Positions 1 to 64,000 of a stretch of DNA of 64,000 nucleotides are shown one piece after another; position 1 is the first letter of the stretch; every line of letters begins with the position of its first letter. Made by a program: the position numbers and the translations under genes. Source of the stretch: Croceivirga thetidis (GTDB lineage: Bacteria; Bacteroidota; Bacteroidia; Flavobacteriales; Flavobacteriaceae); the NCBI RefSeq assembly GCF_012272815.1, contig NZ_JAAWWL010000001.1:638929-702928 (forward strand), written 5' to 3'. A model generated the notes under the pieces. The model was not told the DNA's origin and searched no databases. It saw only the letters and a program-made list of their open reading frames with translations.

Positions 1-2
1 AG

Positions 3-413
3 GAACTAAGTAAAGGCCTGGAAAATTTTGTCAATCTTAAAAAAGGGATAGCTTTAGTATTGGTGCCTTTATTACTTGGGCTAGCGCTTTACTCCTTTGG
101 AAGTTGGGGTTTTTCACAACTATCGGACAGTGTAATTGGTGTTGGAAAATTAAAAAACATAAACAGCATTTTCTTTGACGAATTTTTTTCTGTTTTGATT
201 ATAGTTGATGTTTTGCTTTTACTAGTCTCTTTCTTTTACACTGACAAATACCATAAGGTGATTCGAAATTCAGGTTTTGTAATTTCTACCATATTAATAA
301 GGATTTCATTCTCAGTTGATGGCCTAGTCAATACGGTTCTTATAATTTTTGCAGTCATTTTCGGTTTACTAATTCTAGCGATTCACAATCAGTTTGAAAA
401 AGACTTAAAATAA
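3..413 (+). CDS. Membrane protein, 5' end outside window
   Basis: Only the C-terminal 136 residues are visible. The frame is open from base 3 with no in-frame stop, so the true start most likely lies before the window; the GTG/TTG-type starts near base 60 fall inside a hydrophobic segment and are poor candidates. The visible part has about four hydrophobic segments (near bases 50-115, 195-240, 265-300 and 320-385) separated by short polar loops, and ends in a basic/acidic tail. I recognise no family or catalytic motif. Function unknown; an inner-membrane location is inferred from hydrophobicity alone. Confidence 0.6.
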   Translation, partial: ELSKGLENFVNLKKGIALVLVPLLLGLALYSFGSWGFSQLSDSVIGVGKLKNINSIFFDEFFSVLIIVDVLLLLVSFFYTDKYHKVIRNSGFVISTILIRISFSVDGLVNTVLIIFAVIFGLLILAIHNQFEKDLK

Positions 414-418
414 AAAAA

Positions 419-434
419 GCCCTCTTTCGAGGGC
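419..434 (-). terminator. Rho-independent terminator of the minus-strand gene at 462-698
   Basis: A 6-bp GC-rich stem (GCCCTC / GAGGGC) closes a TTTC loop. On the minus strand it is followed by a run of seven U (A412-418 on the plus strand), the layout of an intrinsic terminator for the secreted-protein gene. On the plus strand there is no U-tract, so it is a weaker stop for the membrane gene ending at 413. Confidence 0.75.
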
Positions 435-461
435 CACACAGTCAAATCCTATTATATCTTT

Positions 462-698
462 TTATGCCATTTTAGCTTTGTTGGCCTTGGTAGCAAATTT
501 CAACGCTTTCTTTACCCTTGAGTTCTTGTACATGTACAATCTAGCAACCTCAGACTTCTCAACATCGCTCTTCTCGATTGTGATGTTCAATTCAACCTTC
601 ATAGTAGTAGTTTCAACTTTAGCTTGCTTAGCTGGAGTGTTTGCCATTGCTGCTGCTGTGATGAAGAAGAAAAAAACGAAGGTCAAAATTGCTTTCAT
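462..698 (-). CDS. Small secreted protein (78 aa), unknown function
   Basis: A 78-aa protein with a clear Sec signal peptide: Lys2, a run of Phe/Ile, then an AMA-N cleavage-like site near residue 19. The mature part is about 58 residues, rich in Lys, Ala, Val and Thr, without Cys, and ends in a basic Lys/Ala-rich segment (KKALKFATKANKAK). A terminator follows directly, which supports this strand over the reading frame opposite. I know of no domain. The basic tail could contact envelope polymers or nucleic acid, but that is a guess. Confidence 0.65.
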   Translation of the reverse strand: MKAILTFVFFFFITAAAMANTPAKQAKVETTTMKVELNITIEKSDVEKSEVARLYMYKNSRVKKALKFATKANKAKMA

Positions 699-806
699 GT
701 CTTGGGTAATTGTTACGATGTAAAATTACCCTGAGGCACCCCCTGAGGTCGATTTTCGTCGTTTATCCAGACAAAAAACTCGCTAAAAAACAATTGTTCG
801 GTTAAA

Positions 807-873
807 GTGCATTTTATCCTCGATGAACGTTTTCAGCCTTCGGAACATCTTATCTGGTACATGGTGCATTTTA
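807..873 (+). repeat. Two copies of the 10-mer GTGCATTTTA upstream of the TetR-alkB pair
   Basis: GTGCATTTTA occurs at 807-816 and 864-873; both copies continue with TC. Two more copies lie just past the end of the alkB-like gene (2790, 3064). The upstream pair precedes the TetR gene and could be a direct-repeat binding site, but it is not palindromic as TetR operators usually are. Confidence 0.35.
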
Positions 874-917
874 TCGGATTGCAAAACATTTTGCACACAC
901 TGTTTGGATAAGAAAAC

Positions 918-952
918 TTGTGAAAAGAGTTAAATCAAAATTCTTATATTTG
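918..952 (+). promoter_or_regulatory. Candidate promoter of tetR-alkB
   Basis: TATATTTG (945-952) matches the Bacteroidota -7 box TAnnTTTG exactly. A TTG at 918-920 is the best -33 candidate, but the 24-nt spacing is one longer than the usual range. It lies 23 nt before the ATG of the regulator. Confidence 0.45.
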
Positions 953-975
953 ACTATTATCCGTTTTTAGTCAAA

Positions 976-1551
976 ATGTCTAATATTAAAAATCAGCTTA
1001 TTACTGCAGCAAGTACAACTTTCAGTAAGTACGGTTACTATAAGACCGCTATGGAAGATATTGCAAAAACTGCACAAAAGGCCAAAGGGTCGTTATACTA
1101 TCATTTTGGGAGCAAAGAGCTGCTTTTCGAGGCTGTGGTCTTACAAGAATTGGAACTGCTTAAAACCGAATTAACAATCGTTTTTGAAGACCAGGTATCC
1201 GATACTAGAGTTGTTTTGCACAACTATATGTTGAAGCGCATGGAGGTCTTACGACATGCTCCTAACTATCAAGAAACCCTAAGACCGAATTTCTACGAGC
1301 ATTATGATTTTGTAGACAGGGTAAAACAAGAAATGATCAATTGGGAGGTAGAACAAATAGTACATCTCATTCAACGAGGCGTTCAAAAGCATGAATTGGA
1401 ACTTCCGGGAGACCATATGGTTTATGCACAGGTTCTTGTCATGCTTTTACAAGGATTGGAACCTAATTTCTATTTAAAAGGAGAATACGACCGACTGGAA
1501 TCTCATTTCGATAGTCTGATAACCATTATTACAAAAGGAATCTCAAAATAG
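976..1551 (+). CDS. TetR/AcrR-family transcriptional regulator
   Basis: A 191-aa protein, the usual TetR length. The N-terminal helix-turn-helix spans about residues 8-54: an AASTTFSKYGYYKT segment, then a recognition helix before the family signature GSLYYHFGSKELLF. The C-terminal ligand domain is divergent, as is normal. Only 6 nt separate it from the AlkB-like hydroxylase, so the two are almost certainly cotranscribed, and the regulator probably senses a substrate or product of that enzyme. A TAnnTTTG box lies just upstream. Whether it represses is inference from the family. Confidence 0.85.
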   Translation: MSNIKNQLITAASTTFSKYGYYKTAMEDIAKTAQKAKGSLYYHFGSKELLFEAVVLQELELLKTELTIVFEDQVSDTRVVLHNYMLKRMEVLRHAPNYQETLRPNFYEHYDFVDRVKQEMINWEVEQIVHLIQRGVQKHELELPGDHMVYAQVLVMLLQGLEPNFYLKGEYDRLESHFDSLITIITKGISK

Positions 1552-1557
1552 CTACAC

Positions 1558-2592
1558 ATGAAAAGATTAAAGTACTTATTTGTTTATACCATACCCCTTA
1601 CAGTACTGGTAGCTTTTAATTTTCAAGGTATATGGACCTTTTTTACGTTTCTGGTCTTTTTCGGTTTGGTTCCCTTACTCGAGCTACTTGTGCCACCCGA
1701 CCGCGAAAACATGGATAAGAAATTGGCAGATGATGAAAAGAACCAAAAGATATACGATTACATCTTATACGGTTGCTTACCTCTTCAAATAGGTTTTCTT
1801 ATTTATTTCTTTTACGTTATTGCGGACACCCCTTTTGGGTCTTTGGAATATATAGGTAGAATAACCGCAATGGGTTTCATGTGTGGTGTGATTGGCATTA
1901 ATGTTGGACACGAATTGGGGCATCGACATTCGCGCTGGGAACAATTTATTGGAGAAGTTTTATTGCTCACTTCACTTGACACCCACTTTCTGCCCTACCA
2001 CAATGGTGGTCATCATAGAAATGTGGCTACACCTGAAGATTCTGCCACCGCTAAAAAAAATGAATTGTTGTTCACGTATTGGTTACGTTCGCATTTTGGA
2101 AGTTATGTTGAAGCTTGGCAACTGGAATATAAAAGATTGCATGCCGATGGCAAGTCTTGGTTTTCAATTCAGAATAGAATGATTGTGTATTCAATAGCCA
2201 ATGTCATTATGGTTACTGCCATTTATTCGCTCTTTGGAACGGAAGTTCTAATCGCTTTTCTAGGGGCAGCCATAATTGGAATAGTATTATTGGAGACCGT
2301 AAATTACATTGAGCACTACGGTCTTCTACGAAAAAAGAACGAACATGGTCGTTATGAACCAGTTCGCCATCACCATTCATGGAATTCCGATCATCCTATA
2401 GGAAGAACATTATTGTTCAATCTATCAAGACATTCCGATCATCACTATAACGGAAGTAAAAAATATCAGATTCTAAAATCGCATCAAAAGAGCCCTCAAA
2501 TGCCAACCGGTTATCCTGGAATGATGTTACTAGCTTTGGTGCAACCCTTATGGTTTTGGGTGATGAATAAAAAGCTTAAAACATTGGCCTAA
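1558..2592 (+). CDS. alkB: AlkB-type integral-membrane alkane 1-monooxygenase
   Basis: A 344-aa member of the membrane di-iron fatty-acid desaturase/hydroxylase superfamily. All AlkB signatures are present: HELGHRH at 118-124, HNGGHH followed by VATPEDSATA at 148-165, NYIEHYG at 249-255 and RHSDHH at 291-296. Hydrophobic segments near 5-45, 70-115 and 208-250 fit the six-helix topology. AlkB enzymes hydroxylate the terminal carbon of medium-chain alkanes using rubredoxin electrons; no rubredoxin gene is visible here, so electrons must come from elsewhere. The true substrate in this organism could be another aliphatic chain. It is the second gene of a TetR operon. Confidence 0.88.
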   Translation: MKRLKYLFVYTIPLTVLVAFNFQGIWTFFTFLVFFGLVPLLELLVPPDRENMDKKLADDEKNQKIYDYILYGCLPLQIGFLIYFFYVIADTPFGSLEYIGRITAMGFMCGVIGINVGHELGHRHSRWEQFIGEVLLLTSLDTHFLPYHNGGHHRNVATPEDSATAKKNELLFTYWLRSHFGSYVEAWQLEYKRLHADGKSWFSIQNRMIVYSIANVIMVTAIYSLFGTEVLIAFLGAAIIGIVLLETVNYIEHYGLLRKKNEHGRYEPVRHHHSWNSDHPIGRTLLFNLSRHSDHHYNGSKKYQILKSHQKSPQMPTGYPGMMLLALVQPLWFWVMNKKLKTLA

Positions 2593-2669
2593 GCTGCGTT
2601 TTATCGAAAACTTGTCTTGCTTCAAAATAATGACGGCTATCATCGTTGTAAGAATATACTTTCTTTTCT

Positions 2670-2813
2670 ATGGAGGCAAAAATTAAGTACAAAAGGCGTA
2701 AAAAGTCAATAAAGGGTGTATTTATTCTCGTATTCTTAATTTTTCTATTTAGACTCCTATTATATTTCCTTATGGAAAACAACCTAATGGTGCATTTTAG
2801 GTTGGAGCAATAA
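2670..2813 (+). CDS. Candidate 47-aa single-pass membrane protein
   Basis: ATG at 2670 opens a 47-codon frame. A strongly basic start (about nine Lys/Arg in residues 4-16) leads into one hydrophobic helix of about 20 residues (VFILVFLIF and on), then a short polar tail. A positive-inside charge pattern with one helix is typical of genuine small membrane proteins, but an AT-rich genome also produces such frames by chance. No Shine-Dalgarno is expected in this phylum, so the start cannot be tested that way. Function unknown. Confidence 0.35.
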   Translation: MEAKIKYKRRKKSIKGVFILVFLIFLFRLLLYFLMENNLMVHFRLEQ

Positions 2814-3073
2814 CCTATTGGTATTCTGTAAATGGTTGATAATCTGGGATAAAGTGTCAAAGAAAGCAAGTATTGGTATCAATCATTTTTTACAATTGAG
2901 AAGTCATCTCCTTCCATTCGACCTAACTTTTCTGTAATTGGGCACTGGATAAAATTGTGCATTTCAATCCTGTCGTAGCTTATATAGAAAATTAAAGCCA
3001 TGACACTAAAGCGTATTTTTAAATTGGTCGTATTTATTTCGTTTGTATTCCTAGTCTTTTCAGGTGCATTTTA
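2790..3073 (+). repeat. Two further copies of GTGCATTTTA
   Basis: Exact copies at 2790-2799 and 3064-3073, with a partial copy (GTGCATTTC) near 2956. The 2790 copy shares a 13-mer (ATGGTGCATTTTA) with the copy at 861-873. They fall in different reading frames of the two small ORFs, so the repetition is not due to protein similarity. Confidence 0.35.
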
Positions 3074-3119
3074 TACTATTCAAGCCCTTGGTCTTTTAGA
3101 ATATGCGAGAATGCCCTAA
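3000..3119 (+). CDS. Candidate 39-aa single-pass membrane protein
   Basis: ATG at 3000, preceded by an A-rich stretch as is common at flavobacterial starts, opens a 39-codon frame. It has a basic N-terminus (MTLKRIFK), one hydrophobic helix (about residues 9-28) and a short polar tail ending YARMP. It does not align with the 47-aa ORF upstream beyond general hydrophobicity. Function unknown, and it could be a chance frame. Confidence 0.35.
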   Translation: MTLKRIFKLVVFISFVFLVFSGAFYTIQALGLLEYARMP

Positions 3120-3324
3120 TTGATTGACCGTTGGGTTTTTGCCACTCGTCTATAGTAATTCAGGGTACGTAGTTCAATACTAAAGGTTGGCATACCCAGA
3201 ATATAGTTTTGAAATAAATTCGAGAAACTATGACTATCAAATCCCCAAACTTACTACTAGGCATGTTGATTTTAATCTCATTTATACAAGGTCTGGCAGC
3301 GGTCTTAATTTTTCTATGAGCGCG

Positions 3325-5313
3325 CTACAGTTGCTTTTTAATCAAAAGCTCGCCTTCCTTATTGTAGTAGCGCCATGTACCAATCTGTTCGTCATTCTTA
3401 AAGCGACCTGTCATTTTTTTTGCGCCATTGGGATAAAATTCCTGGTACCTTCCGTGCTTTTTACCATCCTTAAGATGCACTTCATATTTGACCGAACCGG
3501 AATTATATTTTTTAATGAAAAAATTCGCGCTCAAATCTACAGGGTTGATTGGAGGAAGATTAAATACAGCGGTCGTTATTTCCTTTGGAAGCCGAGAAAC
3601 AGGTTGGTGTGATTTTCTTGAAACTTTTTTGACATAAAAGTCGTTCTCCCTTACATCTTCAACATCCAGATAATCCAATACCAGTCTAGTCTCAAATAAA
3701 TCTTCTGCAGGAGTCAATTGAAATCCAGCATTTGGGAAGCAAATCAGAAAATCTTTGTTTTTTCGTAAAAGTATTTTGGTTTGAGCATCGGCACTGGATA
3801 AAAAGGTGTCGTACAACAAAGGAACATTTGCAAAAACGTATAGACTGGATTCATCTTCAAATTTTCGGTCAAATTCAGTAAACTCCTCACTATAGTTAAG
3901 CGTTTGCCCCAACTTAACACCGTCGATTATTGATTTGAGTGTGTTGGGATTATTACTAAAAATGACAAAATCATCAATTTGGGTAAAATAAGGTTTATCA
4001 AATTCATCAAAACGCCCACCAAGAATAGCTTTGAAAAATCCTTTGATGGAAAGAAAATTTATTTCATGCCCTTTGTACTGAACTGCTTTAAACTTAACGG
4101 GGGTCCGTTTTTTTATTTGTTTTAGCACGAAATCAAGATTTTTGTTCGCCACTTCTTTATCCTTGGTTTTTAGAATTAAGGCAAGATCGTTCTTGACGTT
4201 CTGATTTTCAGATTTTAGCTGTAATATTCCCATTTCAGAACCAATCCAACTAACAAAGTGTTCTTCGACATCAATTTTCAAGAATTTTTCGATTGTCGAA
4301 ATACCCTCTTGATACGATTTAAATCTTTCAGGATTTTCATTTAGCAGCAGTTCAAAATTTTTATAAAATTCTGAGAAATCATCAAATCCATAGCTGAGAT
4401 AAAGTGCGGTATTTTTTGGAGCGATTCGAGGAATTGTACGATTGCTTTTTCCAGACTTTTGAAGGGCCTGTAAATAAGTTTCGTTTTTTAAGTCAATATT
4501 AGTGAAACCATCGGCGCTCAAATTCCCCTTTTCATCGAGGTCGAGATGAAACCCAGAAAACAAAAAGGTCTCACTTGCCCTTTTTACCCAAGGTGAAGTT
4601 TGATTTGAATATTGTCTGATATAATCATCCAAGTAATCATACTGAAGATATAGCCGAAAAAGGTCTTCATAACCCACTTTTTTGTTTACCTCAATAAAGT
4701 TTAGATTTCTTCCTAACGCTGGTTCTTGGTATTGGTCTATTGAAGCCTCTACCAAAGTATGTGTGTACGAAGCCACCAATTGATTCTTTACAAAAGCAAG
4801 ATGAAATGTTTCCTTTTCTTTTCTGTCGAAAATCTCAAGAATTTCATGTCCATGATATTGTCGTTTGCTCAGCGAATAATTTTCATTAAGCAAGGTATTC
4901 AAGTAGGTTTTTAGGAGTTTTAATTTTGCAATTCGTTTTAAATCCAAAACATAAAAGATGCCATAGTCTTTCGGCGAAATCATATGTATTGAAATGTACA
5001 ACGAACGATCATCAAAGAATTCAAATAATCGCTTCCGTTGATTGAAAATGGTATCTACTTTTTGAATATTTTCAGTTAGTTCTGAAAAATAATCGTTGCC
5101 GGTAAGGTGAGACCAGGCTTCACTTTCACTTACTGCTTTCCAACTTTCGACCGGAGTTTCCGATTCGATTACAAATACCGCATCTTTTGGTATGAGATAA
5201 ATTGGTTGCAGATTGGTTTTAGGGGAAATAACAAAAATATAGAGGAGATATAAGAGATAAATCAGAACGACTCCAATAGATCCGAAAAAGACTCTTTTTT
5301 TAATCATAATCAC
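3325..5313 (-). CDS. DUF3352-like envelope protein with C-terminal MORN-type repeats
   Basis: A 662-aa protein. An N-terminal signal anchor (about residues 8-29) is followed by a large extracytoplasmic region resembling the DUF3352 family (LIPKDAVFVIES start, then repeated mixed alpha/beta stretches). The last 50 residues form MORN-type/YwqK-like repeats (GKKHGRYQEFYPNGAKKMTG, then IGTWRYYNKEGELL). The fusion of a DUF3352 body with this repeat tail is the notable feature. Role unknown; MORN-type tails are found on many Bacteroidota surface proteins. An alternative start two codons downstream is equally possible. Confidence 0.65.
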   Translation of the reverse strand: MIMIKKRVFFGSIGVVLIYLLYLLYIFVISPKTNLQPIYLIPKDAVFVIESETPVESWKAVSESEAWSHLTGNDYFSELTENIQKVDTIFNQRKRLFEFFDDRSLYISIHMISPKDYGIFYVLDLKRIAKLKLLKTYLNTLLNENYSLSKRQYHGHEILEIFDRKEKETFHLAFVKNQLVASYTHTLVEASIDQYQEPALGRNLNFIEVNKKVGYEDLFRLYLQYDYLDDYIRQYSNQTSPWVKRASETFLFSGFHLDLDEKGNLSADGFTNIDLKNETYLQALQKSGKSNRTIPRIAPKNTALYLSYGFDDFSEFYKNFELLLNENPERFKSYQEGISTIEKFLKIDVEEHFVSWIGSEMGILQLKSENQNVKNDLALILKTKDKEVANKNLDFVLKQIKKRTPVKFKAVQYKGHEINFLSIKGFFKAILGGRFDEFDKPYFTQIDDFVIFSNNPNTLKSIIDGVKLGQTLNYSEEFTEFDRKFEDESSLYVFANVPLLYDTFLSSADAQTKILLRKNKDFLICFPNAGFQLTPAEDLFETRLVLDYLDVEDVRENDFYVKKVSRKSHQPVSRLPKEITTAVFNLPPINPVDLSANFFIKKYNSGSVKYEVHLKDGKKHGRYQEFYPNGAKKMTGRFKNDEQIGTWRYYNKEGELLIKKQL

Positions 5314-5356
5314 AAAGGGATTATAACCAAAACGAAAAACCTAAGAATTTAGTCCT

Positions 5357-6016
5357 TTAAAGTGTTTTCAGATCTTTAATTGTCTTGAAGGCGGTATCAA
5401 CCTGATCATCATTGACCAAAATTGTAAACTCATTTGTTGTTGAAATGACTTCGTAAAGTACGATACCCTCCCAAGCAAGTCTCTGAAAAATAAAATAATA
5501 AATACCCGGAACCGAAACATTCTCTGCTGGCAGTTTTACGGTAACCGAAGATAGGTTCTCGGCTTTCTGGGTCAATCGCTCATTTTTGAATAGCGTTTCA
5601 ACGGTATCGTCCAATTTATTGCTAACCACGATATTAATTTCGTTCACCCCTCGGGAAGAGGTGTAAAAGATGTCTTGATCTTCATTAACGGCCTCTAATA
5701 ATTTTGCTTGTTGGGGCAGTACGGTTTCCGAAGACAAAAAGGTGTAGTCGGTTAGATTGGAGCGAACGGTAATTTCACCAATATTCTTTAGGACTTTTAC
5801 AATTCTATGTGTAGCTCTAAATTCAAGATCATCAGAAAGACGTTTTAGTGCCATAACAATGGCTCCATCCTTAACATCTTTACCTAAAATTTCAGAAACC
5901 TCAGGTCTAATTTGTCGAGAAAGTGATGTTAGATTAATTATACCTTGGGCTAGCGCACTCTGTAAAAAAGGCTTCTTTTTTATGTATTGCTCAACAACCG
6001 AAGAAATGGTTTTCAT
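5357..6016 (-). CDS. ACT-domain protein (aspartate-kinase-like regulatory fragment)
   Basis: A 219-aa cytoplasmic protein. The N-terminal half (about 1-75) is helical. The C-terminal half (about 80-219) carries two stretches that look like ACT folds (INIVVSNKLDDTVETLF and FTILVNDDQVDTAFKTI). There is no amino-acid kinase domain, so this is a stand-alone allosteric-type protein rather than an aspartate kinase, although such proteins are often labelled that way. Its strong promoter lies just upstream (6033-6063). It lies downstream of yraN on the same strand with a 51-nt gap. Ligand unknown. Confidence 0.65.
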   Translation of the reverse strand: MKTISSVVEQYIKKKPFLQSALAQGIINLTSLSRQIRPEVSEILGKDVKDGAIVMALKRLSDDLEFRATHRIVKVLKNIGEITVRSNLTDYTFLSSETVLPQQAKLLEAVNEDQDIFYTSSRGVNEINIVVSNKLDDTVETLFKNERLTQKAENLSSVTVKLPAENVSVPGIYYFIFQRLAWEGIVLYEVISTTNEFTILVNDDQVDTAFKTIKDLKTL

Positions 6017-6032
6017 TTGGATTAGGTTTCGG

Positions 6033-6063
6033 CAAAAATAACAAAATGTTATAAATAAAACAA
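6033..6063 (-). promoter_or_regulatory. Promoter of the ACT-domain gene
   Basis: Read on the minus strand: TTG (6063-6061), 20 nt, then TATTTTTG (6040-6033), an exact match to TTG-N17-23-TAnnTTTG. The ATG is 16 nt beyond the -7 box. Confidence 0.65.
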
Positions 6064-6067
6064 ATGG

Positions 6068-6427
6068 TTAAAAATGATGAAAAGCATCCAAGAGATGTTC
6101 GAGAATAAATTCGTTTCCTTTTTTCAGTATTGTAATAATGTCAAAACGCACCTCAACATTCAAATCGTTTTCCAATACATACTGATCAGCTGCCGAAATT
6201 AAAAGACCTATTTTCTTTCTACCAACGGTCTCAGCAATATTCTCGTGAAACTCTGAACTTCTCGAACGCACTTCAACAATAGCCAGAATATTTTTCTTTT
6301 GGGCAATAATATCTACCTCAGCTTTTTGATACCTATAATTTGTGTAACGAATACGGTATCCTTTTGAGATTAAAAATTCAACTGCTTTTTGTTCTCCTAA
6401 CTTGCCAAACTCATTGTGCGTACCCAT
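6068..6427 (-). CDS. YraN/UPF0102-family endonuclease-fold protein
   Basis: I start this gene at the ATG at 6427 (MGTHNEFGKLGE), giving 119 aa, the normal YraN length; the frame extends 35 codons further upstream, but that segment is not family-like. Seen: GKLGEQKAVEFL at the N-terminus, then EVDIIAQ and VEVRSRS, which match the PD-(D/E)XK nuclease core (here E-V-R replaces the usual E-V-K), and a helical C-terminus. The family is predicted to act on DNA, and its precise role is unsettled. Confidence 0.85.
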   Translation of the reverse strand: MGTHNEFGKLGEQKAVEFLISKGYRIRYTNYRYQKAEVDIIAQKKNILAIVEVRSRSSEFHENIAETVGRKKIGLLISAADQYVLENDLNVEVRFDIITILKKGNEFILEHLLDAFHHF

Positions 6428-6593
6428 AGAAGGGAGCAAAATACGCATTGCAAAGTGCATTTCATCGAAAAAAACTGCTTTTAGTCGTGATTTACGTCTT
6501 CTCATTGTAATTTTAATCCATCTAAGAACCACACCTACCTAAGCACATAGTTTTACCCAAGAAACTATGAACAACTTTTAACGCTGACATGCT

Positions 6594-8102
6594 ATGGATA
6601 TGTTTGTTAACTGCAACACCTCCAGCCTAGCTACTTATGCCCCACCTCTAGATAAGATTAGAGTTCAGCATTTGTATAGAAGACTAGGATTTAGTGCCTC
6701 AAACGCCGAAGTAGAAGCGGCCGTTGGGCAAACCGCAAACGCCTTAGTTGATAATTTGGTCGACGCTGCCTTAGCAGCGCCTGAAATTCCTGCTCCTGCA
6801 TGGTCTACTTGGACCAATGCAAATTATCCCGAAGACGATGATTTGGCAAGGCAACTGAGAAACGCACAACGTGAAGAATTTAGAATTGCTTATGGTAATG
6901 CACTATTGAGCAATAATCTAAGGGATCGCCTCAGTTTCTTCTGGAGTAATCATGTTGTTACACAATTAAGTATTTACAATTGTAATGCCTACCTCTATGA
7001 GTACATCAATTGTCTTCAAAGAAATGCACTTGGTAACTTCAGAACACTGATTAGTGAAATCGGATTGACAAATGCCATGCTTTATTATTTGGATGGTGCA
7101 TTCAATAACGGTAATAATCCTAATGAAAACTATTCACGGGAGTTATATGAATTGTTTGCACTTGGAGAGGGCAATGGATATACAGAAGAAGATATTATTG
7201 AAACATCCCGAGCACTTTCAGGATATACCAATCGCGGTGAGATTGGCTGTTCTCCGGTTGGCTACAACCCCGAGAGACATGATGCAGGCACCAAAACAAT
7301 TTTGGGTCAAACCGGCAATTGGGGGTATGATGATGTAATAAATATTCTCTTCACTCAAAGACCGAATGAAATAGGCTACTTTATCTGCAAGAAGCTCTAT
7401 GAGTTTTTTATACACCCTGATTCACAAGACGAAACCGGAAATGCAGATGTTATCATCAATGGACTGGCAACCACTTTTGTTGCAAATAATTTTGAATTGG
7501 CACCGGTATTACGGCAATTGTTCAAAAGTGAGCACTTTTTTGACGAGACGGCAATCGGTGTAATTATAAAGTCTCCATTTGACCTATACTTAAACTTCAC
7601 AAAGGAGCTGGGTTTTGGTTACGATGATGGCCTTGTTCAAAATATGATTGATGCAAGTGCCCTAATAGGTCAACAACTTTTTGAACCTGTTGATGTCGCG
7701 GGTTGGCAACGAGACCGATCTTGGATAAATACCAATTATATTATTGGTAGATGGTTGACAGCGGAGGTCTTTGTCGATGGATTCTTTCAGGCAGATCAGG
7801 AACGATTTAGAACACTGGCCATGGATTTGGTCGGTCCGGCAAATAGCAACACCAGCAACCCCGAAATCGTAGTTCGTGCCATTGTTGACAAGTTCACTCC
7901 TAAGGGTCTTTTGACAGAACAGGATTTTGAAAATGCCATGGATGCTTTCAAGATTGATGATGTGCCCGAGAACTATTATTCGCCTGATTATATTGATGGT
8001 GGACTAAGCCTTTGGATGCTTGCCGTTAGTATGGAAGCCCCTATTCAAGTGTATACCTTGCTACGCTATCTTACAAGACAACCCGAATTTCAACTTAAAT
8101 AA
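6594..8102 (+). CDS. DUF1800-family protein
   Basis: 502 aa. The family's opening motif is clear (DKIRVQHLYRRLGFSAS at about 21-37), followed by the conserved segments around NNLRDRLSFFWSNH, NYSRELYELFALGEGN and PVDVAGWQRDRSWI. No signal peptide is visible. DUF1800 genes are nearly always followed by a DUF1501 gene, as here (7-nt gap), and the two are thought to act together on an unknown substrate. ATG at 6594 is used; a second in-frame ATG two codons later is possible. Confidence 0.88.
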   Translation: MDMFVNCNTSSLATYAPPLDKIRVQHLYRRLGFSASNAEVEAAVGQTANALVDNLVDAALAAPEIPAPAWSTWTNANYPEDDDLARQLRNAQREEFRIAYGNALLSNNLRDRLSFFWSNHVVTQLSIYNCNAYLYEYINCLQRNALGNFRTLISEIGLTNAMLYYLDGAFNNGNNPNENYSRELYELFALGEGNGYTEEDIIETSRALSGYTNRGEIGCSPVGYNPERHDAGTKTILGQTGNWGYDDVINILFTQRPNEIGYFICKKLYEFFIHPDSQDETGNADVIINGLATTFVANNFELAPVLRQLFKSEHFFDETAIGVIIKSPFDLYLNFTKELGFGYDDGLVQNMIDASALIGQQLFEPVDVAGWQRDRSWINTNYIIGRWLTAEVFVDGFFQADQERFRTLAMDLVGPANSNTSNPEIVVRAIVDKFTPKGLLTEQDFENAMDAFKIDDVPENYYSPDYIDGGLSLWMLAVSMEAPIQVYTLLRYLTRQPEFQLK

Positions 8103-8109
8103 TACCGCT

Positions 8110-9828
8110 ATGTGCGATACCCATAACCATCACGAATCACCATATAAAGGCCTAGAACATGAAGGCCACGACCTAGAACACAAGACCTGGAGTAGAAGAT
8201 CATTTCTTCAAGCACTGGGCATAGCCGGTTCAGGCACAATGATGCTTGGCCATCAAATATTGTCGGCGTCGGCGCCGTCACCCCTCACTGCGGCAATTGC
8301 AAATGCCAACACCGACAATATTTTGATTTTAATTCGATTGAATGGTGGTAACGACGGTTTGAGCACCGTTATTCCTATTCAGCAATACGATTCATATGTC
8401 AACGCCAGGCCAAACATCTACATTCCTGAAAGTAAGATTCTAAAATTGACCGATGATTTTGGTGTCCCCACTTACATGAACGCAGTCGAACCCATGTGGG
8501 GCGATGGTCAATTTAAGGCCGTTCATGGTGTTGGATATGAAAATCAAAGTCTATCCCATTTTACCGGTTCTGATATTTATGCGAATACTGATTTGACGTC
8601 CAATGGATTTACTGGTTTGGACACAGGCTGGATGGGAAGGCATTTTGAAAATCTTTACCCAGATTACTTAATTAATCCGCCAGATGCACCAGCTGCAATT
8701 CAAATTGGCAGCATTTCGAACTTGGTTTTCCAAGGTGAAGAAACGAATTATGCATTTGTCACGAACAATATTGATCAATTGGAAGAAATCGCAGAAACTG
8801 GATTCTTCTATGACCTTTCCAATGAGCTGTTTGACAGTTGTATGTACGGAGACCAGTTGCGTTTCTTAAGAGGCGTTGCCAATACCACCTACGAGTATGC
8901 CGGTAAAATTCACGAGGCTTACCAACGTGGTCAAAATCAAGTGGAATATCAAGACAATGGTTTTGCTAGGCAATTAGCGTTATTGGCCCGTTTAATAAAA
9001 GGAAATTTAGGGACTAAGGTTTACATGATCTCAATGGGTGGATTCGACACCCATGGCAATCAACCATTGGCCCACGAACGCTTAATGTCAAGGCTTTCTA
9101 TAGCTGTTAAGAACTTCTATGACGATTTAGCTTTTACCGAACAAGATGACAAGGTATTGAGCATGACCTTTTCTGAGTTTGGTCGACGTATTTATGAAAA
9201 TGGATCGAACGGCACAGACCACGGAAAAGCTGCACCCACATTGTTCTTTGGTTCCGGCTTGAGCGGTAGCGCTTTTATAGGGGACCACCCATCACTAGAT
9301 CAACCGAATAACCGAGGTAACTTGGAATATACCATGGACTTTAGGGATCTCTATGCCACCGTGCTGGCAGAATGGTTATGTGTACCAATTGCAGATGTGC
9401 AGCAACACATCTATTTTAATGCATCACACCCCTACAACCCTGTAGATCTTGGTTTCAATTGTAGTGGTGTTGAATTTCCTGATATTGCTATGGACAATGA
9501 CCCGCCAACTCCGATAGACACCCCGCCAAGGCCAGATGGTGATTTGCCTTCAGAAGAATTAGCTACTGAAGTGGTGCATACGCCATATTATCCGACTCAA
9601 AATGCGCCCCATATTCATTTGGAAATGCCATTTGCAGCCCATGTAGACATTCAATTGTACAACATACTTGGGCAACGAGTCGGCACAGTGTATAACGAAA
9701 TGACCCTCGAAGGTCCAACTGAAATTAATATCAGGGAAAGTGTACGTGACAGTCTTGCCACTGGCAAATACATTTACCAAATAAATGTTGCCGACCAAAA
9801 AATGAGTAAATCTGTCATGATAATGTAA
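8110..9828 (+). CDS. DUF1501-family protein with T9SS-type sorting tail
   Basis: 572 aa from the ATG at 8110; the frame is open earlier but overlaps the DUF1800 gene. A twin-arginine motif (SRRSFLQALG, about 28-37) and a hydrophobic stretch suggest Tat export. The central region is the DUF1501 sulfatase-like fold (LIRLNGGNDGLSTV, ISMGGFDTHGNQ, FSEFGRRIYENGS, TDHGKAAP). The last about 75 residues look like a type A T9SS sorting domain (IQLYNILGQRVG, then KYIYQINVADQKMSKSVMIM), implying secretion to the cell surface. Tat plus T9SS would be an unusual combined route. Partner of the DUF1800 gene upstream. Confidence 0.85.
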   Translation: MCDTHNHHESPYKGLEHEGHDLEHKTWSRRSFLQALGIAGSGTMMLGHQILSASAPSPLTAAIANANTDNILILIRLNGGNDGLSTVIPIQQYDSYVNARPNIYIPESKILKLTDDFGVPTYMNAVEPMWGDGQFKAVHGVGYENQSLSHFTGSDIYANTDLTSNGFTGLDTGWMGRHFENLYPDYLINPPDAPAAIQIGSISNLVFQGEETNYAFVTNNIDQLEEIAETGFFYDLSNELFDSCMYGDQLRFLRGVANTTYEYAGKIHEAYQRGQNQVEYQDNGFARQLALLARLIKGNLGTKVYMISMGGFDTHGNQPLAHERLMSRLSIAVKNFYDDLAFTEQDDKVLSMTFSEFGRRIYENGSNGTDHGKAAPTLFFGSGLSGSAFIGDHPSLDQPNNRGNLEYTMDFRDLYATVLAEWLCVPIADVQQHIYFNASHPYNPVDLGFNCSGVEFPDIAMDNDPPTPIDTPPRPDGDLPSEELATEVVHTPYYPTQNAPHIHLEMPFAAHVDIQLYNILGQRVGTVYNEMTLEGPTEINIRESVRDSLATGKYIYQINVADQKMSKSVMIM

Positions 9829-9851
9829 GCTACGCCTACATTCTAAAGTAG

Positions 9852-9919
9852 CCTCCGCAAGTGCCCTCACCCCCGCCCCAAGTTTTTTGGTACTGGTACT
9901 TCGGAGGTTTCTTTTTTTC
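9852..9919 (+). terminator. Probable terminator after the DUF1800-DUF1501 operon
   Basis: CCTCCGCAAGT (9852-9862) pairs with ACTTCGGAGG (9898-9907) with one bulged base, and a T-rich tract (9908-9919) follows. The 35-nt loop is long for a classic terminator, so efficiency is uncertain. Confidence 0.45.
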
Positions 9920-9943
9920 TGCCTCTTCCTTTGAGTTATTCTT

Positions 9944-9951
9944 TATTTTTG
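9944..9951 (+). promoter_or_regulatory. -7 box of metG
   Basis: TATTTTTG matches TAnnTTTG exactly, 19 nt before the ATG of metG. No TTG lies at the expected upstream distance, so only the -7 element is claimed. Confidence 0.45.
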
Positions 9952-9970
9952 CGCCTTAAAGTTCAAATTG

Positions 9971-12049
9971 ATGGCCGAAAATCAAGCCTCTAGAATAACA
10001 ATTACGGCTGCGCTACCCTATACAAATGGCCCAATTCATATTGGTCATTTGGCAGGGGTCTACGTTCCTGCTGATATCTATGCCCGTTTTCAGAGATTAC
10101 AAGGCAATGATGTTGCATTTATTTGTGGTAGTGATGAGCATGGGGTGGCCATCCCAATGAAGGCCAAAAAAGAAGGAGTCTCGCCAAAAGATATAATCGA
10201 CAAATACCACGGTATTATTAAAAAGTCTTTTGAAGACTTTGGTATAACCTTCGACAATTATTCAAGAACTTCAGCCCAGATACATCACCAAACGGCTTCT
10301 GATTTTTTCAAAAAACTTTACGATCAAGGCGATTTTATAGAAGAAACCACCCAGCAACTTTATGATGAAGAGGCAGATCAGTTTTTGGCCGACCGATTTG
10401 TTACGGGAACATGTCCCGTATGTGGGCATCTAGAAGCTTATGGTGATCAATGTGAAAATTGCGGGTCAAGTTTGAATGCTACGGATCTCATCAGTCCAAA
10501 ATCAACCATTACTGGGGCCATACCAACTTTGAAAGAAACCAAGCATTGGTTTTTACCCTTAGATCGTTATGAAGATTTTTTAACCGATTGGATTATTCAA
10601 GGGCATAAATCAGATTGGAAACCGAACGTCTATGGCCAGTGCAAAAGTTGGATTGATGCAGGATTAAAACCTCGCGCAGTTACCCGAGATCTAGACTGGG
10701 GAATTCCGGTACCAGTGAAGGATGCTGAAGGCAAAGTTTTGTACGTATGGTTTGATGCCCCAATTGGCTATATCTCCTCTACCAAGGAATGGGCTGAACG
10801 AGAAGGAATCGATTGGGAATCCTATTGGAAGGATGAAAATACCAAAATGCTGCACTTCATCGGAAAGGACAATATTGTATTTCATTGTATAATTTTCCCA
10901 AGCATGTTGAAAGCCCACGGCGATTACATTTTACCTGAAAATGTTCCTGCCAATGAGTTTCTAAATTTAGAAGGAAACAAGTTATCGACATCAAAAAATT
11001 GGGCAGTTTGGTTACATGAGTACCTGTTAGAATTTCCTGATATGCAAGATGTACTGCGCTATACCTTAACTGCCAATGCTCCTGAAACCAAGGATAATGA
11101 TTTTACTTGGAAAGACTTTCAAGCAAGAAACAATAATGAACTTGTAGCCATATTTGGCAATTTCGTGAATCGTGTAGCAGTCTTAACTCATAAATATTAT
11201 AACGGTTTTGTTCCTGAACCAGGTGATTATTCAGAAGTTGACTTTAGTACCCTTAAATCAATGCAGGATTTTCCATCTAAATTGGCCAATTGTTTGGAGC
11301 GCTACCGCTTTCGTGAAGCAAGTCAAGAATTAATGAACTTAGCTAGATTAGGTAATAAATATCTAGCTGACGAAGAACCATGGAAAACTGTAAAAACAGA
11401 TGAAATTAGAACAAAAACAGTAATGTTCGTGGCACTTCAAATAGCTTCGGCCCTTGCCGTTTTAAGCGAGCCTTTTTTGCCTTTTACATCCAACAAATTG
11501 TCCAAAATCCTTAACATCAATACTATCCTTTGGAATGAGGTTTCCAATAAAGAAATTCTGTTGTCATCAGGGCATCAGATTAATAAAAGCGAACTTCTTT
11601 TCAGAAAGATTGAAGACCAAGAAATAGAAGCTCAATTGCAAAAACTGGAAGCAACCAAAAAAGCCAACTCCTCACAAAAAGAAAACAATATGGAATCTAC
11701 GAACAATTTGACCCCACAGAAGGATACCATTACCTATGATGATTTTTCAAAATTGGATATGAGGGTTGGAACCATAATAGAGGCTGAAAAAATGCCCAAG
11801 GCAGACAAACTTATCGTAATGAAAGTTGATACAGGTTTAGACAGGCGAACCATTGTATCTGGCATTGCCGAGCACTTTACAGTTGAAGAATTAATCGGAA
11901 AGCAAGTAACGGTTTTGGTGAATTTGGCACCTCGAAAATTACGAGGAGTTGAAAGTCAGGGCATGATTTTGTTGGCCGAGAATTCAGATGGCAAACTGGT
12001 ATTTCTGAATCCGGAGGGAGAAGTTGAAAATGGTTCAGCCATTAGTTAA
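9971..12049 (+). CDS. metG: Methionine--tRNA ligase
   Basis: 692 aa from the ATG at 9971; a TTG directly before it is in frame but less likely. A class I synthetase: HIGH at 23-26, the zinc knuckle CPVC...CENC near 148-165, a KMSKS-type loop written KLSTS near residue 337, and an anticodon-binding helical domain from about 400-550. The C-terminal about 105 residues are the EMAP/Trbp111-like tRNA-binding domain ([13 protein letters not shown]), which promotes dimerisation. Attaches methionine to initiator and elongator tRNA. Complete, with normal length for the long MetG form. Confidence 0.97.
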
Positions 12050-12148
12050 CTTATCAAATCGTTGGTTTTACTAGATTTTTCCTACATAATTTCATAATTT
12101 TATTACAATAAAACGAAGCAATTCCGTACTGTTTCTAACTGGATAGTT

Positions 12149-14101
12149 ATGAAATTTGAAGACTCCACCCCGACTGATACTTCGGTTCAAAAGAAAAATT
12201 TAACTTCAGATGTAACATCATCCAAATCAACGATTTCTGAAAATTGGAAAATTGATTTTAATGGATTAGCAGACCATATTTCAGAAGGTCTTGCACGATG
12301 TGAGATAATCTGTGATGAAAATAACGTTCCTTTCGACTATAGGTTTCTGCAAACGAATCAAGCTTTCGAAAAACATACAGGTTTAAGCAAAGAATTCTGT
12401 CAAGGCAAAACTATTCTAGAAATAATGCCAGATGCCGAACAGTCCTGGATTGATACTTACGGCCGAGTAGCTTTAACCTTGCAAACCGAAACCATTACCG
12501 GCTACAATAAACACACCAATCGCTTTTATAAATCCACAGCCTATTCCGATAAAAAAGGTGAGTTTATGATGCTTTTTGAGGACATCACCCATCAAAAAGA
12601 ATTGGAAAAAGCATACGAATTGGTTACCAAAAGTTCCCAATTAAATTCCGATTTAATTGAAAATATGCCTGATGGTTTTCAGTGGTGTAAAGTCATTAAA
12701 GATGAAGAGAACAAACCAATTGATTTTCGAATAATTGAAACGAATGCGGCCTACGCCGAACAAATCGGTATAGATCAAAATGAGATTACCGGGAAGACCT
12801 TTTTAGAACTTTTTCCCGATGTCAATCAAAATACCATCACAACACTTTGTAATGTTGGTATAACTGGGCAATCTATCAGCTTTGTAGACCAGTGTAATAT
12901 GACAAATCGTGTATTTGATATTTCTGCCTTCTCCCCAAAGCAAGATGAATTTGTAATGTTCATGAAAAACATTACCGAACGTGAACGCTCTCGATTAGAA
13001 TTGGAAAAAGCATATAAAAAGGTTGAGGAAAGTGAAAAGCTAAAAACGGCTTTCCTTGCCAATATGTCCCATGAAATAAGAACACCTTTAAACGCCATCA
13101 TCGGATTCTCCGAACTTCTTGAAACCGATGATTTAAGTACCACTGAAAAGCAAAAATGCCTCAAGAACATTAAAGGCTCAGGAAATCGATTACTTGGTAT
13201 TATTTCAGACATTTTGGATATATCAAAATTAGAGGCCAATCAACAGGAATTGAACTTTCAAAATGAGAATTTCAATGATATCATAGATTCTCTAAGAGAT
13301 CAATTTGTGGTAATCAATAACAATCCAACGGTCAATTTTAAAACGAGCAAACCATTGGCCAGGAATGAAGCTTATATTTCAATAGATTCCTTGCGTGTTC
13401 AGCAGATATTTTCAAACTTGATAGAAAACTCCCTAAAACATACCGAATCGGGTTCAATTGAATTTGGGTATAGGGTTGATCACAAAGAGCTGGAATGTTT
13501 CGTTAAGGATTCTGGCAGTGGCATTCATAAGAATAACCAGAAGCTCATATTTGAACGATTTCAACAAGTTAAAAACAAAACAGGAATTAATAGCGGCACT
13601 GGTTTAGGGATTCCTATTGCAGCTGCATTGACTCAACTATTTGGTGGAAAAATGTGGCTTGATTCAGAAGTGGGTGTTGGAAGTACTTTCTTTTTCACCA
13701 TTCCGTACAGGCCTCAAACCTCAAAAAATCCAGGGGAAAAACATACGATTTTAGTCGCTGAAGATGAAGAGGCCAACTTCACATTGTTAGAGCTTTGGAT
13801 GAGTAAAACTTATAACGTAATTCACGCAATAGATGGCAATGATGCCATAGAGAAAGCCATGGAATCTACTACTATTGATTTGATTTTAATGGATATAAAA
13901 ATGCCCTATTTAAATGGTATTGAAGCCACCAAGAAAATAAGGGAGGTAAATAAAGAAATTCCGATAATCGCTCAGACTGCTTTTGTTATGGAAAAGGAGA
14001 AAAAGGAAATTTTGGATGCAGGATGTAACGATATTATTCTAAAACCTATTAAGCGGGAGGAATTCAAAAAAATACTTCTAAAGTATATCCCCATCCCGTA
14101 A
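12149..14101 (+). CDS. Soluble hybrid sensor histidine kinase with two PAS domains and a receiver
   Basis: 650 aa with no transmembrane segment, so it probably senses a cytoplasmic signal. Order: two similar PAS-like modules (about 38-150 and 165-278), a short coiled linker, HisKA with the phospho-His in NMSHEIR (His308), HATPase with an N-box around NLIENSLKH (423-431), DSGSG (454-458) and GTGLGIP, then a receiver domain (533-650) with phospho-acceptor Asp582 in LMDIKMP and a conserved KP near 633. With an attached receiver and no adjacent response regulator or DNA-binding output, it probably feeds a phosphorelay. The two PAS modules resemble each other, suggesting internal duplication. Confidence 0.9.
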   Translation: MKFEDSTPTDTSVQKKNLTSDVTSSKSTISENWKIDFNGLADHISEGLARCEIICDENNVPFDYRFLQTNQAFEKHTGLSKEFCQGKTILEIMPDAEQSWIDTYGRVALTLQTETITGYNKHTNRFYKSTAYSDKKGEFMMLFEDITHQKELEKAYELVTKSSQLNSDLIENMPDGFQWCKVIKDEENKPIDFRIIETNAAYAEQIGIDQNEITGKTFLELFPDVNQNTITTLCNVGITGQSISFVDQCNMTNRVFDISAFSPKQDEFVMFMKNITERERSRLELEKAYKKVEESEKLKTAFLANMSHEIRTPLNAIIGFSELLETDDLSTTEKQKCLKNIKGSGNRLLGIISDILDISKLEANQQELNFQNENFNDIIDSLRDQFVVINNNPTVNFKTSKPLARNEAYISIDSLRVQQIFSNLIENSLKHTESGSIEFGYRVDHKELECFVKDSGSGIHKNNQKLIFERFQQVKNKTGINSGTGLGIPIAAALTQLFGGKMWLDSEVGVGSTFFFTIPYRPQTSKNPGEKHTILVAEDEEANFTLLELWMSKTYNVIHAIDGNDAIEKAMESTTIDLILMDIKMPYLNGIEATKKIREVNKEIPIIAQTAFVMEKEKKEILDAGCNDIILKPIKREEFKKILLKYIPIP

Positions 14102-14115
14102 CAGCTAAATAAACG

Positions 14116-15072
14116 CTAAGTGGCTCTGGCACGTTCAAGTCTGTCATTAATTGTTAAACCAAGTCCTGTTTTTGGAAATATTTCAGCGATTATGACATCC
14201 AAATTCAGCCTATCAAGTTCGTAAAGTGATTGAAATAAATTCTTCGCAGCTTCCTGCAAATCCCTAGCTAAAGACAAAGTCTTTACATAAGAAACGTTTT
14301 CGAATTCAGTTCTTGAAAACGACAGCACCCCAACCTTACTGCCCTTAAAATCTGGTAAGATTGCATCAAAATCTTCTGTGAGAAGTAATCTTGTTCTTGG
14401 TGAATAATGTTTCAATAGCATTCCTGGGGCAACGGGTTCTGATTCACTTTTAGAGTTTATTTTTACTGGTCCAACAATAGCTTCAATAGATTCTAGTGGA
14501 ATCCCACCTTTTCGATAAACCACCGGTTCATCATCTTCAAAACCAACAATTGTTGATTCCAAACCAATTTCACATTGTCCCCCGTCAAGAACCGTAACCG
14601 ACTTACCGAAATAATCGAAGACTTGGATCGCCGATGTTGGACTTATTCTTGTAAAAGGGTTTGCGCTCGGTGCTGCTACCGGAAAACTAAGGCCTTTTAA
14701 TAATTCCAAGGTTGTTTTATGATTCGGAATTCGAACTCCGACTGTAGGTTTGCCCGCGGTTATGATATCGCTTATCCCATCCTTTTTTGGTAAAATTAAG
14801 GTAAGTGGTCCTGGCCAAAATTCTTTGGCTAAAAGCAACGCTTTTTCAGGTACTTTTTCAACTACTGATTTCAAAGAACCCAAATCTTTTATGTGTACAA
14901 TAAGAGGATTGAATCTCGGTCTCTTTTTTACCGAAAAGATTTTTTCAACTGCTTGGGAGTCGAATATATTGGCGGCCAATCCATAAACTGTTTCAGTTGG
15001 TATGGCAACTACCTCACCCTCTTTTAAGAGGGTACGACAAAGTTCAAGATCTGTGGTGATGGAAGTATCCAT
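14116..15072 (-). CDS. tsaC: L-threonylcarbamoyladenylate synthase (Sua5/YwlC type)
   Basis: 318 aa, the long form with the YrdC core plus a C-terminal Sua5 domain. Seen: the substrate loop IPTETVYGLA (about 24-33), KKRPRFNPL (about 49-57), FWPGPLTLIL, VGVRIPNH, SFPVAAPSANP and the Sua5-linker signature APGMLLKHYSPRT. It makes threonylcarbamoyl-AMP from Thr, bicarbonate and ATP, the first step of tRNA t6A37 modification. A CAAAGGTA at 15077-15084 reads as a TAnnTTTG box on this strand almost touching the ATG, so the transcript would be nearly leaderless. Converges on the kinase gene and is divergent from the next gene. Confidence 0.95.
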   Translation of the reverse strand: MDTSITTDLELCRTLLKEGEVVAIPTETVYGLAANIFDSQAVEKIFSVKKRPRFNPLIVHIKDLGSLKSVVEKVPEKALLLAKEFWPGPLTLILPKKDGISDIITAGKPTVGVRIPNHKTTLELLKGLSFPVAAPSANPFTRISPTSAIQVFDYFGKSVTVLDGGQCEIGLESTIVGFEDDEPVVYRKGGIPLESIEAIVGPVKINSKSESEPVAPGMLLKHYSPRTRLLLTEDFDAILPDFKGSKVGVLSFSRTEFENVSYVKTLSLARDLQEAAKNLFQSLYELDRLNLDVIIAEIFPKTGLGLTINDRLERARAT

Positions 15073-15141
15073 CTGGCAAAGGTACTTGGTTTAACTTTTT
15101 GATTCTAAAACCAGAAACTAGATATTTGAAAAAAAGACCAA

Positions 15142-16044
15142 TTGCTAAAAATAGCATATCACCCAATCTATAAGCATCCATTGCCTGAAGGCCATCGATT
15201 TCCTATGGCCAAATATGATCTTTTACCACAACAATTACTTCATGAGGGTACTTGTGAAACCGATAACTTTTTTGAACCAACGTACCCAGATAATGCATCA
15301 GTTCTAAAAGCCCACGAGGAGAACTATTTTGAGAATTTGACCCAATTGAATTTGAAACCCAGTGAAGTCAGAAAAATTGGTTTTCCACTTTCTAGAGAAT
15401 TGGTTAATCGAGAATTGATCATCGCCGATGGCACGATAAAGGGATGTGAATTTGCTTTAAAAAATGGAATTGCGATGAATATTGCTGGTGGTACGCATCA
15501 CGCCTACTCCAATAGGGGTGAAGCCTTTTGTATGCTCAACGACCAAGCTATTGCCGCTCGACATTTACAATCATCAGGGTTGGCCAAAAAAATAGTCATT
15601 GTTGACTTGGATGTTCATCAAGGAAACGGCACCGCCGAAATATTCCAAAATGACGATACCGTATTTACTTTTTCAATGCACGGCAAGGGTAATTATCCAT
15701 TTAAGAAAGAACGTTCAGATTTGGATATTGCTCTTGAAAAAGGAACCAATGATACAACCTTCCTGAGACTTCTAAAAGAGACCCTACCCAGACTTATTGA
15801 TGAACAAGAACCGGACTTCATATTTTATTTGTGTGGTGTTGATGTCGTAGAAACAGACAAGTTGGGCACATTGGGCATGTCAATAAAAGGCTGCTCAGAA
15901 AGGGATCGATTTGTACTGCAAACGTGTCACGAGCAAAATATTCCGGTGCAGTGCAGTATGGGTGGTGGCTATTCACCTGATATTAAAATTATTATTGATG
16001 CACATGCCAATACTTTTCGCCTAGCACAAGAAATTTATTTCTAA
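15142..16044 (+). CDS. Histone-deacetylase-superfamily amidohydrolase
   Basis: 300 aa from a TTG start: the first 20 residues (MLKIAYHPIYKHPLPEG) are typical family sequence, and the first ATG would remove them. The zinc site is intact: GGTHHA with His119/His120, DLDVHQGNG with Asp157 and His159, and GVDVVETDKLG with Asp234. Bacterial members deacetylate acetylpolyamines, acetoin-related or other N-acetyl substrates; the actual substrate is not evident. Divergent from the threonylcarbamoyl-AMP synthase gene; no other gene appears cotranscribed. Confidence 0.88.
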   Translation: MLKIAYHPIYKHPLPEGHRFPMAKYDLLPQQLLHEGTCETDNFFEPTYPDNASVLKAHEENYFENLTQLNLKPSEVRKIGFPLSRELVNRELIIADGTIKGCEFALKNGIAMNIAGGTHHAYSNRGEAFCMLNDQAIAARHLQSSGLAKKIVIVDLDVHQGNGTAEIFQNDDTVFTFSMHGKGNYPFKKERSDLDIALEKGTNDTTFLRLLKETLPRLIDEQEPDFIFYLCGVDVVETDKLGTLGMSIKGCSERDRFVLQTCHEQNIPVQCSMGGGYSPDIKIIIDAHANTFRLAQEIYF

Positions 16045-16112
16045 TCAGCTGTTTAAAAATTCTTGGAAATTTCTTATTTTATTGACAATCATTAGTATAT
16101 AAATTTCTGCGT

Positions 16113-18491
16113 ATGAAAATTTCCAAATTGATTGGTTCGATTTTAATGTTTTTAGTTTTTGGAGCCAGTTCTGTTTTAACGGCTCAAACCCATTTTGACC
16201 AATTTTTGGAGAATTATGAACAGAATGGTCAAGTACCTAGGGAAATTGCTTATTTACATTTGAACAAGAATGTTTTTCTAGAAGGCGAACAATTGGCGTT
16301 TAAAGCATATTTGTGGGATAGAACAAACCAAAGACCAGCAAATGCCAGCAGAAACTTATACGTTAAGCTTAAAACTAAGAAAGGAGCAATCATTTCAGAA
16401 CAAATGCTACTATTGGAAAATGGTGCTAGTTTCGGTCTTATTGAAATTGATTCTATTGCCGCTGAAAATGGCACTGTCGTACTTCAGGCATTCACTGATT
16501 ACATGCGAAACTTTGATGAGACCAATCATTTCGAGGAAGAGATAACCATATTAAATTCGACAGGTGAAACGGTAGGTGCTCCAAAAACTTCAAAACCTAA
16601 ATTGGAGCTTTTTTCGGAAGGAGGTTCCCTGGCCCTCAACAAAGAAAATGTAATTAGAATAAGACTTAACGGAGAACCTGCAACAAAAACAAATGTTCAT
16701 GAGGTTTTAATTGAGGATGAGGGTGGAATCGTTTTGGAAAAAGTCAAGTTGGGTAAATTAGGTGAAGGCCAATTTCTATTGAACCCTAAGAAAAACAAAA
16801 CCTATTTTGCTAGATACGGAACCCAAGAACCCATCAATCTATCAAAAACATTGGGTAAGGCTAAACAAACGTTGTCAATAAAAAATATTGGTGAAAATCT
16901 AGCTATAACATCCTATACCAATCTAAATTCATCTGAGAAACTTGTTTTGGCCATTCACAACGGTAAAAATGTCAAAGCGCTCGATGTGCAATTTGATGAA
17001 AATGGCGAATCGGTTCAAATTATCCCTCTAAACGATTTGTTTGATGGGATGAATATTTTCACCCTCTGTAATGAATATGGTAGTCTTATAGCTGAACGAT
17101 ATTACTATAAGATTTCGGCAAAAAACAACGAAACATCAAAATTGGATTATTCGTTTAGTATAGACGGAGATAGCATACGTCTTACCTTAAAAGGTATAGG
17201 AAAGAATGAACTGTACAATACTTTGAGCGCAAGCATATTACCAAAAAAAACAAAGAGTTACGATCGGCATCATAGTTTATTGTCATATACTGAGATCGTC
17301 CCTTTCACCAAAGGTCAAATTCCATTGGCAAGAAAATATTTCGAAAATGTCAACGCTAAGAATATTTATGACTTAAACAATGCACTTATTACTGTCTCCA
17401 ACACCAAAAATTGGAACAACGGGATAAAAAAAGCGGGGGAAATGCAATTTCTTCCAGAAAATGGTATCACGCTATATGGAACGGTAAATAAAGGAGGTGC
17501 TAATTTTATTGCGAATGGTACATTTTATAGTGACGCACGCTCTGGTATAGTTGAAGAGGGAAGTAATACCTTTAAAATTGATGGTGTTTTTCCTGTAGCT
17601 CAAGAAAAGCTTGTACTTATGGAAGTAAACAAAAAAGGAGAATTTGAGAAACCAGGAGTATTTCTAAGATTTACTCCAATGAGTATCCCCAAGCCTAACT
17701 TACCAAAACTCGAGTTTCCTAAACTGGTAAAACTAGAAGAATCGCAATCAGAGTCTGAATTTACAGAATATGCACTTTTTCAAAAAGTAACTGTACTTGA
17801 TGAAGTTGAAGTTGTTGCCAAAAAAGAGGAAAAGAGAAGAGACTCGATTCGAGATAGAAGTCGCGGCAGGGTCGACTTTTTTGATATTGATGATACAAGT
17901 CGAAATCTGCCCTTGTATGTTTACTTAAATCAATTCGGTTTTACCATGACCCAAACCTTCAATGGTCAGGTAAATATTTTTAATCGTAATCCAAACAACC
18001 CAACAAACAATATCCCGGCAGTATTCTTAGATGATTTTTTCCTTATTGATTTTGACTTCTTATATGGCTTTCGAATGGACATAGTCGACTATGTCGAAAT
18101 CAACCGCGATGGTGCATCTGGGTTACGTCGAGGCGGTGGAGGAATTATCAAAATATACACGGACCCTCAAAAGTTCGCCAAATCTAAATTCAAAAAATTC
18201 GATTTCGGTTATCAAGTTCCATTAGGGTTCGAATTGCCAAAAAAATATATCACACCAGATTACCTTTCATTCAATGGAAAATTATTCAGTGATTACGGTG
18301 TCATAGGTTGGGAACCACTACTGAATATTGATGAAGAAAATAATATCAACTTGACGTTGTATAATCCTGGCTTATCCAATCTTAAGTTAACACTGGAAGG
18401 TGTGGTCAACGGAAATCAATTAATTTCGAAAGAATTGGACATAGATATTTCTGGAAATCAAGGAGCTTCTTTTCCGAGTAACAAGTTGTGA
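16113..18491 (+). CDS. Secreted MG2-like protein with an isolated TonB-plug-like region
   Basis: 792 aa with a signal peptide (about 1-24, ends VLTAQ). The N-terminal part resembles macroglobulin MG2-type beta domains (YLHLNKNVFLEGEQLAFKAYLWD at about 47-69). Near 560-600 is a basic stretch rich in Glu/Arg, and residues about 625-690 look like the TonB-receptor plug (PAVFLDD..., DYVEINRDGASGLRRGGGGIIKIYT). No beta-barrel follows; the protein ends in another beta-rich module. Such plug-without-barrel proteins are frequent in Flavobacteriia and may interact with outer-membrane transporters. Single-gene unit. Exact function unknown. Confidence 0.65.
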   Translation: MKISKLIGSILMFLVFGASSVLTAQTHFDQFLENYEQNGQVPREIAYLHLNKNVFLEGEQLAFKAYLWDRTNQRPANASRNLYVKLKTKKGAIISEQMLLLENGASFGLIEIDSIAAENGTVVLQAFTDYMRNFDETNHFEEEITILNSTGETVGAPKTSKPKLELFSEGGSLALNKENVIRIRLNGEPATKTNVHEVLIEDEGGIVLEKVKLGKLGEGQFLLNPKKNKTYFARYGTQEPINLSKTLGKAKQTLSIKNIGENLAITSYTNLNSSEKLVLAIHNGKNVKALDVQFDENGESVQIIPLNDLFDGMNIFTLCNEYGSLIAERYYYKISAKNNETSKLDYSFSIDGDSIRLTLKGIGKNELYNTLSASILPKKTKSYDRHHSLLSYTEIVPFTKGQIPLARKYFENVNAKNIYDLNNALITVSNTKNWNNGIKKAGEMQFLPENGITLYGTVNKGGANFIANGTFYSDARSGIVEEGSNTFKIDGVFPVAQEKLVLMEVNKKGEFEKPGVFLRFTPMSIPKPNLPKLEFPKLVKLEESQSESEFTEYALFQKVTVLDEVEVVAKKEEKRRDSIRDRSRGRVDFFDIDDTSRNLPLYVYLNQFGFTMTQTFNGQVNIFNRNPNNPTNNIPAVFLDDFFLIDFDFLYGFRMDIVDYVEINRDGASGLRRGGGGIIKIYTDPQKFAKSKFKKFDFGYQVPLGFELPKKYITPDYLSFNGKLFSDYGVIGWEPLLNIDEENNINLTLYNPGLSNLKLTLEGVVNGNQLISKELDIDISGNQGASFPSNKL

Positions 18492-18583
18492 AATCCCCTT
18501 AGAAAATATTACCGATTTACTGAGTACTTTTTGTATATATTTTTATTTAGATTGATTAAATATAAATATCTTTGCCATCGCTG

Positions 18584-18742
18584 ATGGGAAAGAAAAAGAA
18601 AGAAAAAAAACTAATAGAAACACGCTTGAAGCATTTAAATCCTAAAAAATGCAAAACCAAGTGTTGCGAAAAATTCAAAAAAGGAGAACACAAACGATGT
18701 AAGAAGTGTCCTTGCTTTGACTTACTGAAAAAAGTGGCTTAA
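18584..18742 (+). CDS. Cys/Lys-rich 52-aa protein, probable metal binder
   Basis: ATG at 18584 encodes 52 residues with 20 Lys and six Cys arranged C23-x3-CC28 and C39-x2-C-x-C44, after a very basic N-terminus (MGKKKKEKK). The paired CxxxCC / CxxCxC pattern suggests a zinc or other metal site, and the charge suggests RNA or membrane-surface contact. A TATCTTTG (18567-18574) -7 box lies 9 nt upstream of the ATG. The high Cys count in such a short AT-rich frame argues against chance. I believe similar small proteins occur in other flavobacteria but cannot verify this. Function unknown. Confidence 0.6.
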   Translation: MGKKKKEKKLIETRLKHLNPKKCKTKCCEKFKKGEHKRCKKCPCFDLLKKVA

Positions 18743-18774
18743 ATACACTACCTATCTTCAGGTTTGGAAGCCTA

Positions 18775-19179
18775 TCAGTCAATATTGATTACCACTTGTA
18801 TACTTTGCTTTTCTTCTTCTGAAAATTCTGCTTCCAATGAAGCTTGCGTAATATAAAATGTTGCCCGGTTATAATAGAATTTACTGTGCACGCAACTTTC
18901 TGAACAATCATTAAAATGTAATTGGTAGGCTAAACCCTTACCATTGATATAAATCTGATATGCCTCTTTGCTCTCTATCAAAAGCTGCTCTTCAAAGTTT
19001 TGTTGGTCCAACCAATAATCCTGTTCATCTTCAAGATCTATACTTTGCAACGAATCCTCATGATTGGCGTCCCTTAATGCTAGATTGAAAAAGAACTCTG
19101 AACTATCAACAGGCTCCTGTTGACCGTAGAGATTTAGAAATGACACTAAAAAATACAGTATGAAGAGCTTACGTTCCAT
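18775..19179 (-). CDS. Secreted protein, paralogue of the gene at 19303-19716
   Basis: 134 aa with a signal peptide (about 1-19, ends LNLYGQ). The mature protein is acidic. It aligns throughout with the next gene: ...EDEQDYWLDQQNFEEQ..., YQIYINGKG, then a C-x3-C-x-HS motif (CSESCVHS). The two conserved Cys could form a disulfide outside the cytoplasm. No known domain recognised. The tandem arrangement with its paralogue (about 120 bp apart, same strand) points to gene duplication. Confidence 0.65.
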   Translation of the reverse strand: MERKLFILYFLVSFLNLYGQQEPVDSSEFFFNLALRDANHEDSLQSIDLEDEQDYWLDQQNFEEQLLIESKEAYQIYINGKGLAYQLHFNDCSESCVHSKFYYNRATFYITQASLEAEFSEEEKQSIQVVINID

Positions 19180-19302
19180 GTTTCTTAGAACGTAGTCTTT
19201 TTCTTACTTATTATCCTAATAATTAAAGAATTACTAGTAATGTTGTGAGGCTCCTTTAAAGAATGGTGAACTACCGAATAAAGTAAAAAAGACGGGTTTA
19301 AA

Positions 19303-19716
19303 TTATTCCTTCTTTTTGGTTTTCTTACTTTCAGCAGCGTAAACGGCCGTTTCAGTAAGACCTAATTTACCATTAACGACATAATAAGAAATGTACTTAG
19401 CGAATTCTTCGCTATGATTGCACCTATCACCACAATGTATTTTGTGTTGGCGGTAAACCTGACTCTTTCCGTCTACATATAATTGATATCCGTTGGGATT
19501 TAATTTCTTTAAGCCATTTTCGAAGGCGATTTGATCTATCCAAAAATCTTTTTCATCTTCACTATTTAGACTCTCTAATGAAAGTTCGTATTTGGCGTCC
19601 TTAATTCCTAATTCATGGTAGAATTGTGATGCACTAGTTACATTTTGTTCTTGAGCCTTTACCATTAACGGTAAAGCGGCTAAAAATAGAATTATATGCA
19701 ATGTTTTGTTGTGCAT
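19303..19716 (-). CDS. Secreted protein, paralogue of the gene at 18775-19179
   Basis: I start at the ATG at 19716 (MHNKTLHIILFL), giving 137 aa with a proper signal peptide ending VKAQ; the frame extends 16 codons further, but that would put polar residues before the signal. Shared with its neighbour: DAKYELSLESLNSEDEKDFW, YQLYVDGKS and CGDRCNHS. The C-terminus ends in a Lys-rich KKTKKKE tail that the paralogue lacks. Function unknown. Confidence 0.65.
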   Translation of the reverse strand: MHNKTLHIILFLAALPLMVKAQEQNVTSASQFYHELGIKDAKYELSLESLNSEDEKDFWIDQIAFENGLKKLNPNGYQLYVDGKSQVYRQHKIHCGDRCNHSEEFAKYISYYVVNGKLGLTETAVYAAESKKTKKKE

Positions 19717-19805
19717 CGTGATATTTACGTAATAATAGACGCAAAAGACTGCGAATCGTTTCACTAATTACCATAAGTTATTGTTAAAAATGCAATACAT
19801 AAAAG

Positions 19806-19830
19806 AAAAAAGGGCAAACTGCCCTTTTTT
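19806..19830 (-). terminator. Terminator of ssb
   Basis: AAAAAAGGGCA / TGCCCTTTTTT forms an 11-bp stem with an AAC loop. Both flanks supply a U-tract, so it works in either direction. It lies 22 nt past the ssb stop. Confidence 0.8.
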
Positions 19831-19851
19831 CTGTATAATCTGCACATTTTT

Positions 19852-20184
19852 TTATTTGCCCAGTAATAAAAGTTCATTACAACGAACTTCGGTTATATAG
19901 CGTTTCTCTCCTTCGCTGTTTTCATAAGAGCGGTGTGTCAACTTACCTTCTATCGCCACTTGCTTACCCTTTACCAAAAAGTTTTCTACAATATCTGCCG
20001 TTTTACCCCAGGCAACAATATTATGCCATTGGGTATCTTCAATTTTTTCACCTTTTGCATTCTTGAAACTTTCGCTTGTTGCAATACTGAATTTAGCCAA
20101 TTTATTACCACTTTCTAAAGTCACGATTTCTGGATCTTGACCTAAATTACCAATCAACTGTACTTTGTTTTTTAAGGCGTTCAT
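19852..20184 (-). CDS. ssb: Short single-stranded DNA-binding protein
   Basis: 110 aa: a complete OB-fold SSB core (NKVQLIGNLGQDPEI at 6-20, AKFSIATSESF, DTQWHNIVAWGKTADI, KGKQVAIEGKLTHRSYE, ITEVRCNELLLLGK). It ends directly after the OB fold. It lacks the flexible linker and acidic C-terminal tip that housekeeping SSBs use to recruit partners, so it is more likely an accessory SSB (recombination or competence) than the replication one; the latter should be elsewhere in the genome. Confidence 0.93.
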   Translation of the reverse strand: MNALKNKVQLIGNLGQDPEIVTLESGNKLAKFSIATSESFKNAKGEKIEDTQWHNIVAWGKTADIVENFLVKGKQVAIEGKLTHRSYENSEGEKRYITEVRCNELLLLGK

Positions 20185-20242
20185 AATTTAATTTTTATGT
20201 GTTAAACAGTTAATACTATCGAACGACTATCATTCGACAATG

Positions 20243-20250
20243 CAAACATA
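20243..20250 (-). promoter_or_regulatory. -7 box of ssb
   Basis: CAAACATA reads TATGTTTG on the minus strand, an exact TAnnTTTG, 58 nt before the ssb ATG. The nearest TTG is 27 nt further upstream, longer than usual. Confidence 0.4.
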
Positions 20251-20335
20251 AAATGGGCTAACTTAGAGACGCGGTTACAAAACATTTACTTTCGGTTGTA
20301 AATATTTGTAGTCGTTTGTATTCATTTAAACCCTT

Positions 20336-21145
20336 ATGAATAGTAATAAAACCAAATTGACTTATAGCAGTGAAGGAGACAAAAAAATCAAACGAATTAT
20401 CATACGTTCTATAGAAAAACTCTCGGGCCAACCCAAACTAGAACAGATGTATAATGAAGTTTTGGCCTTAAATCCATCAAGTGAGGAAATTTGGAAAATA
20501 TTAATAGACCGGTTAGATCTTAAACTTGATTTTGAACAGTTGGCATTCGACGCGATTCCACAAAAAGAACCCTTGATTTTCATTGCAAACCACCCATTCG
20601 GTGTTGTAGACGGTATTGTTTTCGGGCATATGGTAAAACAGAAAAGAAAGGATTTCAAATTTTTGGTGAATTCTGTTCTTTGCCGTGAAAAAGTATTGAA
20701 CCGTTATTTCTTACCTATTGATTTCGCTACTACCAAAGAGGCAATTCAGACCAACATCAAAACTCGAAAAGACGCGCTGAGATGCATTGAAAATGGAGAG
20801 TCAATAGTAATCTTTCCGTCTGGTGGGGTCGCCACTTCAAAACGCCCTTTTAAGAAAGCGGAAGAATTGGATTGGAAAAAGTTCATTCTTAAGCTCATTA
20901 GGCAATCAAAAGCCTCAGTAGTTCCATTTTACTTTTATGGCCAGAATAGTCCACTTTTTCAATTTATAAGTCAAGTCAGTATGGATCTTCGCATTTCAAT
21001 GTTGCTGAATGAAGTGCGCAACAAAGTTGGTAAAACCATCAAACTGGCAATAGGCAAACCCATCACTTTTTCCGAAATGCAAGCTTACAAAGGTGACGAA
21101 CTACTTGACTTTCTATACAATCAAGTACACCAATTAGCAAAATAG
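20336..21145 (+). CDS. Lysophospholipid/amino-lipid acyltransferase (PlsC-like)
   Basis: 269 aa. Seen: ANHPFGVVDG (about 84-93), the HX5D form of the acyltransferase catalytic motif, and IFPSGGVATS (about 159-168), the second block that binds the acceptor phosphate. No transmembrane segment is obvious. The sequence style is closest to the O-acyltransferases of ornithine/glycine lipid synthesis and hemolysin-like acyltransferases, so the acceptor may be an amino-acid lipid rather than lysophosphatidate; this is inference. No N-acyltransferase partner is adjacent (the next gene is an unrelated small GNAT). Confidence 0.75.
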   Translation: MNSNKTKLTYSSEGDKKIKRIIIRSIEKLSGQPKLEQMYNEVLALNPSSEEIWKILIDRLDLKLDFEQLAFDAIPQKEPLIFIANHPFGVVDGIVFGHMVKQKRKDFKFLVNSVLCREKVLNRYFLPIDFATTKEAIQTNIKTRKDALRCIENGESIVIFPSGGVATSKRPFKKAEELDWKKFILKLIRQSKASVVPFYFYGQNSPLFQFISQVSMDLRISMLLNEVRNKVGKTIKLAIGKPITFSEMQAYKGDELLDFLYNQVHQLAK

Positions 21146-21200
21146 TTTCGATTCATTTTCATGTACTTCCTTTCGTTATCTTTAGAAGAAATAAATAATA

Positions 21201-21494
21201 ATGCCATATACTTTAGTTGATAACGAAGAAAAGAAACGCTATGAATTTCAGCTCCCTGAACACATACCTCACGTTGAATATATTCGAACAAAAGATAAAA
21301 TATATCTTACGCATACTGAAGTTCCTACAGAGTTGGAAGGCCAGGGTATTGGATCTGAACTGATAAAACAAGCTCTAGAAGATATTGACAAAAAGGAACT
21401 TACATTAGTTCCACTTTGTCCCTTTGTTGCCCATTACATCAAAGAGCATCCTAAATGGAAAGAACTTGTTTTAAAAGGAATTAATATTGGATAA
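21201..21494 (+). CDS. Small GNAT-family protein (YjdJ-like)
   Basis: 97 aa, matching the compact GNAT subfamily that includes E. coli YjdJ and human NATD1. The acetyl-CoA loop is GQGIGSEL (about 48-55), and the C-terminal signature is LVPLCPFVAHYIKEHPKW. The next gene starts 1 nt after its stop. In E. coli the yjdJ gene neighbours yjdI, the homologue of the N-terminal half of that next protein, so the pairing is conserved across phyla. Substrate unknown. Confidence 0.8.
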   Translation: MPYTLVDNEEKKRYEFQLPEHIPHVEYIRTKDKIYLTHTEVPTELEGQGIGSELIKQALEDIDKKELTLVPLCPFVAHYIKEHPKWKELVLKGINIG

Positions 21495-21495
21495 T

Positions 21496-21918
21496 ATGGA
21501 TAAGGAAATTGTAAAGGAATATACGATTGGTGATTTCACCGTGGTCTGGAAACCAAAAAAATGTATTCATTCAGAAATCTGCTGGCGAACTTTACCTGAG
21601 GTATATGACCCAAAAGGAAAACCTTGGATTAAACCAGAAAATGCTTCAATTGAGGAACTAAAATCTCAAATTAACAAATGTCCTTCTGGGGCACTATCTT
21701 ATAAAGAAAAAGGAGAAGTTGAAATGGAAGAAACAAAAATTACAGAGTGTACCGTAGCAGAAAACGGTCCTCTGTTGGTCAGCGGGACAATAAAAGTTGT
21801 TCTGGCCAATGGTGCTGAAGAAATCAAAAAAAGATCAACTGCTTTTTGCCGATGTGGAGCTTCTCAAAACAAACCCTATTGTGATGGGGCACATAATAAA
21901 ATCGGATTCGAGGGTTGA
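21496..21918 (+). CDS. Fe-S protein: YjdI-type mono-cluster domain fused to CDGSH domain
   Basis: 140 aa from the ATG at 21496, 1 nt after the GNAT stop; an in-frame TTG nine bases earlier would overlap that gene. N-terminal half (about 1-75): a divergent 4Fe-4S mono-cluster domain with KKCIHSEICWR and NKCPSGAL. C-terminal half: a CDGSH 2Fe-2S domain with the full ligand set C-x-C-x8-C-x3-H (CRCGASQNKPYCDGAH, about 119-134). The protein therefore probably carries two different clusters. Translationally linked to the GNAT gene. Role unknown; redox sensing or Fe-S/sulfur handling is plausible. Confidence 0.85.
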   Translation: MDKEIVKEYTIGDFTVVWKPKKCIHSEICWRTLPEVYDPKGKPWIKPENASIEELKSQINKCPSGALSYKEKGEVEMEETKITECTVAENGPLLVSGTIKVVLANGAEEIKKRSTAFCRCGASQNKPYCDGAHNKIGFEG

Positions 21919-21923
21919 AATTC

Positions 21924-24035
21924 TTATGTGATTTTTGCCTTTTCTTGTAGTTCTTTGTGAAATTTGAGTAGTATTCCGATGCTTTTTTGCTCAACCCGTT
22001 GACAGTGTACAACGGCATTTTCTAAAGTGTTGGCTATTCTATCAAATCCACCATTCTCAAAAATATTGCCTGTCTCTAATTTAAAAGAACCGCCATCTAC
22101 AATGGCTTTTTGAAGTTCGTCAACTGTCTCAATATTGGGCAATGGCACAAAATCGTGGTCGGCCAAATTTAGAATATCTTCGTTCAAGGCAGCGACGGAC
22201 TGCTTTATTGTGTGCTGTAATGCATTGATCATACCTTGGGTAATCTCACCTTGGGCCTGTGCATCGTTTACCTTTTGATAAATCTTGGCCTTAGTGTTCG
22301 AGATGGTTTTATAAAGATTGACCAATACACGATGTTGTTCATAATACTTCAATAGTTCTTGGTTATGGCCCGCTTTAACGGCCAATGCATAATGCGAAGA
22401 GAAAAAAGAACTATCCCAAGCCTTGAAGGTTTCGTTGTAAAGTTTCTCTCGTTGATTAACCAAATACTCATACCCTTGTTGCAGGTTCTTTTTGTTGTAC
22501 GTTAGTCCATGCACACTAAATGCTTTTTCTTTACTTGTGCCTTCAGCAATCTGTTGTGCTTTGAGCATAAGTTCTTCAAGCTCATTAATCGGTTGCATCA
22601 GCAATTTCAACTCATCTTTAAGTTTGTCAAAGACCGTCTTATCCGGTATTCCTAGTCTTTGTGATTCGCTGGCCAACACTTCTTTTTCCGGAATTTCAAC
22701 AAACCGATTTTTAAAGGTATCGGCATATTCTTTTGATAAGGCCTCATCTGCGGTTTCTGCTTGTATAAAAGCCTCGAAGATTTCTGTTGTTACGAAGTTT
22801 TTTGGTTGCTTGTTGATATATTGCTCGTAAATCAAACGCGTCATTTCTTCCTGTACCCTATCCTTTTCCCCAAATAAAATCCATGGGGTACGGGCATCCT
22901 CTTCACAGTGTACATAAGGAAATTTTGCATTGTCTTCTCGTTTATCATTTGGTGGATGACTTGCGTACATGCTTACCTTAGATACATCTGACGTAGAAAA
23001 ATACTGTTTGCCACCTCTTGGGTCACTGGGCAAATTTCTTATCAAATCTTGCTGTTTTTCAGAATCCCTAGAAATTGCCAATGCATTGTGATGGTAAAGA
23101 TTTTTAACAAAGTTTTCTTTTTGTGAGGCCAAATAAGCACTGTTTACGGTTCCATTCCATTTGGCAACTCCATTATCCAATTTCCAAAGGGCTGAAATAA
23201 TGGCATCACTGCCCGAGGTACTCACGGCTACTTTATCTGCGTTAAACTCCATTTCTCTTGAAAGTTGCGAATACATAATGTTGAGAAATTGATAAAACAG
23301 CGCCAATACTTGTCTTATTATCCAAATTACTGGCGTGATGACCCAAGCTGCTGCTGACAGGCGAATATCAGAACTCCGCCATTGGTCCAACAGGTCGTCC
23401 CATTTATCCCTAGAATAGATCATACCATGAATCACTGTATTGGCCGAAATTATATAACTGCCAATTTTCATACTGCGCTGGGCAAAATGACCAAACTCGT
23501 GACTTATTACAGCTTTGAATTCTGATAGGTTCAAACAATCAACAAGTCCCATACCAATGGTGAGGTCTTTACGAACCGGAAGAAACAAGCTTAACCACAT
23601 GTTGGAATAAGAGACATAAGCATTTACATCTGGGTCCACGTAAATATGTCTGGGTTTTGGTGCTCCGGTCTCTTTACAAATCTGATTAATGAAGGCCCAC
23701 AAATCTGGATGATCCCCTTTTTCTAATTTGATACGATTGGCTGGCTTGTTATTTTTTAGCTTGAAAATAAACTTTAAGGTAAAAGCAAAAAGCATGGCCG
23801 CTCCTGCAATGGCACCCGCTTTCATAAGTATGGTCAATTTGTTTACACTGCCCATGTCATAAATTACGGCGTAGTATACTAGAAAACCGAGAGAAACGAC
23901 GAGGGCTGTATACAGGACGAAAAACAACAGAATGGACAAAATTGCCAAAAATGCCTTGAATTGGTACGATGGCGTTAAACTTGTCAGTTTCTTATCTGTA
24001 GTTACTGGACTTGAAGGGTAAAAAGAAGCAATCAT
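21924..24035 (-). CDS. Large M48-family membrane metalloprotease
   Basis: 703 aa. Two N-terminal membrane helices (about 28-57 and 70-92) precede the M48 catalytic core: HEFGH at 179-183 and a third zinc ligand Glu263 in EMEFNADKVA. Another hydrophobic pair lies near 232-255. The long C-terminal region (about 400-703) is mostly helical with acidic/basic heptads and has no second known domain. It is roughly twice the size of HtpX, fitting the large M48 proteins of Bacteroidota. Substrates unknown. Tail to tail with the CDGSH gene. Confidence 0.85.
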   Translation of the reverse strand: MIASFYPSSPVTTDKKLTSLTPSYQFKAFLAILSILLFFVLYTALVVSLGFLVYYAVIYDMGSVNKLTILMKAGAIAGAAMLFAFTLKFIFKLKNNKPANRIKLEKGDHPDLWAFINQICKETGAPKPRHIYVDPDVNAYVSYSNMWLSLFLPVRKDLTIGMGLVDCLNLSEFKAVISHEFGHFAQRSMKIGSYIISANTVIHGMIYSRDKWDDLLDQWRSSDIRLSAAAWVITPVIWIIRQVLALFYQFLNIMYSQLSREMEFNADKVAVSTSGSDAIISALWKLDNGVAKWNGTVNSAYLASQKENFVKNLYHHNALAISRDSEKQQDLIRNLPSDPRGGKQYFSTSDVSKVSMYASHPPNDKREDNAKFPYVHCEEDARTPWILFGEKDRVQEEMTRLIYEQYINKQPKNFVTTEIFEAFIQAETADEALSKEYADTFKNRFVEIPEKEVLASESQRLGIPDKTVFDKLKDELKLLMQPINELEELMLKAQQIAEGTSKEKAFSVHGLTYNKKNLQQGYEYLVNQREKLYNETFKAWDSSFFSSHYALAVKAGHNQELLKYYEQHRVLVNLYKTISNTKAKIYQKVNDAQAQGEITQGMINALQHTIKQSVAALNEDILNLADHDFVPLPNIETVDELQKAIVDGGSFKLETGNIFENGGFDRIANTLENAVVHCQRVEQKSIGILLKFHKELQEKAKIT

Positions 24036-24199
24036 TTAGATTTGGTTAGGGTTTGGTAATTGTACTAACGAAGTTTACTAGAAAATGGTATTGTAATTGC
24101 TCTATTCGAAAATGAAAAAAGTTACATTTGAGGATACCAACAATAGTCTTTTTAAACTTTGCGGTATTCATAAACACTAAAACTGAAAATTAAAATAGG

Positions 24200-24901
24200 A
24201 TGAGAAAGCTTGTATTAACACTCATATGTATTTTAGCTATTAACAGTATTATGGCACAAACCCGAAATTTCCTCGACATTCCATATCTCGAAACCTCTGC
24301 CCGGGTTGACACCTTGGTTTCCCCAGATAAAATCTATTTAAGTATAACAATACAGGAAAAAGATTCAAAAGATCGAAAATCTGTAGAAGAGCAAGAAACC
24401 CAAATGGCAAAAAGTCTTGAAGCCCTGGGGATTGATATCGATAAACAGCTGACCATAAAAGACCTTGCGAGCAACTATAAAAAGTACTTTTTACGGTCTA
24501 AAACAGTGCTTAAAAGCAAACAGTTTTCCCTTTTGGTTTATGATGGATTAACCGCTGGCAAAGTGATGGCTGCACTCGAAGATTTGGATATTGCCAATAC
24601 CTATCTAGAAAAAACCGAGTATTCCAAAATGGATGAGCTAGAACTTGAATTAAAATCTAGGGCAGTAAAAAAAGCAAAGAAAAAAGCAGATGCCCTTACC
24701 AATCCACTCGGACAAAAGGTTGGGATAGCAATTCACATTGTCGATAATTCACAGCCTTATTATCCTAGCTATAACCAGCCTCGATTAGAAATGCGCACTA
24801 TGGCCATGCAAGATTCAAGTGCTCCAGCGCCTTTGGATATAGGTTTTGAAAAAATTCGCGTAGAAAGCACTGTAAATGTGAAATTTGAATTGTCCAAATA
24901 A
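24200..24901 (+). CDS. SIMPL-domain (DUF541) periplasmic protein
   Basis: 233 aa with a signal peptide (about 1-19, ends SIMAQ). The SIMPL fold is recognisable from ARVDTLVSPDKIYLSI (about 35-50), a central IKDLASNYKKYFLRS and the helical ELKSRAVKKAKKKADAL. A hydrophilic Tyr/Pro-rich loop (QPYYPSYNQ) precedes the last strand. The family is found in the periplasm or outer membrane of many bacteria, with no agreed biochemical role. Followed 36 nt later by the DUF6265 gene, probably cotranscribed. Confidence 0.8.
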   Translation: MRKLVLTLICILAINSIMAQTRNFLDIPYLETSARVDTLVSPDKIYLSITIQEKDSKDRKSVEEQETQMAKSLEALGIDIDKQLTIKDLASNYKKYFLRSKTVLKSKQFSLLVYDGLTAGKVMAALEDLDIANTYLEKTEYSKMDELELELKSRAVKKAKKKADALTNPLGQKVGIAIHIVDNSQPYYPSYNQPRLEMRTMAMQDSSAPAPLDIGFEKIRVESTVNVKFELSK

Positions 24902-24937
24902 TCGCCTTGTATTCGTCTTTAAGTAAAAGTCAACAAT

Positions 24938-25435
24938 ATGAGGGTTATTCTTATTCTTTTAGTAGCATTTAGCTATACTACGCTAACCGCGCAAAAAACA
25001 TTCAAACTAACAGAAGGCGAAACTTCTCCAAATGCCACGCTCGAACAAGTAGCTTGGGTTGCAGGACATTGGAAAGGGGAAGCCTTTGGTGGTGTTGCCG
25101 AAGAAATTTGGAGTGAACCTCTCGGTGAAAGTATGATGTTCGTATTTCGATTAGTGAATGATGGCAAAGTATCTTTTTATGAATCAGGACACATCAAACA
25201 GGTAGGGGAAACTATTATCATGCAACTCAAGCATTTCGATGGAAGCCTAAAGGGATGGGAGGAAAAAGACCAAACCGTCGATTTTAAACTGGTGAAAATT
25301 GGGGAAGACAAGGTATTCTTTGAAGGTCTGACCATGGAAAAAATTAGCGAGACCAAAATGAACGCTTATGTGTTAATTGAAAGTGAAGGCAAAAAAGAGG
25401 AGGTGCTATTTGAATACCATAAGAAAAAATCCTAA
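24938..25435 (+). CDS. DUF6265-like secreted protein
   Basis: 165 aa, signal peptide about 1-18 (ends LTAQ). The mature part is a compact lipocalin/THAP4-like beta structure by appearance: VAWVAGHWKGEAFGGVAEEIWSEPLGESMMF is the usual opening of DUF6265-type proteins. Ends with a basic HKKKS. It may bind a small hydrophobic ligand, which is inference from the fold resemblance only. Probably in one transcript with the SIMPL gene; tail to tail with the TetR gene that follows. Confidence 0.7.
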   Translation: MRVILILLVAFSYTTLTAQKTFKLTEGETSPNATLEQVAWVAGHWKGEAFGGVAEEIWSEPLGESMMFVFRLVNDGKVSFYESGHIKQVGETIIMQLKHFDGSLKGWEEKDQTVDFKLVKIGEDKVFFEGLTMEKISETKMNAYVLIESEGKKEEVLFEYHKKKS

Positions 25436-25444
25436 AGTGGATTC

Positions 25445-26026
25445 TTAATCGAGTATCGATAACCCGGCATCAGCGACTTTCTGAAGTTTTTTTTGATTGG
25501 TATCCACTTTAGATACTACCCGAATTCCATTATAAAGGGTGTAAAGCATCAAACCCAATTCATTGGCATTTTTAGATTTAGGTATTTCACCACTATCAAT
25601 GCCCTGTTGTACGTAACTTGAAAATAGCTTCTCGACATAATCTTTATGTTCAAGAAGTACACGTTCAATTTTTGTATGGCCTGGTATTAATTCTGTTGTG
25701 GTATTCACTACGAAGCACCCTTTTCGGCAGGAATCCGTGGTTGCCTCTTCAATCGCGGTCGCAAACAATTTCTTGAAACCCAACTTAACCGAAGTTTCCT
25801 CACGAAATAATGCCTCCAACCAACTGCCCGCAGATTCTCGATACTGGGCAAAAGCTTTATCGAACAGTTGTTCTTTACCACCATAGGTATCGTATAGACT
25901 GGCACGATTTATTCCTAAATGCGAGACCAAATCTTGCATTGAAGTAGCATGGAACCCTTTTTCCCAAAAGAGTTCCACTGCTTTTTTCAACGTTTCTTCT
26001 TCACAAAACTGTTTTGAACGTGGCAT
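25445..26026 (-). CDS. TetR/AcrR regulator of the SDR operon
   Basis: 193 aa. HTH at about 12-55 (ELFWEKGFHATSMQDL, then INRASLYDTYGGKEQLF). The ligand domain contains the RKGCFVVNT motif seen in the TetR_C subfamily that often controls SDR or nitroreductase genes. It is the second gene of the operon, 24 nt after the SDR gene. Two matching palindromes flank the -7 box of that operon (26832-26887), so negative autoregulation is a good inference. Confidence 0.88.
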   Translation of the reverse strand: MPRSKQFCEEETLKKAVELFWEKGFHATSMQDLVSHLGINRASLYDTYGGKEQLFDKAFAQYRESAGSWLEALFREETSVKLGFKKLFATAIEEATTDSCRKGCFVVNTTTELIPGHTKIERVLLEHKDYVEKLFSSYVQQGIDSGEIPKSKNANELGLMLYTLYNGIRVVSKVDTNQKKLQKVADAGLSILD

Positions 26027-26050
26027 TTTAGAATACTTGTTCCAAATTTA

Positions 26051-26800
26051 CTACACTTGCGCAAAACCGCCATCTACCGGAATTTCAGCTCCTGTTATGA
26101 AACTGCTATCTGCTGATGCCAAAAACAAGGCAGTAGTAGCAATTTCTTCAGAATTACCAAAACGACCTAAACTAATCATAGAGGGAAAATTCGCGGCCAT
26201 TTGGTCAATATTTTCTTGTGGTACATTGTGCTTGCCATATATTGGCGTATCAATTGGACCAGGTGCAATGGCATTAACCCGAATACCTCGTGGACCAAAT
26301 TCTGAAGCAAGTGTACGAGTAATAGACCTGAGCGCGGCCTTACTGGAACCATATGCCGCCATACCCGCGAAACCTTTTACATTAACAATGGATGTATTGA
26401 AGATGATACTCGCCCCTTCATTCAAATAATCATAAGCCGATTTAACGGTAAAAAGTGGACCTTTTACATTAATATTATGAACCTCATCATATATGGCTTC
26501 GGTCAGTCCATCAATAGTTTCAATTCTAAAAATACCCGCGTTTAAGAATAAGATGTCAATTTTTCCAAAAGCTTCAACCGTGCTTTGAATTAAGCGATCA
26601 CTATCAGATAGATTCGAAGCTTCTGCGTTGACCAATAAATAATCTCCTGACAATTCCGGTCTAAGGGCATTTAGTTTTTCTTCACTCCTACCTGTTAAAA
26701 CTACCTTGGCCCCTTCCTTGAGGAACAATTTGGCGGTTTCAAGGCCCATTCCGCTTGTGGCACCTGTTACTATGGCGACTTTGTTTTCTAATTTTTTCAT
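26051..26800 (-). CDS. Short-chain dehydrogenase/reductase (classical SDR)
   Basis: 249 aa, the normal length for classical SDRs. Rossmann motif TGATSGMG at about 13-20, NAG near 90 (LNAGIF), catalytic Ser in FNTSIV, YGSSK (Tyr and Lys of YxxxK, about 150-154) and the PGPIDTP loop. Arg in TGRS after beta-2 suggests NADP(H) preference. Substrate not evident. Leads an operon with its own TetR regulator, which suggests induction by a toxic or xenobiotic carbonyl compound. Confidence 0.9.
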   Translation of the reverse strand: MKKLENKVAIVTGATSGMGLETAKLFLKEGAKVVLTGRSEEKLNALRPELSGDYLLVNAEASNLSDSDRLIQSTVEAFGKIDILFLNAGIFRIETIDGLTEAIYDEVHNINVKGPLFTVKSAYDYLNEGASIIFNTSIVNVKGFAGMAAYGSSKAALRSITRTLASEFGPRGIRVNAIAPGPIDTPIYGKHNVPQENIDQMAANFPSMISLGRFGNSEEIATTALFLASADSSFITGAEIPVDGGFAQV

Positions 26801-26831
26801 GACTTTAAATTGAAAATTTGTTTGAATTCTA

Positions 26832-26851
26832 TTTTAGAACGATTGTTCCAA
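26832..26851 (-). promoter_or_regulatory. TetR operator 1 (downstream of -7 box)
   Basis: TTTTAGAACGATTGTTCCAA: an inverted repeat (GAAC-N4-GTTC core with TTT/AA flanks). It shares the pattern TTTTAGAAyrATyrTTCCAA with the second site, 35 bp away centre to centre. It lies just downstream of the SDR -7 box. Confidence 0.65.
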
Positions 26852-26853
26852 TA

Positions 26854-26885
26854 CAAACATATTTATTTTAGAATAATCATTCCAA
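26854..26885 (-). promoter_or_regulatory. Promoter of the SDR-tetR operon
   Basis: On the minus strand: TTG (26885-26883), 21 nt, TATGTTTG (26861-26854). This is a textbook TTG-N-TAnnTTTG promoter; its -33 element lies inside operator 2, and its start region is covered by operator 1. Confidence 0.7.
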
Positions 26886-26887
26886 AA
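26866..26887 (-). promoter_or_regulatory. TetR operator 2 (over the -33 element)
   Basis: A 22-bp near-perfect palindrome: TTTT-A-GAAT...ATTC-C-AAAA. It covers the -33 TTG of the SDR promoter, so binding here should block RNA polymerase. Confidence 0.7.
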
Positions 26888-26961
26888 TAAATTCACACTT
26901 TAACAGCGCTTTAATATTTTATGTTTCCTTTTGTATCTTCCTTACTTTAAAATCCAACCAA

Positions 26962-29900
26962 ATGAAATCTGTCAAATTCCTTCTTGTATTTACTTTGATA
27001 TTGCCCTTAGTTCTAAATGCACAGCGTAGAAAAAAACAAGAACAAAAACCAACAATTGAACTTAACGACTCTCTTTATTCTGGTCTCAAATGGCGGAATA
27101 TTGGACCTTTTAGGGGTGGGCGAAGTGTTACTTCTACAGGTGTTGTTGGCCAACCCATGACCTATTATATGGGGACCACGGGTGGTGGAATCTGGAAAAC
27201 CATTGATGATGGAATTACTTGGAAAAATATATCTGACGGTCAATTAAATACAGGTACCGTTGGTGCAATTGCTGTTGCAGAAAGCAATCCAAATATCGTT
27301 GTAGTGGGCATGGGTGAACATGCGGCTCGAGGTGTTATGACATCAATGGGTGATGGTGTCTACAAATCAACAGATGCAGGTAAAACTTGGAAACATATCG
27401 GTCTTGATGAGACTCGCCATATTTCAGATGTGATCATTCATCCAACCAATCCTGATATTATTTTTATTTCAGCTCAGGGAGCCCAATACGGCCCATCGCA
27501 ACAACGGGGTATCTATCGCTCAATCAATGGTGGCAGCAGCTGGGAAAGGGTTTTATTTGTCGATGAGAATACGGGAGCCTCTTCGTTATCAATGGATATG
27601 AACAACCCTATGATTCTTTACGCAGCCATGTGGCAGCACCGCCGTTATCCATGGACTATGGAATCTGGCGGTTCCTCTTCGGGTATCTACAAATCAACCG
27701 ACGGCGGAAGTACGTGGAATCAGCTAAAGGAAGGTCTTCCTAAGGAATTTGGAAAATCGGGCATTTCGGTCTCAAGGGTAAATCCTGAATTGGTATATGC
27801 GGTTATTGAGGCAGAAGGTACCAAAGGAGGGGTTTACAAATCTGTGGACGCTGGTAAAAAATGGAAACAAGTAAATAAAGACCGAATCAATATTGCGCGC
27901 TCATGGTATTACATGGAGATTTTTGCCGACCCACAAAATGAAAATATCGTTTACGTTCTAAATGCACCTGTTACCAAATCAATTGATGGTGGCCGAACCT
28001 TTACCCCATTACCTACTCCACATGGTGACAACCACCATTTATGGATACATCCACATAACAATCAAGTTATGATCAACTCAAACGATGGGGGTTCAAATGT
28101 TTCCAATAATGGAGGAAAAAGCTGGAGCACGCAACAAAATCAAGCCACTTCTCAATTTTATAGGGTTATCACTGATAATTTGGTCCCTTACAATGTTTAT
28201 GGCGGACAGCAAGATAATTCAGCAATTTCAATAGCCAGTCGCACTAACGATGCTGGCATTGATTGGAAGGATTGGCATTCGGTTGCTGGTTGTGAGAGTG
28301 CATACCTTGCCTTTGACCCTGATAATCCTGAGATTGTTTATGGTGGCTGCTACCAAGGAATTATTGAAAAATGGGTGAAAGCCTCAAGAGAGGGAAAACC
28401 TATAAAAGCATACCCTGAGCTTGGACTCGGAAAGGTACCTGAAGATTTTAAATATCGCTACAATTGGAACGCACCAATTATTAGTTCTCCCCATGACCGA
28501 AATACCATTTATCATGCAGGTAATGTCGTTTTTAAAACAACGGATGGTGGCCAAAGCTGGGAGGTCGTAAGTCCAGATTTAACTCGAAATGAGAAAGACA
28601 AACAAGGTCCTGGTGGAGGCCCTTATACGAACGAAGCTGCCGGAGGTGAGAATTACAATACCCTCATGTATCTTACTGAATCCACACATGAAAAGGGTGT
28701 TCTCTATGCAGGAAGCGATGATGGCCTGGTACATATAACAAAAGATGGCGGTGCGAATTGGAAAAATATCACTCCACCAAATATTGGTAATGGCATCATT
28801 AATAGTATCGAAGTTTCACCCCATGATCCTGCGACAGCTTATATCGCTGTTATGCGCTATAAGTCTATGGATTTAAAACCTTATATCTTTAAAACAACGG
28901 ACTACGGCTCTTCGTGGACCAAAATTACTAATGGCATTACCGATAAACACACCTTCGTTAGAGCGGTTAGAGAAGACAAAAAGAAGAAAGGATTGCTTTA
29001 TGCGGGTACCGAAACTGGGTTATATGTATCAATGGACGATGGCGCTAATTGGCAAAAATTTCAGTTGAACCTGCCTCTGGTACCAATCAACGATCTGGTA
29101 ATTCAAGATAATGATCTTGTGATTGCTACTGCCGGTCGTTCTTTTTGGATATTAGATGATTTAGGCGCTATTCAAAGTTCTTTTGACACAAGTCAAACAT
29201 TAAGAATTGTAAAGCCAAAACCTAGCTATAGAATTTTCGGGGGTTACCAAGAAAAACCTAGACCAGGGCTAGGGCAAAATCCGAAATCAGGAGTCACTAT
29301 TGACTACTATTTACCGCAAAAAATGGATACTGCCCAGTTAAAGCTTGAGATACTGCAAAATGGAGAAGTTATTCGCAGTTATACCAATCAAAAGCCAAAA
29401 GGCTTTAAATCATGGCCTGGTGGACCTCCAAAACCACAAGTACTACCAAGTAAAAAAGGATACAATCGTTTTACTTGGGATTTCAGAAAAGAGGCCATAC
29501 CCGCAGTTGAAAAGGTTTTTGTTTATGGTAATTATTCAGGTACTCGTGTGGCCCCGGGCACCTATACCTTACGTTTGAGTTCATCTGGCGAAACCGTCGA
29601 AACTTCCACAGAAGTGTTGGCCAACCCAAAAATTAAAGCTTCGATGGCTGATTATACTGAACAGCTATCCGTGCTCAATCAAATTGAATCCGCACTTAAA
29701 AATATTCATGGGGCCGTAAACCAAATGCGTTCGGCTAAAAATCAACTAAAATCATACAAGAATTTACTGGAGGATAATGAAAGTGCAAAAGAACTTTTGG
29801 CAAAAGGAGACAGTTTACTAAAACGCATCAACAACTGGGAAGCCAATTTAATTCAACCAAAACAAAAGACGTTCCAAGACGTAATCAATTTTCATAATCA

Positions 29901-30111
29901 GCTCAATGCAGATTTCATGCACTTAAAAGGTTTTGTTGATACAGCCGAACCTAAGGTGACTGAAGGTGCTAAGGCAAGGTTACAAGACTTAATAAATGCT
30001 TGGGACGCTTATGACAAGGAGAAGACTTCAATCGTTGAAACTGAAATGAATGCATTCAATACAAGTTTTAAAGAATTGGATTTACCAGCCATAATTCTGA
30101 AGGAGGAATAA
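26962..30111 (+). CDS. Secreted Asp-box (BNR/VPS10-like) beta-propeller protein
   Basis: 1049 aa with a signal peptide (about 1-20, ends LNAQ). About ten Asp-box repeats of the form G-x-Y/W-K-S-T-D-x-G-x-T/S-W are visible between about residues 70 and 720 (for example GGGIWKTIDDGITW, GVYKSTDAGKTW, GIYKSTDGGSTW, VFKTTDGGQSW), forming two propellers like sortilin/VPS10 and xyloglucanase folds. The last about 300 residues hold a beta segment and a helical region. No T9SS tail. Bacteroidota proteins of this family are labelled glycosyl hydrolase or sortilin-like without proven activity. No sialidase Arg triad evident. Confidence 0.8.
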   Translation: MKSVKFLLVFTLILPLVLNAQRRKKQEQKPTIELNDSLYSGLKWRNIGPFRGGRSVTSTGVVGQPMTYYMGTTGGGIWKTIDDGITWKNISDGQLNTGTVGAIAVAESNPNIVVVGMGEHAARGVMTSMGDGVYKSTDAGKTWKHIGLDETRHISDVIIHPTNPDIIFISAQGAQYGPSQQRGIYRSINGGSSWERVLFVDENTGASSLSMDMNNPMILYAAMWQHRRYPWTMESGGSSSGIYKSTDGGSTWNQLKEGLPKEFGKSGISVSRVNPELVYAVIEAEGTKGGVYKSVDAGKKWKQVNKDRINIARSWYYMEIFADPQNENIVYVLNAPVTKSIDGGRTFTPLPTPHGDNHHLWIHPHNNQVMINSNDGGSNVSNNGGKSWSTQQNQATSQFYRVITDNLVPYNVYGGQQDNSAISIASRTNDAGIDWKDWHSVAGCESAYLAFDPDNPEIVYGGCYQGIIEKWVKASREGKPIKAYPELGLGKVPEDFKYRYNWNAPIISSPHDRNTIYHAGNVVFKTTDGGQSWEVVSPDLTRNEKDKQGPGGGPYTNEAAGGENYNTLMYLTESTHEKGVLYAGSDDGLVHITKDGGANWKNITPPNIGNGIINSIEVSPHDPATAYIAVMRYKSMDLKPYIFKTTDYGSSWTKITNGITDKHTFVRAVREDKKKKGLLYAGTETGLYVSMDDGANWQKFQLNLPLVPINDLVIQDNDLVIATAGRSFWILDDLGAIQSSFDTSQTLRIVKPKPSYRIFGGYQEKPRPGLGQNPKSGVTIDYYLPQKMDTAQLKLEILQNGEVIRSYTNQKPKGFKSWPGGPPKPQVLPSKKGYNRFTWDFRKEAIPAVEKVFVYGNYSGTRVAPGTYTLRLSSSGETVETSTEVLANPKIKASMADYTEQLSVLNQIESALKNIHGAVNQMRSAKNQLKSYKNLLEDNESAKELLAKGDSLLKRINNWEANLIQPKQKTFQDVINFHNQLNADFMHLKGFVDTAEPKVTEGAKARLQDLINAWDAYDKEKTSIVETEMNAFNTSFKELDLPAIILKEE

Positions 30112-30115
30112 CCGT

Positions 30116-30688
30116 ATGAATGAATTTATCCAGGACAAAGAATTTAAAAAATTAGACTTCAGCAAGGATAAACTTCCAAAAGGTAATTATGAATATTGTC
30201 GTTTTTATGATTGTCATTTCGAGAAAGGCTTCCTTGACAATCAACATTTCGTGGAATGTCATTTTGAAAAGTGCAACTTGACCAATGTGAATGTAGCCAA
30301 TACCCAGTTCAACGATGTAATGTTTGATACGTGCAAATTGGTTGGTGTATTATTCGAAACTTGTGACCCATTGCTTTTGAATTTTCAATTTAAAGGATGC
30401 AATTTATCATTGGCTAGTTTTTACGAGATGAAATTACCGAACACCTATTTTGACGATTGTATTCTTCATCAAACAGATTTCACTTTGAGTAATCTGACCA
30501 ACACCAAATTTTTTAATTGTGATTTAAAAAACGCTGTCTTCGAAAGAACCAATTTAAAGGGAGTTGATTTTTATACGGCATTTAATTTCGAAATTGACCC
30601 AGAGCTAAATACCCTAACGAAGGCCAAGTTTAGGCAAGAGAGTCTCATTGGTTTATTGAAAAAATACGATATTGTGGTGGAACACTAA
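30116..30688 (+). CDS. Pentapeptide-repeat protein
   Basis: 190 aa. Residues about 20-165 form a right-handed quadrilateral beta-helix with the A(D/N)LxF-type pattern in a Cys/Phe-rich version (CHFEKCNLTNVNVANTQF, FFNCDLKNAVFERTNLKG). Length and composition resemble the Qnr/McbG group, some of which mimic DNA and protect gyrase, but the Qnr-specific loops cannot be identified by eye, so quinolone protection is not claimed. Begins 4 nt after the Asp-box gene and is followed 3 nt later by the zinc-ribbon gene: a three-gene operon. Confidence 0.82.
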   Translation: MNEFIQDKEFKKLDFSKDKLPKGNYEYCRFYDCHFEKGFLDNQHFVECHFEKCNLTNVNVANTQFNDVMFDTCKLVGVLFETCDPLLLNFQFKGCNLSLASFYEMKLPNTYFDDCILHQTDFTLSNLTNTKFFNCDLKNAVFERTNLKGVDFYTAFNFEIDPELNTLTKAKFRQESLIGLLKKYDIVVEH

Positions 30689-30691
30689 ACC

Positions 30692-31048
30692 ATGGAAGCT
30701 CGAAAATGTTTGGAATGCGAAACGGAAATCCGTGGTCGGGCCGATAAGAAATTCTGCTCCGATTACTGTCGCAACGCGCACAATAACCAGCTTAATAAAG
30801 ACAGTAAAAACCTAGTTAGAAATATCAATAATCGCCTTCGAAAAAATTATCGCATCTTAAGTAGTTTTGACTTAAAAGATGGGAAGACAGCAAAAACCAC
30901 CAAGACTCGTTTAATTGATAAAGGTTTTGATTTCGAGTTTTTAACCAACATCCTAAAGACTAAGAAAGGAACAAACTACTACTTTGTATATGATTTGGGT
31001 TACCGTGAACTTGAAGATGACTATTATTTAATAGTCAAAAGGGAATAA
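30692..31048 (+). CDS. Zinc-ribbon protein (118 aa), unknown function
   Basis: An N-terminal zinc knuckle (C6-x2-C9 ... C22-x3-C26, with H30 nearby) is followed by a basic helix (NLVRNINNRLRKNYRIL) and a C-terminal alpha/beta region (FEFLTNILKTKKGTNYYFVYDLGY). The knuckle plus basic helix suggests nucleic-acid binding. Family name uncertain. Last gene of the Asp-box/pentapeptide operon, with a strong terminator directly after its stop. Confidence 0.7.
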   Translation: MEARKCLECETEIRGRADKKFCSDYCRNAHNNQLNKDSKNLVRNINNRLRKNYRILSSFDLKDGKTAKTTKTRLIDKGFDFEFLTNILKTKKGTNYYFVYDLGYRELEDDYYLIVKRE

Positions 31049-31075
31049 AAAAGGCCTTCATTAAGAAGGCCTTTT
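31049..31075. terminator. Bidirectional terminator
   Basis: An 11-bp perfect stem (AAAAGGCCTTC / GAAGGCCTTTT) with an ATTAA loop lies between converging genes, with a U-run in both directions. Serves the operon ending at 31048 and the CBS gene ending at 31099. Confidence 0.88.
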
Positions 31076-31098
31076 ATACAATTATAAAAGCGTTGATT

Positions 31099-31569
31099 TT
31101 ACTTCCAGTTCGCACCACTTAACTTAAGTGCTGCCACGACAATGTCTTTTCGACTTATCTGGCCAACCAATATACCATCTTTCATTACTGGTAATCTTCT
31201 ACGATTATGGCGGTCAAAAATACCAGCCGCATCAAATATGGTCATATCATGGGGTATTGTCTCAACATTTTTTGTCATAAATCGCTCAACACTCTTATCC
31301 AATATTGGTTGATTGAAATAACGACTTTCAGAAATCTGTTTCATACAATCGGCTTCTGAAATAATTCCGACCAGAAAACCACTGTCATCCATCACCGGCC
31401 CTCCGGAAATTTTGAATTTGGCAAAAGCCTCCATTACTTCTAAAATTGATTGTTGAGGTGAAAATGTGACCAACCTTTTGGTCATATAATCGGAAACCAA
31501 TATTGGAGCTTCGTTTTCTTTCTTCGAATCTACCTTGGCCCTGACACCTTGAAAACTTTTGATTGCCAT
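31099..31569 (-). CDS. Two-CBS-domain protein
   Basis: 156 aa: a 25-residue lead, then a CBS pair (about 26-80 and 93-148; VSDYMTKRLVTFSPQQSILEVMEAF and VERFMTKNVETIPHDMTIFDAAGIF), each with the GxxxGxISxxD-type turn (GFLVGIISEAD, GILVGQISRKD). Such stand-alone CBS pairs bind adenine nucleotides and act as energy sensors. No fused effector. Divergent from the M28 peptidase gene. Confidence 0.88.
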   Translation of the reverse strand: MAIKSFQGVRAKVDSKKENEAPILVSDYMTKRLVTFSPQQSILEVMEAFAKFKISGGPVMDDSGFLVGIISEADCMKQISESRYFNQPILDKSVERFMTKNVETIPHDMTIFDAAGIFDRHNRRRLPVMKDGILVGQISRKDIVVAALKLSGANWK

Positions 31570-31691
31570 ACTACTTACTTTTTAGGTTGATTTATCAATT
31601 TAAGATTTTTTTTACAATTTCCCTATTGTTTTGGCAATCAAAACATTGGGTGAATTCAATATTTTATATTTTAGGGGCAACTGATAACACT

Positions 31692-33974
31692 ATGAAAAAC
31701 TCACCAACACTCGCACTTCTATTGTTGGTTCTGGCCACTTTCTGGACATTTAAATCGCTAATGCCCAAATATGAAAAAGACGGTGATCTTGCTAAGACTA
31801 AGTTTTCAACTGACCGCGCCCTCGAACATGTTAAGTTAATGTCAGGTCAACAACATGGAGTTGGTTTTGAACCAGCACATCAAAATGTACATGATTATAT
31901 TGTTGATTACCTCACTCAATTAGGTCTGGAGCCTCAACTTCAAGAAGGTTATGTTTTGTCTGAAGCCTGGGGCAATTTATGTTACGCTAAAAACATCATG
32001 GCTCGCATTAAGGGTACCGAAGATGGGAAGGCTTTAATGCTACTATCCCACTACGATAGCAGCCCTCATTCTTCATTTGGCGCGAGCGATGCTGCCAGTG
32101 GGGTCGCTACCATACTTGAGGGCACAAGGGCATTCTTAGAGGAAAATAAAAAACCAAAGAATGATATTATCCTCCTTTTGACCGATGCGGAAGAAATAGG
32201 TCTTAATGGAGCTCAACTTTTTGTAAATGAGCATCCATGGATTAAGGATGTTGGTTTAATCCTAAATTTTGAGGCAAGGGGCAGTGGTGGGCCAAGCATT
32301 ATGTTGATGGAAACCAATAGGGGCAATCAAAAGCTAATTACTGAATTTGTTAAAGCCAATCCAGAATATCCAGTTGCAAATTCCTTGGTATACAGCATAT
32401 ACAAAATGCTACCCAACGATACTGATTTAACCGTTTTTAGAAGGGATGCCGATATTGAAGGCTTTAATTTTGCTTTTATTGACGATCATTTTGACTACCA
32501 TACATCGTTGGATACTTTCGACAGGCTAAATAAAGAATCGCTATCCCACCAAGGGAGCTATTTGATGCCACTATTATACCACTTTTCAGGAGTTGATTTA
32601 ACGAATTTGAAAAGTTTGAACGACATTGTATATTTCAGTATTCCACTATTCAATGTAGTTACTTATCCCTTTGATTGGATTTGGGGTCTTTTGATACTTG
32701 CTACTATAACCTTTAGTATTTTAATTGTAATTGGTTTTCGAAAAAAAGTACTTACCCTAAAAGGCATTCTTTTGGGATTTATCCCAATGCTTATTGTCTT
32801 AATCCTCACTGGCCTGTATGGTTACTTCTTTTGGGATGGCCTTACCTGGTGGTATCCTGGGTTCAAAGACATGCTACATGGCTTTACCTATGTGGGTCAT
32901 ACCTATATCACAGCCCTTTCATTAGTAAGTTTGGCCACATGCCTATTGATTTATAGGGAGTTTCAAAAGGTTTCAACTCCTAATCTACTGGTTGCTCCAA
33001 TTTTTCTTTGGTTAATCTTATGCACGATATTGAATCTCTACTTAAAAGGGGCAAATTTCTTTTTAGTACCACTTTTCGGTCTTTTGGTGGGGCTTTTAGT
33101 TTGGATTAATCAAAAGCAACCGAATCCTCATCTCTTGGCATTTCTTGCATTACCAGCTATTGCCATCTTTACACCATTTATAAAAATGTTTCCGGTTGGT
33201 TTGGGCTTAAAAATGATGATTGCAGCCACTTTGATGACAACCTTTACATTCTTTTTTGTGCTTCCCTTTTTTGGCATATTTAAGAGAAAACGCGCTTTGG
33301 CTGCAGTATTGTTATTGGTTTTCTTTATTCTAAACCTATATGCACATTTGAACAGCTATTTTTCAGAATCGATGCCCAAACCAAGTTCATTGGTTTACGT
33401 TTATGATAACGATAACCAAAAAGCTGAATGGGCAACTTATGATAATGTGCTGACAGATTGGAACAGTCAGTTTTTGCAAAACAAAATGGGAACGGAAGAG
33501 GGTGATGCCAAGAAAACCATAACTAGCAAATATGGTAGTCGATTCAGATATGTTGCCGAAGCACCTTTAAAACAAATCAAAACCCCAGATTTACTTATTG
33601 AGCAAGACACCATCATTGGTGAATACCGTAAGTTGAACCTTTGTGTAAAACCGAATCGTAATGTAAATCGTCTAGAGGTCTATAGCAACCAAAATTTTTC
33701 GAAAGCGAGGGTCAACGGCATTGAATTTTCTGAAGACTATCTAAATAATATGGGGCAACGATTATTGACCCACCAAATCTCAAATAATGCTGCAACAGAA
33801 ATAGAATTACAATGGTCAAAGGACGAGGTATTAGAATTAGGTTTTTACGAATCCTCAAATGATTTACTTGAGCATTCACTATTCACGGTTCCTAATCGAC
33901 CAAAAGATCAAATACCAATGCCTTTTGTGCTAAATGATGCGATTCTAGTGACCAAAACCTTAACTTTTGAATAA
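31692..33974 (+). CDS. M28-family membrane aminopeptidase
   Basis: 760 aa from the ATG at 31692 (MKNSPTLALLLLV); the longer frame from 31563 would run into the CBS promoter region. One N-terminal helix, then an M28 zinc peptidase domain (about 35-320): SHYDSSPHSSFGASDAASG supplies His and bridging Asp, DAEEIGLNGA the catalytic Glu pair, and HTSLDTFDR a later His. Residues about 325-560 contain eight or so membrane helices, and a beta-rich extracytoplasmic domain ends the protein, the architecture of ER-aminopeptidase-like M28 proteins. The next gene overlaps its stop. Confidence 0.85.
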   Translation: MKNSPTLALLLLVLATFWTFKSLMPKYEKDGDLAKTKFSTDRALEHVKLMSGQQHGVGFEPAHQNVHDYIVDYLTQLGLEPQLQEGYVLSEAWGNLCYAKNIMARIKGTEDGKALMLLSHYDSSPHSSFGASDAASGVATILEGTRAFLEENKKPKNDIILLLTDAEEIGLNGAQLFVNEHPWIKDVGLILNFEARGSGGPSIMLMETNRGNQKLITEFVKANPEYPVANSLVYSIYKMLPNDTDLTVFRRDADIEGFNFAFIDDHFDYHTSLDTFDRLNKESLSHQGSYLMPLLYHFSGVDLTNLKSLNDIVYFSIPLFNVVTYPFDWIWGLLILATITFSILIVIGFRKKVLTLKGILLGFIPMLIVLILTGLYGYFFWDGLTWWYPGFKDMLHGFTYVGHTYITALSLVSLATCLLIYREFQKVSTPNLLVAPIFLWLILCTILNLYLKGANFFLVPLFGLLVGLLVWINQKQPNPHLLAFLALPAIAIFTPFIKMFPVGLGLKMMIAATLMTTFTFFFVLPFFGIFKRKRALAAVLLLVFFILNLYAHLNSYFSESMPKPSSLVYVYDNDNQKAEWATYDNVLTDWNSQFLQNKMGTEEGDAKKTITSKYGSRFRYVAEAPLKQIKTPDLLIEQDTIIGEYRKLNLCVKPNRNVNRLEVYSNQNFSKARVNGIEFSEDYLNNMGQRLLTHQISNNAATEIELQWSKDEVLELGFYESSNDLLEHSLFTVPNRPKDQIPMPFVLNDAILVTKTLTFE

Positions 33975-34770
33975 GCAGATTGGCGTTTTAGGTTGTGGTT
34001 GGCTGGGTCTTCCTTTAGCGAAACATCTCGTTGATCAAGGAAATATTGTTTTTGGAACAACCACATCATCTAAAAAGTTATTTGAGTTGCAACAGGCTCG
34101 AATTAAACCATTTCAAATAGAGTTGGGAGAGGAACAAATCTCAGGAGATATCAATGGTTTTTTACAAGACTTGGAAATTTTGATATTAAATATTCCACCT
34201 AAACTTAGAAAACCACCCTTTGAAGATTATGTTCTTAAAATCAAGCATCTAAAAGATAAAATCATAGACTCGAGACTTAAAAAGGTGATTTTTATTAGTA
34301 GCACTTCGGTGTATGGAGATGTCACTGGTGAAATAACAGAAGAATCAAAAACTAGCCCCAATACGAAGTCTGGCAAAGCACTTTTGGAATGTGAACAAAT
34401 GTTGGCTCAAGAACAAAACTTTAATACCACGATTCTAAGGTTTGGGGGACTAATCGGAAAAGATAGACATCCTATCACTTTTTTATCAGGCAAAAAAAAT
34501 TTAACCAATGGCGATGACTTCATTAATCTAATTCATCAAAATGATTGTATTGGAATTATTGAGAAGGTAATCAATGAAGAACATTGGGGAAAAGTTATTA
34601 ACGGAGTTTACCCAAATCACCCTAAAAAGCGTGATTATTACATCGCAGAAGCCAAAAAAAGAAATCTGCAAGTGCCTGATTTTGTTAACACTAACTTAAA
34701 ATCAACCAAAAAAATTATTAAAAGTAGGAATTTTCGTTATTCCTACTCTTTTCCTATAACCACAACATAA
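33967..34770 (+). CDS. NAD(P)-binding epimerase-like protein (YeeZ type)
   Basis: 267 aa from a TTG start that overlaps the M28 stop by 8 nt; the Rossmann loop (GVLGCGWLGLPLA, about 6-18) begins immediately, so no later start is possible. SSTSVYGD (about 110-117) matches the extended-SDR active-site region, but the usual YxxxK is not obvious, so activity is uncertain. The C-terminus ends with a Lys-rich helix. Coupled to the M28 gene by overlap. Confidence 0.72.
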   Translation: MNKQIGVLGCGWLGLPLAKHLVDQGNIVFGTTTSSKKLFELQQARIKPFQIELGEEQISGDINGFLQDLEILILNIPPKLRKPPFEDYVLKIKHLKDKIIDSRLKKVIFISSTSVYGDVTGEITEESKTSPNTKSGKALLECEQMLAQEQNFNTTILRFGGLIGKDRHPITFLSGKKNLTNGDDFINLIHQNDCIGIIEKVINEEHWGKVINGVYPNHPKKRDYYIAEAKKRNLQVPDFVNTNLKSTKKIIKSRNFRYSYSFPITTT

Positions 34771-34887
34771 TGTCCTTTCACATCACCCCTGATTGGTTTC
34801 ACAACTTTGCTTCTTAACATCTGTTAATTCCAAGACCAAATGCCGTCTTAGCAGCGTAGGTTATTGTAATTTTATATTCGTAAAGAA

Positions 34888-35277
34888 ATGGATATCGTGA
34901 TGGAGAATTCCAGATTGGGTACTAAAATATTAACAGAAATCGAAAAGTTGATAGACAACAGTCTTGATGCTAGCGGTGCCCCATTGGATAATTTTGAGGA
35001 GTTTCACAAAGCACTTTTAAAAAATCATTACAAAGCAGCTTGTGCAACAATTGATTATCACCGACACCGGGTGAAAATGGATATAATCATCAATGAAGAA
35101 GATTATCAACCGCAAAAGATAAATATGATATTGGCTACCGTTCCAATGAACATATTTTTTAAAGACCTGGCAGATTTTTTAAAATCATGCTTGGACAGTG
35201 ATGTAAAGAACTTGGCCTTTTATGCCAGATTAATTCGATTTTACACTAATCGGGATATTGCCCTTTTAGCCGTTTAA
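34888..35277 (+). CDS. Hypothetical protein (129 aa)
   Basis: 129 aa, no signal peptide or membrane helix. Helical N-terminal half (LGTKILTEIEKLIDNSLDA), then an alpha/beta stretch (KMDIIINEEDYQPQKINMILATVP). No motif recognised. An in-frame ATG four codons later is also possible. It is flanked by gaps and followed by a good terminator, so it is probably monocistronic. Confidence 0.55.
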   Translation: MDIVMENSRLGTKILTEIEKLIDNSLDASGAPLDNFEEFHKALLKNHYKAACATIDYHRHRVKMDIIINEEDYQPQKINMILATVPMNIFFKDLADFLKSCLDSDVKNLAFYARLIRFYTNRDIALLAV

Positions 35278-35330
35278 CGAATACATATTTGAATAGCTAT
35301 TTTGCTAGTCATTAGCACCCCTCAATAAAA

Positions 35331-35353
35331 AACCGCCATTAGGCGGTTTTTTT
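35331..35353 (+). terminator. Intrinsic terminator after 34888-35277
   Basis: AACCGCC / GGCGGTT stem with an ATTA loop followed by a run of T. The A-run before it makes it usable on the other strand too. Confidence 0.85.
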
Positions 35354-35424
35354 GTTAATAGCCGTTCTCAAGTGCTGTGGTTAGTGGATATTTTTTAGAT
35401 TTGCCGCACTTTAAACCAATGATG

Positions 35425-36123
35425 ATGAAAAAATTAGCTCCAATTTTAATCGTTTTGTTATCGATTAATTTGAATGCACAGAGCAAAAGTGAATTACAAA
35501 AGCATTTCGAAGCCTATTATCAAGAAATGCGATTGCAGGCAGATGTTAGTGGTGTAATCAGTGCATTGACCCATCTTAACGTGATTGCCCCTTCAAAGGA
35601 ACGCCGTGATACACTGGCTTACATCTACATGAACAATAATCAGCATTTACAGGCCCTAAATACTATTGGGATAGAAAAAAACCCTGAAGACTCTGACCTG
35701 GCCGTACAAGTGAAAGCGGTATCCTTAAAGTCAATCAATCAACCACAAAGGGCTTTGGAGCAATTTAAGGTGTTGTACGAACGCAACCCCAACCCTTTCC
35801 TAGCTTATGAAATTGCTGATCTTCAAATTCAAACCGGTGATACCGATGGGGCTGCCATTAACATTGAATATGGTCTTGCAAATTCACAAGATGATATGAA
35901 ACATGCTTTTTTCGAACGCCAACAACCTTATGAAGTCTCGTTGAAAGCTGCATTTCTTCATTTAAAAGGTCTTTTGGTCTTCAATCAAGATAAGAACAAT
36001 ATTGAACAGGCCATTGGTTTCATGGACGAGGCCCTAAAATTGGAACCAAGTTTCAATTTAGCAAGTTTGAGCAAACAAGCACTGGAGTCTAGAAAAAATG
36101 AAGGTGAAACTGAAGGAAACTAG
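35425..36123 (+). CDS. Secreted TPR-repeat protein
   Basis: 232 aa from the third of three consecutive ATGs (35419/35422/35425 cannot be told apart). Signal peptide about 1-19 (ends LNAQ). The rest is helical, with tetratricopeptide-like pairs (AYIYMNNNQHLQALNTIG; PQRALEQFKVLYERNPNPFLAYEIADLQIQ; QAIGFMDEALKLEPSF). Probably a periplasmic protein-interaction scaffold. TAGATTTG (35396-35403) is an exact -7 box. Confidence 0.7.
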   Translation: MKKLAPILIVLLSINLNAQSKSELQKHFEAYYQEMRLQADVSGVISALTHLNVIAPSKERRDTLAYIYMNNNQHLQALNTIGIEKNPEDSDLAVQVKAVSLKSINQPQRALEQFKVLYERNPNPFLAYEIADLQIQTGDTDGAAINIEYGLANSQDDMKHAFFERQQPYEVSLKAAFLHLKGLLVFNQDKNNIEQAIGFMDEALKLEPSFNLASLSKQALESRKNEGETEGN

Positions 36124-36150
36124 TTCCAACTTTAATTTTAACAAATCTAT

Positions 36151-36180
36151 AAGCAGAAGAAAATTCTTCTGCTTTTTTTT
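36151..36180 (+). terminator. Terminator after the TPR gene
   Basis: AAGCAGAAGA / TCTTCTGCTT, a 10-bp stem with an AAAT loop, followed by T8. Lies between converging genes; the minus strand lacks a good U-run. Confidence 0.85.
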
Positions 36181-36182
36181 GA

Positions 36183-36686
36183 CTAAAAGGATTCGTTCAA
36201 TATCAATTCAGTATCCAAGGTGTTGTTCACTATGGAATTCATTTGGTTTCGAAGTGCATTGTAAGCTGACAACATTTGTTTAAGTCCTTCCGTTACATCC
36301 AAATTATTGGCTAAACCTGCCTTAATTTTAAGCAAGAATGTGCGGAATACTTTTTGCCTACTTTTAATTTTCGCTGTATCAAATTTTTCAGGGTATTCCC
36401 CTTCTCTCAACACTTTCTCCGAATCAAGTAAGTCATTGATTGCAAGAATCAAATCTTCTTTGGTCGTGGCTTGGAACATCACATCAAAACCTCGTTCCAA
36501 TTGGGCGAATTCTTTCCAATTCGAACTAATTGAAATAGCCTCACCCTCAAGTTTTAAAACATTTGGGGTGCCCTGAAACGTAAACAAGCTTATTTCAGCA
36601 GAATCACCGTTATCAGCTGTTTCTGGGGCTTTTCTACATCCACCCACTGCCAAGATCAAAACCAATGTGCATAAAAAACAACGCAT
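36183..36686 (-). CDS. Lipoprotein, unknown function
   Basis: 167 aa from the ATG at 36686 (MRCFLCTLVLILAVGGC). The lipobox LAVGGC sets the mature N-terminus at the Cys followed by RKAPE, so it is a lipid-anchored envelope protein. The mature part is helical, with no Cys and no motif I know. A start five codons further upstream is possible but would leave the lipoprotein signal unchanged. Confidence 0.65.
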   Translation of the reverse strand: MRCFLCTLVLILAVGGCRKAPETADNGDSAEISLFTFQGTPNVLKLEGEAISISSNWKEFAQLERGFDVMFQATTKEDLILAINDLLDSEKVLREGEYPEKFDTAKIKSRQKVFRTFLLKIKAGLANNLDVTEGLKQMLSAYNALRNQMNSIVNNTLDTELILNESF

Positions 36687-36751
36687 AAAACGAAAGTACA
36701 ACTTTTGGGAAAAGCTATCTTTGTTGCAAATAGAATTAACTCCTCTTTACC

Positions 36752-37693
36752 ATGACCAAATCAATACTAATTTTAGGGGCTTGTGGCCAAATTGGCACCG
36801 AACTTACCATGGCCCTAAGGGCAAAATATGGCCAAGAAAACGTTGTGGCAAGTGATATTAGGGAAGGTAGTGATACCATAATGCAATCCGGTCCTTTTGA
36901 GCTATTGGATGCTACAAATTATGAAGCCATTGAAGATGTGGTAATGCACTATGAAATAGAAGAAGTTTATTTAATGGCGGCCATGTTGAGTGCTACGGCA
37001 GAAAAGTTTCCTATGCGAGCCTGGGATCTTAATATGAATTCACTATTTAACGTCCTCAACCTCGCAAAAGAAAAGAAAATCGATAAGATATTTTGGCCTT
37101 CCAGTATAGCTGTTTTCGGTCCAAATACACCAAAAGAGAATACGCCTCAACATACACTAATGGAACCCAGCACGGTATATGGCATCAGTAAGCAATCAGG
37201 AGAGCGTTGGTGTGAATACTACCATAACAAATTTGGTGTAGACGTTAGAAGTGTGCGCTATCCCGGTCTTATCAGTTGGAAAACCTTACCTGGCGGAGGT
37301 ACCACTGACTATGCGGTTGAAATTTTTCATGAAGCACTTAAAGTGAATTCCTATACTTGCTTTTTACAAGAAGGTACCCGATTACCAATGATGTTCATGG
37401 ATGATGCGATTAGGGCTACCATTTCAATTATGGAAGCAAATCCGGAAAAACTGACCATACGATCTTCCTACAATCTGGCTGCGATGAGTTTTACTCCTGA
37501 AGCCGTGGCTGCTAGTATAAAAGAACAAATCAAGGAATTCGAAATCTCATATTCTCCTGATTTTCGCCAACAAATTGCAGATTCTTGGCCAAGTAGTATT
37601 GATGATTCTTCATCAAGGGAAGATTGGGGTTGGCAACATGAATTCGATTTAGAAAGGACAACACATGAAATGTTGTCTAACCTGAAAAATTAA
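36752..37693 (+). CDS. SDR-type L-threonine 3-dehydrogenase-like enzyme
   Basis: 313 aa extended SDR. GACGQIG NAD loop at about 9-15, PSSIAVFGP (about 115-123), catalytic VYGISKQ (YxxxK), then SVRYPGLISWKTLPGGGTTDYAVE, the signature of GalE-like L-threonine dehydrogenases known from Flavobacterium. It oxidises L-threonine to 2-amino-3-ketobutyrate with NAD+. The partner ligase (Kbl) is not nearby. TATCTTTG (36716-36723) is an exact -7 box. Confidence 0.88.
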   Translation: MTKSILILGACGQIGTELTMALRAKYGQENVVASDIREGSDTIMQSGPFELLDATNYEAIEDVVMHYEIEEVYLMAAMLSATAEKFPMRAWDLNMNSLFNVLNLAKEKKIDKIFWPSSIAVFGPNTPKENTPQHTLMEPSTVYGISKQSGERWCEYYHNKFGVDVRSVRYPGLISWKTLPGGGTTDYAVEIFHEALKVNSYTCFLQEGTRLPMMFMDDAIRATISIMEANPEKLTIRSSYNLAAMSFTPEAVAASIKEQIKEFEISYSPDFRQQIADSWPSSIDDSSSREDWGWQHEFDLERTTHEMLSNLKN

Positions 37694-37705
37694 AGTGTAG
37701 AAGGC

Positions 37706-37834
37706 TTAATTAATATTCTCAATAACTTTTAAACCAATTCTAGTTAATGCGTATAGGGTTCCTAATATCATTACTAGATAAAAGACAATCATCAACTCTG
37801 CATTTTCTTCTTTTCTTTCTTTCTTGACTTCCAT
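37706..37834 (-). CDS. Candidate 42-aa single-pass membrane protein
   Basis: Minus-strand ATG at 37834 opens a 42-codon frame: charged N-terminus (MEVKKERKEENAE), one hydrophobic helix (about 14-32, LMIVFYLVMILGTLYAL), then TRIGLKVIENIN. The charge-then-helix layout and the lack of any competing frame make it plausible. The rest of this 320-bp gap (37835-38014) holds nothing recognisable. Confidence 0.45.
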   Translation of the reverse strand: MEVKKERKEENAELMIVFYLVMILGTLYALTRIGLKVIENIN

Positions 37835-38014
37835 GACATTAATTTTTCTGTTCTCGAATTTGAAAACGCCAAAAGGAAAATAAAATTGGATGATTGATAG
37901 AAGATTAACAGCGCTGTAAGAATAATACTGCTAGAATGTTAAAATCGAGATCAAAAATTAGTGAAGATTCTTAGCGTATTTGAAAATTAGATTTTATTCG
38001 GGGTACATACGATA

Positions 38015-38452
38015 TCAAGTTAAGCTCTGATTTCTAATATCAGACTTACCCCCCGTTTTCTCAAGCAATTTGATGTCTTTAATTTCAATACCCTTATCGA
38101 TGGGTTTCAGCATATCATACATGTTTAGCGCTACTACACTCGCACCGTGCATGGCTTCAACTTCTACGCCAGTTTTATAAAAGGTTTTAACGGTCACCCT
38201 AATAATTATATTCAAATCGTCAATTTCGTATGCTATTCCGGCATATTCAATTGGCAGCGGATGACAATCAGGTAGTAATTCCGGGGTTTTCTTTAAACCT
38301 AAAAAACCAGCGGCTTTGCTCATTGCAAATACATCACCTTTCGGAACTGTCTTTTTCTTAATTGCATCAATTGTGAGCATAGAACCAACCCTAACCACTG
38401 CTTGTGCGATTGCTGTTCTATGTGTGTTTTGCTTTTGGGTAATGTCTACCAT
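38015..38452 (-). CDS. moaC: Cyclic pyranopterin monophosphate synthase
   Basis: 145 aa from the ATG at 38452 (MVDITQK), 2 nt after the moaE stop; a start seven codons earlier would overlap moaE. Family motifs: VDITQK, KTPELLPDCHPLPI (active site) and VEVEAMHGASVVALNMYDMLK. It converts the GTP-derived 3',8-cyclo intermediate to cPMP in molybdenum-cofactor synthesis. Coupled to moaE. The two Mo enzymes downstream (sulfite dehydrogenase-like and IorAB-like) need this cofactor. Confidence 0.95.
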   Translation of the reverse strand: MVDITQKQNTHRTAIAQAVVRVGSMLTIDAIKKKTVPKGDVFAMSKAAGFLGLKKTPELLPDCHPLPIEYAGIAYEIDDLNIIIRVTVKTFYKTGVEVEAMHGASVVALNMYDMLKPIDKGIEIKDIKLLEKTGGKSDIRNQSLT

Positions 38453-38454
38453 TT

Positions 38455-38895
38455 TTATGTATTCACTTTCCATTTATAGGAATCATCTTCAAAGAGTTCC
38501 TTTCCAAAAACGGGAACCTCCTTTTTGATTTCCTCCACGATGTGATGTAATCCTTCAAAAACTTCTCTTCGGTGTGCAGAAGAAACTAAAACGAACAAGC
38601 AAATCTCTCCAACAGCAACTTTTCCCGTACTATGAAAAATAGAAATGGAACTTAATTCAAATTTCTCAAGTGCGGATTGTCTAATTGCATCAAATTTTTG
38701 CAATGCCATATTTTCATACGACGTATACTCAATGGCTGAAACCGTTTTTCCATCAATTGTATCGGCTCTTACCTGTCCAAGGAAAATATCGTGCGCCCCA
38801 ATACCAGTATTTGACTGCAAATTGGTTAAGCAATCAGCGATAAATTCTGGGGAAATCGCACCTTCTATAAACACTTTTTGAAATTTCGTTTGCAT
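38455..38895 (-). CDS. moaE: Molybdopterin synthase catalytic subunit
   Basis: 146 aa. Motifs: GAHDIFLGQVRAD (about 33-45), HSTGKVAVGE, SSAHRREVFE and KKEVPVFGKELFED...YKWK, which carries the catalytic Lys. With MoaD it transfers sulfur to cPMP to form molybdopterin. moaD, moaA and moeA are not in this window. moaC follows directly. Confidence 0.95.
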   Translation of the reverse strand: MQTKFQKVFIEGAISPEFIADCLTNLQSNTGIGAHDIFLGQVRADTIDGKTVSAIEYTSYENMALQKFDAIRQSALEKFELSSISIFHSTGKVAVGEICLFVLVSSAHRREVFEGLHHIVEEIKKEVPVFGKELFEDDSYKWKVNT

Positions 38896-38918
38896 ACATT
38901 AAAGGTAGCTAAGAAAAG

Positions 38919-38990
38919 TAGCCCCGGCAAGAATCGAACTTGCATCTAAAGTTTAGGAAACTTCTATTCTATCCATTGAACTACGGGGCC
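38919..38990 (-). tRNA. tRNA-Arg (anticodon CCU)
   Basis: A 72-nt cloverleaf on the minus strand: acceptor GGCCCCG / CGGGGCT (G1-U72 wobble), D-stem GTTC/GAAT, anticodon stem GAAGT/ACTTT closing the loop TTCCTAA (CCT), T-loop TTCGATT and discriminator A. CCA is not encoded. Reads the rare AGG codon. Confidence 0.92.
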
Positions 38991-39032
38991 TAAAAAGATG
39001 CGTAAAAATAAAGCTTTTGGGTAATACGGAAA

Positions 39033-39443
39033 TTATAACGCCAATTCGGAAGAGCGTTTTGGACCAAAAACCTTTTCAAGGTTTAGCTTTGTCAAAGGCT
39101 TATCGAAATATCCTGCTATCATCGAATGCTGTTTAGCTATTTCTCGGTCTTTTGAGTTACTGAAGGCAGAAAGAATAAATATTGATGGTTGTATATTACC
39201 TTGACAAAGAACTTCAAGATTTTTTATAAAATCCCATCCATCCATGCCGTCCATACTTAAATCTAAAAAAATAATCTCGGGTAAATTTTTTGATTCTTTG
39301 AGTAAAGCACTGCACAATTCAAGTCCCTCTTCGGCACTATTACAAGTGATGACTTCACCATCTTCTACATATTGCTTTAAGCAGTAACGCGTTGCAAATT
39401 GAGAGACCATATCATCGTCGATAATACAAATAGAATCAACCAC
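39033..39443 (-). CDS. Single-domain response regulator
   Basis: 136 aa, receiver domain only. Acidic triad D9-D11 (IIDDD), phospho-acceptor Asp61 (FLDLSMDGMDG), switch Ser in FILSAFS and conserved Lys in DKPL. No output domain, so it probably signals by protein contact or serves in a phosphorelay. It lies next to tRNA-Arg. No kinase is adjacent; the hybrid kinase at 12.1 kb is a possible but unproven partner. Confidence 0.9.
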   Translation of the reverse strand: MVDSICIIDDDMVSQFATRYCLKQYVEDGEVITCNSAEEGLELCSALLKESKNLPEIIFLDLSMDGMDGWDFIKNLEVLCQGNIQPSIFILSAFSNSKDREIAKQHSMIAGYFDKPLTKLNLEKVFGPKRSSELAL

Positions 39444-39540
39444 AAAAATTTGGTTTAGGGAACTTTGATTTCAAGAACAATACTAGCTCAAAATCTTAGC
39501 CGACCACAATAATTGTTGTGTACTTGCTTTTTTTGTTGGT

Positions 39541-39954
39541 TTAGTGGGGTAATTTAGGCTTAAGAAGGCCATAAACAAAGGTTCCAGCAACTGCGCTGCC
39601 AAGTACAATAAGGATTGGCCAGAATCCAGCACCCGCCAAAACGTACATTGGTCCCGGACATGCACCTGCAAGTGCCCATCCTAAACCAAAGAGCACACCA
39701 CCAATCGAGTATCGAATTATTGATCTTTCTTTATCGGCTATATTTAACTCATCTCCGTAAAACGACTTTGTACCTGGTCGCTTTGCCCATTGTGTAAAAA
39801 CGATTCCCAAAAATAAAGCTGAACCAATAATACCATACATGTGAAATGAATCGAATTGGAACATCTCGTAAATACGGAACCAAGATGCTGCCTCTGATTT
39901 GAAAAGAACAATTCCAAAGAACGTTCCGATAAACAAATAAATAAAACTTCGCAT
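39541..39954 (-). CDS. YeeE/YedE-type sulfur transporter, second half-protein (PmpB-like)
   Basis: 137 aa with four hydrophobic segments. Signature GGVLFGLGWALAGACPGPMY (conserved Cys99) of the YeeE/YedE family, whose Cys residues relay thiosulfate or sulfane sulfur across the membrane. Starts 2 nt after the preceding gene, so the two half-size proteins are cotranslated and probably form one transporter. Part of the putative Crp-controlled sulfur island (operator at 40559). Confidence 0.88.
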   Translation of the reverse strand: MRSFIYLFIGTFFGIVLFKSEAASWFRIYEMFQFDSFHMYGIIGSALFLGIVFTQWAKRPGTKSFYGDELNIADKERSIIRYSIGGVLFGLGWALAGACPGPMYVLAGAGFWPILIVLGSAVAGTFVYGLLKPKLPH

Positions 39955-39956
39955 AC

Positions 39957-40514
39957 TTAAAAGATTAAAGGGAAAAGTAAGTGTACCATCAAAAGACCTC
40001 CAGCAAAAAAACCAATTACAGCTATCAAAGATGGTAGCTGCAGGTTACTCAATCCAGAAATTGCATGTCCGGAGGTACAACCACCCGCATATCTCGCACC
40101 GAAACCGACCAAGAAACCACCAACAATCAATATTACCATGGTTTTTACATCAGAAAATACAGTTAAGCCGAAGAGCTTTTCGGGCATGTAGTTGATTCCA
40201 CCATCATTGAATCCCAAAACCTTTAGTTTTGCGATTGTTTGCTCAGAAATAGCCACGGCATCATTTGGAGACAAAAAATTCTGTGCAATAAAACCACCCA
40301 ACAAAACACCAAGGGCCACAATTAAATTCCAACGTTGTGCGCGCCAGTCAAATCGAAAAAATTCAGCGATTCTTCCTGCACCAGCAGCAGAGCAGAGGGT
40401 TCTCAGATTTGAAGACATTCCAAATCGCCGCCCAGTCAATATCAATAAGGCCATGGTAAGGGCAATCAACGGCCCTGAAACATACCAAGGCCACGGCTGT
40501 AAAATCACATCCAT
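39957..40514 (-). CDS. YeeE/YedE-type sulfur transporter, first half-protein (PmpA-like)
   Basis: 185 aa with about five hydrophobic segments. Conserved Cys41 (NLRTLCSAAG) and Cys146 in GARYAGGCTSGHAISG, the diagnostic YeeE motif. Predicted to import thiosulfate or a related sulfur species with the next gene. A perfect GTAAC-N4-GTTAC palindrome lies 44 nt upstream of the ATG. Confidence 0.88.
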   Translation of the reverse strand: MDVILQPWPWYVSGPLIALTMALLILTGRRFGMSSNLRTLCSAAGAGRIAEFFRFDWRAQRWNLIVALGVLLGGFIAQNFLSPNDAVAISEQTIAKLKVLGFNDGGINYMPEKLFGLTVFSDVKTMVILIVGGFLVGFGARYAGGCTSGHAISGLSNLQLPSLIAVIGFFAGGLLMVHLLFPLIF

Positions 40515-40558
40515 TGTTTAAATTTTTACGAAGATTGGACAATTATTCGCAACAAGAA

Positions 40559-40572
40559 GTAACCTAGGTTAC
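40559..40572 (-). promoter_or_regulatory. Crp/Fnr-type operator A (upstream of yeeE pair)
   Basis: GTAACCTAGGTTAC is a perfect 14-bp palindrome. Counting 33 bp downstream gives AATCTTCG, only a weak -7 box, so promoter assignment is less certain than at sites B-D. Confidence 0.6.
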
Positions 40573-40654
40573 AAAACATAATTAGTAAACGATATTGGGC
40601 AAAAAATATCGTGAAAGCCTAGTCAACTTGATAAATAACACCAGTGAATTTTGG

Positions 40655-40759
40655 CTATCTGCTTCTTTGCGGTAAAGCAAATTCAGCTATAACCAACATC
40701 GCGATTATTAAAATCGCTAGACCGACAATTGCCACTAATTGACCAATTGAATCCAACAT
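40655..40759 (-). CDS. Candidate 34-aa single-pass membrane protein
   Basis: Minus-strand ATG at 40759: MLDSIGQLVAIVGLAILI and on, one hydrophobic helix over about residues 7-24, then a basic end (LPQRSR). It lies in the 322-bp gap between the DUF2892 and yeeE genes, on the same strand as both, so it could be carried on the DUF2892 transcript. The rest of the gap shows only operator A. Confidence 0.4.
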   Translation of the reverse strand: MLDSIGQLVAIVGLAILIIAMLVIAEFALPQRSR

Positions 40760-40836
40760 TAAAAATGTGAACAGCTGTATAAGTTTAAAATCTAATGCAA
40801 GCTATTGGAATCAGATTCCAAACGGTATGATTTTTA

Positions 40837-41043
40837 TCAGTTCTTGACTTTGCAGGTATTCAGGCCAACAAGGGTATACAAAGGGCAAAAGCTAACAAAA
40901 CTGGTCAAAAGGAAAATTACTCCAACTGAAATTAACACATAAGCCAGAATGCCTTGAATTATACCCAAGAAGTATAAAACAGCAATAATTATCGCCGCTA
41001 GTATTCGTATAATGCGGTCGGTATTTCCCATATTCTTTTTCAT
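40837..41043 (-). CDS. DUF2892 (YgaP-type) membrane protein
   Basis: 68 aa from the ATG at 41043 (MKKNMGNTDRIIRILAAII); the frame is open 30 codons upstream, but the family begins here. Two membrane helices and a C-terminal SFCPLYTLVGLNTC, the standard DUF2892 ending with two Cys. The same domain anchors the YgaP rhodanese of E. coli and recurs in sulfur gene clusters. Controlled from a TAnnTTTG box 33 bp from operator B; leader about 105 nt. Confidence 0.85.
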   Translation of the reverse strand: MKKNMGNTDRIIRILAAIIIAVLYFLGIIQGILAYVLISVGVIFLLTSFVSFCPLYTLVGLNTCKVKN

Positions 41044-41149
41044 CGCTATAATGTTTTGATATACTCTATAATTAAGACAATAGGAGTTATGAAAGAAACG
41101 CAAAGCAAACAAACCAATACTAACTTCTGCCACTTCTTAAGGTCCATAA

Positions 41150-41157
41150 CAAATGTA
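41150..41157 (-). promoter_or_regulatory. -7 box for the DUF2892 transcript, activator-spaced
   Basis: CAAATGTA reads TACATTTG on the minus strand (exact TAnnTTTG). Its centre is 33 bp from the centre of operator B, and there is no TTG at the -33 position, as expected of an activator-dependent promoter. Confidence 0.6.
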
Positions 41158-41178
41158 ATTGTCTATTAATGAGAAAGA

Positions 41179-41194
41179 TGTAACTTTTGTTACA
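41179..41194. promoter_or_regulatory. Crp/Fnr-type operator B (divergent DUF2892 / sulfite dehydrogenase)
   Basis: TGTAACTTTTGTTACA has perfect 6-bp arms (TGTAAC / GTTACA). It sits between divergent genes: a perfect -7 box 33 bp away on the minus side, and TATTTTG at about the mirrored distance on the plus side (41216-41222). One site could drive both promoters. Confidence 0.75.
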
Positions 41195-41242
41195 CAATTG
41201 CAAATTCTATTTTAGTATTTTGAGCCTACTATCATCAATTAT

Positions 41243-42463
41243 ATGAATAGACGACAATTTACGAGTAGACTTACATTGGCATCCATGGTGGGTGTTTTAG
41301 GGATGCCTATTGTGTTTGGCGAAAAATTACCAAAAGGTTACCTACCCCTTGGACTTCAAGACCAAGATCCTTTTAAACTCTTCAACAAAAACAAGGAAAT
41401 GGTCGTATTGAACGACAATCCTTGGAACATGGAAGCCCAGGCACATCTATTGGACGATGAGATTACCCCAAACAAGTTCATGTTCATTCGTAATAATGGA
41501 AAGATTCCTACGAATATTAATTCCAAGGAATGGACACTGACCTTTGATGGTGAATCGGTCAAACAAATTAAAAAATACAGCCTACAAGAACTAAAATCGA
41601 AATTTCAACAGTATACGTATCAACTTACCTTAGAATGTGGGGGAAATGGGCGAAGTGAGTTCAACCCGCCGGCAAAAGGCAATCAATGGACCATCGGTGC
41701 CGTTAGCTCAGCAGAATGGACCGGAGTGCGCCTTAGCGATGTGCTTGCCGACGTAGGCATTAAGCCAGATGCCGTTTATATTGGCTACCATGCGGCGGAT
41801 ACGCATTTGAGTGGAGATGTTACCAAAGAACCTATTTCACGTGGCGTTCCGATAAATAAAGCGCTTCAAAATGAAACGCTATTGGCATTTCAAATGAATG
41901 GTCAAGACATCCCTTTAGCCCATGGTTATCCACTGCGGCTTGTTTGTGGTGGATGGCCGGCCTCGGCTTCTGGTAAATGGATAAATCGAATCAGTGTTAG
42001 AAACAAAGTTCACGATGGTGCAAAAATGACCGGCTCGTCTTACCGTGTGCCTTGTGAAGCAGTCGCTCCTGGTGAAAAGGTTTCTGATGAAGACATGTGT
42101 ATCATTGAGTCCATGCCTGTTAAGTCTTTGATTACCTATCCTAAAACAGGAGGAATACTAAACAATGAAAGAACATTAAAGATAAGGGGGCATGCATGGG
42201 CCGGAGAACTGGAAGTTTCAAAAATGGAATATTCCATTGATTTCGGAAGCACATGGAAAACATGTAATCTTCAAAAACCTGTAAATCGATTGGCATGGCA
42301 ACATTTTAATGCATCAATTGACATTAGACAACCGGGTTATTACGAAATTTGGGCAAAAGCAACAGACAATCAAGGTAGGAGTCAACCTATGGTTTTGCCT
42401 GGTTGGAATCCTAAAGGCTATTTAAATAATGCTTGTCATAGAATAGCGATAAAAGTGGTTTAA
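41243..42463 (+). CDS. SorA/SoxC-type molybdenum sulfite dehydrogenase
   Basis: 406 aa. N-terminal twin-arginine-like signal (NRRQFTSRLTLASM) for export of the folded cofactor enzyme. Oxidoreductase Mo-binding domain about 70-275 with the Mo ligand Cys132 in LECGGNGR, HAADTHLSGDV and LAHGYPLRLVCGGWPASASGKW; C-terminal Mo-co dimerisation domain about 295-405. Predicted to oxidise sulfite to sulfate in the periplasm, passing electrons to the c-type cytochrome encoded 1 nt downstream. Operator B lies 49 nt before the ATG. Confidence 0.88.
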   Translation: MNRRQFTSRLTLASMVGVLGMPIVFGEKLPKGYLPLGLQDQDPFKLFNKNKEMVVLNDNPWNMEAQAHLLDDEITPNKFMFIRNNGKIPTNINSKEWTLTFDGESVKQIKKYSLQELKSKFQQYTYQLTLECGGNGRSEFNPPAKGNQWTIGAVSSAEWTGVRLSDVLADVGIKPDAVYIGYHAADTHLSGDVTKEPISRGVPINKALQNETLLAFQMNGQDIPLAHGYPLRLVCGGWPASASGKWINRISVRNKVHDGAKMTGSSYRVPCEAVAPGEKVSDEDMCIIESMPVKSLITYPKTGGILNNERTLKIRGHAWAGELEVSKMEYSIDFGSTWKTCNLQKPVNRLAWQHFNASIDIRQPGYYEIWAKATDNQGRSQPMVLPGWNPKGYLNNACHRIAIKVV

Positions 42464-42464
42464 A

Positions 42465-42920
42465 GTGGAGTACAATTTTCGCAAACAAATTCAGTCTTTG
42501 GGAAAGCTATTGCTGGTATTCGGATTGCTCTTTGTAGTGCTGATTTTCGGACTTTTTTATTTGAAAAATAATCCTCAAGTTTTTGAGGATGAAGTTGAAG
42601 ATTCTGCTTTGGAAATTATTTCTGCAGCTGCGTTGGACGAAGAGACAATCGCAAATTCTGGTTTTATCAATGATGAGGGAGTCACCCAAGTTATTCAGAA
42701 TTGTACGCAATGTCACTCATCAAAATTGGTAACCCAAAATAGAATGTCTGCTGAAGGTTGGAAAAGTACAATTTTATGGATGCAGGAAACTCAAAACCTA
42801 TGGGATTTGGGTACAAATGAAGAATTGATTGTAGCTTACTTAGCAAAAAATTATGCTCCGGAGCGAAAGGGAAGAAGAGAAAACCTGACCAATCTGGAGT
42901 GGTATGAAATAGTAGAATGA
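42465..42920 (+). CDS. Membrane-anchored monohaem cytochrome c (SorB-like role)
   Basis: 151 aa from a GTG start placed 1 nt after the sulfite dehydrogenase stop; no ATG exists before the anchor. One membrane helix (about 13-33), then a periplasmic domain with a single CTQCH haem site (Cys80, Cys83, His84) and Met93 as a possible sixth ligand. Position and size suggest it is the electron acceptor of the Mo enzyme. Overlaps the next gene by an ATGA junction. Confidence 0.82.
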   Translation: MEYNFRKQIQSLGKLLLVFGLLFVVLIFGLFYLKNNPQVFEDEVEDSALEIISAAALDEETIANSGFINDEGVTQVIQNCTQCHSSKLVTQNRMSAEGWKSTILWMQETQNLWDLGTNEELIVAYLAKNYAPERKGRRENLTNLEWYEIVE

Positions 42921-43792
42921 TGGAGAACTATTTTGATGCATTTATTGCAGCTTTTAATGGAACTGTGCGCTATACATGGAAATCAATTCTTTTTGAGGTA
43001 CCGTGGTATAAAAACTACTTCTGGGGTTTGATTGCCATCTCATTTGCAGTTTGGCTTTTAGAGATTCTCTTCCCTTGGCGCAAGAACCAATCTATATTCA
43101 GAAAGGATTTCTGGTTGGATGCCTTCTATATGTTTTTCAACTTTTTCATTTTCACAATTATCATCAGTGGGGTCTATAAAATACTGGAGCTGATTTTTGG
43201 TCAATTTGGTATTGGCGCTGAAAGTTTGGCCTTAATTAACACATCAAACTGGCCAATTTGGTTGGAATTGGTGGTTTTCTTCATTTTATTGGATTTTGTG
43301 CAATGGCTTACCCATGTTTGTTTGCATAAATTCGGGTTCTTATGGCAATTTCATCAGGTTCATCATAGCGTAAAAGAAATGGGATTTGCGGCCCACCTAC
43401 GTTATCACTGGATGGAGAATATCCTATACAAACCCCTAAAAACGTTGGGTGTGATGCTTTTAGGTGGTTTTGAACCAGAACAAGCTTATATTGTTCACTT
43501 TGCGGCCATAACGATTGGTCACTTAAATCACGCTAATATTAAACTTACCTATGGACCCTTAAAGTACATCTTTAACAATCCGGTAATGCACTTATACCAT
43601 CATTCCTATGAGTTGCCCAAAGGGAGTTTTGGTGTCAATTTCGGGATAAGTCTAAGCCTTTGGGATTATATTTTTAAAACCAACTATGTACCTGAAGATA
43701 GTGGTACGATTGTTTTGGGTTATCCTGGAGATGAAAGAATGCCAAAAAACTTTTTACAGCAATTGGTCTACGGTTTTATCAAGCGAAAATAA
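42917..43792 (+). CDS. Sterol desaturase/fatty-acid hydroxylase superfamily protein
   Basis: 291 aa, about four membrane helices plus the di-iron His cluster: HVCLH (about 134-138), HQVHH (about 146-150) and HLYHH (about 228-232). The family hydroxylates or desaturates lipid chains. It starts inside the stop of the cytochrome gene (ATGA), so it belongs to the sulfite dehydrogenase operon; this link is unusual. A role in modifying sulfonolipids, which many Flavobacteriia make, is a speculative explanation. Confidence 0.85.
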   Translation: MMENYFDAFIAAFNGTVRYTWKSILFEVPWYKNYFWGLIAISFAVWLLEILFPWRKNQSIFRKDFWLDAFYMFFNFFIFTIIISGVYKILELIFGQFGIGAESLALINTSNWPIWLELVVFFILLDFVQWLTHVCLHKFGFLWQFHQVHHSVKEMGFAAHLRYHWMENILYKPLKTLGVMLLGGFEPEQAYIVHFAAITIGHLNHANIKLTYGPLKYIFNNPVMHLYHHSYELPKGSFGVNFGISLSLWDYIFKTNYVPEDSGTIVLGYPGDERMPKNFLQQLVYGFIKRK

Positions 43793-43804
43793 GTTTTGAT
43801 AGGT

Positions 43805-43927
43805 CTATTCGTATTGCCTTTGAATCTCATATACAAAAACAAGAATGCCAATGAGAAAACTTAACAATCCAATGACTAAAAGTGCATTGTTCCAAAGTAA
43901 AACGAAAATATTAAGTGGTATTTCCAT
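43805..43927 (-). CDS. Candidate 40-aa single-pass membrane protein
   Basis: Minus-strand ATG at 43927: MEIPLNIFVLLWNNALLVIG and on, hydrophobic over about 5-32, ending YEIQRQYE. Strong helix with a polar end. It lies between the end of the hydroxylase gene and the TPMT gene, on the TPMT strand and downstream of it. It could be a small accessory membrane subunit or a chance frame. Confidence 0.42.
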   Translation of the reverse strand: MEIPLNIFVLLWNNALLVIGLLSFLIGILVFVYEIQRQYE

Positions 43928-44027
43928 AAACCATTAGTCTACTTTCAATAAAATGGTTAGGAATTGGAAGATACAAAAATATTCAATAATGTAGTATTTT
44001 TCCTACATTATTTAAATTCCTTTTAAA

Positions 44028-44609
44028 TTAACGAACTAAGTTCATAAAGAGTTCCTTTCCTTTTCGAGGAGGTATTGAATTGTAGCATTGCTCAAAAACC
44101 CCAACTTTAAAATAGGGTTCGAAATAGCCTAAGTATTCCTCTTTCGTACCACCAAATGGCGGTCCTCCATTCAATGGAAAATCAAATAGTAAGCCAACCA
44201 ATCTCCCGCCAGCTACCAGAAGTTTATGCATTTTCTTAGCATAGGTTAGACGAAATGATGGATGCAATGCACAAAAAAACGTCTGTTCCAAAATCAAATC
44301 GTACGTTCCTTCTAAATCAAAAAAATCTTTGACTATAAACTGGTTTTCTGGAAAATCTGGAAAACGCTCTAAAAAATTATCCTTTGCAGTCTGCGCCAAA
44401 TCAACAACAAAAGTATTTTTAAAGCCCGTTTTGTAGAGGTATTCAGCCTCATAGGAATTACCTCCACCAGGAATCAAAATTCGAATCGACTTATCTGGAA
44501 GTTGATCAGCGTAATTCTTTAATGGTGTTGAAATATATCCGATATCCCATCCCAATTGATTTTCTTGATATCGGTTATCCCAATAAGCTGCATTAAGTAT
44601 ATCGGACAT
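44028..44609 (-). CDS. TPMT-family thiol S-methyltransferase
   Basis: 193 aa from the ATG at 44609, whose A is the last base of the preceding stop (TAATG). Motifs: YWDNRYQENQLGWDIG (about 9-24), the SAM loop LIPGGGNSYEAEYLY, EQTFFCALHP and GLLFDFPLNGGPPFGGT, all typical of TPMT/thiol methyltransferases. Given its neighbours (rhodanese, persulfide dioxygenase), sulfide or a small thiol is a likely acceptor, giving methanethiol or a methyl sulfide; this is inference. Last main gene of the operon from 46408. Confidence 0.85.
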   Translation of the reverse strand: MSDILNAAYWDNRYQENQLGWDIGYISTPLKNYADQLPDKSIRILIPGGGNSYEAEYLYKTGFKNTFVVDLAQTAKDNFLERFPDFPENQFIVKDFFDLEGTYDLILEQTFFCALHPSFRLTYAKKMHKLLVAGGRLVGLLFDFPLNGGPPFGGTKEEYLGYFEPYFKVGVFEQCYNSIPPRKGKELFMNLVR

Positions 44610-44989
44610 TATTCCTGCACCCAATCATTGTAGCCACCGGAATAATCAAAAATTTGTGTAAAGCCTTCTGCTTTTAGCAATTCTGCCGCCCGATTACTAC
44701 GACCACCTGCTTTACAATAGAGATATACAGGTTTTGATTTATCAAGTGTTTTTATCTGCTCTAAGAATTCATCACCCTGGACCACATTGAAATTTACCGC
44801 ATCACCAATTCGACCCACTTCATATTCCTCTGCGGTTCTAACATCAACCAATTGCACTTGTTTACCAATAACATTTTCTTTTAAATACGTTTTGTCAATT
44901 TTGGTGATTTTGGCTTCTTGTTGGGATTGACAGCCAAAAAATAGACTTAAACTCAAAAGGAAGGTTAACAAATGATACTTTGATTTCAT
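44609..44989 (-). CDS. Rhodanese-domain lipoprotein
   Basis: 126 aa. Lipobox SLFFGC (Cys20) makes it a lipid-anchored envelope protein. One rhodanese domain (about 40-126) with active-site Cys92 in YLYCKAGGRS. Transfers sulfane sulfur outside the cytoplasm. Starts 6 nt after the persulfide dioxygenase gene and overlaps the methyltransferase start by one base. Confidence 0.92.
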   Translation of the reverse strand: MKSKYHLLTFLLSLSLFFGCQSQQEAKITKIDKTYLKENVIGKQVQLVDVRTAEEYEVGRIGDAVNFNVVQGDEFLEQIKTLDKSKPVYLYCKAGGRSNRAAELLKAEGFTQIFDYSGGYNDWVQE

Positions 44990-44995
44990 GGCCGA

Positions 44996-46408
44996 TTATT
45001 TAATTGTGCTAGGACAAATATAATCAGTGGTAGGTATACCAGCCTCCTTTATTGCCTTCATGCCTCCTTGAACATCAATTAGATTATGAATGCCACGACT
45101 CTTGAGAATTGAAGCTGCAATCATACTTCGATAACCTCCGGCACAATGCACATAGAAATCACCTTCGGATGGAAATTCTGCTAAATGGTCATTTAGAAAG
45201 TCGAGAGGCGCCAAGTTGGCATCTTCAATATGTTCTGCTTCAAATTCACTAGGCTTTCTTACATCAAAAACCTGGGTTTTCGTGCTTTCAATTGCCTTTT
45301 TTAATTCAGCCGCAGGTACAGAACTAACGGTGTCATATTCCTTAGAAGCTCCTTTCCAAGCTTTAAAACTACCTTCTAAATATCCTAAAGTATTGTCAAA
45401 ACCTACTCGCGACAATCGTGTCACCACCTCTTCTTCACGGCCTTCTGGCGCCACCAACAATATTGCCTGTTTTACATCGCCTATCAAAGCTCCCACCCAC
45501 GGTGCAAAACCTCCATTTATTCCTATAAAAATCGAACGCGGAATATGTCCTTTAGCAAATTCTTGTTGGTTTCTAACATCTAAAACAACGGCACCCGTTT
45601 CATTTGCTGCCGCCTCGAATGCTTCTGGAGAAAGTGATCTTGTACCACGCGCCAGAACTTCATCAATATCATCATAGCCTTCTTTGTTCATTTTAACATT
45701 AAGCGGAAAATATTGTGGGGGTGGTAACAAGCCATCCGTTACTTCCTTGACAAATTCCTCTTTGGTCATATCCGCTCTCAGCGCATAGTTCATTTTCTTT
45801 TGATTTCCCAAGGTGTCGACGGTCTCTTTCATCATGTTTTTTCCACAAGCAGAACCAGCCCCATGGGCAGGATATACAATGACATCATCTGCCAAAGGCA
45901 TGATTTTGTTTCGCAGACTATCATACAATGTACCTGCTAATTGTTCTTGAGTCATATCAGCAGCTTTTTGCGCTAAATCAGGTCTTCCCACATCACCCAA
46001 AAACAAGGTGTCCCCACTAAAAATGGCATGGTCTTTACCGTTCTCATCACGAAGTAAATAGGTAGTACTTTCCATGGTATGGCCAGGCGTATGTAGTACC
46101 ACGATCTTTATGTTACCCAAGGGAAATTCTTGACCATCTTCTGCAACGATGCAATCAAAAGAAGGATTGGCATTAGGTCCAAAAATTATGGGCGCACCAG
46201 ATTCTTTAGAAAGTGTTACATGCCCACTGACAAAATCGGCATGAAAGTGGGTTTCAAAAATATATTTGATTTTAGCCCCAGCTTTCTCGGCCCGCTCCAA
46301 ATATGGATTGACCTCGCGCAATGGGTCAATTATAGCAACTTCACCTTCACTCTCAATATAATAAGCTCCCTGAGCCAAACAACCGGTATAAATCTGTTCT
46401 ATCTTCAT
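44996..46408 (-). CDS. CstB-type persulfide dioxygenase-rhodanese fusion
   Basis: 470 aa from the ATG at 46408 (MKIEQIYTGCLAQGAYY); the seven codons upstream are not family-like. Metallo-beta-lactamase domain (1-245) with THFHADFVSGH (His54, His56, Asp58), His110, Asp133 and His182, the ETHE1-type Fe(II) persulfide dioxygenase set. Then a first rhodanese (about 255-355) without the active Cys (LLVAPEGRE) and a second (about 365-455) with Cys422 (YVHCAGGYRS). This matches CstB, which turns persulfides into thiosulfate through sulfite. Promoter and operator C lie just upstream. First gene of a three-gene operon. Confidence 0.92.
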   Translation of the reverse strand: MKIEQIYTGCLAQGAYYIESEGEVAIIDPLREVNPYLERAEKAGAKIKYIFETHFHADFVSGHVTLSKESGAPIIFGPNANPSFDCIVAEDGQEFPLGNIKIVVLHTPGHTMESTTYLLRDENGKDHAIFSGDTLFLGDVGRPDLAQKAADMTQEQLAGTLYDSLRNKIMPLADDVIVYPAHGAGSACGKNMMKETVDTLGNQKKMNYALRADMTKEEFVKEVTDGLLPPPQYFPLNVKMNKEGYDDIDEVLARGTRSLSPEAFEAAANETGAVVLDVRNQQEFAKGHIPRSIFIGINGGFAPWVGALIGDVKQAILLVAPEGREEEVVTRLSRVGFDNTLGYLEGSFKAWKGASKEYDTVSSVPAAELKKAIESTKTQVFDVRKPSEFEAEHIEDANLAPLDFLNDHLAEFPSEGDFYVHCAGGYRSMIAASILKSRGIHNLIDVQGGMKAIKEAGIPTTDYICPSTIK

Positions 46409-46426
46409 ATTCGTCAAATTCAGGTT

Positions 46427-46434
46427 CAAAGGTA
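46427..46434 (-). promoter_or_regulatory. -7 box of the cstB-like operon, activator-spaced
   Basis: CAAAGGTA reads TACCTTTG on the minus strand (exact TAnnTTTG). Its centre is 33 bp from operator C and 22 nt from the ATG. No TTG at the standard -33 spacing. Confidence 0.65.
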
Positions 46435-46456
46435 TCTATTGTTTGTCAGAAAAAAA

Positions 46457-46470
46457 GTGACAAAAGTTAC
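46457..46470 (-). promoter_or_regulatory. Crp/Fnr-type operator C (cstB-like operon)
   Basis: GTGACAAAAGTTAC: arms GTGAC / GTTAC, one mismatch from the palindrome seen at sites A, B and D, followed by AT. It abuts the 3' end of the SulP gene. Confidence 0.65.
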
Positions 46471-46471
46471 A

Positions 46472-48190
46472 TTAACGGTGTTGTAAGGATACCTTTTTTT
46501 GGATTGCAGTTTTCTCAACTTTTTTCAAACTATCGGCATAAGCTTCCGCCGTTCTTACATAAATGTTTTCTTGTCCGATTACGGTTAGTAAACCACTTTT
46601 TATAAGAATATCTCGAATTGGACCAATTGCTCCGGCCAACTTAAACGTAACTCCCCTATCCTTTAGTTGTAAAATAACAGAATGCAACTGTTTTGCGGCC
46701 GTATCATCCAAATAATTTACAGGCTCGGCATTTAGTATTACGTAACGCAAACGGGGTCCTTTCTTCCGTACTTCCTTCATTAATGCCCGTTTGAAAAACT
46801 GAACATTGGCAAAGAACAATTGGGCATCAAATCGTATCATTAAAATTTCATCATGTACTTCAACATCTTCGCCAAAGCGAGCTACATTTTTAAAGTATTC
46901 CATGCCTTTTATTTTACCTAAAACGGCAAAATGTGGTTTGGAGATTCGGTAAACTAAGAACACTAATGAGAAGAGCACCCCAAAAATTATCCCCTGGGAA
47001 ATCCCAATCAACAAGGTTGTTAAAAAGGTGGCTAGCAACAACACAAATTCATCTTTCTGTTGTTTCATTAATTGTCTTGGATATTTCAAATCAATCAAGC
47101 CATAAACCGCGACCAAAATAATCGCTCCCAAAACCGATTTTGGCAAGAAGTAAAAGAATGGCGTCAAGAACAATAGTGTCAAACCAACGACAATTGCACT
47201 GATAATGGAAGCCAAGCCGGTTTTAGCACCTTCGTCAACATTAACCGCAGTTCTTGACAATCCGGCATTGGCAGGAAAAGACTGAAATAAAGATCCTATA
47301 ATATTTGAAAAACCCAGTGCCCTAAGCTCTTGATTCGGTCGCGTAAACTGCTCATTGGACTTTTCCTCTACCGCTTTGGCAATCGTCATCGCTTCTGCAA
47401 AAGCTATAAAAGCTAGGGCCAGGGCAGTAGGAAATGCCACAACAAGTTGTGATGTAGAAAATTTAGGGAGCACAAAATCTGGTAAACCCTGGGGAACTTT
47501 TCCTAAAATATGGACGTCGGTCTCATTGACCATAAAAAAATATATTCCGATGATAGACAAAATCACCACAACCATTGCAGCAGGAAGCTTTTGATGTACT
47601 TTTTTTAATCCTACTATGACCAGTATCGCAGCTATACCAATCGATATGTCGTAAATATTGGTTTTGCCGATATTTTCAATAACTGCTATGAATGTATTCA
47701 AGGTGCCCTGTGATTGAAATTCAAGTCCAAAAAGATACTTCAGTTGACTTATGGCAATAACCAATGCAGCCGCAGAGGTAAATCCACTTACCACCGGTCT
47801 TGAAAGAAAATTGGCCAAAAAGCCCATTCTAAAGAAACCCATGACCATTTGCATTACACCTACAAGTAGGGCTAAGAACAGTGCCATGGATATATAGTCT
47901 TCAATATTGGCCAATTTCATGGCTGCCAAACTTGAAGCTACAATCAAAGAATCCAAAGCAACAGGACCCACGGCCAACTTTCGACTTGAACCTGTGAAAG
48001 CATAAAGTAGATTAGGTACCAGCGCTGCATACAATCCGTAAACAGGTGGAAGACCTGCAATAAGGGCATAGGCCATGCCTTGCGGTATCAACATAACACC
48101 GACTGTTATTCCTGCCGAAATATCTCCTGACAAATAGGATTTCTTATACTTTGGCAACCAATCTATTATGGGGAAATAACGTTTCAACAC
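46472..48190 (-). CDS. SulP-family anion transporter with STAS domain
   Basis: 572 aa. SulP membrane domain (about 10-410, some 12 hydrophobic segments) with MLIPQGMAYALIAGLPPVYGLY and GSSRKLAVGPVALDS near the N-terminus, and a C-terminal STAS domain (about 440-550). The family moves sulfate, bicarbonate and other anions. In this context sulfate or sulfite movement is the natural guess; direction is unknown. CAAAGGTA at 48196-48203 is a -7 box immediately upstream without a nearby palindrome, so it may also have its own promoter. 53 nt after the Crp gene. Confidence 0.92.
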   Translation of the reverse strand: MLKRYFPIIDWLPKYKKSYLSGDISAGITVGVMLIPQGMAYALIAGLPPVYGLYAALVPNLLYAFTGSSRKLAVGPVALDSLIVASSLAAMKLANIEDYISMALFLALLVGVMQMVMGFFRMGFLANFLSRPVVSGFTSAAALVIAISQLKYLFGLEFQSQGTLNTFIAVIENIGKTNIYDISIGIAAILVIVGLKKVHQKLPAAMVVVILSIIGIYFFMVNETDVHILGKVPQGLPDFVLPKFSTSQLVVAFPTALALAFIAFAEAMTIAKAVEEKSNEQFTRPNQELRALGFSNIIGSLFQSFPANAGLSRTAVNVDEGAKTGLASIISAIVVGLTLLFLTPFFYFLPKSVLGAIILVAVYGLIDLKYPRQLMKQQKDEFVLLLATFLTTLLIGISQGIIFGVLFSLVFLVYRISKPHFAVLGKIKGMEYFKNVARFGEDVEVHDEILMIRFDAQLFFANVQFFKRALMKEVRKKGPRLRYVILNAEPVNYLDDTAAKQLHSVILQLKDRGVTFKLAGAIGPIRDILIKSGLLTVIGQENIYVRTAEAYADSLKKVEKTAIQKKVSLQHR

Positions 48191-48243
48191 GGGTACAAAG
48201 GTAAACAGCTTTTTTGCTATGTCTTGAATTGGCCGTTTCTAGG

Positions 48244-48876
48244 TTAAAGGTTTTTTATTTCGATTGAATTTCGGTGCAACACTATCTTTCCCATCAACTC
48301 CAGTTTTTTCAATAAACGTGAAACCACCACCCGTGAACTGTGTAAATCATAAGCAATTTCTTGATGGGTGTTTTTGATGGTATTTGATTGGTTTAGTCGC
48401 GACTTTTCTTTTAAATATTCGACCAAACGTTGATCCATGTTCATAAAGGCAATGCTATCTACGGTATGAAGCAACTCATTCAAGCGCGTATGGTAACTTT
48501 CAAAAACAAAATTTCGCCAACTACGGTACTTTGAGGTCCATTCTTCCATTTTACGAACCGGAACCATAATCAGTTTGGCATCTGTTTCGGCTATAGCCCG
48601 AATTTCACTTTGTGAATCTTGTAAACAACATGCCATGGTCATACTGCAAGTATCGCCTTGTTCCAAATAGTAAAGCAATAATTCATCACCTTCAGAATCT
48701 TCTCGAAGAATCTTGATTACACCATCAAGTAGTAATGGCATAAATCGAATGAAGTCACCTATCTCAATCAACTTAAAGCCCATCGGGACCTCTTTAAAGG
48801 TTCCTACTTGGGCAATATCATTTAAGAGTTCGTTCTCGAAAATTTGGCCAAAACTTGTTTTTAACTCTTGAATCAC
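48244..48876 (-). CDS. Crp/Fnr-family regulator, likely controller of the sulfur island
   Basis: 210 aa. Cyclic-nucleotide-fold sensor (about 10-115), dimer helix (about 118-145) and HTH (about 166-208; HQEIAYDLHSSRVVVSRLLK). The phosphate-binding cassette lacks the Glu/Arg pair of cAMP-binding Crp, so cAMP is unlikely. Instead Cys77, Cys83 and Cys84 (DTCSMTMACC) sit where the ligand loop should be, suggesting thiol/persulfide or metal sensing; there is no Fnr-type four-Cys set. Its own promoter carries operator D. Confidence 0.9.
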   Translation of the reverse strand: MIQELKTSFGQIFENELLNDIAQVGTFKEVPMGFKLIEIGDFIRFMPLLLDGVIKILREDSEGDELLLYYLEQGDTCSMTMACCLQDSQSEIRAIAETDAKLIMVPVRKMEEWTSKYRSWRNFVFESYHTRLNELLHTVDSIAFMNMDQRLVEYLKEKSRLNQSNTIKNTHQEIAYDLHSSRVVVSRLLKKLELMGKIVLHRNSIEIKNL

Positions 48877-48880
48877 CCAG

Positions 48881-48888
48881 CAAAGTTA
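48881..48888 (-). promoter_or_regulatory. -7 box of the Crp/Fnr gene, activator-spaced
   Basis: CAAAGTTA reads TAACTTTG on the minus strand (exact TAnnTTTG). Centre 33 bp from operator D, 5 nt from the ATG, so the mRNA is close to leaderless. No TTG at -33. Confidence 0.62.
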
Positions 48889-48910
48889 CAGCATAACAAG
48901 ATTGACGTCG

Positions 48911-48924
48911 GTAACTTTAGTTAC
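48911..48924 (-). promoter_or_regulatory. Crp/Fnr-type operator D (autoregulatory)
   Basis: GTAACTTTAGTTAC, perfect 5-bp arms, continuing with AT. Located upstream of the Crp/Fnr gene and 8 nt past the iorB-like stop. Confidence 0.72.
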
Positions 48925-48931
48925 ATGACCA

Positions 48932-51079
48932 TTAAGCTAATTTTAAAGGCAATTTGGTCAGTCTTTGCCCAGTCAATCGAAATACCGCATTGGCAACTGC
49001 TGCACCAATCGGTCCCAAGGGTGGTTCGCCCACAGGACCTGGGGTATCTTTACCCTGCAGGAGTACGACATCTATTTCTTTTGGTGAGTGTTTCATTAAG
49101 GCCATTTCATAAGGTCCGTAAATAACGGGCCGTAGCTCTCCATTCGCTACAAACATTTGTTCATGCATTGCTGCACTGATTCCCATACACACACAACCTT
49201 CACATTGCGCCTTGACTTGATCTGGATTTACAGCAAGACCTGGGTCCAAAGCAACGGTGACTTTGTGCACCTTAATTTCTTTGTCTTCAATAGATACTTC
49301 CACAACTTGTGCACAGGGTGTCCCTGCATCAATTGAGGCAGCTAATCCCATGGCCCTTCCATTTGATACGTTTTCAGTATATCCCGATCTTTCGACAACA
49401 GCTTCAATTGTTGTTTTTAATCGCTTACCAATAGCATCGTCTGCAATTTGGGCCAGTCTAAAATCAGCAGCATTTTTACCTGATTTAACGGCCATATGAT
49501 CCATAAAGCTTTCAATTGCGAAGGTATTGGCCAGAAGTCCCAAACTCCGCCACCAACTGGTGGCAAAAGGCAATTGCACATGCCAGTAAACGGAACGGTG
49601 GTTCGGCACGCTTGTATATTGAAGGAAACCTCCGCGAATCGCCCCAACATCTGCTCCTAAAACAGTTGGCGCGAAGCTAGGAACCAAAACTGAATTGTTC
49701 CCGACATCTCCACTCACAAAATGATGCTCCAAGCCTTCAAGCAATCCTTCGTCATTTAACATTCCCTTCATTACATGATGGGTCGGAGGCCGAAACATAT
49801 CATGTTGAAATTCTTCTTTTCTACTAAAAAAGTATTTTACCGGTTTACCCACGGCCTTTGACATGACCGCAGCCTGAACGGCATGGGGGGTGTGTAACCG
49901 TCGCCCAAAACCACCACCTAGATATGTTGGGATAACATTGACATTTTCTTCCTCGAAACCTAATCTCTCGGCCACCTCGCTCCTAGTTATTCCAACAACT
50001 TGGGTCGATATTTTTATGATGGCTTTTTCACCTTCAACTGACGCCAATACCCCGTTGGGTTCTATTTGTGCATGTGCTCCAATTGGACTTCTAAACTCTA
50101 GTATTTCAGCATCATCTTCAAGTGCAGTACCTTCTTTTTGAATAATCGTGTGCTTGCCATTACCAACGGTCATCAATTTCTCTAAATCTTCCTGCTGCAA
50201 ATCCATGGGGGCCTCCCATTCAACCACAATGGCATTCTTGGCATTTTCAGCTTGCTGATAAGATTCGGCAACTACCCCAACAAAATCATCTTCTTCGATA
50301 ACTTTAACGACACCAGGCATAGCTTCTGCCTTGGTAGTATCTGCACCAATGAACTTGGCCCCAATTTTATCTGGACGGACAACGGCTCCATAGAGCATTC
50401 CTTCCATATCAGCATCCATACCAAAAATAGGCGAGCCATAGACCTTATCGTCAAGGTCAATTCTCGGTATGGGCTTACCCACGAATTTATAGTCCTTGAC
50501 ATTCTTCAAAGTAGGTTCGTCAATTTCAGGCCATTCAGTGACCCCTTCTGCCACCTCAGCATAGGTCAAAGAGGTTCCATTGGCAGAAGCACTTCCTTCA
50601 TTAATTTCTACATCTCCAATGTCAACTCCCAATTTATTTGCAGCAACTGTTCGAATCATTTCTCGCATGGTAGCCGCTAACACACGAAGTGGTTGCCAAA
50701 GCCCCGAAACTGAAGTACTGCCACCTGTACTTACACCATCTAAATTACCTGTTGAAGTGGCGGCATGAATCACCTTTAGCATCCGCATTGGAATTTCCAA
50801 TTCATCGGCAGCCATTTGAGCAAAACTTGTAAACGAACCTTGGCCCATTTCAACCTTTGGAGAGTGTAATACTATAGTGTTGTCTGTTAATACCTCGAAC
50901 CATACCATTGGATTTTTAGTATCTCCACTGTAAGGTAATTCCATGGTGTTGGCCATTTCAAGAATACTTCTTCGTATCGGATTTCTGAATATATAGGCCC
51001 CAACAGCCAAAACCCCAGCGGTACCTAGGCCTCCTCTGACCAAAAACTTACGTCTCGATATTTTCTTTTTTTCTGCCAT
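48932..51079 (-). CDS. Xanthine-dehydrogenase-family molybdopterin subunit (IorB-like)
   Basis: 715 aa. Twin-arginine signal SRRKFLVRGG (about 8-17), so exported folded, unlike cytoplasmic xanthine dehydrogenase. Mo-hydroxylase motifs: EMGQGSFTSFAQMAADEL, GGGFGRR and the catalytic Glu685 in GPVGEPPLGP. The IorB group uses c-type cytochromes as acceptors and oxidises aldehydes or N-heterocycles; the substrate here is unknown. Third gene of a cytochrome-IorA-IorB operon (3-nt gap). Confidence 0.9.
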   Translation of the reverse strand: MAEKKKISRRKFLVRGGLGTAGVLAVGAYIFRNPIRRSILEMANTMELPYSGDTKNPMVWFEVLTDNTIVLHSPKVEMGQGSFTSFAQMAADELEIPMRMLKVIHAATSTGNLDGVSTGGSTSVSGLWQPLRVLAATMREMIRTVAANKLGVDIGDVEINEGSASANGTSLTYAEVAEGVTEWPEIDEPTLKNVKDYKFVGKPIPRIDLDDKVYGSPIFGMDADMEGMLYGAVVRPDKIGAKFIGADTTKAEAMPGVVKVIEEDDFVGVVAESYQQAENAKNAIVVEWEAPMDLQQEDLEKLMTVGNGKHTIIQKEGTALEDDAEILEFRSPIGAHAQIEPNGVLASVEGEKAIIKISTQVVGITRSEVAERLGFEEENVNVIPTYLGGGFGRRLHTPHAVQAAVMSKAVGKPVKYFFSRKEEFQHDMFRPPTHHVMKGMLNDEGLLEGLEHHFVSGDVGNNSVLVPSFAPTVLGADVGAIRGGFLQYTSVPNHRSVYWHVQLPFATSWWRSLGLLANTFAIESFMDHMAVKSGKNAADFRLAQIADDAIGKRLKTTIEAVVERSGYTENVSNGRAMGLAASIDAGTPCAQVVEVSIEDKEIKVHKVTVALDPGLAVNPDQVKAQCEGCVCMGISAAMHEQMFVANGELRPVIYGPYEMALMKHSPKEIDVVLLQGKDTPGPVGEPPLGPIGAAVANAVFRLTGQRLTKLPLKLA

Positions 51080-51082
51080 GAC

Positions 51083-51574
51083 TTAAGAATTTTGGGTTTC
51101 TGTTTCATCTTTGGTTGGAGTCAACTCGGCGGCACGGTGAATTGCTTTTCGCATTCGGTAGTACGTTCCACAACGACAAACATTGATAATATTTTTATCA
51201 ATATCATCATCCGTTGGTTTTGGATTCTTATCCAATAAAGCTGCAGTAGCCATCATGAACCCAGGTTGACAATACCCACATTGTGGCACCACTTCTTCAA
51301 TCCATGCTTGTTGTACTGGATGGGGATTCTCTTTATCCCCTAAACCTTCAATTGTTGTGACCGCTTTGCCTTCAGCAAATTTTACTGCGTATGAACAAGA
51401 CCGCACGGCTTCACCATCTACATGTAGGGTACAAGCTCCACATGCTGCCTTTCCACAACCAAACTTGGTGCCCTTTAAGTCCAATATATCTCGCACCACC
51501 CAAAGCAGCGGAGTGTTTTCATCGGCAACATCAACAGTTTGTTGGGTACCATTTATTCGAAATGAAATCTTCAT
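51083..51574 (-). CDS. 2Fe-2S subunit of the molybdenum hydroxylase (IorA-like)
   Basis: 163 aa. N-terminal plant-ferredoxin-type cluster ([16 protein letters not shown] with a further Cys at about 61) and C-terminal helical cluster domain ([10 protein letters not shown] ... [13 protein letters not shown]). Delivers electrons from the Mo subunit to the cytochrome. No signal of its own; presumably carried out with IorB by the Tat system. 8 nt after the cytochrome gene. Confidence 0.93.
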
Positions 51575-51582
51575 AGTTACAA

Positions 51583-52191
51583 TTATTCAGTTGGTATTAT
51601 GTGTCCTTCTTCAAACCATTTTTCAACGGCTTCCTTGTACTCATCCAAAGGTACTGGTGGTAGTTCTCGTGGGTTTCCTTCAGCATCCACTCCGGGTGTC
51701 CAAGCCCAAAGCACCAACTCATGTTCCGTTAAATGGTGTAAGGTTTCTTCTGGTGTGCGACCTCCATTTCGTTCAGGATCCATCATTGATTCAGCAATCT
51801 CATATCGGTTCAATCCTTCCCAACGCATTGAGTGTGGAGCCAAAGACCATTCAGGTGCTCCAGGCACTCCCGAATAAGGGTTATTTTCTTCATGATGGCA
51901 GGTATTGCAATTTGTTGCCTCGTAACCCAAATTATTTTGTCCCCTAGAGATTCCAAAATAATGGGGATGACTATCATCGCCCTGCTTTGGAACATTATCA
52001 TTGGGGTGGCAATTAACACATCGTTCATGTGTCAAAACGTCCATCATTTTGTGGAAGGCTTCCTCTGAGGTAGAATTAGTAGAGGAAGTCGTCACCGCCA
52101 CGTATTCTGGTAAGGTCGTTCTATTTGTCGCGGCCAGTAGCAATACTGCCGTTAAAAAAATCGCATAAATTAGAATGAGTTTAGTTTTCAT
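51583..52191 (-). CDS. Exported dihaem cytochrome c of the IorAB operon
   Basis: 202 aa with a signal/anchor helix (about 4-21). Two haem sites: CVNCH (about 58-62) and CNTCH (about 95-99). No similarity to standard class I cytochromes beyond these motifs; similar dihaem proteins accompany IorAB-like enzymes as electron acceptors. First gene of the operon; a TetR-type palindrome lies directly upstream of its ATG. Confidence 0.85.
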
Positions 52192-52196
52192 TGTAA

Positions 52197-52212
52197 AAGT
52201 GAGTGCTTACTT
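52197..52212 (-). promoter_or_regulatory. TetR operator upstream of the cytochrome-iorAB operon
   Basis: AAGTGAGTGCTTACTT, an inverted repeat with one mismatch between arms. Matches the perfect site at 52295 and lies 6 nt before the cytochrome ATG. Confidence 0.62.
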
Positions 52213-52264
52213 TTTTTATAAAAATATATAAATAGTTGAAAAACCATATTATAAGAGGAAATAT

Positions 52265-52294
52265 TTGTCCTTTTTTAAAATACTTCTAAATTTG
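52265..52294 (+). promoter_or_regulatory. Promoter of the ior-associated tetR
   Basis: TTG (52265-52267), 19 nt, TAAATTTG (52287-52294): exact consensus. The operator follows immediately, and the ATG is only 18 nt from the -7 box. Confidence 0.72.
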
Positions 52295-52310
52295 AAGTGA
52301 TTACTCACTT
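52295..52310 (+). promoter_or_regulatory. TetR operator over its own transcription start
   Basis: AAGTGATTACTCACTT: perfect 6-bp arms (AAGTGA / TCACTT). It fills the space between the -7 box and the ATG of the TetR gene, so binding should block initiation. Confidence 0.7.
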
Positions 52311-52312
52311 TA

Positions 52313-52837
52313 ATGATTGACCGTAAAGAAAAAATACTTCAAACTGCTTTAAGACTGTTCGCCAACCATGGTTATAACGGCGTTTCAACCAATAAAATAG
52401 CCAGCGAAGCTGAAGTATCCGAAGGTTTGATTTTTAGACATTATAAGAACAAGCAAGGTCTTTTAGACGCCATACTACAACAAGCATTTGAAAAAGCAGC
52501 TATATTGTATGCTGATATTATTACCGAACAGGACCCGAAACAAGTACTTTGGAAATCGATAACACTACCTTTTCGTGGAGACCCAAAAGAGTATGACTTC
52601 TGGAGACTTCAATTTAAGTTGAAATGGGAACTCGAGATTTCAGGAAAGGAAAAAATGCAGCCAATGACTGATAAACTGACATGGGCCTTTACGCAATTAG
52701 GGTACCAGGAACCAGAGAAAGAAGCCCAAATTCTTCAGCATATCATTGAAAGTGTCAGCGGCGGCATACTCAAAGACGGTATGGCATCGCAGGAAGCACT
52801 AAAAGACTTCTTGCTTGAAAAATATAGGGTTAACTAA
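52313..52837 (+). CDS. TetR/AcrR regulator divergent from cytochrome-iorAB
   Basis: 174 aa. HTH about 8-52 (TALRLFANHGYNGVSTNKIA, then EVSEGLIFRHYKNKQGLL). The C-terminal domain is short and divergent. The same palindrome (AAGTGA-N4-TCACTT) sits at its own start and at the divergent operon, so it likely represses both until it meets the enzyme's substrate. Confidence 0.9.
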   Translation: MIDRKEKILQTALRLFANHGYNGVSTNKIASEAEVSEGLIFRHYKNKQGLLDAILQQAFEKAAILYADIITEQDPKQVLWKSITLPFRGDPKEYDFWRLQFKLKWELEISGKEKMQPMTDKLTWAFTQLGYQEPEKEAQILQHIIESVSGGILKDGMASQEALKDFLLEKYRVN

Positions 52838-52982
52838 CCCTTTGGTTTGTACCCTGTTTTAGGAAGCTAAATTCATTTTTGTTAAAATATACCTTGGCTT
52901 CATTTTGCATTCTATTTATTTACAGCTATTTACTAACTTATAGGCTATCCCCCTTTTTCTAGTTGAACATTAACTATCAAAT

Positions 52983-53620
52983 ATGTCAAAAATCAAAAAT
53001 ATTGTTTTGGACTTCGGTCATGGGGGAATAGACAAAAACGGAAACTATACAACTGCCCCAAATAAAATGTTTACCTACGCTAATGGAGAAGTTGCCTACG
53101 AAGGATTTTTAAACCGACAAATCGGTGGATTATTAGAGTTATACCTAAAGTCCAACCATCCGAAATATAATATTGTCACCCCTGTTAAAGTAACCGATTC
53201 AAGAGACATTGGTTTGTCTTATCGCGTACAGGTGGCCAATCAATTTAAGGCAAGTGAGACTATTTTATTTCCATTCATTGCAACGCCTCTCCTAACCACA
53301 ACGCCAGTGGCTTTGAAATTTATACCACCACCGGGGTCACCAAAAGTGATGCATTGGCCACTTCTATAGGCAATCGCATCACTCCATTTTATACCAACTT
53401 AAATCTGAGGTTACGGTATGACTTTTTTAGCGATGGAGATTTGGACAAGGAGATTGATTTTTATGTACTTAGAAAAACCAAATGCCCAGCCGTTCTTTTG
53501 GAATGCCTATTTTTTGATTTTTATGATGATTATAAGCTACTTAAAGATGCTGCCTTTCAAAAAGAATTGGCCTGGCGCATTTATGAAGGGGTGACTGATT
53601 TCTTAGAAAGTGAAACTTAA
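52983..53620 (+). pseudogene. Frameshifted N-acetylmuramoyl-L-alanine amidase (Amidase_3)
   Basis: Two overlapping frames together make one amidase. The first (52983 on) gives VLDFGHGGIDKNG (His13) and VAYEGFLNRQ (Glu40) up to KASETI; the protein then continues in another frame as FISIHCNASPNHNASGF, VLLECLFFDF (catalytic Glu) and VTDFLESET. A single lost T in the T4 run at 53263-53266 explains it: restoring T5 gives one 212-aa protein with all catalytic residues. It could be a real mutation, phase variation in a short T-run, or a sequencing/assembly error. Confidence 0.78.
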
Positions 53621-53640
53621 AACAACTGACACCAACAAAA

Positions 53641-53669
53641 AAACCACTTCAAATGAAGTGGTTTTTCTT
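53641..53669 (+). terminator. Terminator after the amidase gene
   Basis: AAACCACTTC / GAAGTGGTTT, a 10-bp perfect stem with an AAAT loop, followed by TTCTTTT. Confidence 0.82.
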
Positions 53670-53672
53670 TTG

Positions 53673-53746
53673 CTCCTCCAGCTGGGCTCGAACCAGCGAC
53701 ACCCTGATTAACAGTCAGGTGCTCTAACCAACTGAGCTATGGAGGA
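53673..53746 (-). tRNA. tRNA-Asn (anticodon GUU)
   Basis: A 74-nt minus-strand cloverleaf: acceptor TCCTCCA / TGGAGGA, discriminator G, D-arm AGCTCAGTTGGTTAGAGC, anticodon stem CCTGA/TCAGG with loop CTGTTAA (GTT), T-arm GCTGG-TTCGAGC-CCAGC. CCA not encoded. Confidence 0.97.
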
Positions 53747-53815
53747 ATATTTTTCCTTTAAGCGGGTGCAAATATAGCTGATAAATACAATCAGCACAAG
53801 GAAAAAAATGCTGTT

Positions 53816-55132
53816 TTACAGAAATCTTTTGATTACGTTCCAAATGTCGTTTCCGAAGATGACCGCCATTAAACTCATAAGGATAACGAAGCCGATAATC
53901 TGTCCGCGTTCCAACACTTTCTCACTTGGGGGTCTACCACTTATCATTTCGTACAATAAGAACATTACATGGCCACCGTCTAAGGCCGGTATTGGCAATA
54001 TGTTCAAAAATGCCAACCAAACCGAAAACATCGCCATAAACGACCAGAAGAAATACCAATCCCAGGTTGGTGGCATCATCTCTACAATACCGATGGGGCC
54101 TTTTACTTGTTTATAAGCTCCGGTCTTGGAATTAAAAATCACCTTGAATTGACGTACTTGATCCGTCAAAACTTTTATGGTCTTATTAAATCCTGCTGGT
54201 ATAGCACCTAAAAAACTAAAATTATCCGTTTTTCTAAGATCCTGATAATCTAACACAATACCTATAGCACCTTCCTCAGGAACATTCAAATTTACTGCCT
54301 CTCGTTTTCCATCTCTCAGGATCTCCAAATCGACGTTCGTACCAGCAGCGTTCATGATTCTAGGTCTGAGTTCATCCCAATAGGCGATATCCTCGCCTGC
54401 TACACCGACAATCTCATCACCAACCAACAAACCGGCATCTTTAGCCACTGATGTGTCACCCACCATACCGATACGTGCCTTAGAGCGATACGTCATAAAA
54501 TTACGCCCTTGGGTTTGGAAGACCTCTTTTTTTCCTTCATCGGTAATGGGAAACGTTACGGTTTGACCATCTCGGTCAACGGTTATTTCATCACCAAGAA
54601 TAATATCCAACAAGGCATCATTAAAACGTTTGGCCTCTTTACCATCTACAGCGATTATTTTATCACCGGTTCTAAGTCCTAATTTCTCACCTATGGAATC
54701 AACCACGATGCCATATTTCAAACTTTGGGAAGGGATGTAGGTATCACCATTGTTAAAAAGCAATGCAGAATATATGATCCAAGCTAGAAAGAAATTCACG
54801 GTTACCCCACCAATCATGATAATCAAACGCTGCCATGCCGGTTTACTTCGAAACTCCCACGGCTGAGGTTCTTGCTTCATTTGCTCGGTATCCATGCTCT
54901 CGTCAATCATACCGGCAATCTTTACATAACCGCCTAGGGGTAACCACCCAATACCATATTCGGTTTCCCCGATTTTCTTTTTGAGAAGTGAAAATTTAAC
55001 ATCAAAAAAGAGATAGAACTTTTCGACTTTGGTCTTGAACCATTTGGCTGGTAAGAAATGTCCAAGCTCATGCAAAATCACCAAGATTGAAATGATGATG
55101 ATAAACATCACAATCTTTGTAAAAAGTACCAT
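53816..55132 (-). CDS. rseP: RseP-type site-2 metalloprotease (M50)
   Basis: 438 aa. First helix carries HELGH at 21-25; two PDZ domains (about 130-205 and 215-300); last helices contain NILPIPALDGGHV, with the third zinc ligand Asp. It cuts membrane-embedded anti-sigma factors and signal-peptide remnants. CAAAGGTA (55159-55166) reads as a -7 box on this strand. An ECF/anti-sigma pair lies about 3.6 kb away, although any functional link is untested. Confidence 0.95.
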   Translation of the reverse strand: MVLFTKIVMFIIIISILVILHELGHFLPAKWFKTKVEKFYLFFDVKFSLLKKKIGETEYGIGWLPLGGYVKIAGMIDESMDTEQMKQEPQPWEFRSKPAWQRLIIMIGGVTVNFFLAWIIYSALLFNNGDTYIPSQSLKYGIVVDSIGEKLGLRTGDKIIAVDGKEAKRFNDALLDIILGDEITVDRDGQTVTFPITDEGKKEVFQTQGRNFMTYRSKARIGMVGDTSVAKDAGLLVGDEIVGVAGEDIAYWDELRPRIMNAAGTNVDLEILRDGKREAVNLNVPEEGAIGIVLDYQDLRKTDNFSFLGAIPAGFNKTIKVLTDQVRQFKVIFNSKTGAYKQVKGPIGIVEMMPPTWDWYFFWSFMAMFSVWLAFLNILPIPALDGGHVMFLLYEMISGRPPSEKVLERGQIIGFVILMSLMAVIFGNDIWNVIKRFL

Positions 55133-55249
55133 TTGTTAAATTTTTTAATTCAAGCCCACAAAGGTAACCTTTTGAACAAGCTTTGAAAACTATGCCTTTA
55201 CCTTTCAACTTAATTAAGAAAGATTTAGCAGCGAATTTTTTGAAATGCC

Positions 55250-55280
55250 TTGAAATTCGGACTTTCCAAGACTACTTTTG
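55250..55280 (+). promoter_or_regulatory. Promoter of the SCO-family gene
   Basis: TTG (55250-55252), 20 nt, TACTTTTG (55273-55280): exact consensus, 6 nt before the ATG, implying a nearly leaderless mRNA. Confidence 0.7.
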
Positions 55281-55286
55281 CAAACT

Positions 55287-55961
55287 ATGCTACAGTTTTT
55301 TGCAAAATTTAAGCGGTTTGGCATTGTGTTACTGGTTCTTTCGGTAATCATCATTTATCTGATGTACGATGCCCTAAAACCAGAAAAACGATTGCCCATT
55401 TATCATCCGAATATGGTCAATCCTGAATTGGTCGATAGTAGTCTGCACCGACTCAAGAACGACCATAGAATTGCAAACTTTAAACTGGTCAATCAAAACG
55501 GTATAACCATCACCGAACAAGATTATGACGACAAAATCTATATCGCAGATTTCTTCTTTACCACCTGCCCAACCATTTGCCCTCTAATGACCAAAAATAT
55601 GGCCGCAATACAGGAAAACATCTTAGAAGATGAAGATGTAATGCTCCTATCGCATTCGGTGACCCCAAAAATAGATTCCGTACCAAAATTAAAGCGCTAC
55701 GCGCTCGAGAAAGGGGTGAATGACTCAAAATGGAATTTGCTTACGGGCGATAAAAAACAGATTTACGAACTGGCACGCAAGTCGTATTTAGCCGTTCAAC
55801 ACGATGGTGATGGTGGTCCATATGACATGATTCATACCGAGAATTTTATCCTGGTTGACAAAGAGAAACGCATTCGTGGATTTTATGATGGAACGAATCC
55901 TGAAGAGGTTTCCAAATTACTTGAAGACATAGTTATTCTTAAAGAATCTTATTCGCAGTAG
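55287..55961 (+). CDS. SCO1/SenC-family copper/thioredoxin-fold protein
   Basis: 224 aa from the ATG at 55287; an in-frame TTG three codons earlier lies inside the -7 box and is rejected. N-terminal anchor helix (about 10-28), then a thioredoxin-like SCO domain with the copper motif TTCPTICP (CxxxC, about 98-105) and the distal His in DMIHTENFILVD. Delivers copper to the CuA site of cytochrome oxidase or acts as a thiol reductant. Monocistronic before the feo genes. Confidence 0.92.
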   Translation: MLQFFAKFKRFGIVLLVLSVIIIYLMYDALKPEKRLPIYHPNMVNPELVDSSLHRLKNDHRIANFKLVNQNGITITEQDYDDKIYIADFFFTTCPTICPLMTKNMAAIQENILEDEDVMLLSHSVTPKIDSVPKLKRYALEKGVNDSKWNLLTGDKKQIYELARKSYLAVQHDGDGGPYDMIHTENFILVDKEKRIRGFYDGTNPEEVSKLLEDIVILKESYSQ

Positions 55962-55981
55962 TGTCTTCGGCTAAATTCCAG

Positions 55982-55989
55982 TACATTTG
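55982..55989 (+). promoter_or_regulatory. -7 box of feoAB
   Basis: TACATTTG, exact TAnnTTTG, 30 nt before the GTG of feoA. No TTG at the -33 distance, so another activator may be needed; I see no clear Fur-like box. Confidence 0.45.
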
Positions 55990-56019
55990 CTTTACTTAAA
56001 TCCATTCTAAATAATAATA

Positions 56020-56244
56020 GTGCCCACACTTTCAGAGCTTTCATACGGACAAAAGGCTATTATCAAAGAATTCACTACTAATCTTCCCAACGTTAAACTA
56101 TTGGAAATGGGCTGCCTACCGGGTAACGAAGTTGAATTGGTTCAAGTTGCTCCACTAAAAGACCCTATATATTTCATAATCAATGGAGCACATATTGCCC
56201 TAAGAAAGTCTGTTGCCCAACAAATAGAAATCGACCTGTTATAA
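56020..56244 (+). CDS. feoA: Ferrous iron transport protein A
   Basis: 74 aa from a GTG start (no ATG available). SH3-like FeoA fold: TLSELSYGQKAIIKEF, then KLLEMGCLPGNEVELVQ and NGAHIALRKSVAQQIEI. Cytoplasmic partner of FeoB, 11 nt upstream of it. Confidence 0.92.
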   Translation: MPTLSELSYGQKAIIKEFTTNLPNVKLLEMGCLPGNEVELVQVAPLKDPIYFIINGAHIALRKSVAQQIEIDLL

Positions 56245-56255
56245 GTCATATCTAA

Positions 56256-58490
56256 ATGAGTAAAAGCACTACAGTAGCACTGATTGGAAACCCGAATACC
56301 GGCAAGACTTCAATTTTCAATGCACTTACAGGGCTTAACCAAAAAGTGGGCAATTACCCAGGTATTACCGTCGAAAAAAAAGAAGGTATTTGCAAATTGC
56401 CCAATGGTGAAAAAGCACATATCCTTGATTTACCGGGCACCTATAGTTTAAACACAACCTCACTTGATGAAAGTGTAGTGGTCGGTGTTCTACTCGATAA
56501 AGAAAGTCAATACCATCCTGATTTGGCCATTGTCATCAGCGATGTGGAAAATTTAAAACGAAACCTTCTCCTCTATACTCAAGTAAAGGATTTACGAATT
56601 CCAACGATTCTGGTCATCAACATGAGTGATCAAATGAGTCGAAAAGGAATTACCATCGACATTGATGTGCTAAGCAAAAAGCTGGATACGAAAATCATTT
56701 TGGTCAGCACACGTAAAGGAAATGGTATTGAAGAATTAAAGGCTGCAATGCTGAATCCGGACCAGCTTTCAGATTTACCAACTATCGATGTTTCGAAAAT
56801 AGACCCCAATTACTTCGAAATGCTACAAAAGGCATTCCCGAAAGAAGACCCATACCATCTTTGGTTGGGAGTCACCCAAGATGCTGGTTACCAAACAGTT
56901 TTTAATAAAGCCCAAGATTCACTCAAAGAATTCAAAGAAACCAATAGTGCTGATTTCAAAAGATTGCAACATCGCGAAACGGTCTTGCGCTATCAATTTA
57001 TCAATGGTGCCCTAAAGGAAACCCACAAGGTTGATTTAAATTCTGCCAAAGGTCTTCGCGCCAAATTGGATAAAATCTTAATGCATAAGGTCTTTGGTTA
57101 CCTTATCTTTTTTGGTATTCTGCTATTGATATTTCAGGCCATTTTCGAATGGAGTAGCTATCCTTCTGATTTTATTGATGAACAATTTGCAGGGCTCAGC
57201 GATTGGATAAAGACTACCCTACCTGCCGGCATTCTTACCGATTTAATTTCAGAGGGTATTATTTCGGGTATTGGAGGTATAGCTGTATTTGTGCCTCAAA
57301 TCGCTTTTTTGTTTCTATTCCTTTCATTATTGGAAGAGTCTGGGTATATGAGTCGAGTGGTATTTTTAATGGATCGACTTCTACGCCCTTTTGGCTTAAG
57401 CGGCAAAAGTGTTGTACCCCTTATGTCTGGTGCGGCCTGTGCTATACCTGCAGTAATGGCAACCCGAACAATTGCAAGCTGGAAAGAGCGGTTGATTACA
57501 ATTTTGGTTGTTCCATTCACCACATGTTCAGCGCGCTTGCCCGTTTATCTAATTTTGATTTCTCTCGTTATTCCTGAAGGAAGTTTCTTGGGATTCGGAT
57601 ATAAACCACTCACGTTATTTCTGCTTTACATTCTCGGATTTGCCATGGCACTTTTTTCGGCAATGGCATTGAATAAAATCTTGAAAATAAAAAGCCGATC
57701 ATTCTTCATGGTAGAAATGCCAACCTACAGAATGCCCTTATTTAAAAATGTCTTTTACACTGTAGTTGAAAAAACAAAAAGTTTTGTGTTCGGAGCAGGT
57801 AAGATAATACTGGCGATTTCAATTGTACTTTGGTTTTTGGGTTCCAATGGTTTTTCAAATGATTTTAAGAATGCTGAATCCATCGTTTCTGAACGAATTC
57901 AAAAACAAGGCCTTAACGATTACAGCAAAAATTACATCAAGAAAAATCTTCTTGGCTATGTTGAGGCAGAAGGAGAAACAGTAGGGAACATCCCTAACCC
58001 ACTGAACATTTCTAGTGAACAAGATTCATTAAGACTGCTCAATAACAAGCTATTCCAAAACGCCAAGGCCCAAGAAATTGCAAGCTATAAATTGGAACAT
58101 TCCATAATCGGTTATATGGGCAAGGCTATTGAGCCCATGGTAAAACCTTTGGGCTACGACTGGAAAATCGGTATTGCCGTGATTACGTCATTTGCGGCTA
58201 GGGAAGTATTTGTAGGGACCTTGGCTACCATTTACAGTGTTGGTAGCGATGAGGAAGAAACCATTAAAAACAGAATGGCTGCAGAACTTGGTTCTGACGG
58301 AAAACCACTGTTCAATTTAGCATCAGGTATTTCCCTAATGCTCTTTTACGCCTTTGCCATGCAATGTATGAGTACTTTGGCCATTGTAAAAAGGGAAACC
58401 AATTCTTGGAAATGGCCCTTGGCACAACTACTGTTCATGACCGTTTTTGCGTATCTTGTAGCTATGGCAGCATACCAAATATTACGATGA
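56256..58490 (+). CDS. feoB: Ferrous iron transport protein B
   Basis: 744 aa. N-terminal G domain: G1 GNPNTGKTS (about 11-19), G2/G3 around GNYPGITVEKKEG and DLPGTYSL, and NMSD in place of NKxD. Then an NFeoB helical region and about eight membrane helices with the Gate motifs (YMSRVVFLMDRLLRPFGLSGKSVVPLMSGAACAIPA). Imports Fe(II). Stop overlaps the start of the accessory protein. Confidence 0.96.
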   Translation: MSKSTTVALIGNPNTGKTSIFNALTGLNQKVGNYPGITVEKKEGICKLPNGEKAHILDLPGTYSLNTTSLDESVVVGVLLDKESQYHPDLAIVISDVENLKRNLLLYTQVKDLRIPTILVINMSDQMSRKGITIDIDVLSKKLDTKIILVSTRKGNGIEELKAAMLNPDQLSDLPTIDVSKIDPNYFEMLQKAFPKEDPYHLWLGVTQDAGYQTVFNKAQDSLKEFKETNSADFKRLQHRETVLRYQFINGALKETHKVDLNSAKGLRAKLDKILMHKVFGYLIFFGILLLIFQAIFEWSSYPSDFIDEQFAGLSDWIKTTLPAGILTDLISEGIISGIGGIAVFVPQIAFLFLFLSLLEESGYMSRVVFLMDRLLRPFGLSGKSVVPLMSGAACAIPAVMATRTIASWKERLITILVVPFTTCSARLPVYLILISLVIPEGSFLGFGYKPLTLFLLYILGFAMALFSAMALNKILKIKSRSFFMVEMPTYRMPLFKNVFYTVVEKTKSFVFGAGKIILAISIVLWFLGSNGFSNDFKNAESIVSERIQKQGLNDYSKNYIKKNLLGYVEAEGETVGNIPNPLNISSEQDSLRLLNNKLFQNAKAQEIASYKLEHSIIGYMGKAIEPMVKPLGYDWKIGIAVITSFAAREVFVGTLATIYSVGSDEEETIKNRMAAELGSDGKPLFNLASGISLMLFYAFAMQCMSTLAIVKRETNSWKWPLAQLLFMTVFAYLVAMAAYQILR

Positions 58491-58639
58491 TGGCATTGAT
58501 ACAAAACATTCTCGCTTTCCTTATCCTTTCATTAGCGGTTGCCTATTTGGTTCATAAATTTATCTATCCCATACCCTTCTTGACTTCAAATAAAAAAGAC
58601 TCCAATAGCTGCGGGAGCTCTGATTGTGGTTGTAAATAG
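58487..58639 (+). CDS. FeoB-associated Cys-rich membrane protein
   Basis: 50 aa from the ATG at 58487, overlapping the feoB stop (ATGA). One membrane helix (about 5-27), then a cytoplasmic-type tail ending CGSSDCGCK, with three Cys for iron binding. A common third member of feo operons in Bacteroidota, likely playing a FeoC-like role. Confidence 0.88.
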   Translation: MMALIQNILAFLILSLAVAYLVHKFIYPIPFLTSNKKDSNSCGSSDCGCK

Positions 58640-58667
58640 GGATTTTTTCTTTTTTTTTAGCGCTTGC

Positions 58668-58696
58668 TGTAACCTTTTGTAATTTTCTGACTATAC
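58668..58696 (+). promoter_or_regulatory. Candidate ECF-type promoter before the sigma factor
   Basis: TGTAAC (58668-58673), 17 nt, CTATAC (58691-58696), and no TAnnTTTG box. This differs from the housekeeping promoters in the window and could be autoregulation by the ECF factor. Assigned by eye only. Confidence 0.3.
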
Positions 58697-58726
58697 AGTA
58701 GTGAAAGTCAACCAAAAACTAATCGA

Positions 58727-59251
58727 TTGAACGATCAGTCTGATGAAATATTGATGGGCCAGGTGGCTGAGGGTAATCTTGATTTGCTCAAGGTCTTGTT
58801 TGATAGGCATCACCTACATCTCTTTAATTTTTTGTACAAGATGAGCGGTGATAGAATGTTGAGCGAAGATCTAACACAAGAGGTTTTTTATAAGCTGATT
58901 AAGTATCGGTCTACCTATAACAATGGCAAATTCGTTTCTTGGATGTTTACCATCGCCAGAAACTGTTTAAAGAGTCATTTTACCCGAAATAAGGTAGTGC
59001 ATTCCGATGTTGAAGAAATGCAATTCAAGATAGTTGCCAATGATAATGAACAAGTTGAAGACTATTCCCATTTGCACCATGCCCTAGGGCAGTTGGAAAC
59101 ATCCGATCGCGAAATCTTAGTGTTGCATCGATTTCAAAATATGGGCTATGAAGAACTGGCCGAAGTTTACAATAGCTCAGCAGGGGCAATTAAGACAAAG
59201 GCATGTCGAGCGCTCAAAAAACTTAAAAAAATCTATTTGGAAAATTTATAG
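58727..59251 (+). CDS. ECF RNA polymerase sigma factor
   Basis: 174 aa from a TTG start (MNDQSDEIL; no upstream ATG). Region 2: FDRHHLHLFNFLYKMSGDRMLSEDLTQEVFYKL (about 26-58) and the W-containing KFVSWMFTIARN; region 4: LGQLETSDREILVLHRFQNMGYEELAEVYNSSAGAIKTKACRALKKLKK. Followed 2 nt later by a membrane protein with anti-sigma features. Confidence 0.92.
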   Translation: MNDQSDEILMGQVAEGNLDLLKVLFDRHHLHLFNFLYKMSGDRMLSEDLTQEVFYKLIKYRSTYNNGKFVSWMFTIARNCLKSHFTRNKVVHSDVEEMQFKIVANDNEQVEDYSHLHHALGQLETSDREILVLHRFQNMGYEELAEVYNSSAGAIKTKACRALKKLKKIYLENL

Positions 59252-59253
59252 TG

Positions 59254-60045
59254 ATGAAGAAGAATGAAGAAATGATAGACTTAATTCCAGATTATTTAGA
59301 TAATCTGCTTGATATCGAAACCAAAAAAGATTTCGAATTTCAATTGTCAAAAAGTACTGTATTGGTTGAAGAGCTTGAAGCTTACAAAAGACTCTTGGCA
59401 GCGTTTAATGAAGAGCCTCAAATCAAACCTTCTGAAAATTTAAGGAAGGGCTTCGAAACAATGTTGGCAGAAGAAAAAGGAAATCAAATAAAAGTAGTGT
59501 CGCTCAACCAAGGGCCCAAAGCAAATTGGTGGTCCAGTTTACCAAGGGTTGCAGCAAGTGTTCTTTTGCTTGTTGGTGCCTTCTTAGCTGGCCAATACTT
59601 TCAAAAGAATGAATCAGAAGTACAATTGGTGCAAGTGCAAACGGAAGCCTTAGCCTATAAAGAAGCAGCTATGTTCTCCCTACTTGAGAATGAATCTGCA
59701 AGTCAACGAATTCGTGGAGTTGAGCTCATTAAGGAATTTGAAAAACCGGACCAGCAAATAGTTGCTGCCCTAGGAGAAAAAATGCTTACCGATGAAAATA
59801 CCAATGTTCGCCTAACAGCCTTAGAAGCCCTTTCGAGTTTCAGTTATTCAGATCAGGTTAAAACTATTTTCATAGAAGCCTTGAAAACAGAAGAAAATCC
59901 AAGCATTCAAGTCGCAATAATCGAAATGCTGGTTGAACTACAAGAAAAGAAAGCGGTTGAGCCTATGAAAAAACTCTTGGAGAAAGAGGAAACCCAACCG
60001 TATATCAAAGATCAAATTAACTCGGCATTGCCGAAAATCATTTAA
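59254..60045 (+). CDS. Anti-sigma-like membrane protein with HEAT-type repeats
   Basis: 263 aa from the ATG at 59254; a GTG three bases earlier overlaps the sigma stop. The cytoplasmic N-terminus (IDLIPDYLDNLLDIETKKDFEFQLSKS) has the layout of an anti-sigma domain but no zinc Cys/His set. One membrane helix at about 97-114. The periplasmic part (about 140-263) is helical with HEAT-like repeats (VRLTALEALSSFSYSDQVKTIFIEAL; IQVAIIEMLVELQEKKAVEPMKKLL). Context strongly suggests it holds the sigma factor inactive. Confidence 0.82.
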   Translation: MKKNEEMIDLIPDYLDNLLDIETKKDFEFQLSKSTVLVEELEAYKRLLAAFNEEPQIKPSENLRKGFETMLAEEKGNQIKVVSLNQGPKANWWSSLPRVAASVLLLVGAFLAGQYFQKNESEVQLVQVQTEALAYKEAAMFSLLENESASQRIRGVELIKEFEKPDQQIVAALGEKMLTDENTNVRLTALEALSSFSYSDQVKTIFIEALKTEENPSIQVAIIEMLVELQEKKAVEPMKKLLEKEETQPYIKDQINSALPKII

Positions 60046-60069
60046 TAATAAATCGAAAAACGTAAAATC

Positions 60070-60822
60070 ATGAAAAGAGTATTAATAACAGCAATAGCTT
60101 GCGTAACCGTAACTTTTTTGACTGCGCAAGAAGACTTCTCAAAGAGTCTAAATGGCATAGAGTGGGTAAAGATAATTTCCAGTGCCAATGTAGATATCAT
60201 TGCACACGACTCCAATGAAATCATTATAAAGTCAAGATCATCCAATAGAGCTCCCGATCGTTCGAAAGGTTTACGATTGGTAGGAGCAGGTGGCACCGAT
60301 AATACAAACGTTGGCTTTAGTGTATTACAAGAAGGAAACGATTTAATCGTGACCAACCTTAAGAAAAATGCAAACGCCAGAATCTACCTTCCTAAAAACC
60401 AAAAAATCTCTGTAAAGAGTACCTGGAATGGCGACATTGAAATGGAAGGTTTTACCGGTGAAATCGAAGCAAATTGCCAACTTAACGGAAGCATTAAAAT
60501 TGAAGGGGCTACAGGACCCATTACAGCGAATTCATTAAACGGTAGTGTCGAAATAATCTTTGACAGCATAGATCAAGACTCCCCAACCTCAATTTTTACC
60601 ACCAACGGGGCTGTAGACGTAAGCTTGCCTGGCAATACCAAGGCAGACTTGTCAATGAGTTCTTGGAATGGTGATGTTTATACCAATTTTGATATTGAAC
60701 AAGCTTCAAAAGAAGGTATGAAAAAAGTCTCTAGCAAAAAATCGACAGGTACTATCAATGGTGGTGGTGTTAGTCTCAAATTACGGTCTACCAATGGGAA
60801 TATTTATCTAAGAAAGAAATAA
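60070..60822 (+). CDS. DUF4097-family secreted beta-helix protein
   Basis: 250 aa, signal peptide about 1-19 (ends LTAQ). The mature part is a beta-helix-like repeat of the DUF4097 adhesin-like family, with repeated SLNGSV, WNGDIE and STNGNIYL turns. Third gene after the sigma/anti-sigma pair (24 nt gap), so probably part of the envelope-stress unit. No catalytic residues expected. Confidence 0.82.
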   Translation: MKRVLITAIACVTVTFLTAQEDFSKSLNGIEWVKIISSANVDIIAHDSNEIIIKSRSSNRAPDRSKGLRLVGAGGTDNTNVGFSVLQEGNDLIVTNLKKNANARIYLPKNQKISVKSTWNGDIEMEGFTGEIEANCQLNGSIKIEGATGPITANSLNGSVEIIFDSIDQDSPTSIFTTNGAVDVSLPGNTKADLSMSSWNGDVYTNFDIEQASKEGMKKVSSKKSTGTINGGGVSLKLRSTNGNIYLRKK

Positions 60823-60825
60823 TAA

Positions 60826-60864
60826 CCTGTGCTGAGTTAGCCTGTGTTGAGCGCAGTCGAAACA
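60826..60864. repeat. Short imperfect tandem and dispersed-type repeat
   Basis: CCTGTGCTGAG (60826-60836) and CCTGTGTTGAG (60841-60851) differ by one base; the second continues CGCAGTCGAAACA. From memory, TTCGACTGCGCTCAA-type elements are dispersed in flavobacterial genomes; this is the only copy in the window. Lies between the two DUF4097 genes. Confidence 0.5.
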
Positions 60865-60886
60865 AAGCATCAAAAAACGAACAGTC

Positions 60887-61597
60887 ATGAAAATCTATTC
60901 AACAATCATCATCTTCCTTTTAATGACACTAGTCACTCAAGGTCAAAAAATCATTGAAAAGACACTAGTGTCAAATGGAAAATCTATTGAACTAGATGTA
61001 AAATTTGCCCGAAATATCGAAGTGAAAACTTGGGATAAGCAATCGGTATACTTTAAGGCAACCATCGAAATAAAAGATGACCAATTTATTGATAAATACA
61101 AGGTTGATATTGATGAAACAAACAGCCGAATTAAGATTACCGAAGTTGCCGAACCTGTTTTCAAAGCCTTTCGAGAGTATGGTGAAAAGCAAGGTGGTGA
61201 TAACTTAAGATATTGGTACAATTCAGGGGACCTTTGTAAGTTTTCTTACGTGCTATACGTTCCTGAAAATGCAGAATTTGAAGTGAAAAGTATCAACGGT
61301 AGTCTAAGCTCTGATGAGATAGTTGGTTATTTTAGGGCTGAACTTATCAATGGTGATATTGATATCAAGAAATACAGTGGCCGATTACAGTTAAGTACAA
61401 TCAATGGTGCCATTGACCTTGTGGTTGCGAACAATCAATTTGTTGCTGAAACCATTCATGGGGATATCTATGCAGATGATAATGTTAAGTTCAAAGCCCA
61501 TGATCGGCACGTAGGTCATCACATAGAAAGTATAGCTCAAAATACCTCAACCAAATTGAAGCTAAATACCATTAATGGTAATATGTACTTAAGGTAA
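60887..61597 (+). CDS. Second DUF4097-like secreted protein
   Basis: 236 aa, signal peptide about 1-19 (ends VTQGQ). Repeated SINGSLSS, LINGDIDI, STINGAIDL, IHGDIYA and TINGNMYL turns show the same beta-helix as the previous gene, but the overall sequence is well diverged. A single Cys (LCKF). Probably cotranscribed with the sigma cluster, interrupted only by the short repeat element. Confidence 0.78.
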   Translation: MKIYSTIIIFLLMTLVTQGQKIIEKTLVSNGKSIELDVKFARNIEVKTWDKQSVYFKATIEIKDDQFIDKYKVDIDETNSRIKITEVAEPVFKAFREYGEKQGGDNLRYWYNSGDLCKFSYVLYVPENAEFEVKSINGSLSSDEIVGYFRAELINGDIDIKKYSGRLQLSTINGAIDLVVANNQFVAETIHGDIYADDNVKFKAHDRHVGHHIESIAQNTSTKLKLNTINGNMYLR

Positions 61598-61692
61598 AAT
61601 ATCGTGAAGCCCACGAGGTATTCAAATGGAATTCAACATTACATTCGACACCAGTTTCATAGCAATTGAATCTCATATATCGAGTAAGTTCA

Positions 61693-62220
61693 TCAATCAT
61701 TGAACGTACCTAGATTGGCAATAGGGCTTGACGAATTCGTCAGGTCCTGTTGCATTTTCAAGTAAACAGGTGAAGTTTTGAACATGTGTTCCAGCTGATT
61801 TTCCCAATCCCGGATTACATCAAAATAACTGCTATTGTTTACTGCCATTATCTCATTACAATCTGGACAGGTATGCTTATGGTCCAAGAAGTGATGGGCA
61901 AATTCGTGAAAAGCGACAACTTTTAATATTTCAGGATCCACCAAGGTCACCCAATTCACCAAGATATTTTCAATATTTCCATTTTCATCTCGGGTAACCA
62001 TCCCCATGACCGTATTATTTTCTTCCAAAGGAAGACTATTGGTAATATCTATATTCTTTAATTGGAACAATTTTTCGTGGTATTCAATACCATACTTATC
62101 ACATTCCGCAAAAAATTCATTTAGCAGTGGTTGCAATCTACCGTCGATATCGACAGATTTTTGTCCATAAGAAATTAAAACGGAAAAAAGTAGGGCAAGC
62201 CAAAAGAGAGAGGTTTTCAT
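61693..62220 (-). CDS. Secreted HExxH protein, putative zinc metalloprotease
   Basis: 175 aa, signal peptide about 1-19 (ends ISYGQ). The helix VAFHEFAHHFLDHKH (about 103-117) has the HExxH zinc signature with extra His at +5 from the second His, followed by CPDC and a NEIMA turn that may play the Met-turn role. The spacing does not fit HExxHxxGxxH metzincins exactly. No prodomain. Small size and isolation argue for a compact peptidase or metal-storage role; the family is not known to me. Confidence 0.6.
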   Translation of the reverse strand: MKTSLFWLALLFSVLISYGQKSVDIDGRLQPLLNEFFAECDKYGIEYHEKLFQLKNIDITNSLPLEENNTVMGMVTRDENGNIENILVNWVTLVDPEILKVVAFHEFAHHFLDHKHTCPDCNEIMAVNNSSYFDVIRDWENQLEHMFKTSPVYLKMQQDLTNSSSPIANLGTFND

Positions 62221-62412
62221 AAGATTGGGATTTAGGCGGTAGTAGGAATCTAAAATCCCTACCTTATAAAAACGGGAAACAAGTTCGATTATTCTTAGCT
62301 CAAGCCTGTTAAAACCAGTACTTTACAACAAGAAAAGTGGTTTTGACAAAAAAGTGGTTTTATTCTCGATTCCTATGTACCTTTAAAAATGAATCATCTT
62401 ACGAAACAAGCC

Positions 62413-62808
62413 ATGAATAAAACACTCTGTTTACTCTTACTCGTTGCATTAAGTCTTGGAACTTCATGCACATCTTCTAAAAGCAGTACGGCGGCAACTG
62501 CTGAAGAAATCGAAGAAAAGAATCAAGGTCATATTCCTTTACTGACACGCATACGAAGATTACCCGGAGTGGTCTTACAAAATGGTGTGCCTACCATTGC
62601 AAAAAACACCAATACGGTTTCCACTTTCGGAAGCGGAGAACCACTGTACATTCTCGATGGTCAACTTATCGGTAATTCATTCAACAGAATCAACGATTTA
62701 GTCGACAATTTTAATGTGAAATCCGTAAAGGTTCTTAAAGGTTCTGCAGCTTCAAGTTATGGGGCCCAAGCGGCAAGCGGAGTAATCGCTATAGAAACTT
62801 ACCAGTAG
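62413..62808 (+). CDS. Lipoprotein with a stand-alone TonB-plug domain
   Basis: 131 aa from the ATG at 62413 (MNKTLCLLLLVALSLGTSC). Lipobox LGTSC; a start eight codons earlier is possible. The mature protein is almost entirely a plug-like domain (EPLYILDGQLIGNSFNRIN, VKSVKVLKGSAASSYGAQAASGVIAIET). No barrel is encoded here or next to it, so it is a free plug anchored by lipid. Its partner, if any, is unknown. Confidence 0.75.
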   Translation: MNKTLCLLLLVALSLGTSCTSSKSSTAATAEEIEEKNQGHIPLLTRIRRLPGVVLQNGVPTIAKNTNTVSTFGSGEPLYILDGQLIGNSFNRINDLVDNFNVKSVKVLKGSAASSYGAQAASGVIAIETYQ

Positions 62809-63216
62809 TTAAAGGGTAACGTTGATTTTGGTGTCTTTAGAAACCTGAAAAACACATTCTTTAAACTTCGGAGGTCCAAAGGTTTTCATCTTCGCATTTG
62901 AGAACGCTACTTTTTCTTTGGGAATACCAATCCAGTTGGTATCCAATTTATCATTTCCGTTTTCATCATAAAAAACGGCAAGGGCATATTCCCCTTCAGG
63001 CAATCCTTTTAAGGAAATACTGGTAACACCTTGCTTTGCCGCAGTGCTATCGCTTTTGAAAACCTTATCGAATTTTAAAAAGTCTTCTTCTTGATTGTAA
63101 AGTGCGACACTAATTTTACCCTCTGATTTGGGTACACCATGAACTTCTACTGACAACTGGTTTTGAGCTACGAGGGAACAGGAAAAAAGCAGAAAAAAGA
63201 CTGTTAGTATTCTCAT
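62809..63216 (-). CDS. DUF2141-family secreted protein
   Basis: 135 aa from the ATG at 63216 (MRILTVFFLLFSC), giving a clean signal peptide ending LVAQ; a start nine codons upstream is less likely. DUF2141 motifs: GKISVALYNQEEDFLKF, LPEGEYALAVFYDENGNDKLDTNWIGIPKE. Compact beta-sandwich of unknown function, common in Bacteroidota. Tail to tail with the plug lipoprotein, with no gap. Confidence 0.85.
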   Translation of the reverse strand: MRILTVFFLLFSCSLVAQNQLSVEVHGVPKSEGKISVALYNQEEDFLKFDKVFKSDSTAAKQGVTSISLKGLPEGEYALAVFYDENGNDKLDTNWIGIPKEKVAFSNAKMKTFGPPKFKECVFQVSKDTKINVTL

Positions 63217-63279
63217 GGGGTTCGTTTTGGCTGTAAATATCAAACTTTGAATAACCGCATATAGTATACGGTATAAACA

Positions 63280-63711
63280 TTATTCTGGATTTTGCTTTTC
63301 AAGTTCAACATACGCATTCATTTCTTCAAATATTTTCAAGGTTTCCAGACTGTCTGCCATATTCAAATAGATGAGCAGCGAATCGTGGTGAATAATTTCA
63401 AGCTTCTGTTGGGCAAGATCATCTACAAAAACATAAACTTTTGACCCTGAAATCGAATCCAAAAAAACACCCTTCTCTTTGGCTAACCAAGAAAATCCAT
63501 TTTTTCGTTGCAATTCAGGAATTCTCGGAACAAAATTTATGCCATCGATTTCGTTTAAAGGAATTCGCTGTTTGTAAATGCCCGAGACAATCTGAAAATC
63601 ACCCTCTTCAAACTTTGTCCAATTCTTGTAATGAAGCACAAAGGCCAATAGACAAACAACAAGTGTTAGTATGATAATAATATTCCAAAACCAGTTATTC
63701 TTTTTCTTCAT
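63280..63711 (-). CDS. Membrane-anchored hypothetical protein
   Basis: 143 aa, one N-terminal helix (about 8-26) after a basic start (MKKKNNW). The extracytoplasmic part is beta-rich with no Cys and looks PH-like by strand pattern (FQIVSGIYKQRIPLNEIDGINFVP). Starts 17 nt inside the end of the S9 peptidase gene, so the two are translationally coupled. Function unknown. Confidence 0.65.
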   Translation of the reverse strand: MKKKNNWFWNIIIILTLVVCLLAFVLHYKNWTKFEEGDFQIVSGIYKQRIPLNEIDGINFVPRIPELQRKNGFSWLAKEKGVFLDSISGSKVYVFVDDLAQQKLEIIHHDSLLIYLNMADSLETLKIFEEMNAYVELEKQNPE

Positions 63712-64000
63712 TTTTCACATCAGTTCTATACTTATCAAACCAGGCTACCGTATTGGCGATTTTGGTTATCAAGTTACTTGGTCTACTGGCAATACCATGG
63801 CTTGCGCCTGGAATTTCAACCAATACGGTTTCCTTCTTTCGCAATTTTAAGGCATGGTACAATTGCTTGGCTTCGCTAGGTGGGGTGCGTAAATCATTCA
63901 TTCCCACCATAACCATTGTTGGGGTCTCAATATTACCAACGAGTGAAATGGGTGAAAATTTCCAATAATGTTCAAAATTTTCCCATGGTTGTCCCTCGTA
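63695..64000 (-). CDS. S9 prolyl-oligopeptidase family, C-terminal fragment
   Basis: About 101 C-terminal residues; the gene continues beyond the window. The alpha/beta-hydrolase end is clear: PWENFEHYWKFSPIS, catalytic Asp in VGMNDLRTPPSEA and catalytic His in GASHGI. The nucleophile Ser lies outside. Probably a secreted or periplasmic peptidase. Overlaps the anchored hypothetical gene. Confidence 0.88.
   Translation of the reverse strand, partial: YEGQPWENFEHYWKFSPISLVGNIETPTMVMVGMNDLRTPPSEAKQLYHALKLRKKETVLVEIPGASHGIASRPSNLITKIANTVAWFDKYRTDVKNEEKE

Follow-up and report, generated by a model that had tools for sequence, protein, structure and literature searches.

Genes and operators of the locus

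The locus lies in a window of 64 kb, the whole stretch of Croceivirga thetidis DNA that was analysed, and includes, on the minus strand, the gene of a CRP/FNR-type regulator of 210 aa (48244–48876; Pfam cNMP_binding and HTH_Crp_2). Directly 3′ of it is the gene of a SulP-family anion permease with a STAS domain (46472–48190, minus; Pfam/NCBIfam sulP). The cstB operon, also on the minus strand, encodes a CstB-like protein with metallo-beta-lactamase and rhodanese domains (44996–46429; Pfam Lactamase_B, and Rhodanese in two stretches), a rhodanese-domain protein (44609–44989; Pfam) and, as the last product, a TPMT-like methyltransferase (44028–44624; Pfam). We read the metallo-beta-lactamase domain of the CstB-like protein as being of a putative persulfide dioxygenase type. 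The remaining minus-strand genes code for a DUF2892/YgaP-like transmembrane protein (40837–41133; PF11127) and for the halves of a YeeE-type sulfur transporter (39957–40514, PF04143; DUF6691/YeeE second half, 39541–39954, PF20398). The plus strand carries genes for a SorA-like molybdenum sulfite dehydrogenase (41243–42463; Oxidored_molyb and Mo-co_dimer, with SorA as the best NCBIfam match, under cut-off), a SorB-like c-type cytochrome subunit (42465–42920; NCBIfam SorB, under cut-off) and a protein of the FA_hydroxylase family (42917–43792; PF04116), the last gene overlapping the end of sorB. By Pfam, and with activities that are predicted, metallo-beta-lactamase/rhodanese, transporter and rhodanese genes stand together as in a cst-type sulfide detoxification operon.

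Pattern scanning located exact GTAAC-N4-GTTAC palindromes in the yeeE promoter (GTAACCTAGGTTAC, 40559–40572), on the DUF2892 promoter side (GTAACTTTTGTTAC, 41180–41193) and in the promoter of the regulator gene itself, crp (GTAACTTTAGTTAC, 48911–48924), as well as a palindrome with one mismatch in the cstB-like promoter (GTGACAAAAGTTAC, 46457–46470). The earlier note had given the same positions, save for 41179 in place of 41180. Perfect TAnnTTTG boxes at −7 occur on the minus strand in the crp (TAACTTTG, 48881–48888), cstB-like (TACCTTTG, 46427–46434) and DUF2892 (TACATTTG, 41150–41157) promoters, and measurement agreed with that note in placing each of them exactly 33.0 bp, centre to centre, from its palindrome. 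It also agreed in that none of the three has a normally spaced TTG: the nearest upstream ones precede the box by 37 bp (DUF2892), 26 bp (cstB-like) and 8 bp (crp), and there is none at 17–23 bp. The fixed 33-bp box does not extend to the yeeE promoter, where the corresponding place (40529–40536, minus) is occupied by the weak AATCTTCG, with 4/6 letters.

A −7-like box facing sorAB (TATTTTGA, 41216–41223, plus), with 4/6 letters, is found 33 bp from the operator at 41180, and this palindrome is probably common to the divergent DUF2892 and sorAB promoters. The palindrome is present upstream of 10 out of 13 sorA homologs, and in 9 of these 10 relatives the −7 place is held by TATTTTGA, TATTTTTA or TATCTTTA. 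The TTG start codon of the listed reading frame and the −7 box of the cstB-like gene overlap, which makes the ATG at 46408 the probable start of translation.

Considering the window only, the excess of palindromes over chance is modest, with five matches (up to one mismatch) versus 1.17 expected, a number reached in 2 of 100 shuffles. The C. thetidis genome (3.7 Mb) contains seven exact palindromes, three of them inside the 8.4-kb locus; with 17 occurrences of the reversed control, there is no enrichment of the palindrome across the genome. Outside the locus, a box with 5–6 of the 6 letters at 33 bp was absent from all four other exact palindromes and from the 47 places examined among the 103 others with one mismatch.

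Sites and spacing in relatives

It is the comparison of sequences with those of relatives that decides the case for the sites. Two sets of 80 loci were used, one chosen by the regulator and the second by cstB. In the regulator set, exact GTAAC-N4-GTTAC occurred 201 times, in 75 of the 80 loci, versus 10 times for the reversed control, while spacers N3, N5 and N6 gave 1, 0 and 0 matches. The TAnnTTTG boxes near the sites were at exactly 33.0 bp in 167/202 cases, and in 60/76 in the cstB-chosen sample. The fixed, class II-like geometry that the earlier note ascribed to a Crp/Fnr protein is thus conserved in both sets when relatives are scanned for the palindrome 33 bp from TAnnTTTG. In 131 sites selected for an exact palindrome and a perfect box, a TTG at 17–23 bp before the box was seen in only three, and columns 18–36, between palindrome and box, held at most 0.34 bit. 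For the reversed pattern, 13 boxes clustered at 41.0 bp, a peak that was discarded as one conserved stretch, 9/13 from Maribacter, without a clear adjoining gene start.

The sites go together with the regulator. Of the genomes in which the regulator is clearly present, 49/70 have a site with a box of at least 5/6 letters beside cstB, and in the other 21 the sequence retrieved 5′ of cstB contains none that qualifies; such a site was found in 1/4 genomes whose sole regulator match is weak and in 0/6 lacking the regulator. On the scale of whole genomes, TGTAACN4GTTACA occurred 164 times in 139 regulator-bearing genomes (control, 58) and once in 10 regulator-less ones (control, 1). In one regulator-less genome (G065) an exact TGTAACN4GTTACA, without a box, lies on the far side of cstB at a distance of about 1.3 kb.

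The regulator and its putative signal and targets

The window regulator and all 55 aligned homologs contain PF00027 and PF13545, which places them in the CRP/FNR superfamily; no NCBIfam equivalog scored above cut-off for the regulator, and neither Pfam nor Foldseek assigns it to the CsoR, ArsR or sigma-54 activator families. In its translation the only cysteines are C77, C83 and C84. FNR proper has an N-terminal cysteine cluster for [4Fe-4S], of which the regulator has no counterpart besides these three residues. CRP proper has the cAMP-binding cassette residues G-E-L ... R-S, and over this cassette the phmmer alignment places TCSMTMACCLQDSQSEI, which departs from them. The resemblance to Escherichia coli CRP/CAP concerns the fold (Foldseek TM-scores of about 0.7–0.86), the class II-like geometry and the equivalents of R180 and R185; the regulator differs by having cysteines in the phosphate-binding cassette instead of cAMP ligands, Val at CRP position 181, and A:T instead of G:C in the operator. 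C77 is invariant in the three sets of members compared (81/81, 60/60 and 8/8). Because C83 and C84 are conserved in only 34/60 and 20/60 distant members, a bridge between two cysteines is rejected as the general mechanism. Mean pLDDT in the AF2 model of the regulator is 90, residues 81–90 being its least sure part (mean 64). The best match in both sequence and structure is PDB 3dv8, an uncharacterised Crp/Fnr protein of Eubacterium rectale in which Cys occupies the positions equivalent to C77 and C83 but not the one equivalent to C84.

The best explanation as a whole, to which we give a probability of roughly 0.8, is a CRP/FNR class II activator of a sulfur gene set that answers to reactive sulfur. 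It builds on what the comparison displays directly: the sites, their spacing, the gene set, the co-presence with the regulator, the invariance of Cys77 and, through few changes, the tracking of operator base and protein residue. The regulator (48244–48876), presumably dimeric, would bind TGTAAC-N4-GTTACA, the centre of which is about 40 bp ahead of the predicted transcription start. In class II CRP-dependent promoters the site has a fixed place overlapping the −35/−33 element, and the 33.0-bp spacing, taken with the predicted starts, corresponds to it. The operator may therein replace the missing −33 element, and the bound regulator would recruit RNA polymerase to TAnnTTTG promoters, activating rather than repressing. 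Its targets would be its own gene, the operon of the cstB-type persulfide dioxygenase, the DUF2892/YgaP-like gene, sorAB and the YeeE-type transporter, to which relatives may add tauE and sqr-like, tsdA-like, rhodanese and peroxiredoxin genes. The signal would most likely be persulfide or polysulfide, less likely sulfite, sensed by Cys77, which lies in what is the cAMP-binding segment of CRP, with help from Cys83/Cys84 in close relatives. We infer, then, a thiol- or persulfide-responsive class II activator.

The genes downstream of the sites were labelled by best BLAST hits in 260 site/strand cases with a box of at least 5/6 letters from 80 loci, a labelled gene being preferred over an unlabelled one. 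The labels were TauE (48), CstB (46), DUF2892 (23), FA_hydroxylase (19), DUF983 (18), SQR (14), Rhodanese (11), TolC (11), CRP (8), YeeE (8), SulP (8), SorA (5), Prx (5), TsdA (5), DsrE (2), HMA (2) and HemN (1), with 26 unlabelled. The sulfur-oxidation set announced by the earlier note stands for the 170/260 cases before genes that we label as sulfur-linked (tauE, cstB, DUF2892, sqr, rhodanese, yeeE, sulP, sorA, tsdA and dsrE), and not for the other 90, before unlabelled or not evidently sulfur genes. FA_hydroxylase, DUF983, TolC, HMA and HemN have no evident sulfur role. An SQR like that of the relatives was not found in the C. thetidis genome, in a search without positive control.

These labels, with peroxiredoxin, TolC, HMA and HemN among them, and the presence of three cysteines would also fit a redox/oxygen or general thiol-oxidation switch, in which C77/C83/C84 would form a disulfide or sulfenate and the sulfur genes would be only part of a wider stress set. 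We consider this unlikely, given that TauE, CstB and DUF2892 are the three commonest labels and that sulfur genes are again the neighbours in proteobacteria.

A good deal less probable is a nitrosative-stress regulator of HcpR2 type responding to NO or nitrite, whose control of sulfur genes would be incidental. The HcpR2 regulators, found in Bacteroides and others and predicted to control hcp, are described in the available text of Rodionov et al. 2005 (PMC1274295) as CRP/FNR proteins with the operator consensus GTAACnnnnGTTAC and without Glu at CRP position 181, features that the present regulator and its sites share. Most HcpR2 have Pro at 181 (PMC1274295), however, where the regulator branch has Val (81/81), and here the targets are mainly sulfur genes. 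The earlier note knew of no description of the regulon, and indeed no sulfur regulon of this CRP/FNR kind was found in the literature searched, but the motif itself had been published for HcpR2 (PMC1274295). HcpR2 identity was set aside as the main reading because of the different residue 181 and because no hybrid cluster protein (PF03063) was found in the C. thetidis genome by a search that was positive in 5/14 control genomes.

Activation also has to be weighed against repression, or binding without activation, the operators then marking repressed genes. Repressor sites are usually variable in position, and the single 33.0-bp spacing without a −33 TTG matches the arrangement of class II activators. 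Position alone is no proof of activation, and similar operons are repressed by CstR (CsoR family) and by SqrR and BigR (ArsR family), which, according to the text available, control sulfide/persulfide genes through cysteines and have other folds (PMC7315123, PMC9774590); even so, repression seems quite improbable here. That another Crp/Fnr paralog binds the operators is hardly credible, as the second of the two HTH_Crp_2 proteins of the genome (E ≤ 0.001), which is FNR-like, has the recognition helix TESAIR, not R-V-V-V-S-R, and the six regulator-lacking genomes examined have no qualifying cstB sites.

Probable operator recognition and related systems

The recognition helix of the regulator, SSRVVVSR, contains R182, V183 and R187, residue 183 corresponding to CRP 181. 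In 60 distant loci, members of the Val type had 25 GTAAC versus 1 GTGAC half-sites, and those with Glu had 12 versus 20; the all-Val Flavobacteriaceae loci had 407 versus 59. In Pontibacter, which belongs to the Glu type, tauE is preceded by GTGACN4GTCAC at 33 bp from TACCTTTG. The third base of the operator thus tends to follow residue 183, through few independent changes: a tree test gave 2–3 independent pairs, a number insufficient for a sign test. The specificity of CRP has been changed in the laboratory at residue 181, and the Val/Glu variation may be the natural counterpart.

As far as their available text goes, PMC6603298 and PMC12531629 mention neither work on CRP E181 nor the subfamily of the regulator, and PMC12937710, on the family's cavities, mentions neither 3dv8 nor persulfide. 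RedB of Rhodobacter capsulatus, from a recently described CRP/FNR subgroup, is set apart by its description, which gives a non-palindromic AT-rich 12-bp motif and genes of photosynthesis, energy and translation (PMC9603854). FisR, a sigma-54-dependent persulfide-sensing activator, resembles the regulator proposed here in activating a sulfide-responsive operon, sqr-pdo-tauE, and differs in protein architecture and promoter class (PMC7315123).

If the proposed reactive sulfur activator is real, the known classes of sulfur-responsive regulators (CsoR, ArsR and sigma-54) would be joined by the CRP/FNR fold. The analysis yields a regulator with a candidate sensing residue, a list of genes, and a 14-bp operator set in a constant promoter geometry. 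Sulfide oxidation in marine sediments is reported to involve heterotrophic bacteria, Bacteroidota included (PMC12345210, in the part available), and a literature search found no account of reduced-sulfur sensing by Bacteroidota.

Many marine bacteria, and sulfur-oxidising proteobacteria as well, appear to have the same arrangement. The chances seem evenly balanced that a single undescribed CRP/FNR family crosses phyla, from Flavobacteriaceae to sulfur-oxidising Alpha-/Gammaproteobacteria, sensing reactive sulfur through an invariant Cys in the old cAMP pocket and having a GTAAC/GTGAC operator that alternates with the residue at CRP 181. Homologs on proteobacterial plasmids adjoin a similar, sulfur gene set, and GTGACN3GTCAC (up to one mismatch) was present beside crp in 9/9 loci fetched after this motif had been noticed, which have genera or orders in common with the five loci of its first sighting.

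Operator and promoter geometry

The genomes predict a class II-like CRP/FNR regulon, strongly conserved and centred on persulfide and sulfite handling, which we consider real. The fold and promoter logic of the system are classic. Bacteroidota promoter elements are a -7 TAnnTTTG and a -33 TTG, and class II activator sites are centred near -41.5. The regulator contains a cNMP-binding-like domain and a Crp HTH. The four GTAAC-N4-GTTAC palindromes claimed by the earlier note were all found in the window, three of them where it had placed them, while the second begins at 41180 and not at 41179. Centre to centre, palindrome and perfect TAnnTTTG box are 33.0 bp apart, as claimed, at the promoters of DUF2892, the cstB-like gene and crp; for the palindrome at 40559, upstream of yeeE, the corresponding position holds only a poorly matching AATCTTCG. 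At crp, the GTG start (48876) follows the -7 box (48881-48888) by no more than a few bases, which raises the possibility that the putatively autoregulated mRNA has no leader or that translation begins further inside the gene.

Within the window alone, the clustering of palindromes is only mildly improbable (5 places with up to one mismatch versus 1.17 expected; at least 5 reached in 2 of 100 shuffles). The whole 3.7-Mb genome holds seven exact palindromes, three of them inside the 8.4 kb of this locus, and none of the other four has a box beside it. With up to one mismatch, the palindrome occurs 111 times versus 326 for the reversed control. Elsewhere in the genome there are 103 one-mismatch matches; none of the 47 inspected had 5 or 6 of the 6 box letters at 33 bp.

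Conservation of the sites beside orthologues, on which the proposal depended, was evident in 80 loci of relatives (mostly Flavobacteriaceae by title, up to 10 kb on each side of the regulator gene, 1.507 Mb in total). The exact palindrome occurred 201 times, in 75 of the 80 loci, versus 10 for the reversed pattern and 1, 0 and 0 for spacers of 3, 5 and 6. Among 202 TAnnTTTG boxes within about 80 bp of a site with at most one mismatch, 167 were at exactly 33.0 bp; the reversed pattern had 26 boxes nearby, none listed at 33. In a profile of 131 sites, selected as exact palindrome plus perfect box, T precedes GTAAC in 89%, GTTAC is followed on the promoter side by T (62%) and G (64%), and the intervening columns (18-36) reach at most 0.34 bit. 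The reported lack of a TTG at the normal spacing extends to these relatives, just 3 of the 131 sites having one 17-23 bp upstream of the box. Thirteen of the 80 loci, including 9 from Maribacter, carry a different conserved inverted repeat, CATTGAAAGCAATG-like, at 41.0 bp from a TAnnTTTG octamer (for instance, at L012:13172, L018:13172 and L019:13178, locus number and position), with no clear gene start seen beside it.

Genes facing the operators

Downstream of the regulator are genes for SulP, a CstB-type metallo-beta-lactamase/rhodanese protein, a rhodanese and a TPMT-like product. On the other side are the YeeE/DUF6691 halves and a YgaP-like DUF2892 protein and, divergently, a SorA/SorB-like sulfite dehydrogenase with an FA_hydroxylase gene. 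The SorA and SorB NCBIfam models were the best matches of the sulfite dehydrogenase genes, with scores below the model cut-offs. The fatty-acid hydroxylase family gene (42917-43792) overlaps the end of sorB; this family also follows operators in relatives (19 site cases) as an unexplained companion of sulfur genes.

In the 80 loci, 260 site/strand cases match the box in 5 or 6 of 6 letters; the genes that they precede are TauE (48), CstB (46), DUF2892 (23), FA_hydroxylase (19), DUF983 (18), SQR (14), Rhodanese (11), TolC (11), CRP (8), YeeE (8), SulP (8), SorA (5), Prx (5), TsdA (5), DsrE (2), HMA (2) and HemN (1), with 26 unlabelled. Sulfur-linked targets, counted as TauE, CstB, DUF2892, SQR, Rhodanese, YeeE, SulP, SorA, TsdA and DsrE, made up 170 of the 260. 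Ten representatives of previously unlabelled downstream genes were run against Pfam, which returned TauE, DUF983, outer membrane efflux protein, AhpC/TSA peroxiredoxin, SoxA/TsdA-type cytochrome, DsrE, HMA and pyridine-nucleotide-disulphide oxidoreductase, the last read by us as SQR, and no match for two of the ten.

The exact palindrome is present upstream of 10 of 13 sorA homologs, in 9 of these with TATTTTGA, TATTTTTA or TATCTTTA at 33 bp, and 2 of the 3 homologs lacking it sit against the locus end. It is thus very likely, judging from these homologs, that the window site at 41180-41193 serves both directions, DUF2892 and sorA.

The DUF983 gene is often immediately 5′ of the regulator gene; at L014:9604-9999 and similar Maribacter loci, CPRC-motif DUF983 proteins have an operator in front and the regulator gene directly after. 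In Salegentibacter, two operators 32-33 bp apart (L043:19528/19560, L052:19156/19189 and L051:12374/12407) face divergent genes, one encoding a small product of about 118 aa and the other a larger protein that looks secreted; a Pfam scan of one of each gave no match. In the window, MoaC and MoaE molybdenum cofactor genes (38015-38895) are close to the SorA gene. A molybdenum hydroxylase pair (MoCoBD, 2Fe-2S; 48932-51574), adjoined by a CxxCH-bearing protein (51583-52191) for which Pfam gives no match, abuts the crp operator. The two regions, 38015-38895 and 48932-52191, are a local molybdoenzyme island.

Apparent dependence of the sites on the regulator

The regulator (E ≤ 1e-20) was found in 139 of 149 family genomes, and cstB in 145. 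The region upstream of cstB was sampled in 80 genomes: 6 lacking the regulator, 4 whose regulator match is only weak (E 3e-28 to 2e-43) and 70 others. Sites whose box at 33 bp agrees in 5 or 6 of 6 letters were present in 0/6, 1/4 and 49/70, respectively; among the 70, they were seen in 37 of 53 stretches containing the regulator gene and in 12 of 17 without it. The 21 stretches without a site include some second cstB copies (e.g., in genomes G068 and G026) and lineages of about 50% identity, where sites appear degenerate (e.g., GTAAC-N4-ATTAC). Over the 74 stretches from genomes with a regulator match, site and box were 33.0 bp apart in 60 of 76 cases and 32.0 bp apart in 9. Whole-genome counts of TGTAACN4GTTACA were 164 in the 139 regulator-bearing genomes (reversed control, 58) and 1 in the 10 lacking it (reversed control, 1), a contrast that can be taken as supporting only, given that the two groups are unequal in number and in genome size. 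The lone copy, in genome G065, lacks a box and lies about 1.3 kb away on the far side of cstB.

Concerning which protein binds, the window's own genome encodes two HTH_Crp_2 proteins at E ≤ 0.001, the regulator's paralog among them; this other protein is FNR-like, with cysteines near the N terminus and the helix GTATESAIR. Residue 183 of the regulator aligns with CRP Glu181. It is Val in all of the 80 loci (half-sites: GTAAC 407, GTGAC 59), and Val in 25 and Glu in 35 of 60 further, distant loci, mostly from other families or classes, ten being from one genus of the same family. In GTRAC-N4-GTYAC palindromes of the distant loci, the GTAAC:GTGAC half-sites were 25:1 for Val and 12:20 for Glu (Fisher p 1.9e-6, relatedness not removed), or 20:0 and 11:19 when 4 or more of the 6 box letters were required. 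A tree from which the helix columns had been left out needs 5 or more switches between Val and Glu; independent pairs bearing both traits numbered 2 on well-supported branches and 3 on all, with none opposite, too few for significance. Ebright and colleagues reportedly found that CRP mutants E181V, E181L and E181K prefer A:T over G:C at the corresponding base pair. In Pontibacter, of the Glu type, both tauE and a rhodanese gene are preceded by GTGACN4GTCAC, with TACCTTTG and GACCTTTG, respectively, 33 bp away; in the distant loci overall, 9 of 21 near-consensus boxes were at 33.0 bp.

Cysteines, published relatives and homologs beyond Bacteroidota

The only cysteines of the regulator, C77, C83 and C84, are invariant in 81/81 sequences, the window's included. 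Distant members keep C77 in 60, C83 in 34 and C84 in 20 of 60, eight plasmid homologs keep C77 in 8 and C83 in 7, and C77 is one of ten invariant columns in a 55-member alignment. The CRP alignment and an AF2 model (mean pLDDT 90; helix 80-85; weak confidence at 81-90) place the three in the segment corresponding to that which binds cAMP in CRP. Cysteines also occupy the C77 and C83 positions in 3dv8, the closest solved structure. Taken together with the gene set, the cysteine pattern makes a thiol-based sulfur signal the best guess for what the regulator senses.

Searches of the PMC literature brought up no CRP/FNR protein described as regulating persulfide or sulfite genes in Bacteroidota, which is weak evidence of absence, subscription papers being mostly outside it. 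The operator motif is in print for HcpR2, another CRP/FNR branch, in Rodionov 2005 (PMC1274295), and the sulfur-responsive regulators named in the other papers are CstR, SqrR/BigR, PigS and FisR (PMC7315123, PMC9774590), as well as sHdrR/SoxR. Within the literature searchable, the regulon, the cysteine placement and the spread over phyla appear undescribed. In Azospira suillum, the transcript of a DUF2892 gene is reported to rise about 10-fold during sulfide oxidation (PMC5358917).

Homologs were also sought on plasmids by protein search; 17 of the 32 records obtained were inspected, 14 of them proteobacterial (Thiothrix, Thioclava, Paracoccus, Ruegeria, Azospirillum, Pseudosulfitobacter and Chelativorans). 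A DUF2892/YgaP-like gene is annotated within three genes downstream of the regulator homolog in 12 of the 14, while 11 have two or more of YeeE, DUF6691, MBL hydrolase, sulfur transferase and SulP; the Thiothrix locus and the two Azospirillum loci have DUF2892 without the rest of this set. The Spirosoma and Pontibacter plasmid loci carry TauE (DUF81), MBL and YeeE genes, and on the Clostridia plasmid (Pusillibacter) no sulfur-type neighbours were found beside the homolog. GTGAC-N3-RTYAC was seen in the first five proteobacterial loci, four times between the regulator and the next gene and, in Azospirillum lipoferum, before DUF2892. In each of the nine loci fetched after the motif was noticed, the gap from the regulator to the next annotated gene contains GTGACN3GTCAC (up to one mismatch). 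Over the 14 loci (139 kb), exact matches numbered 11 for GTGACN3GTCAC and 0 for both the N4 version and the reversed pattern, and one-mismatch matches 10, 8 and 4, respectively. These counts indicate a predicted operator spacer of 3 in these proteobacteria versus 4 in Bacteroidota.
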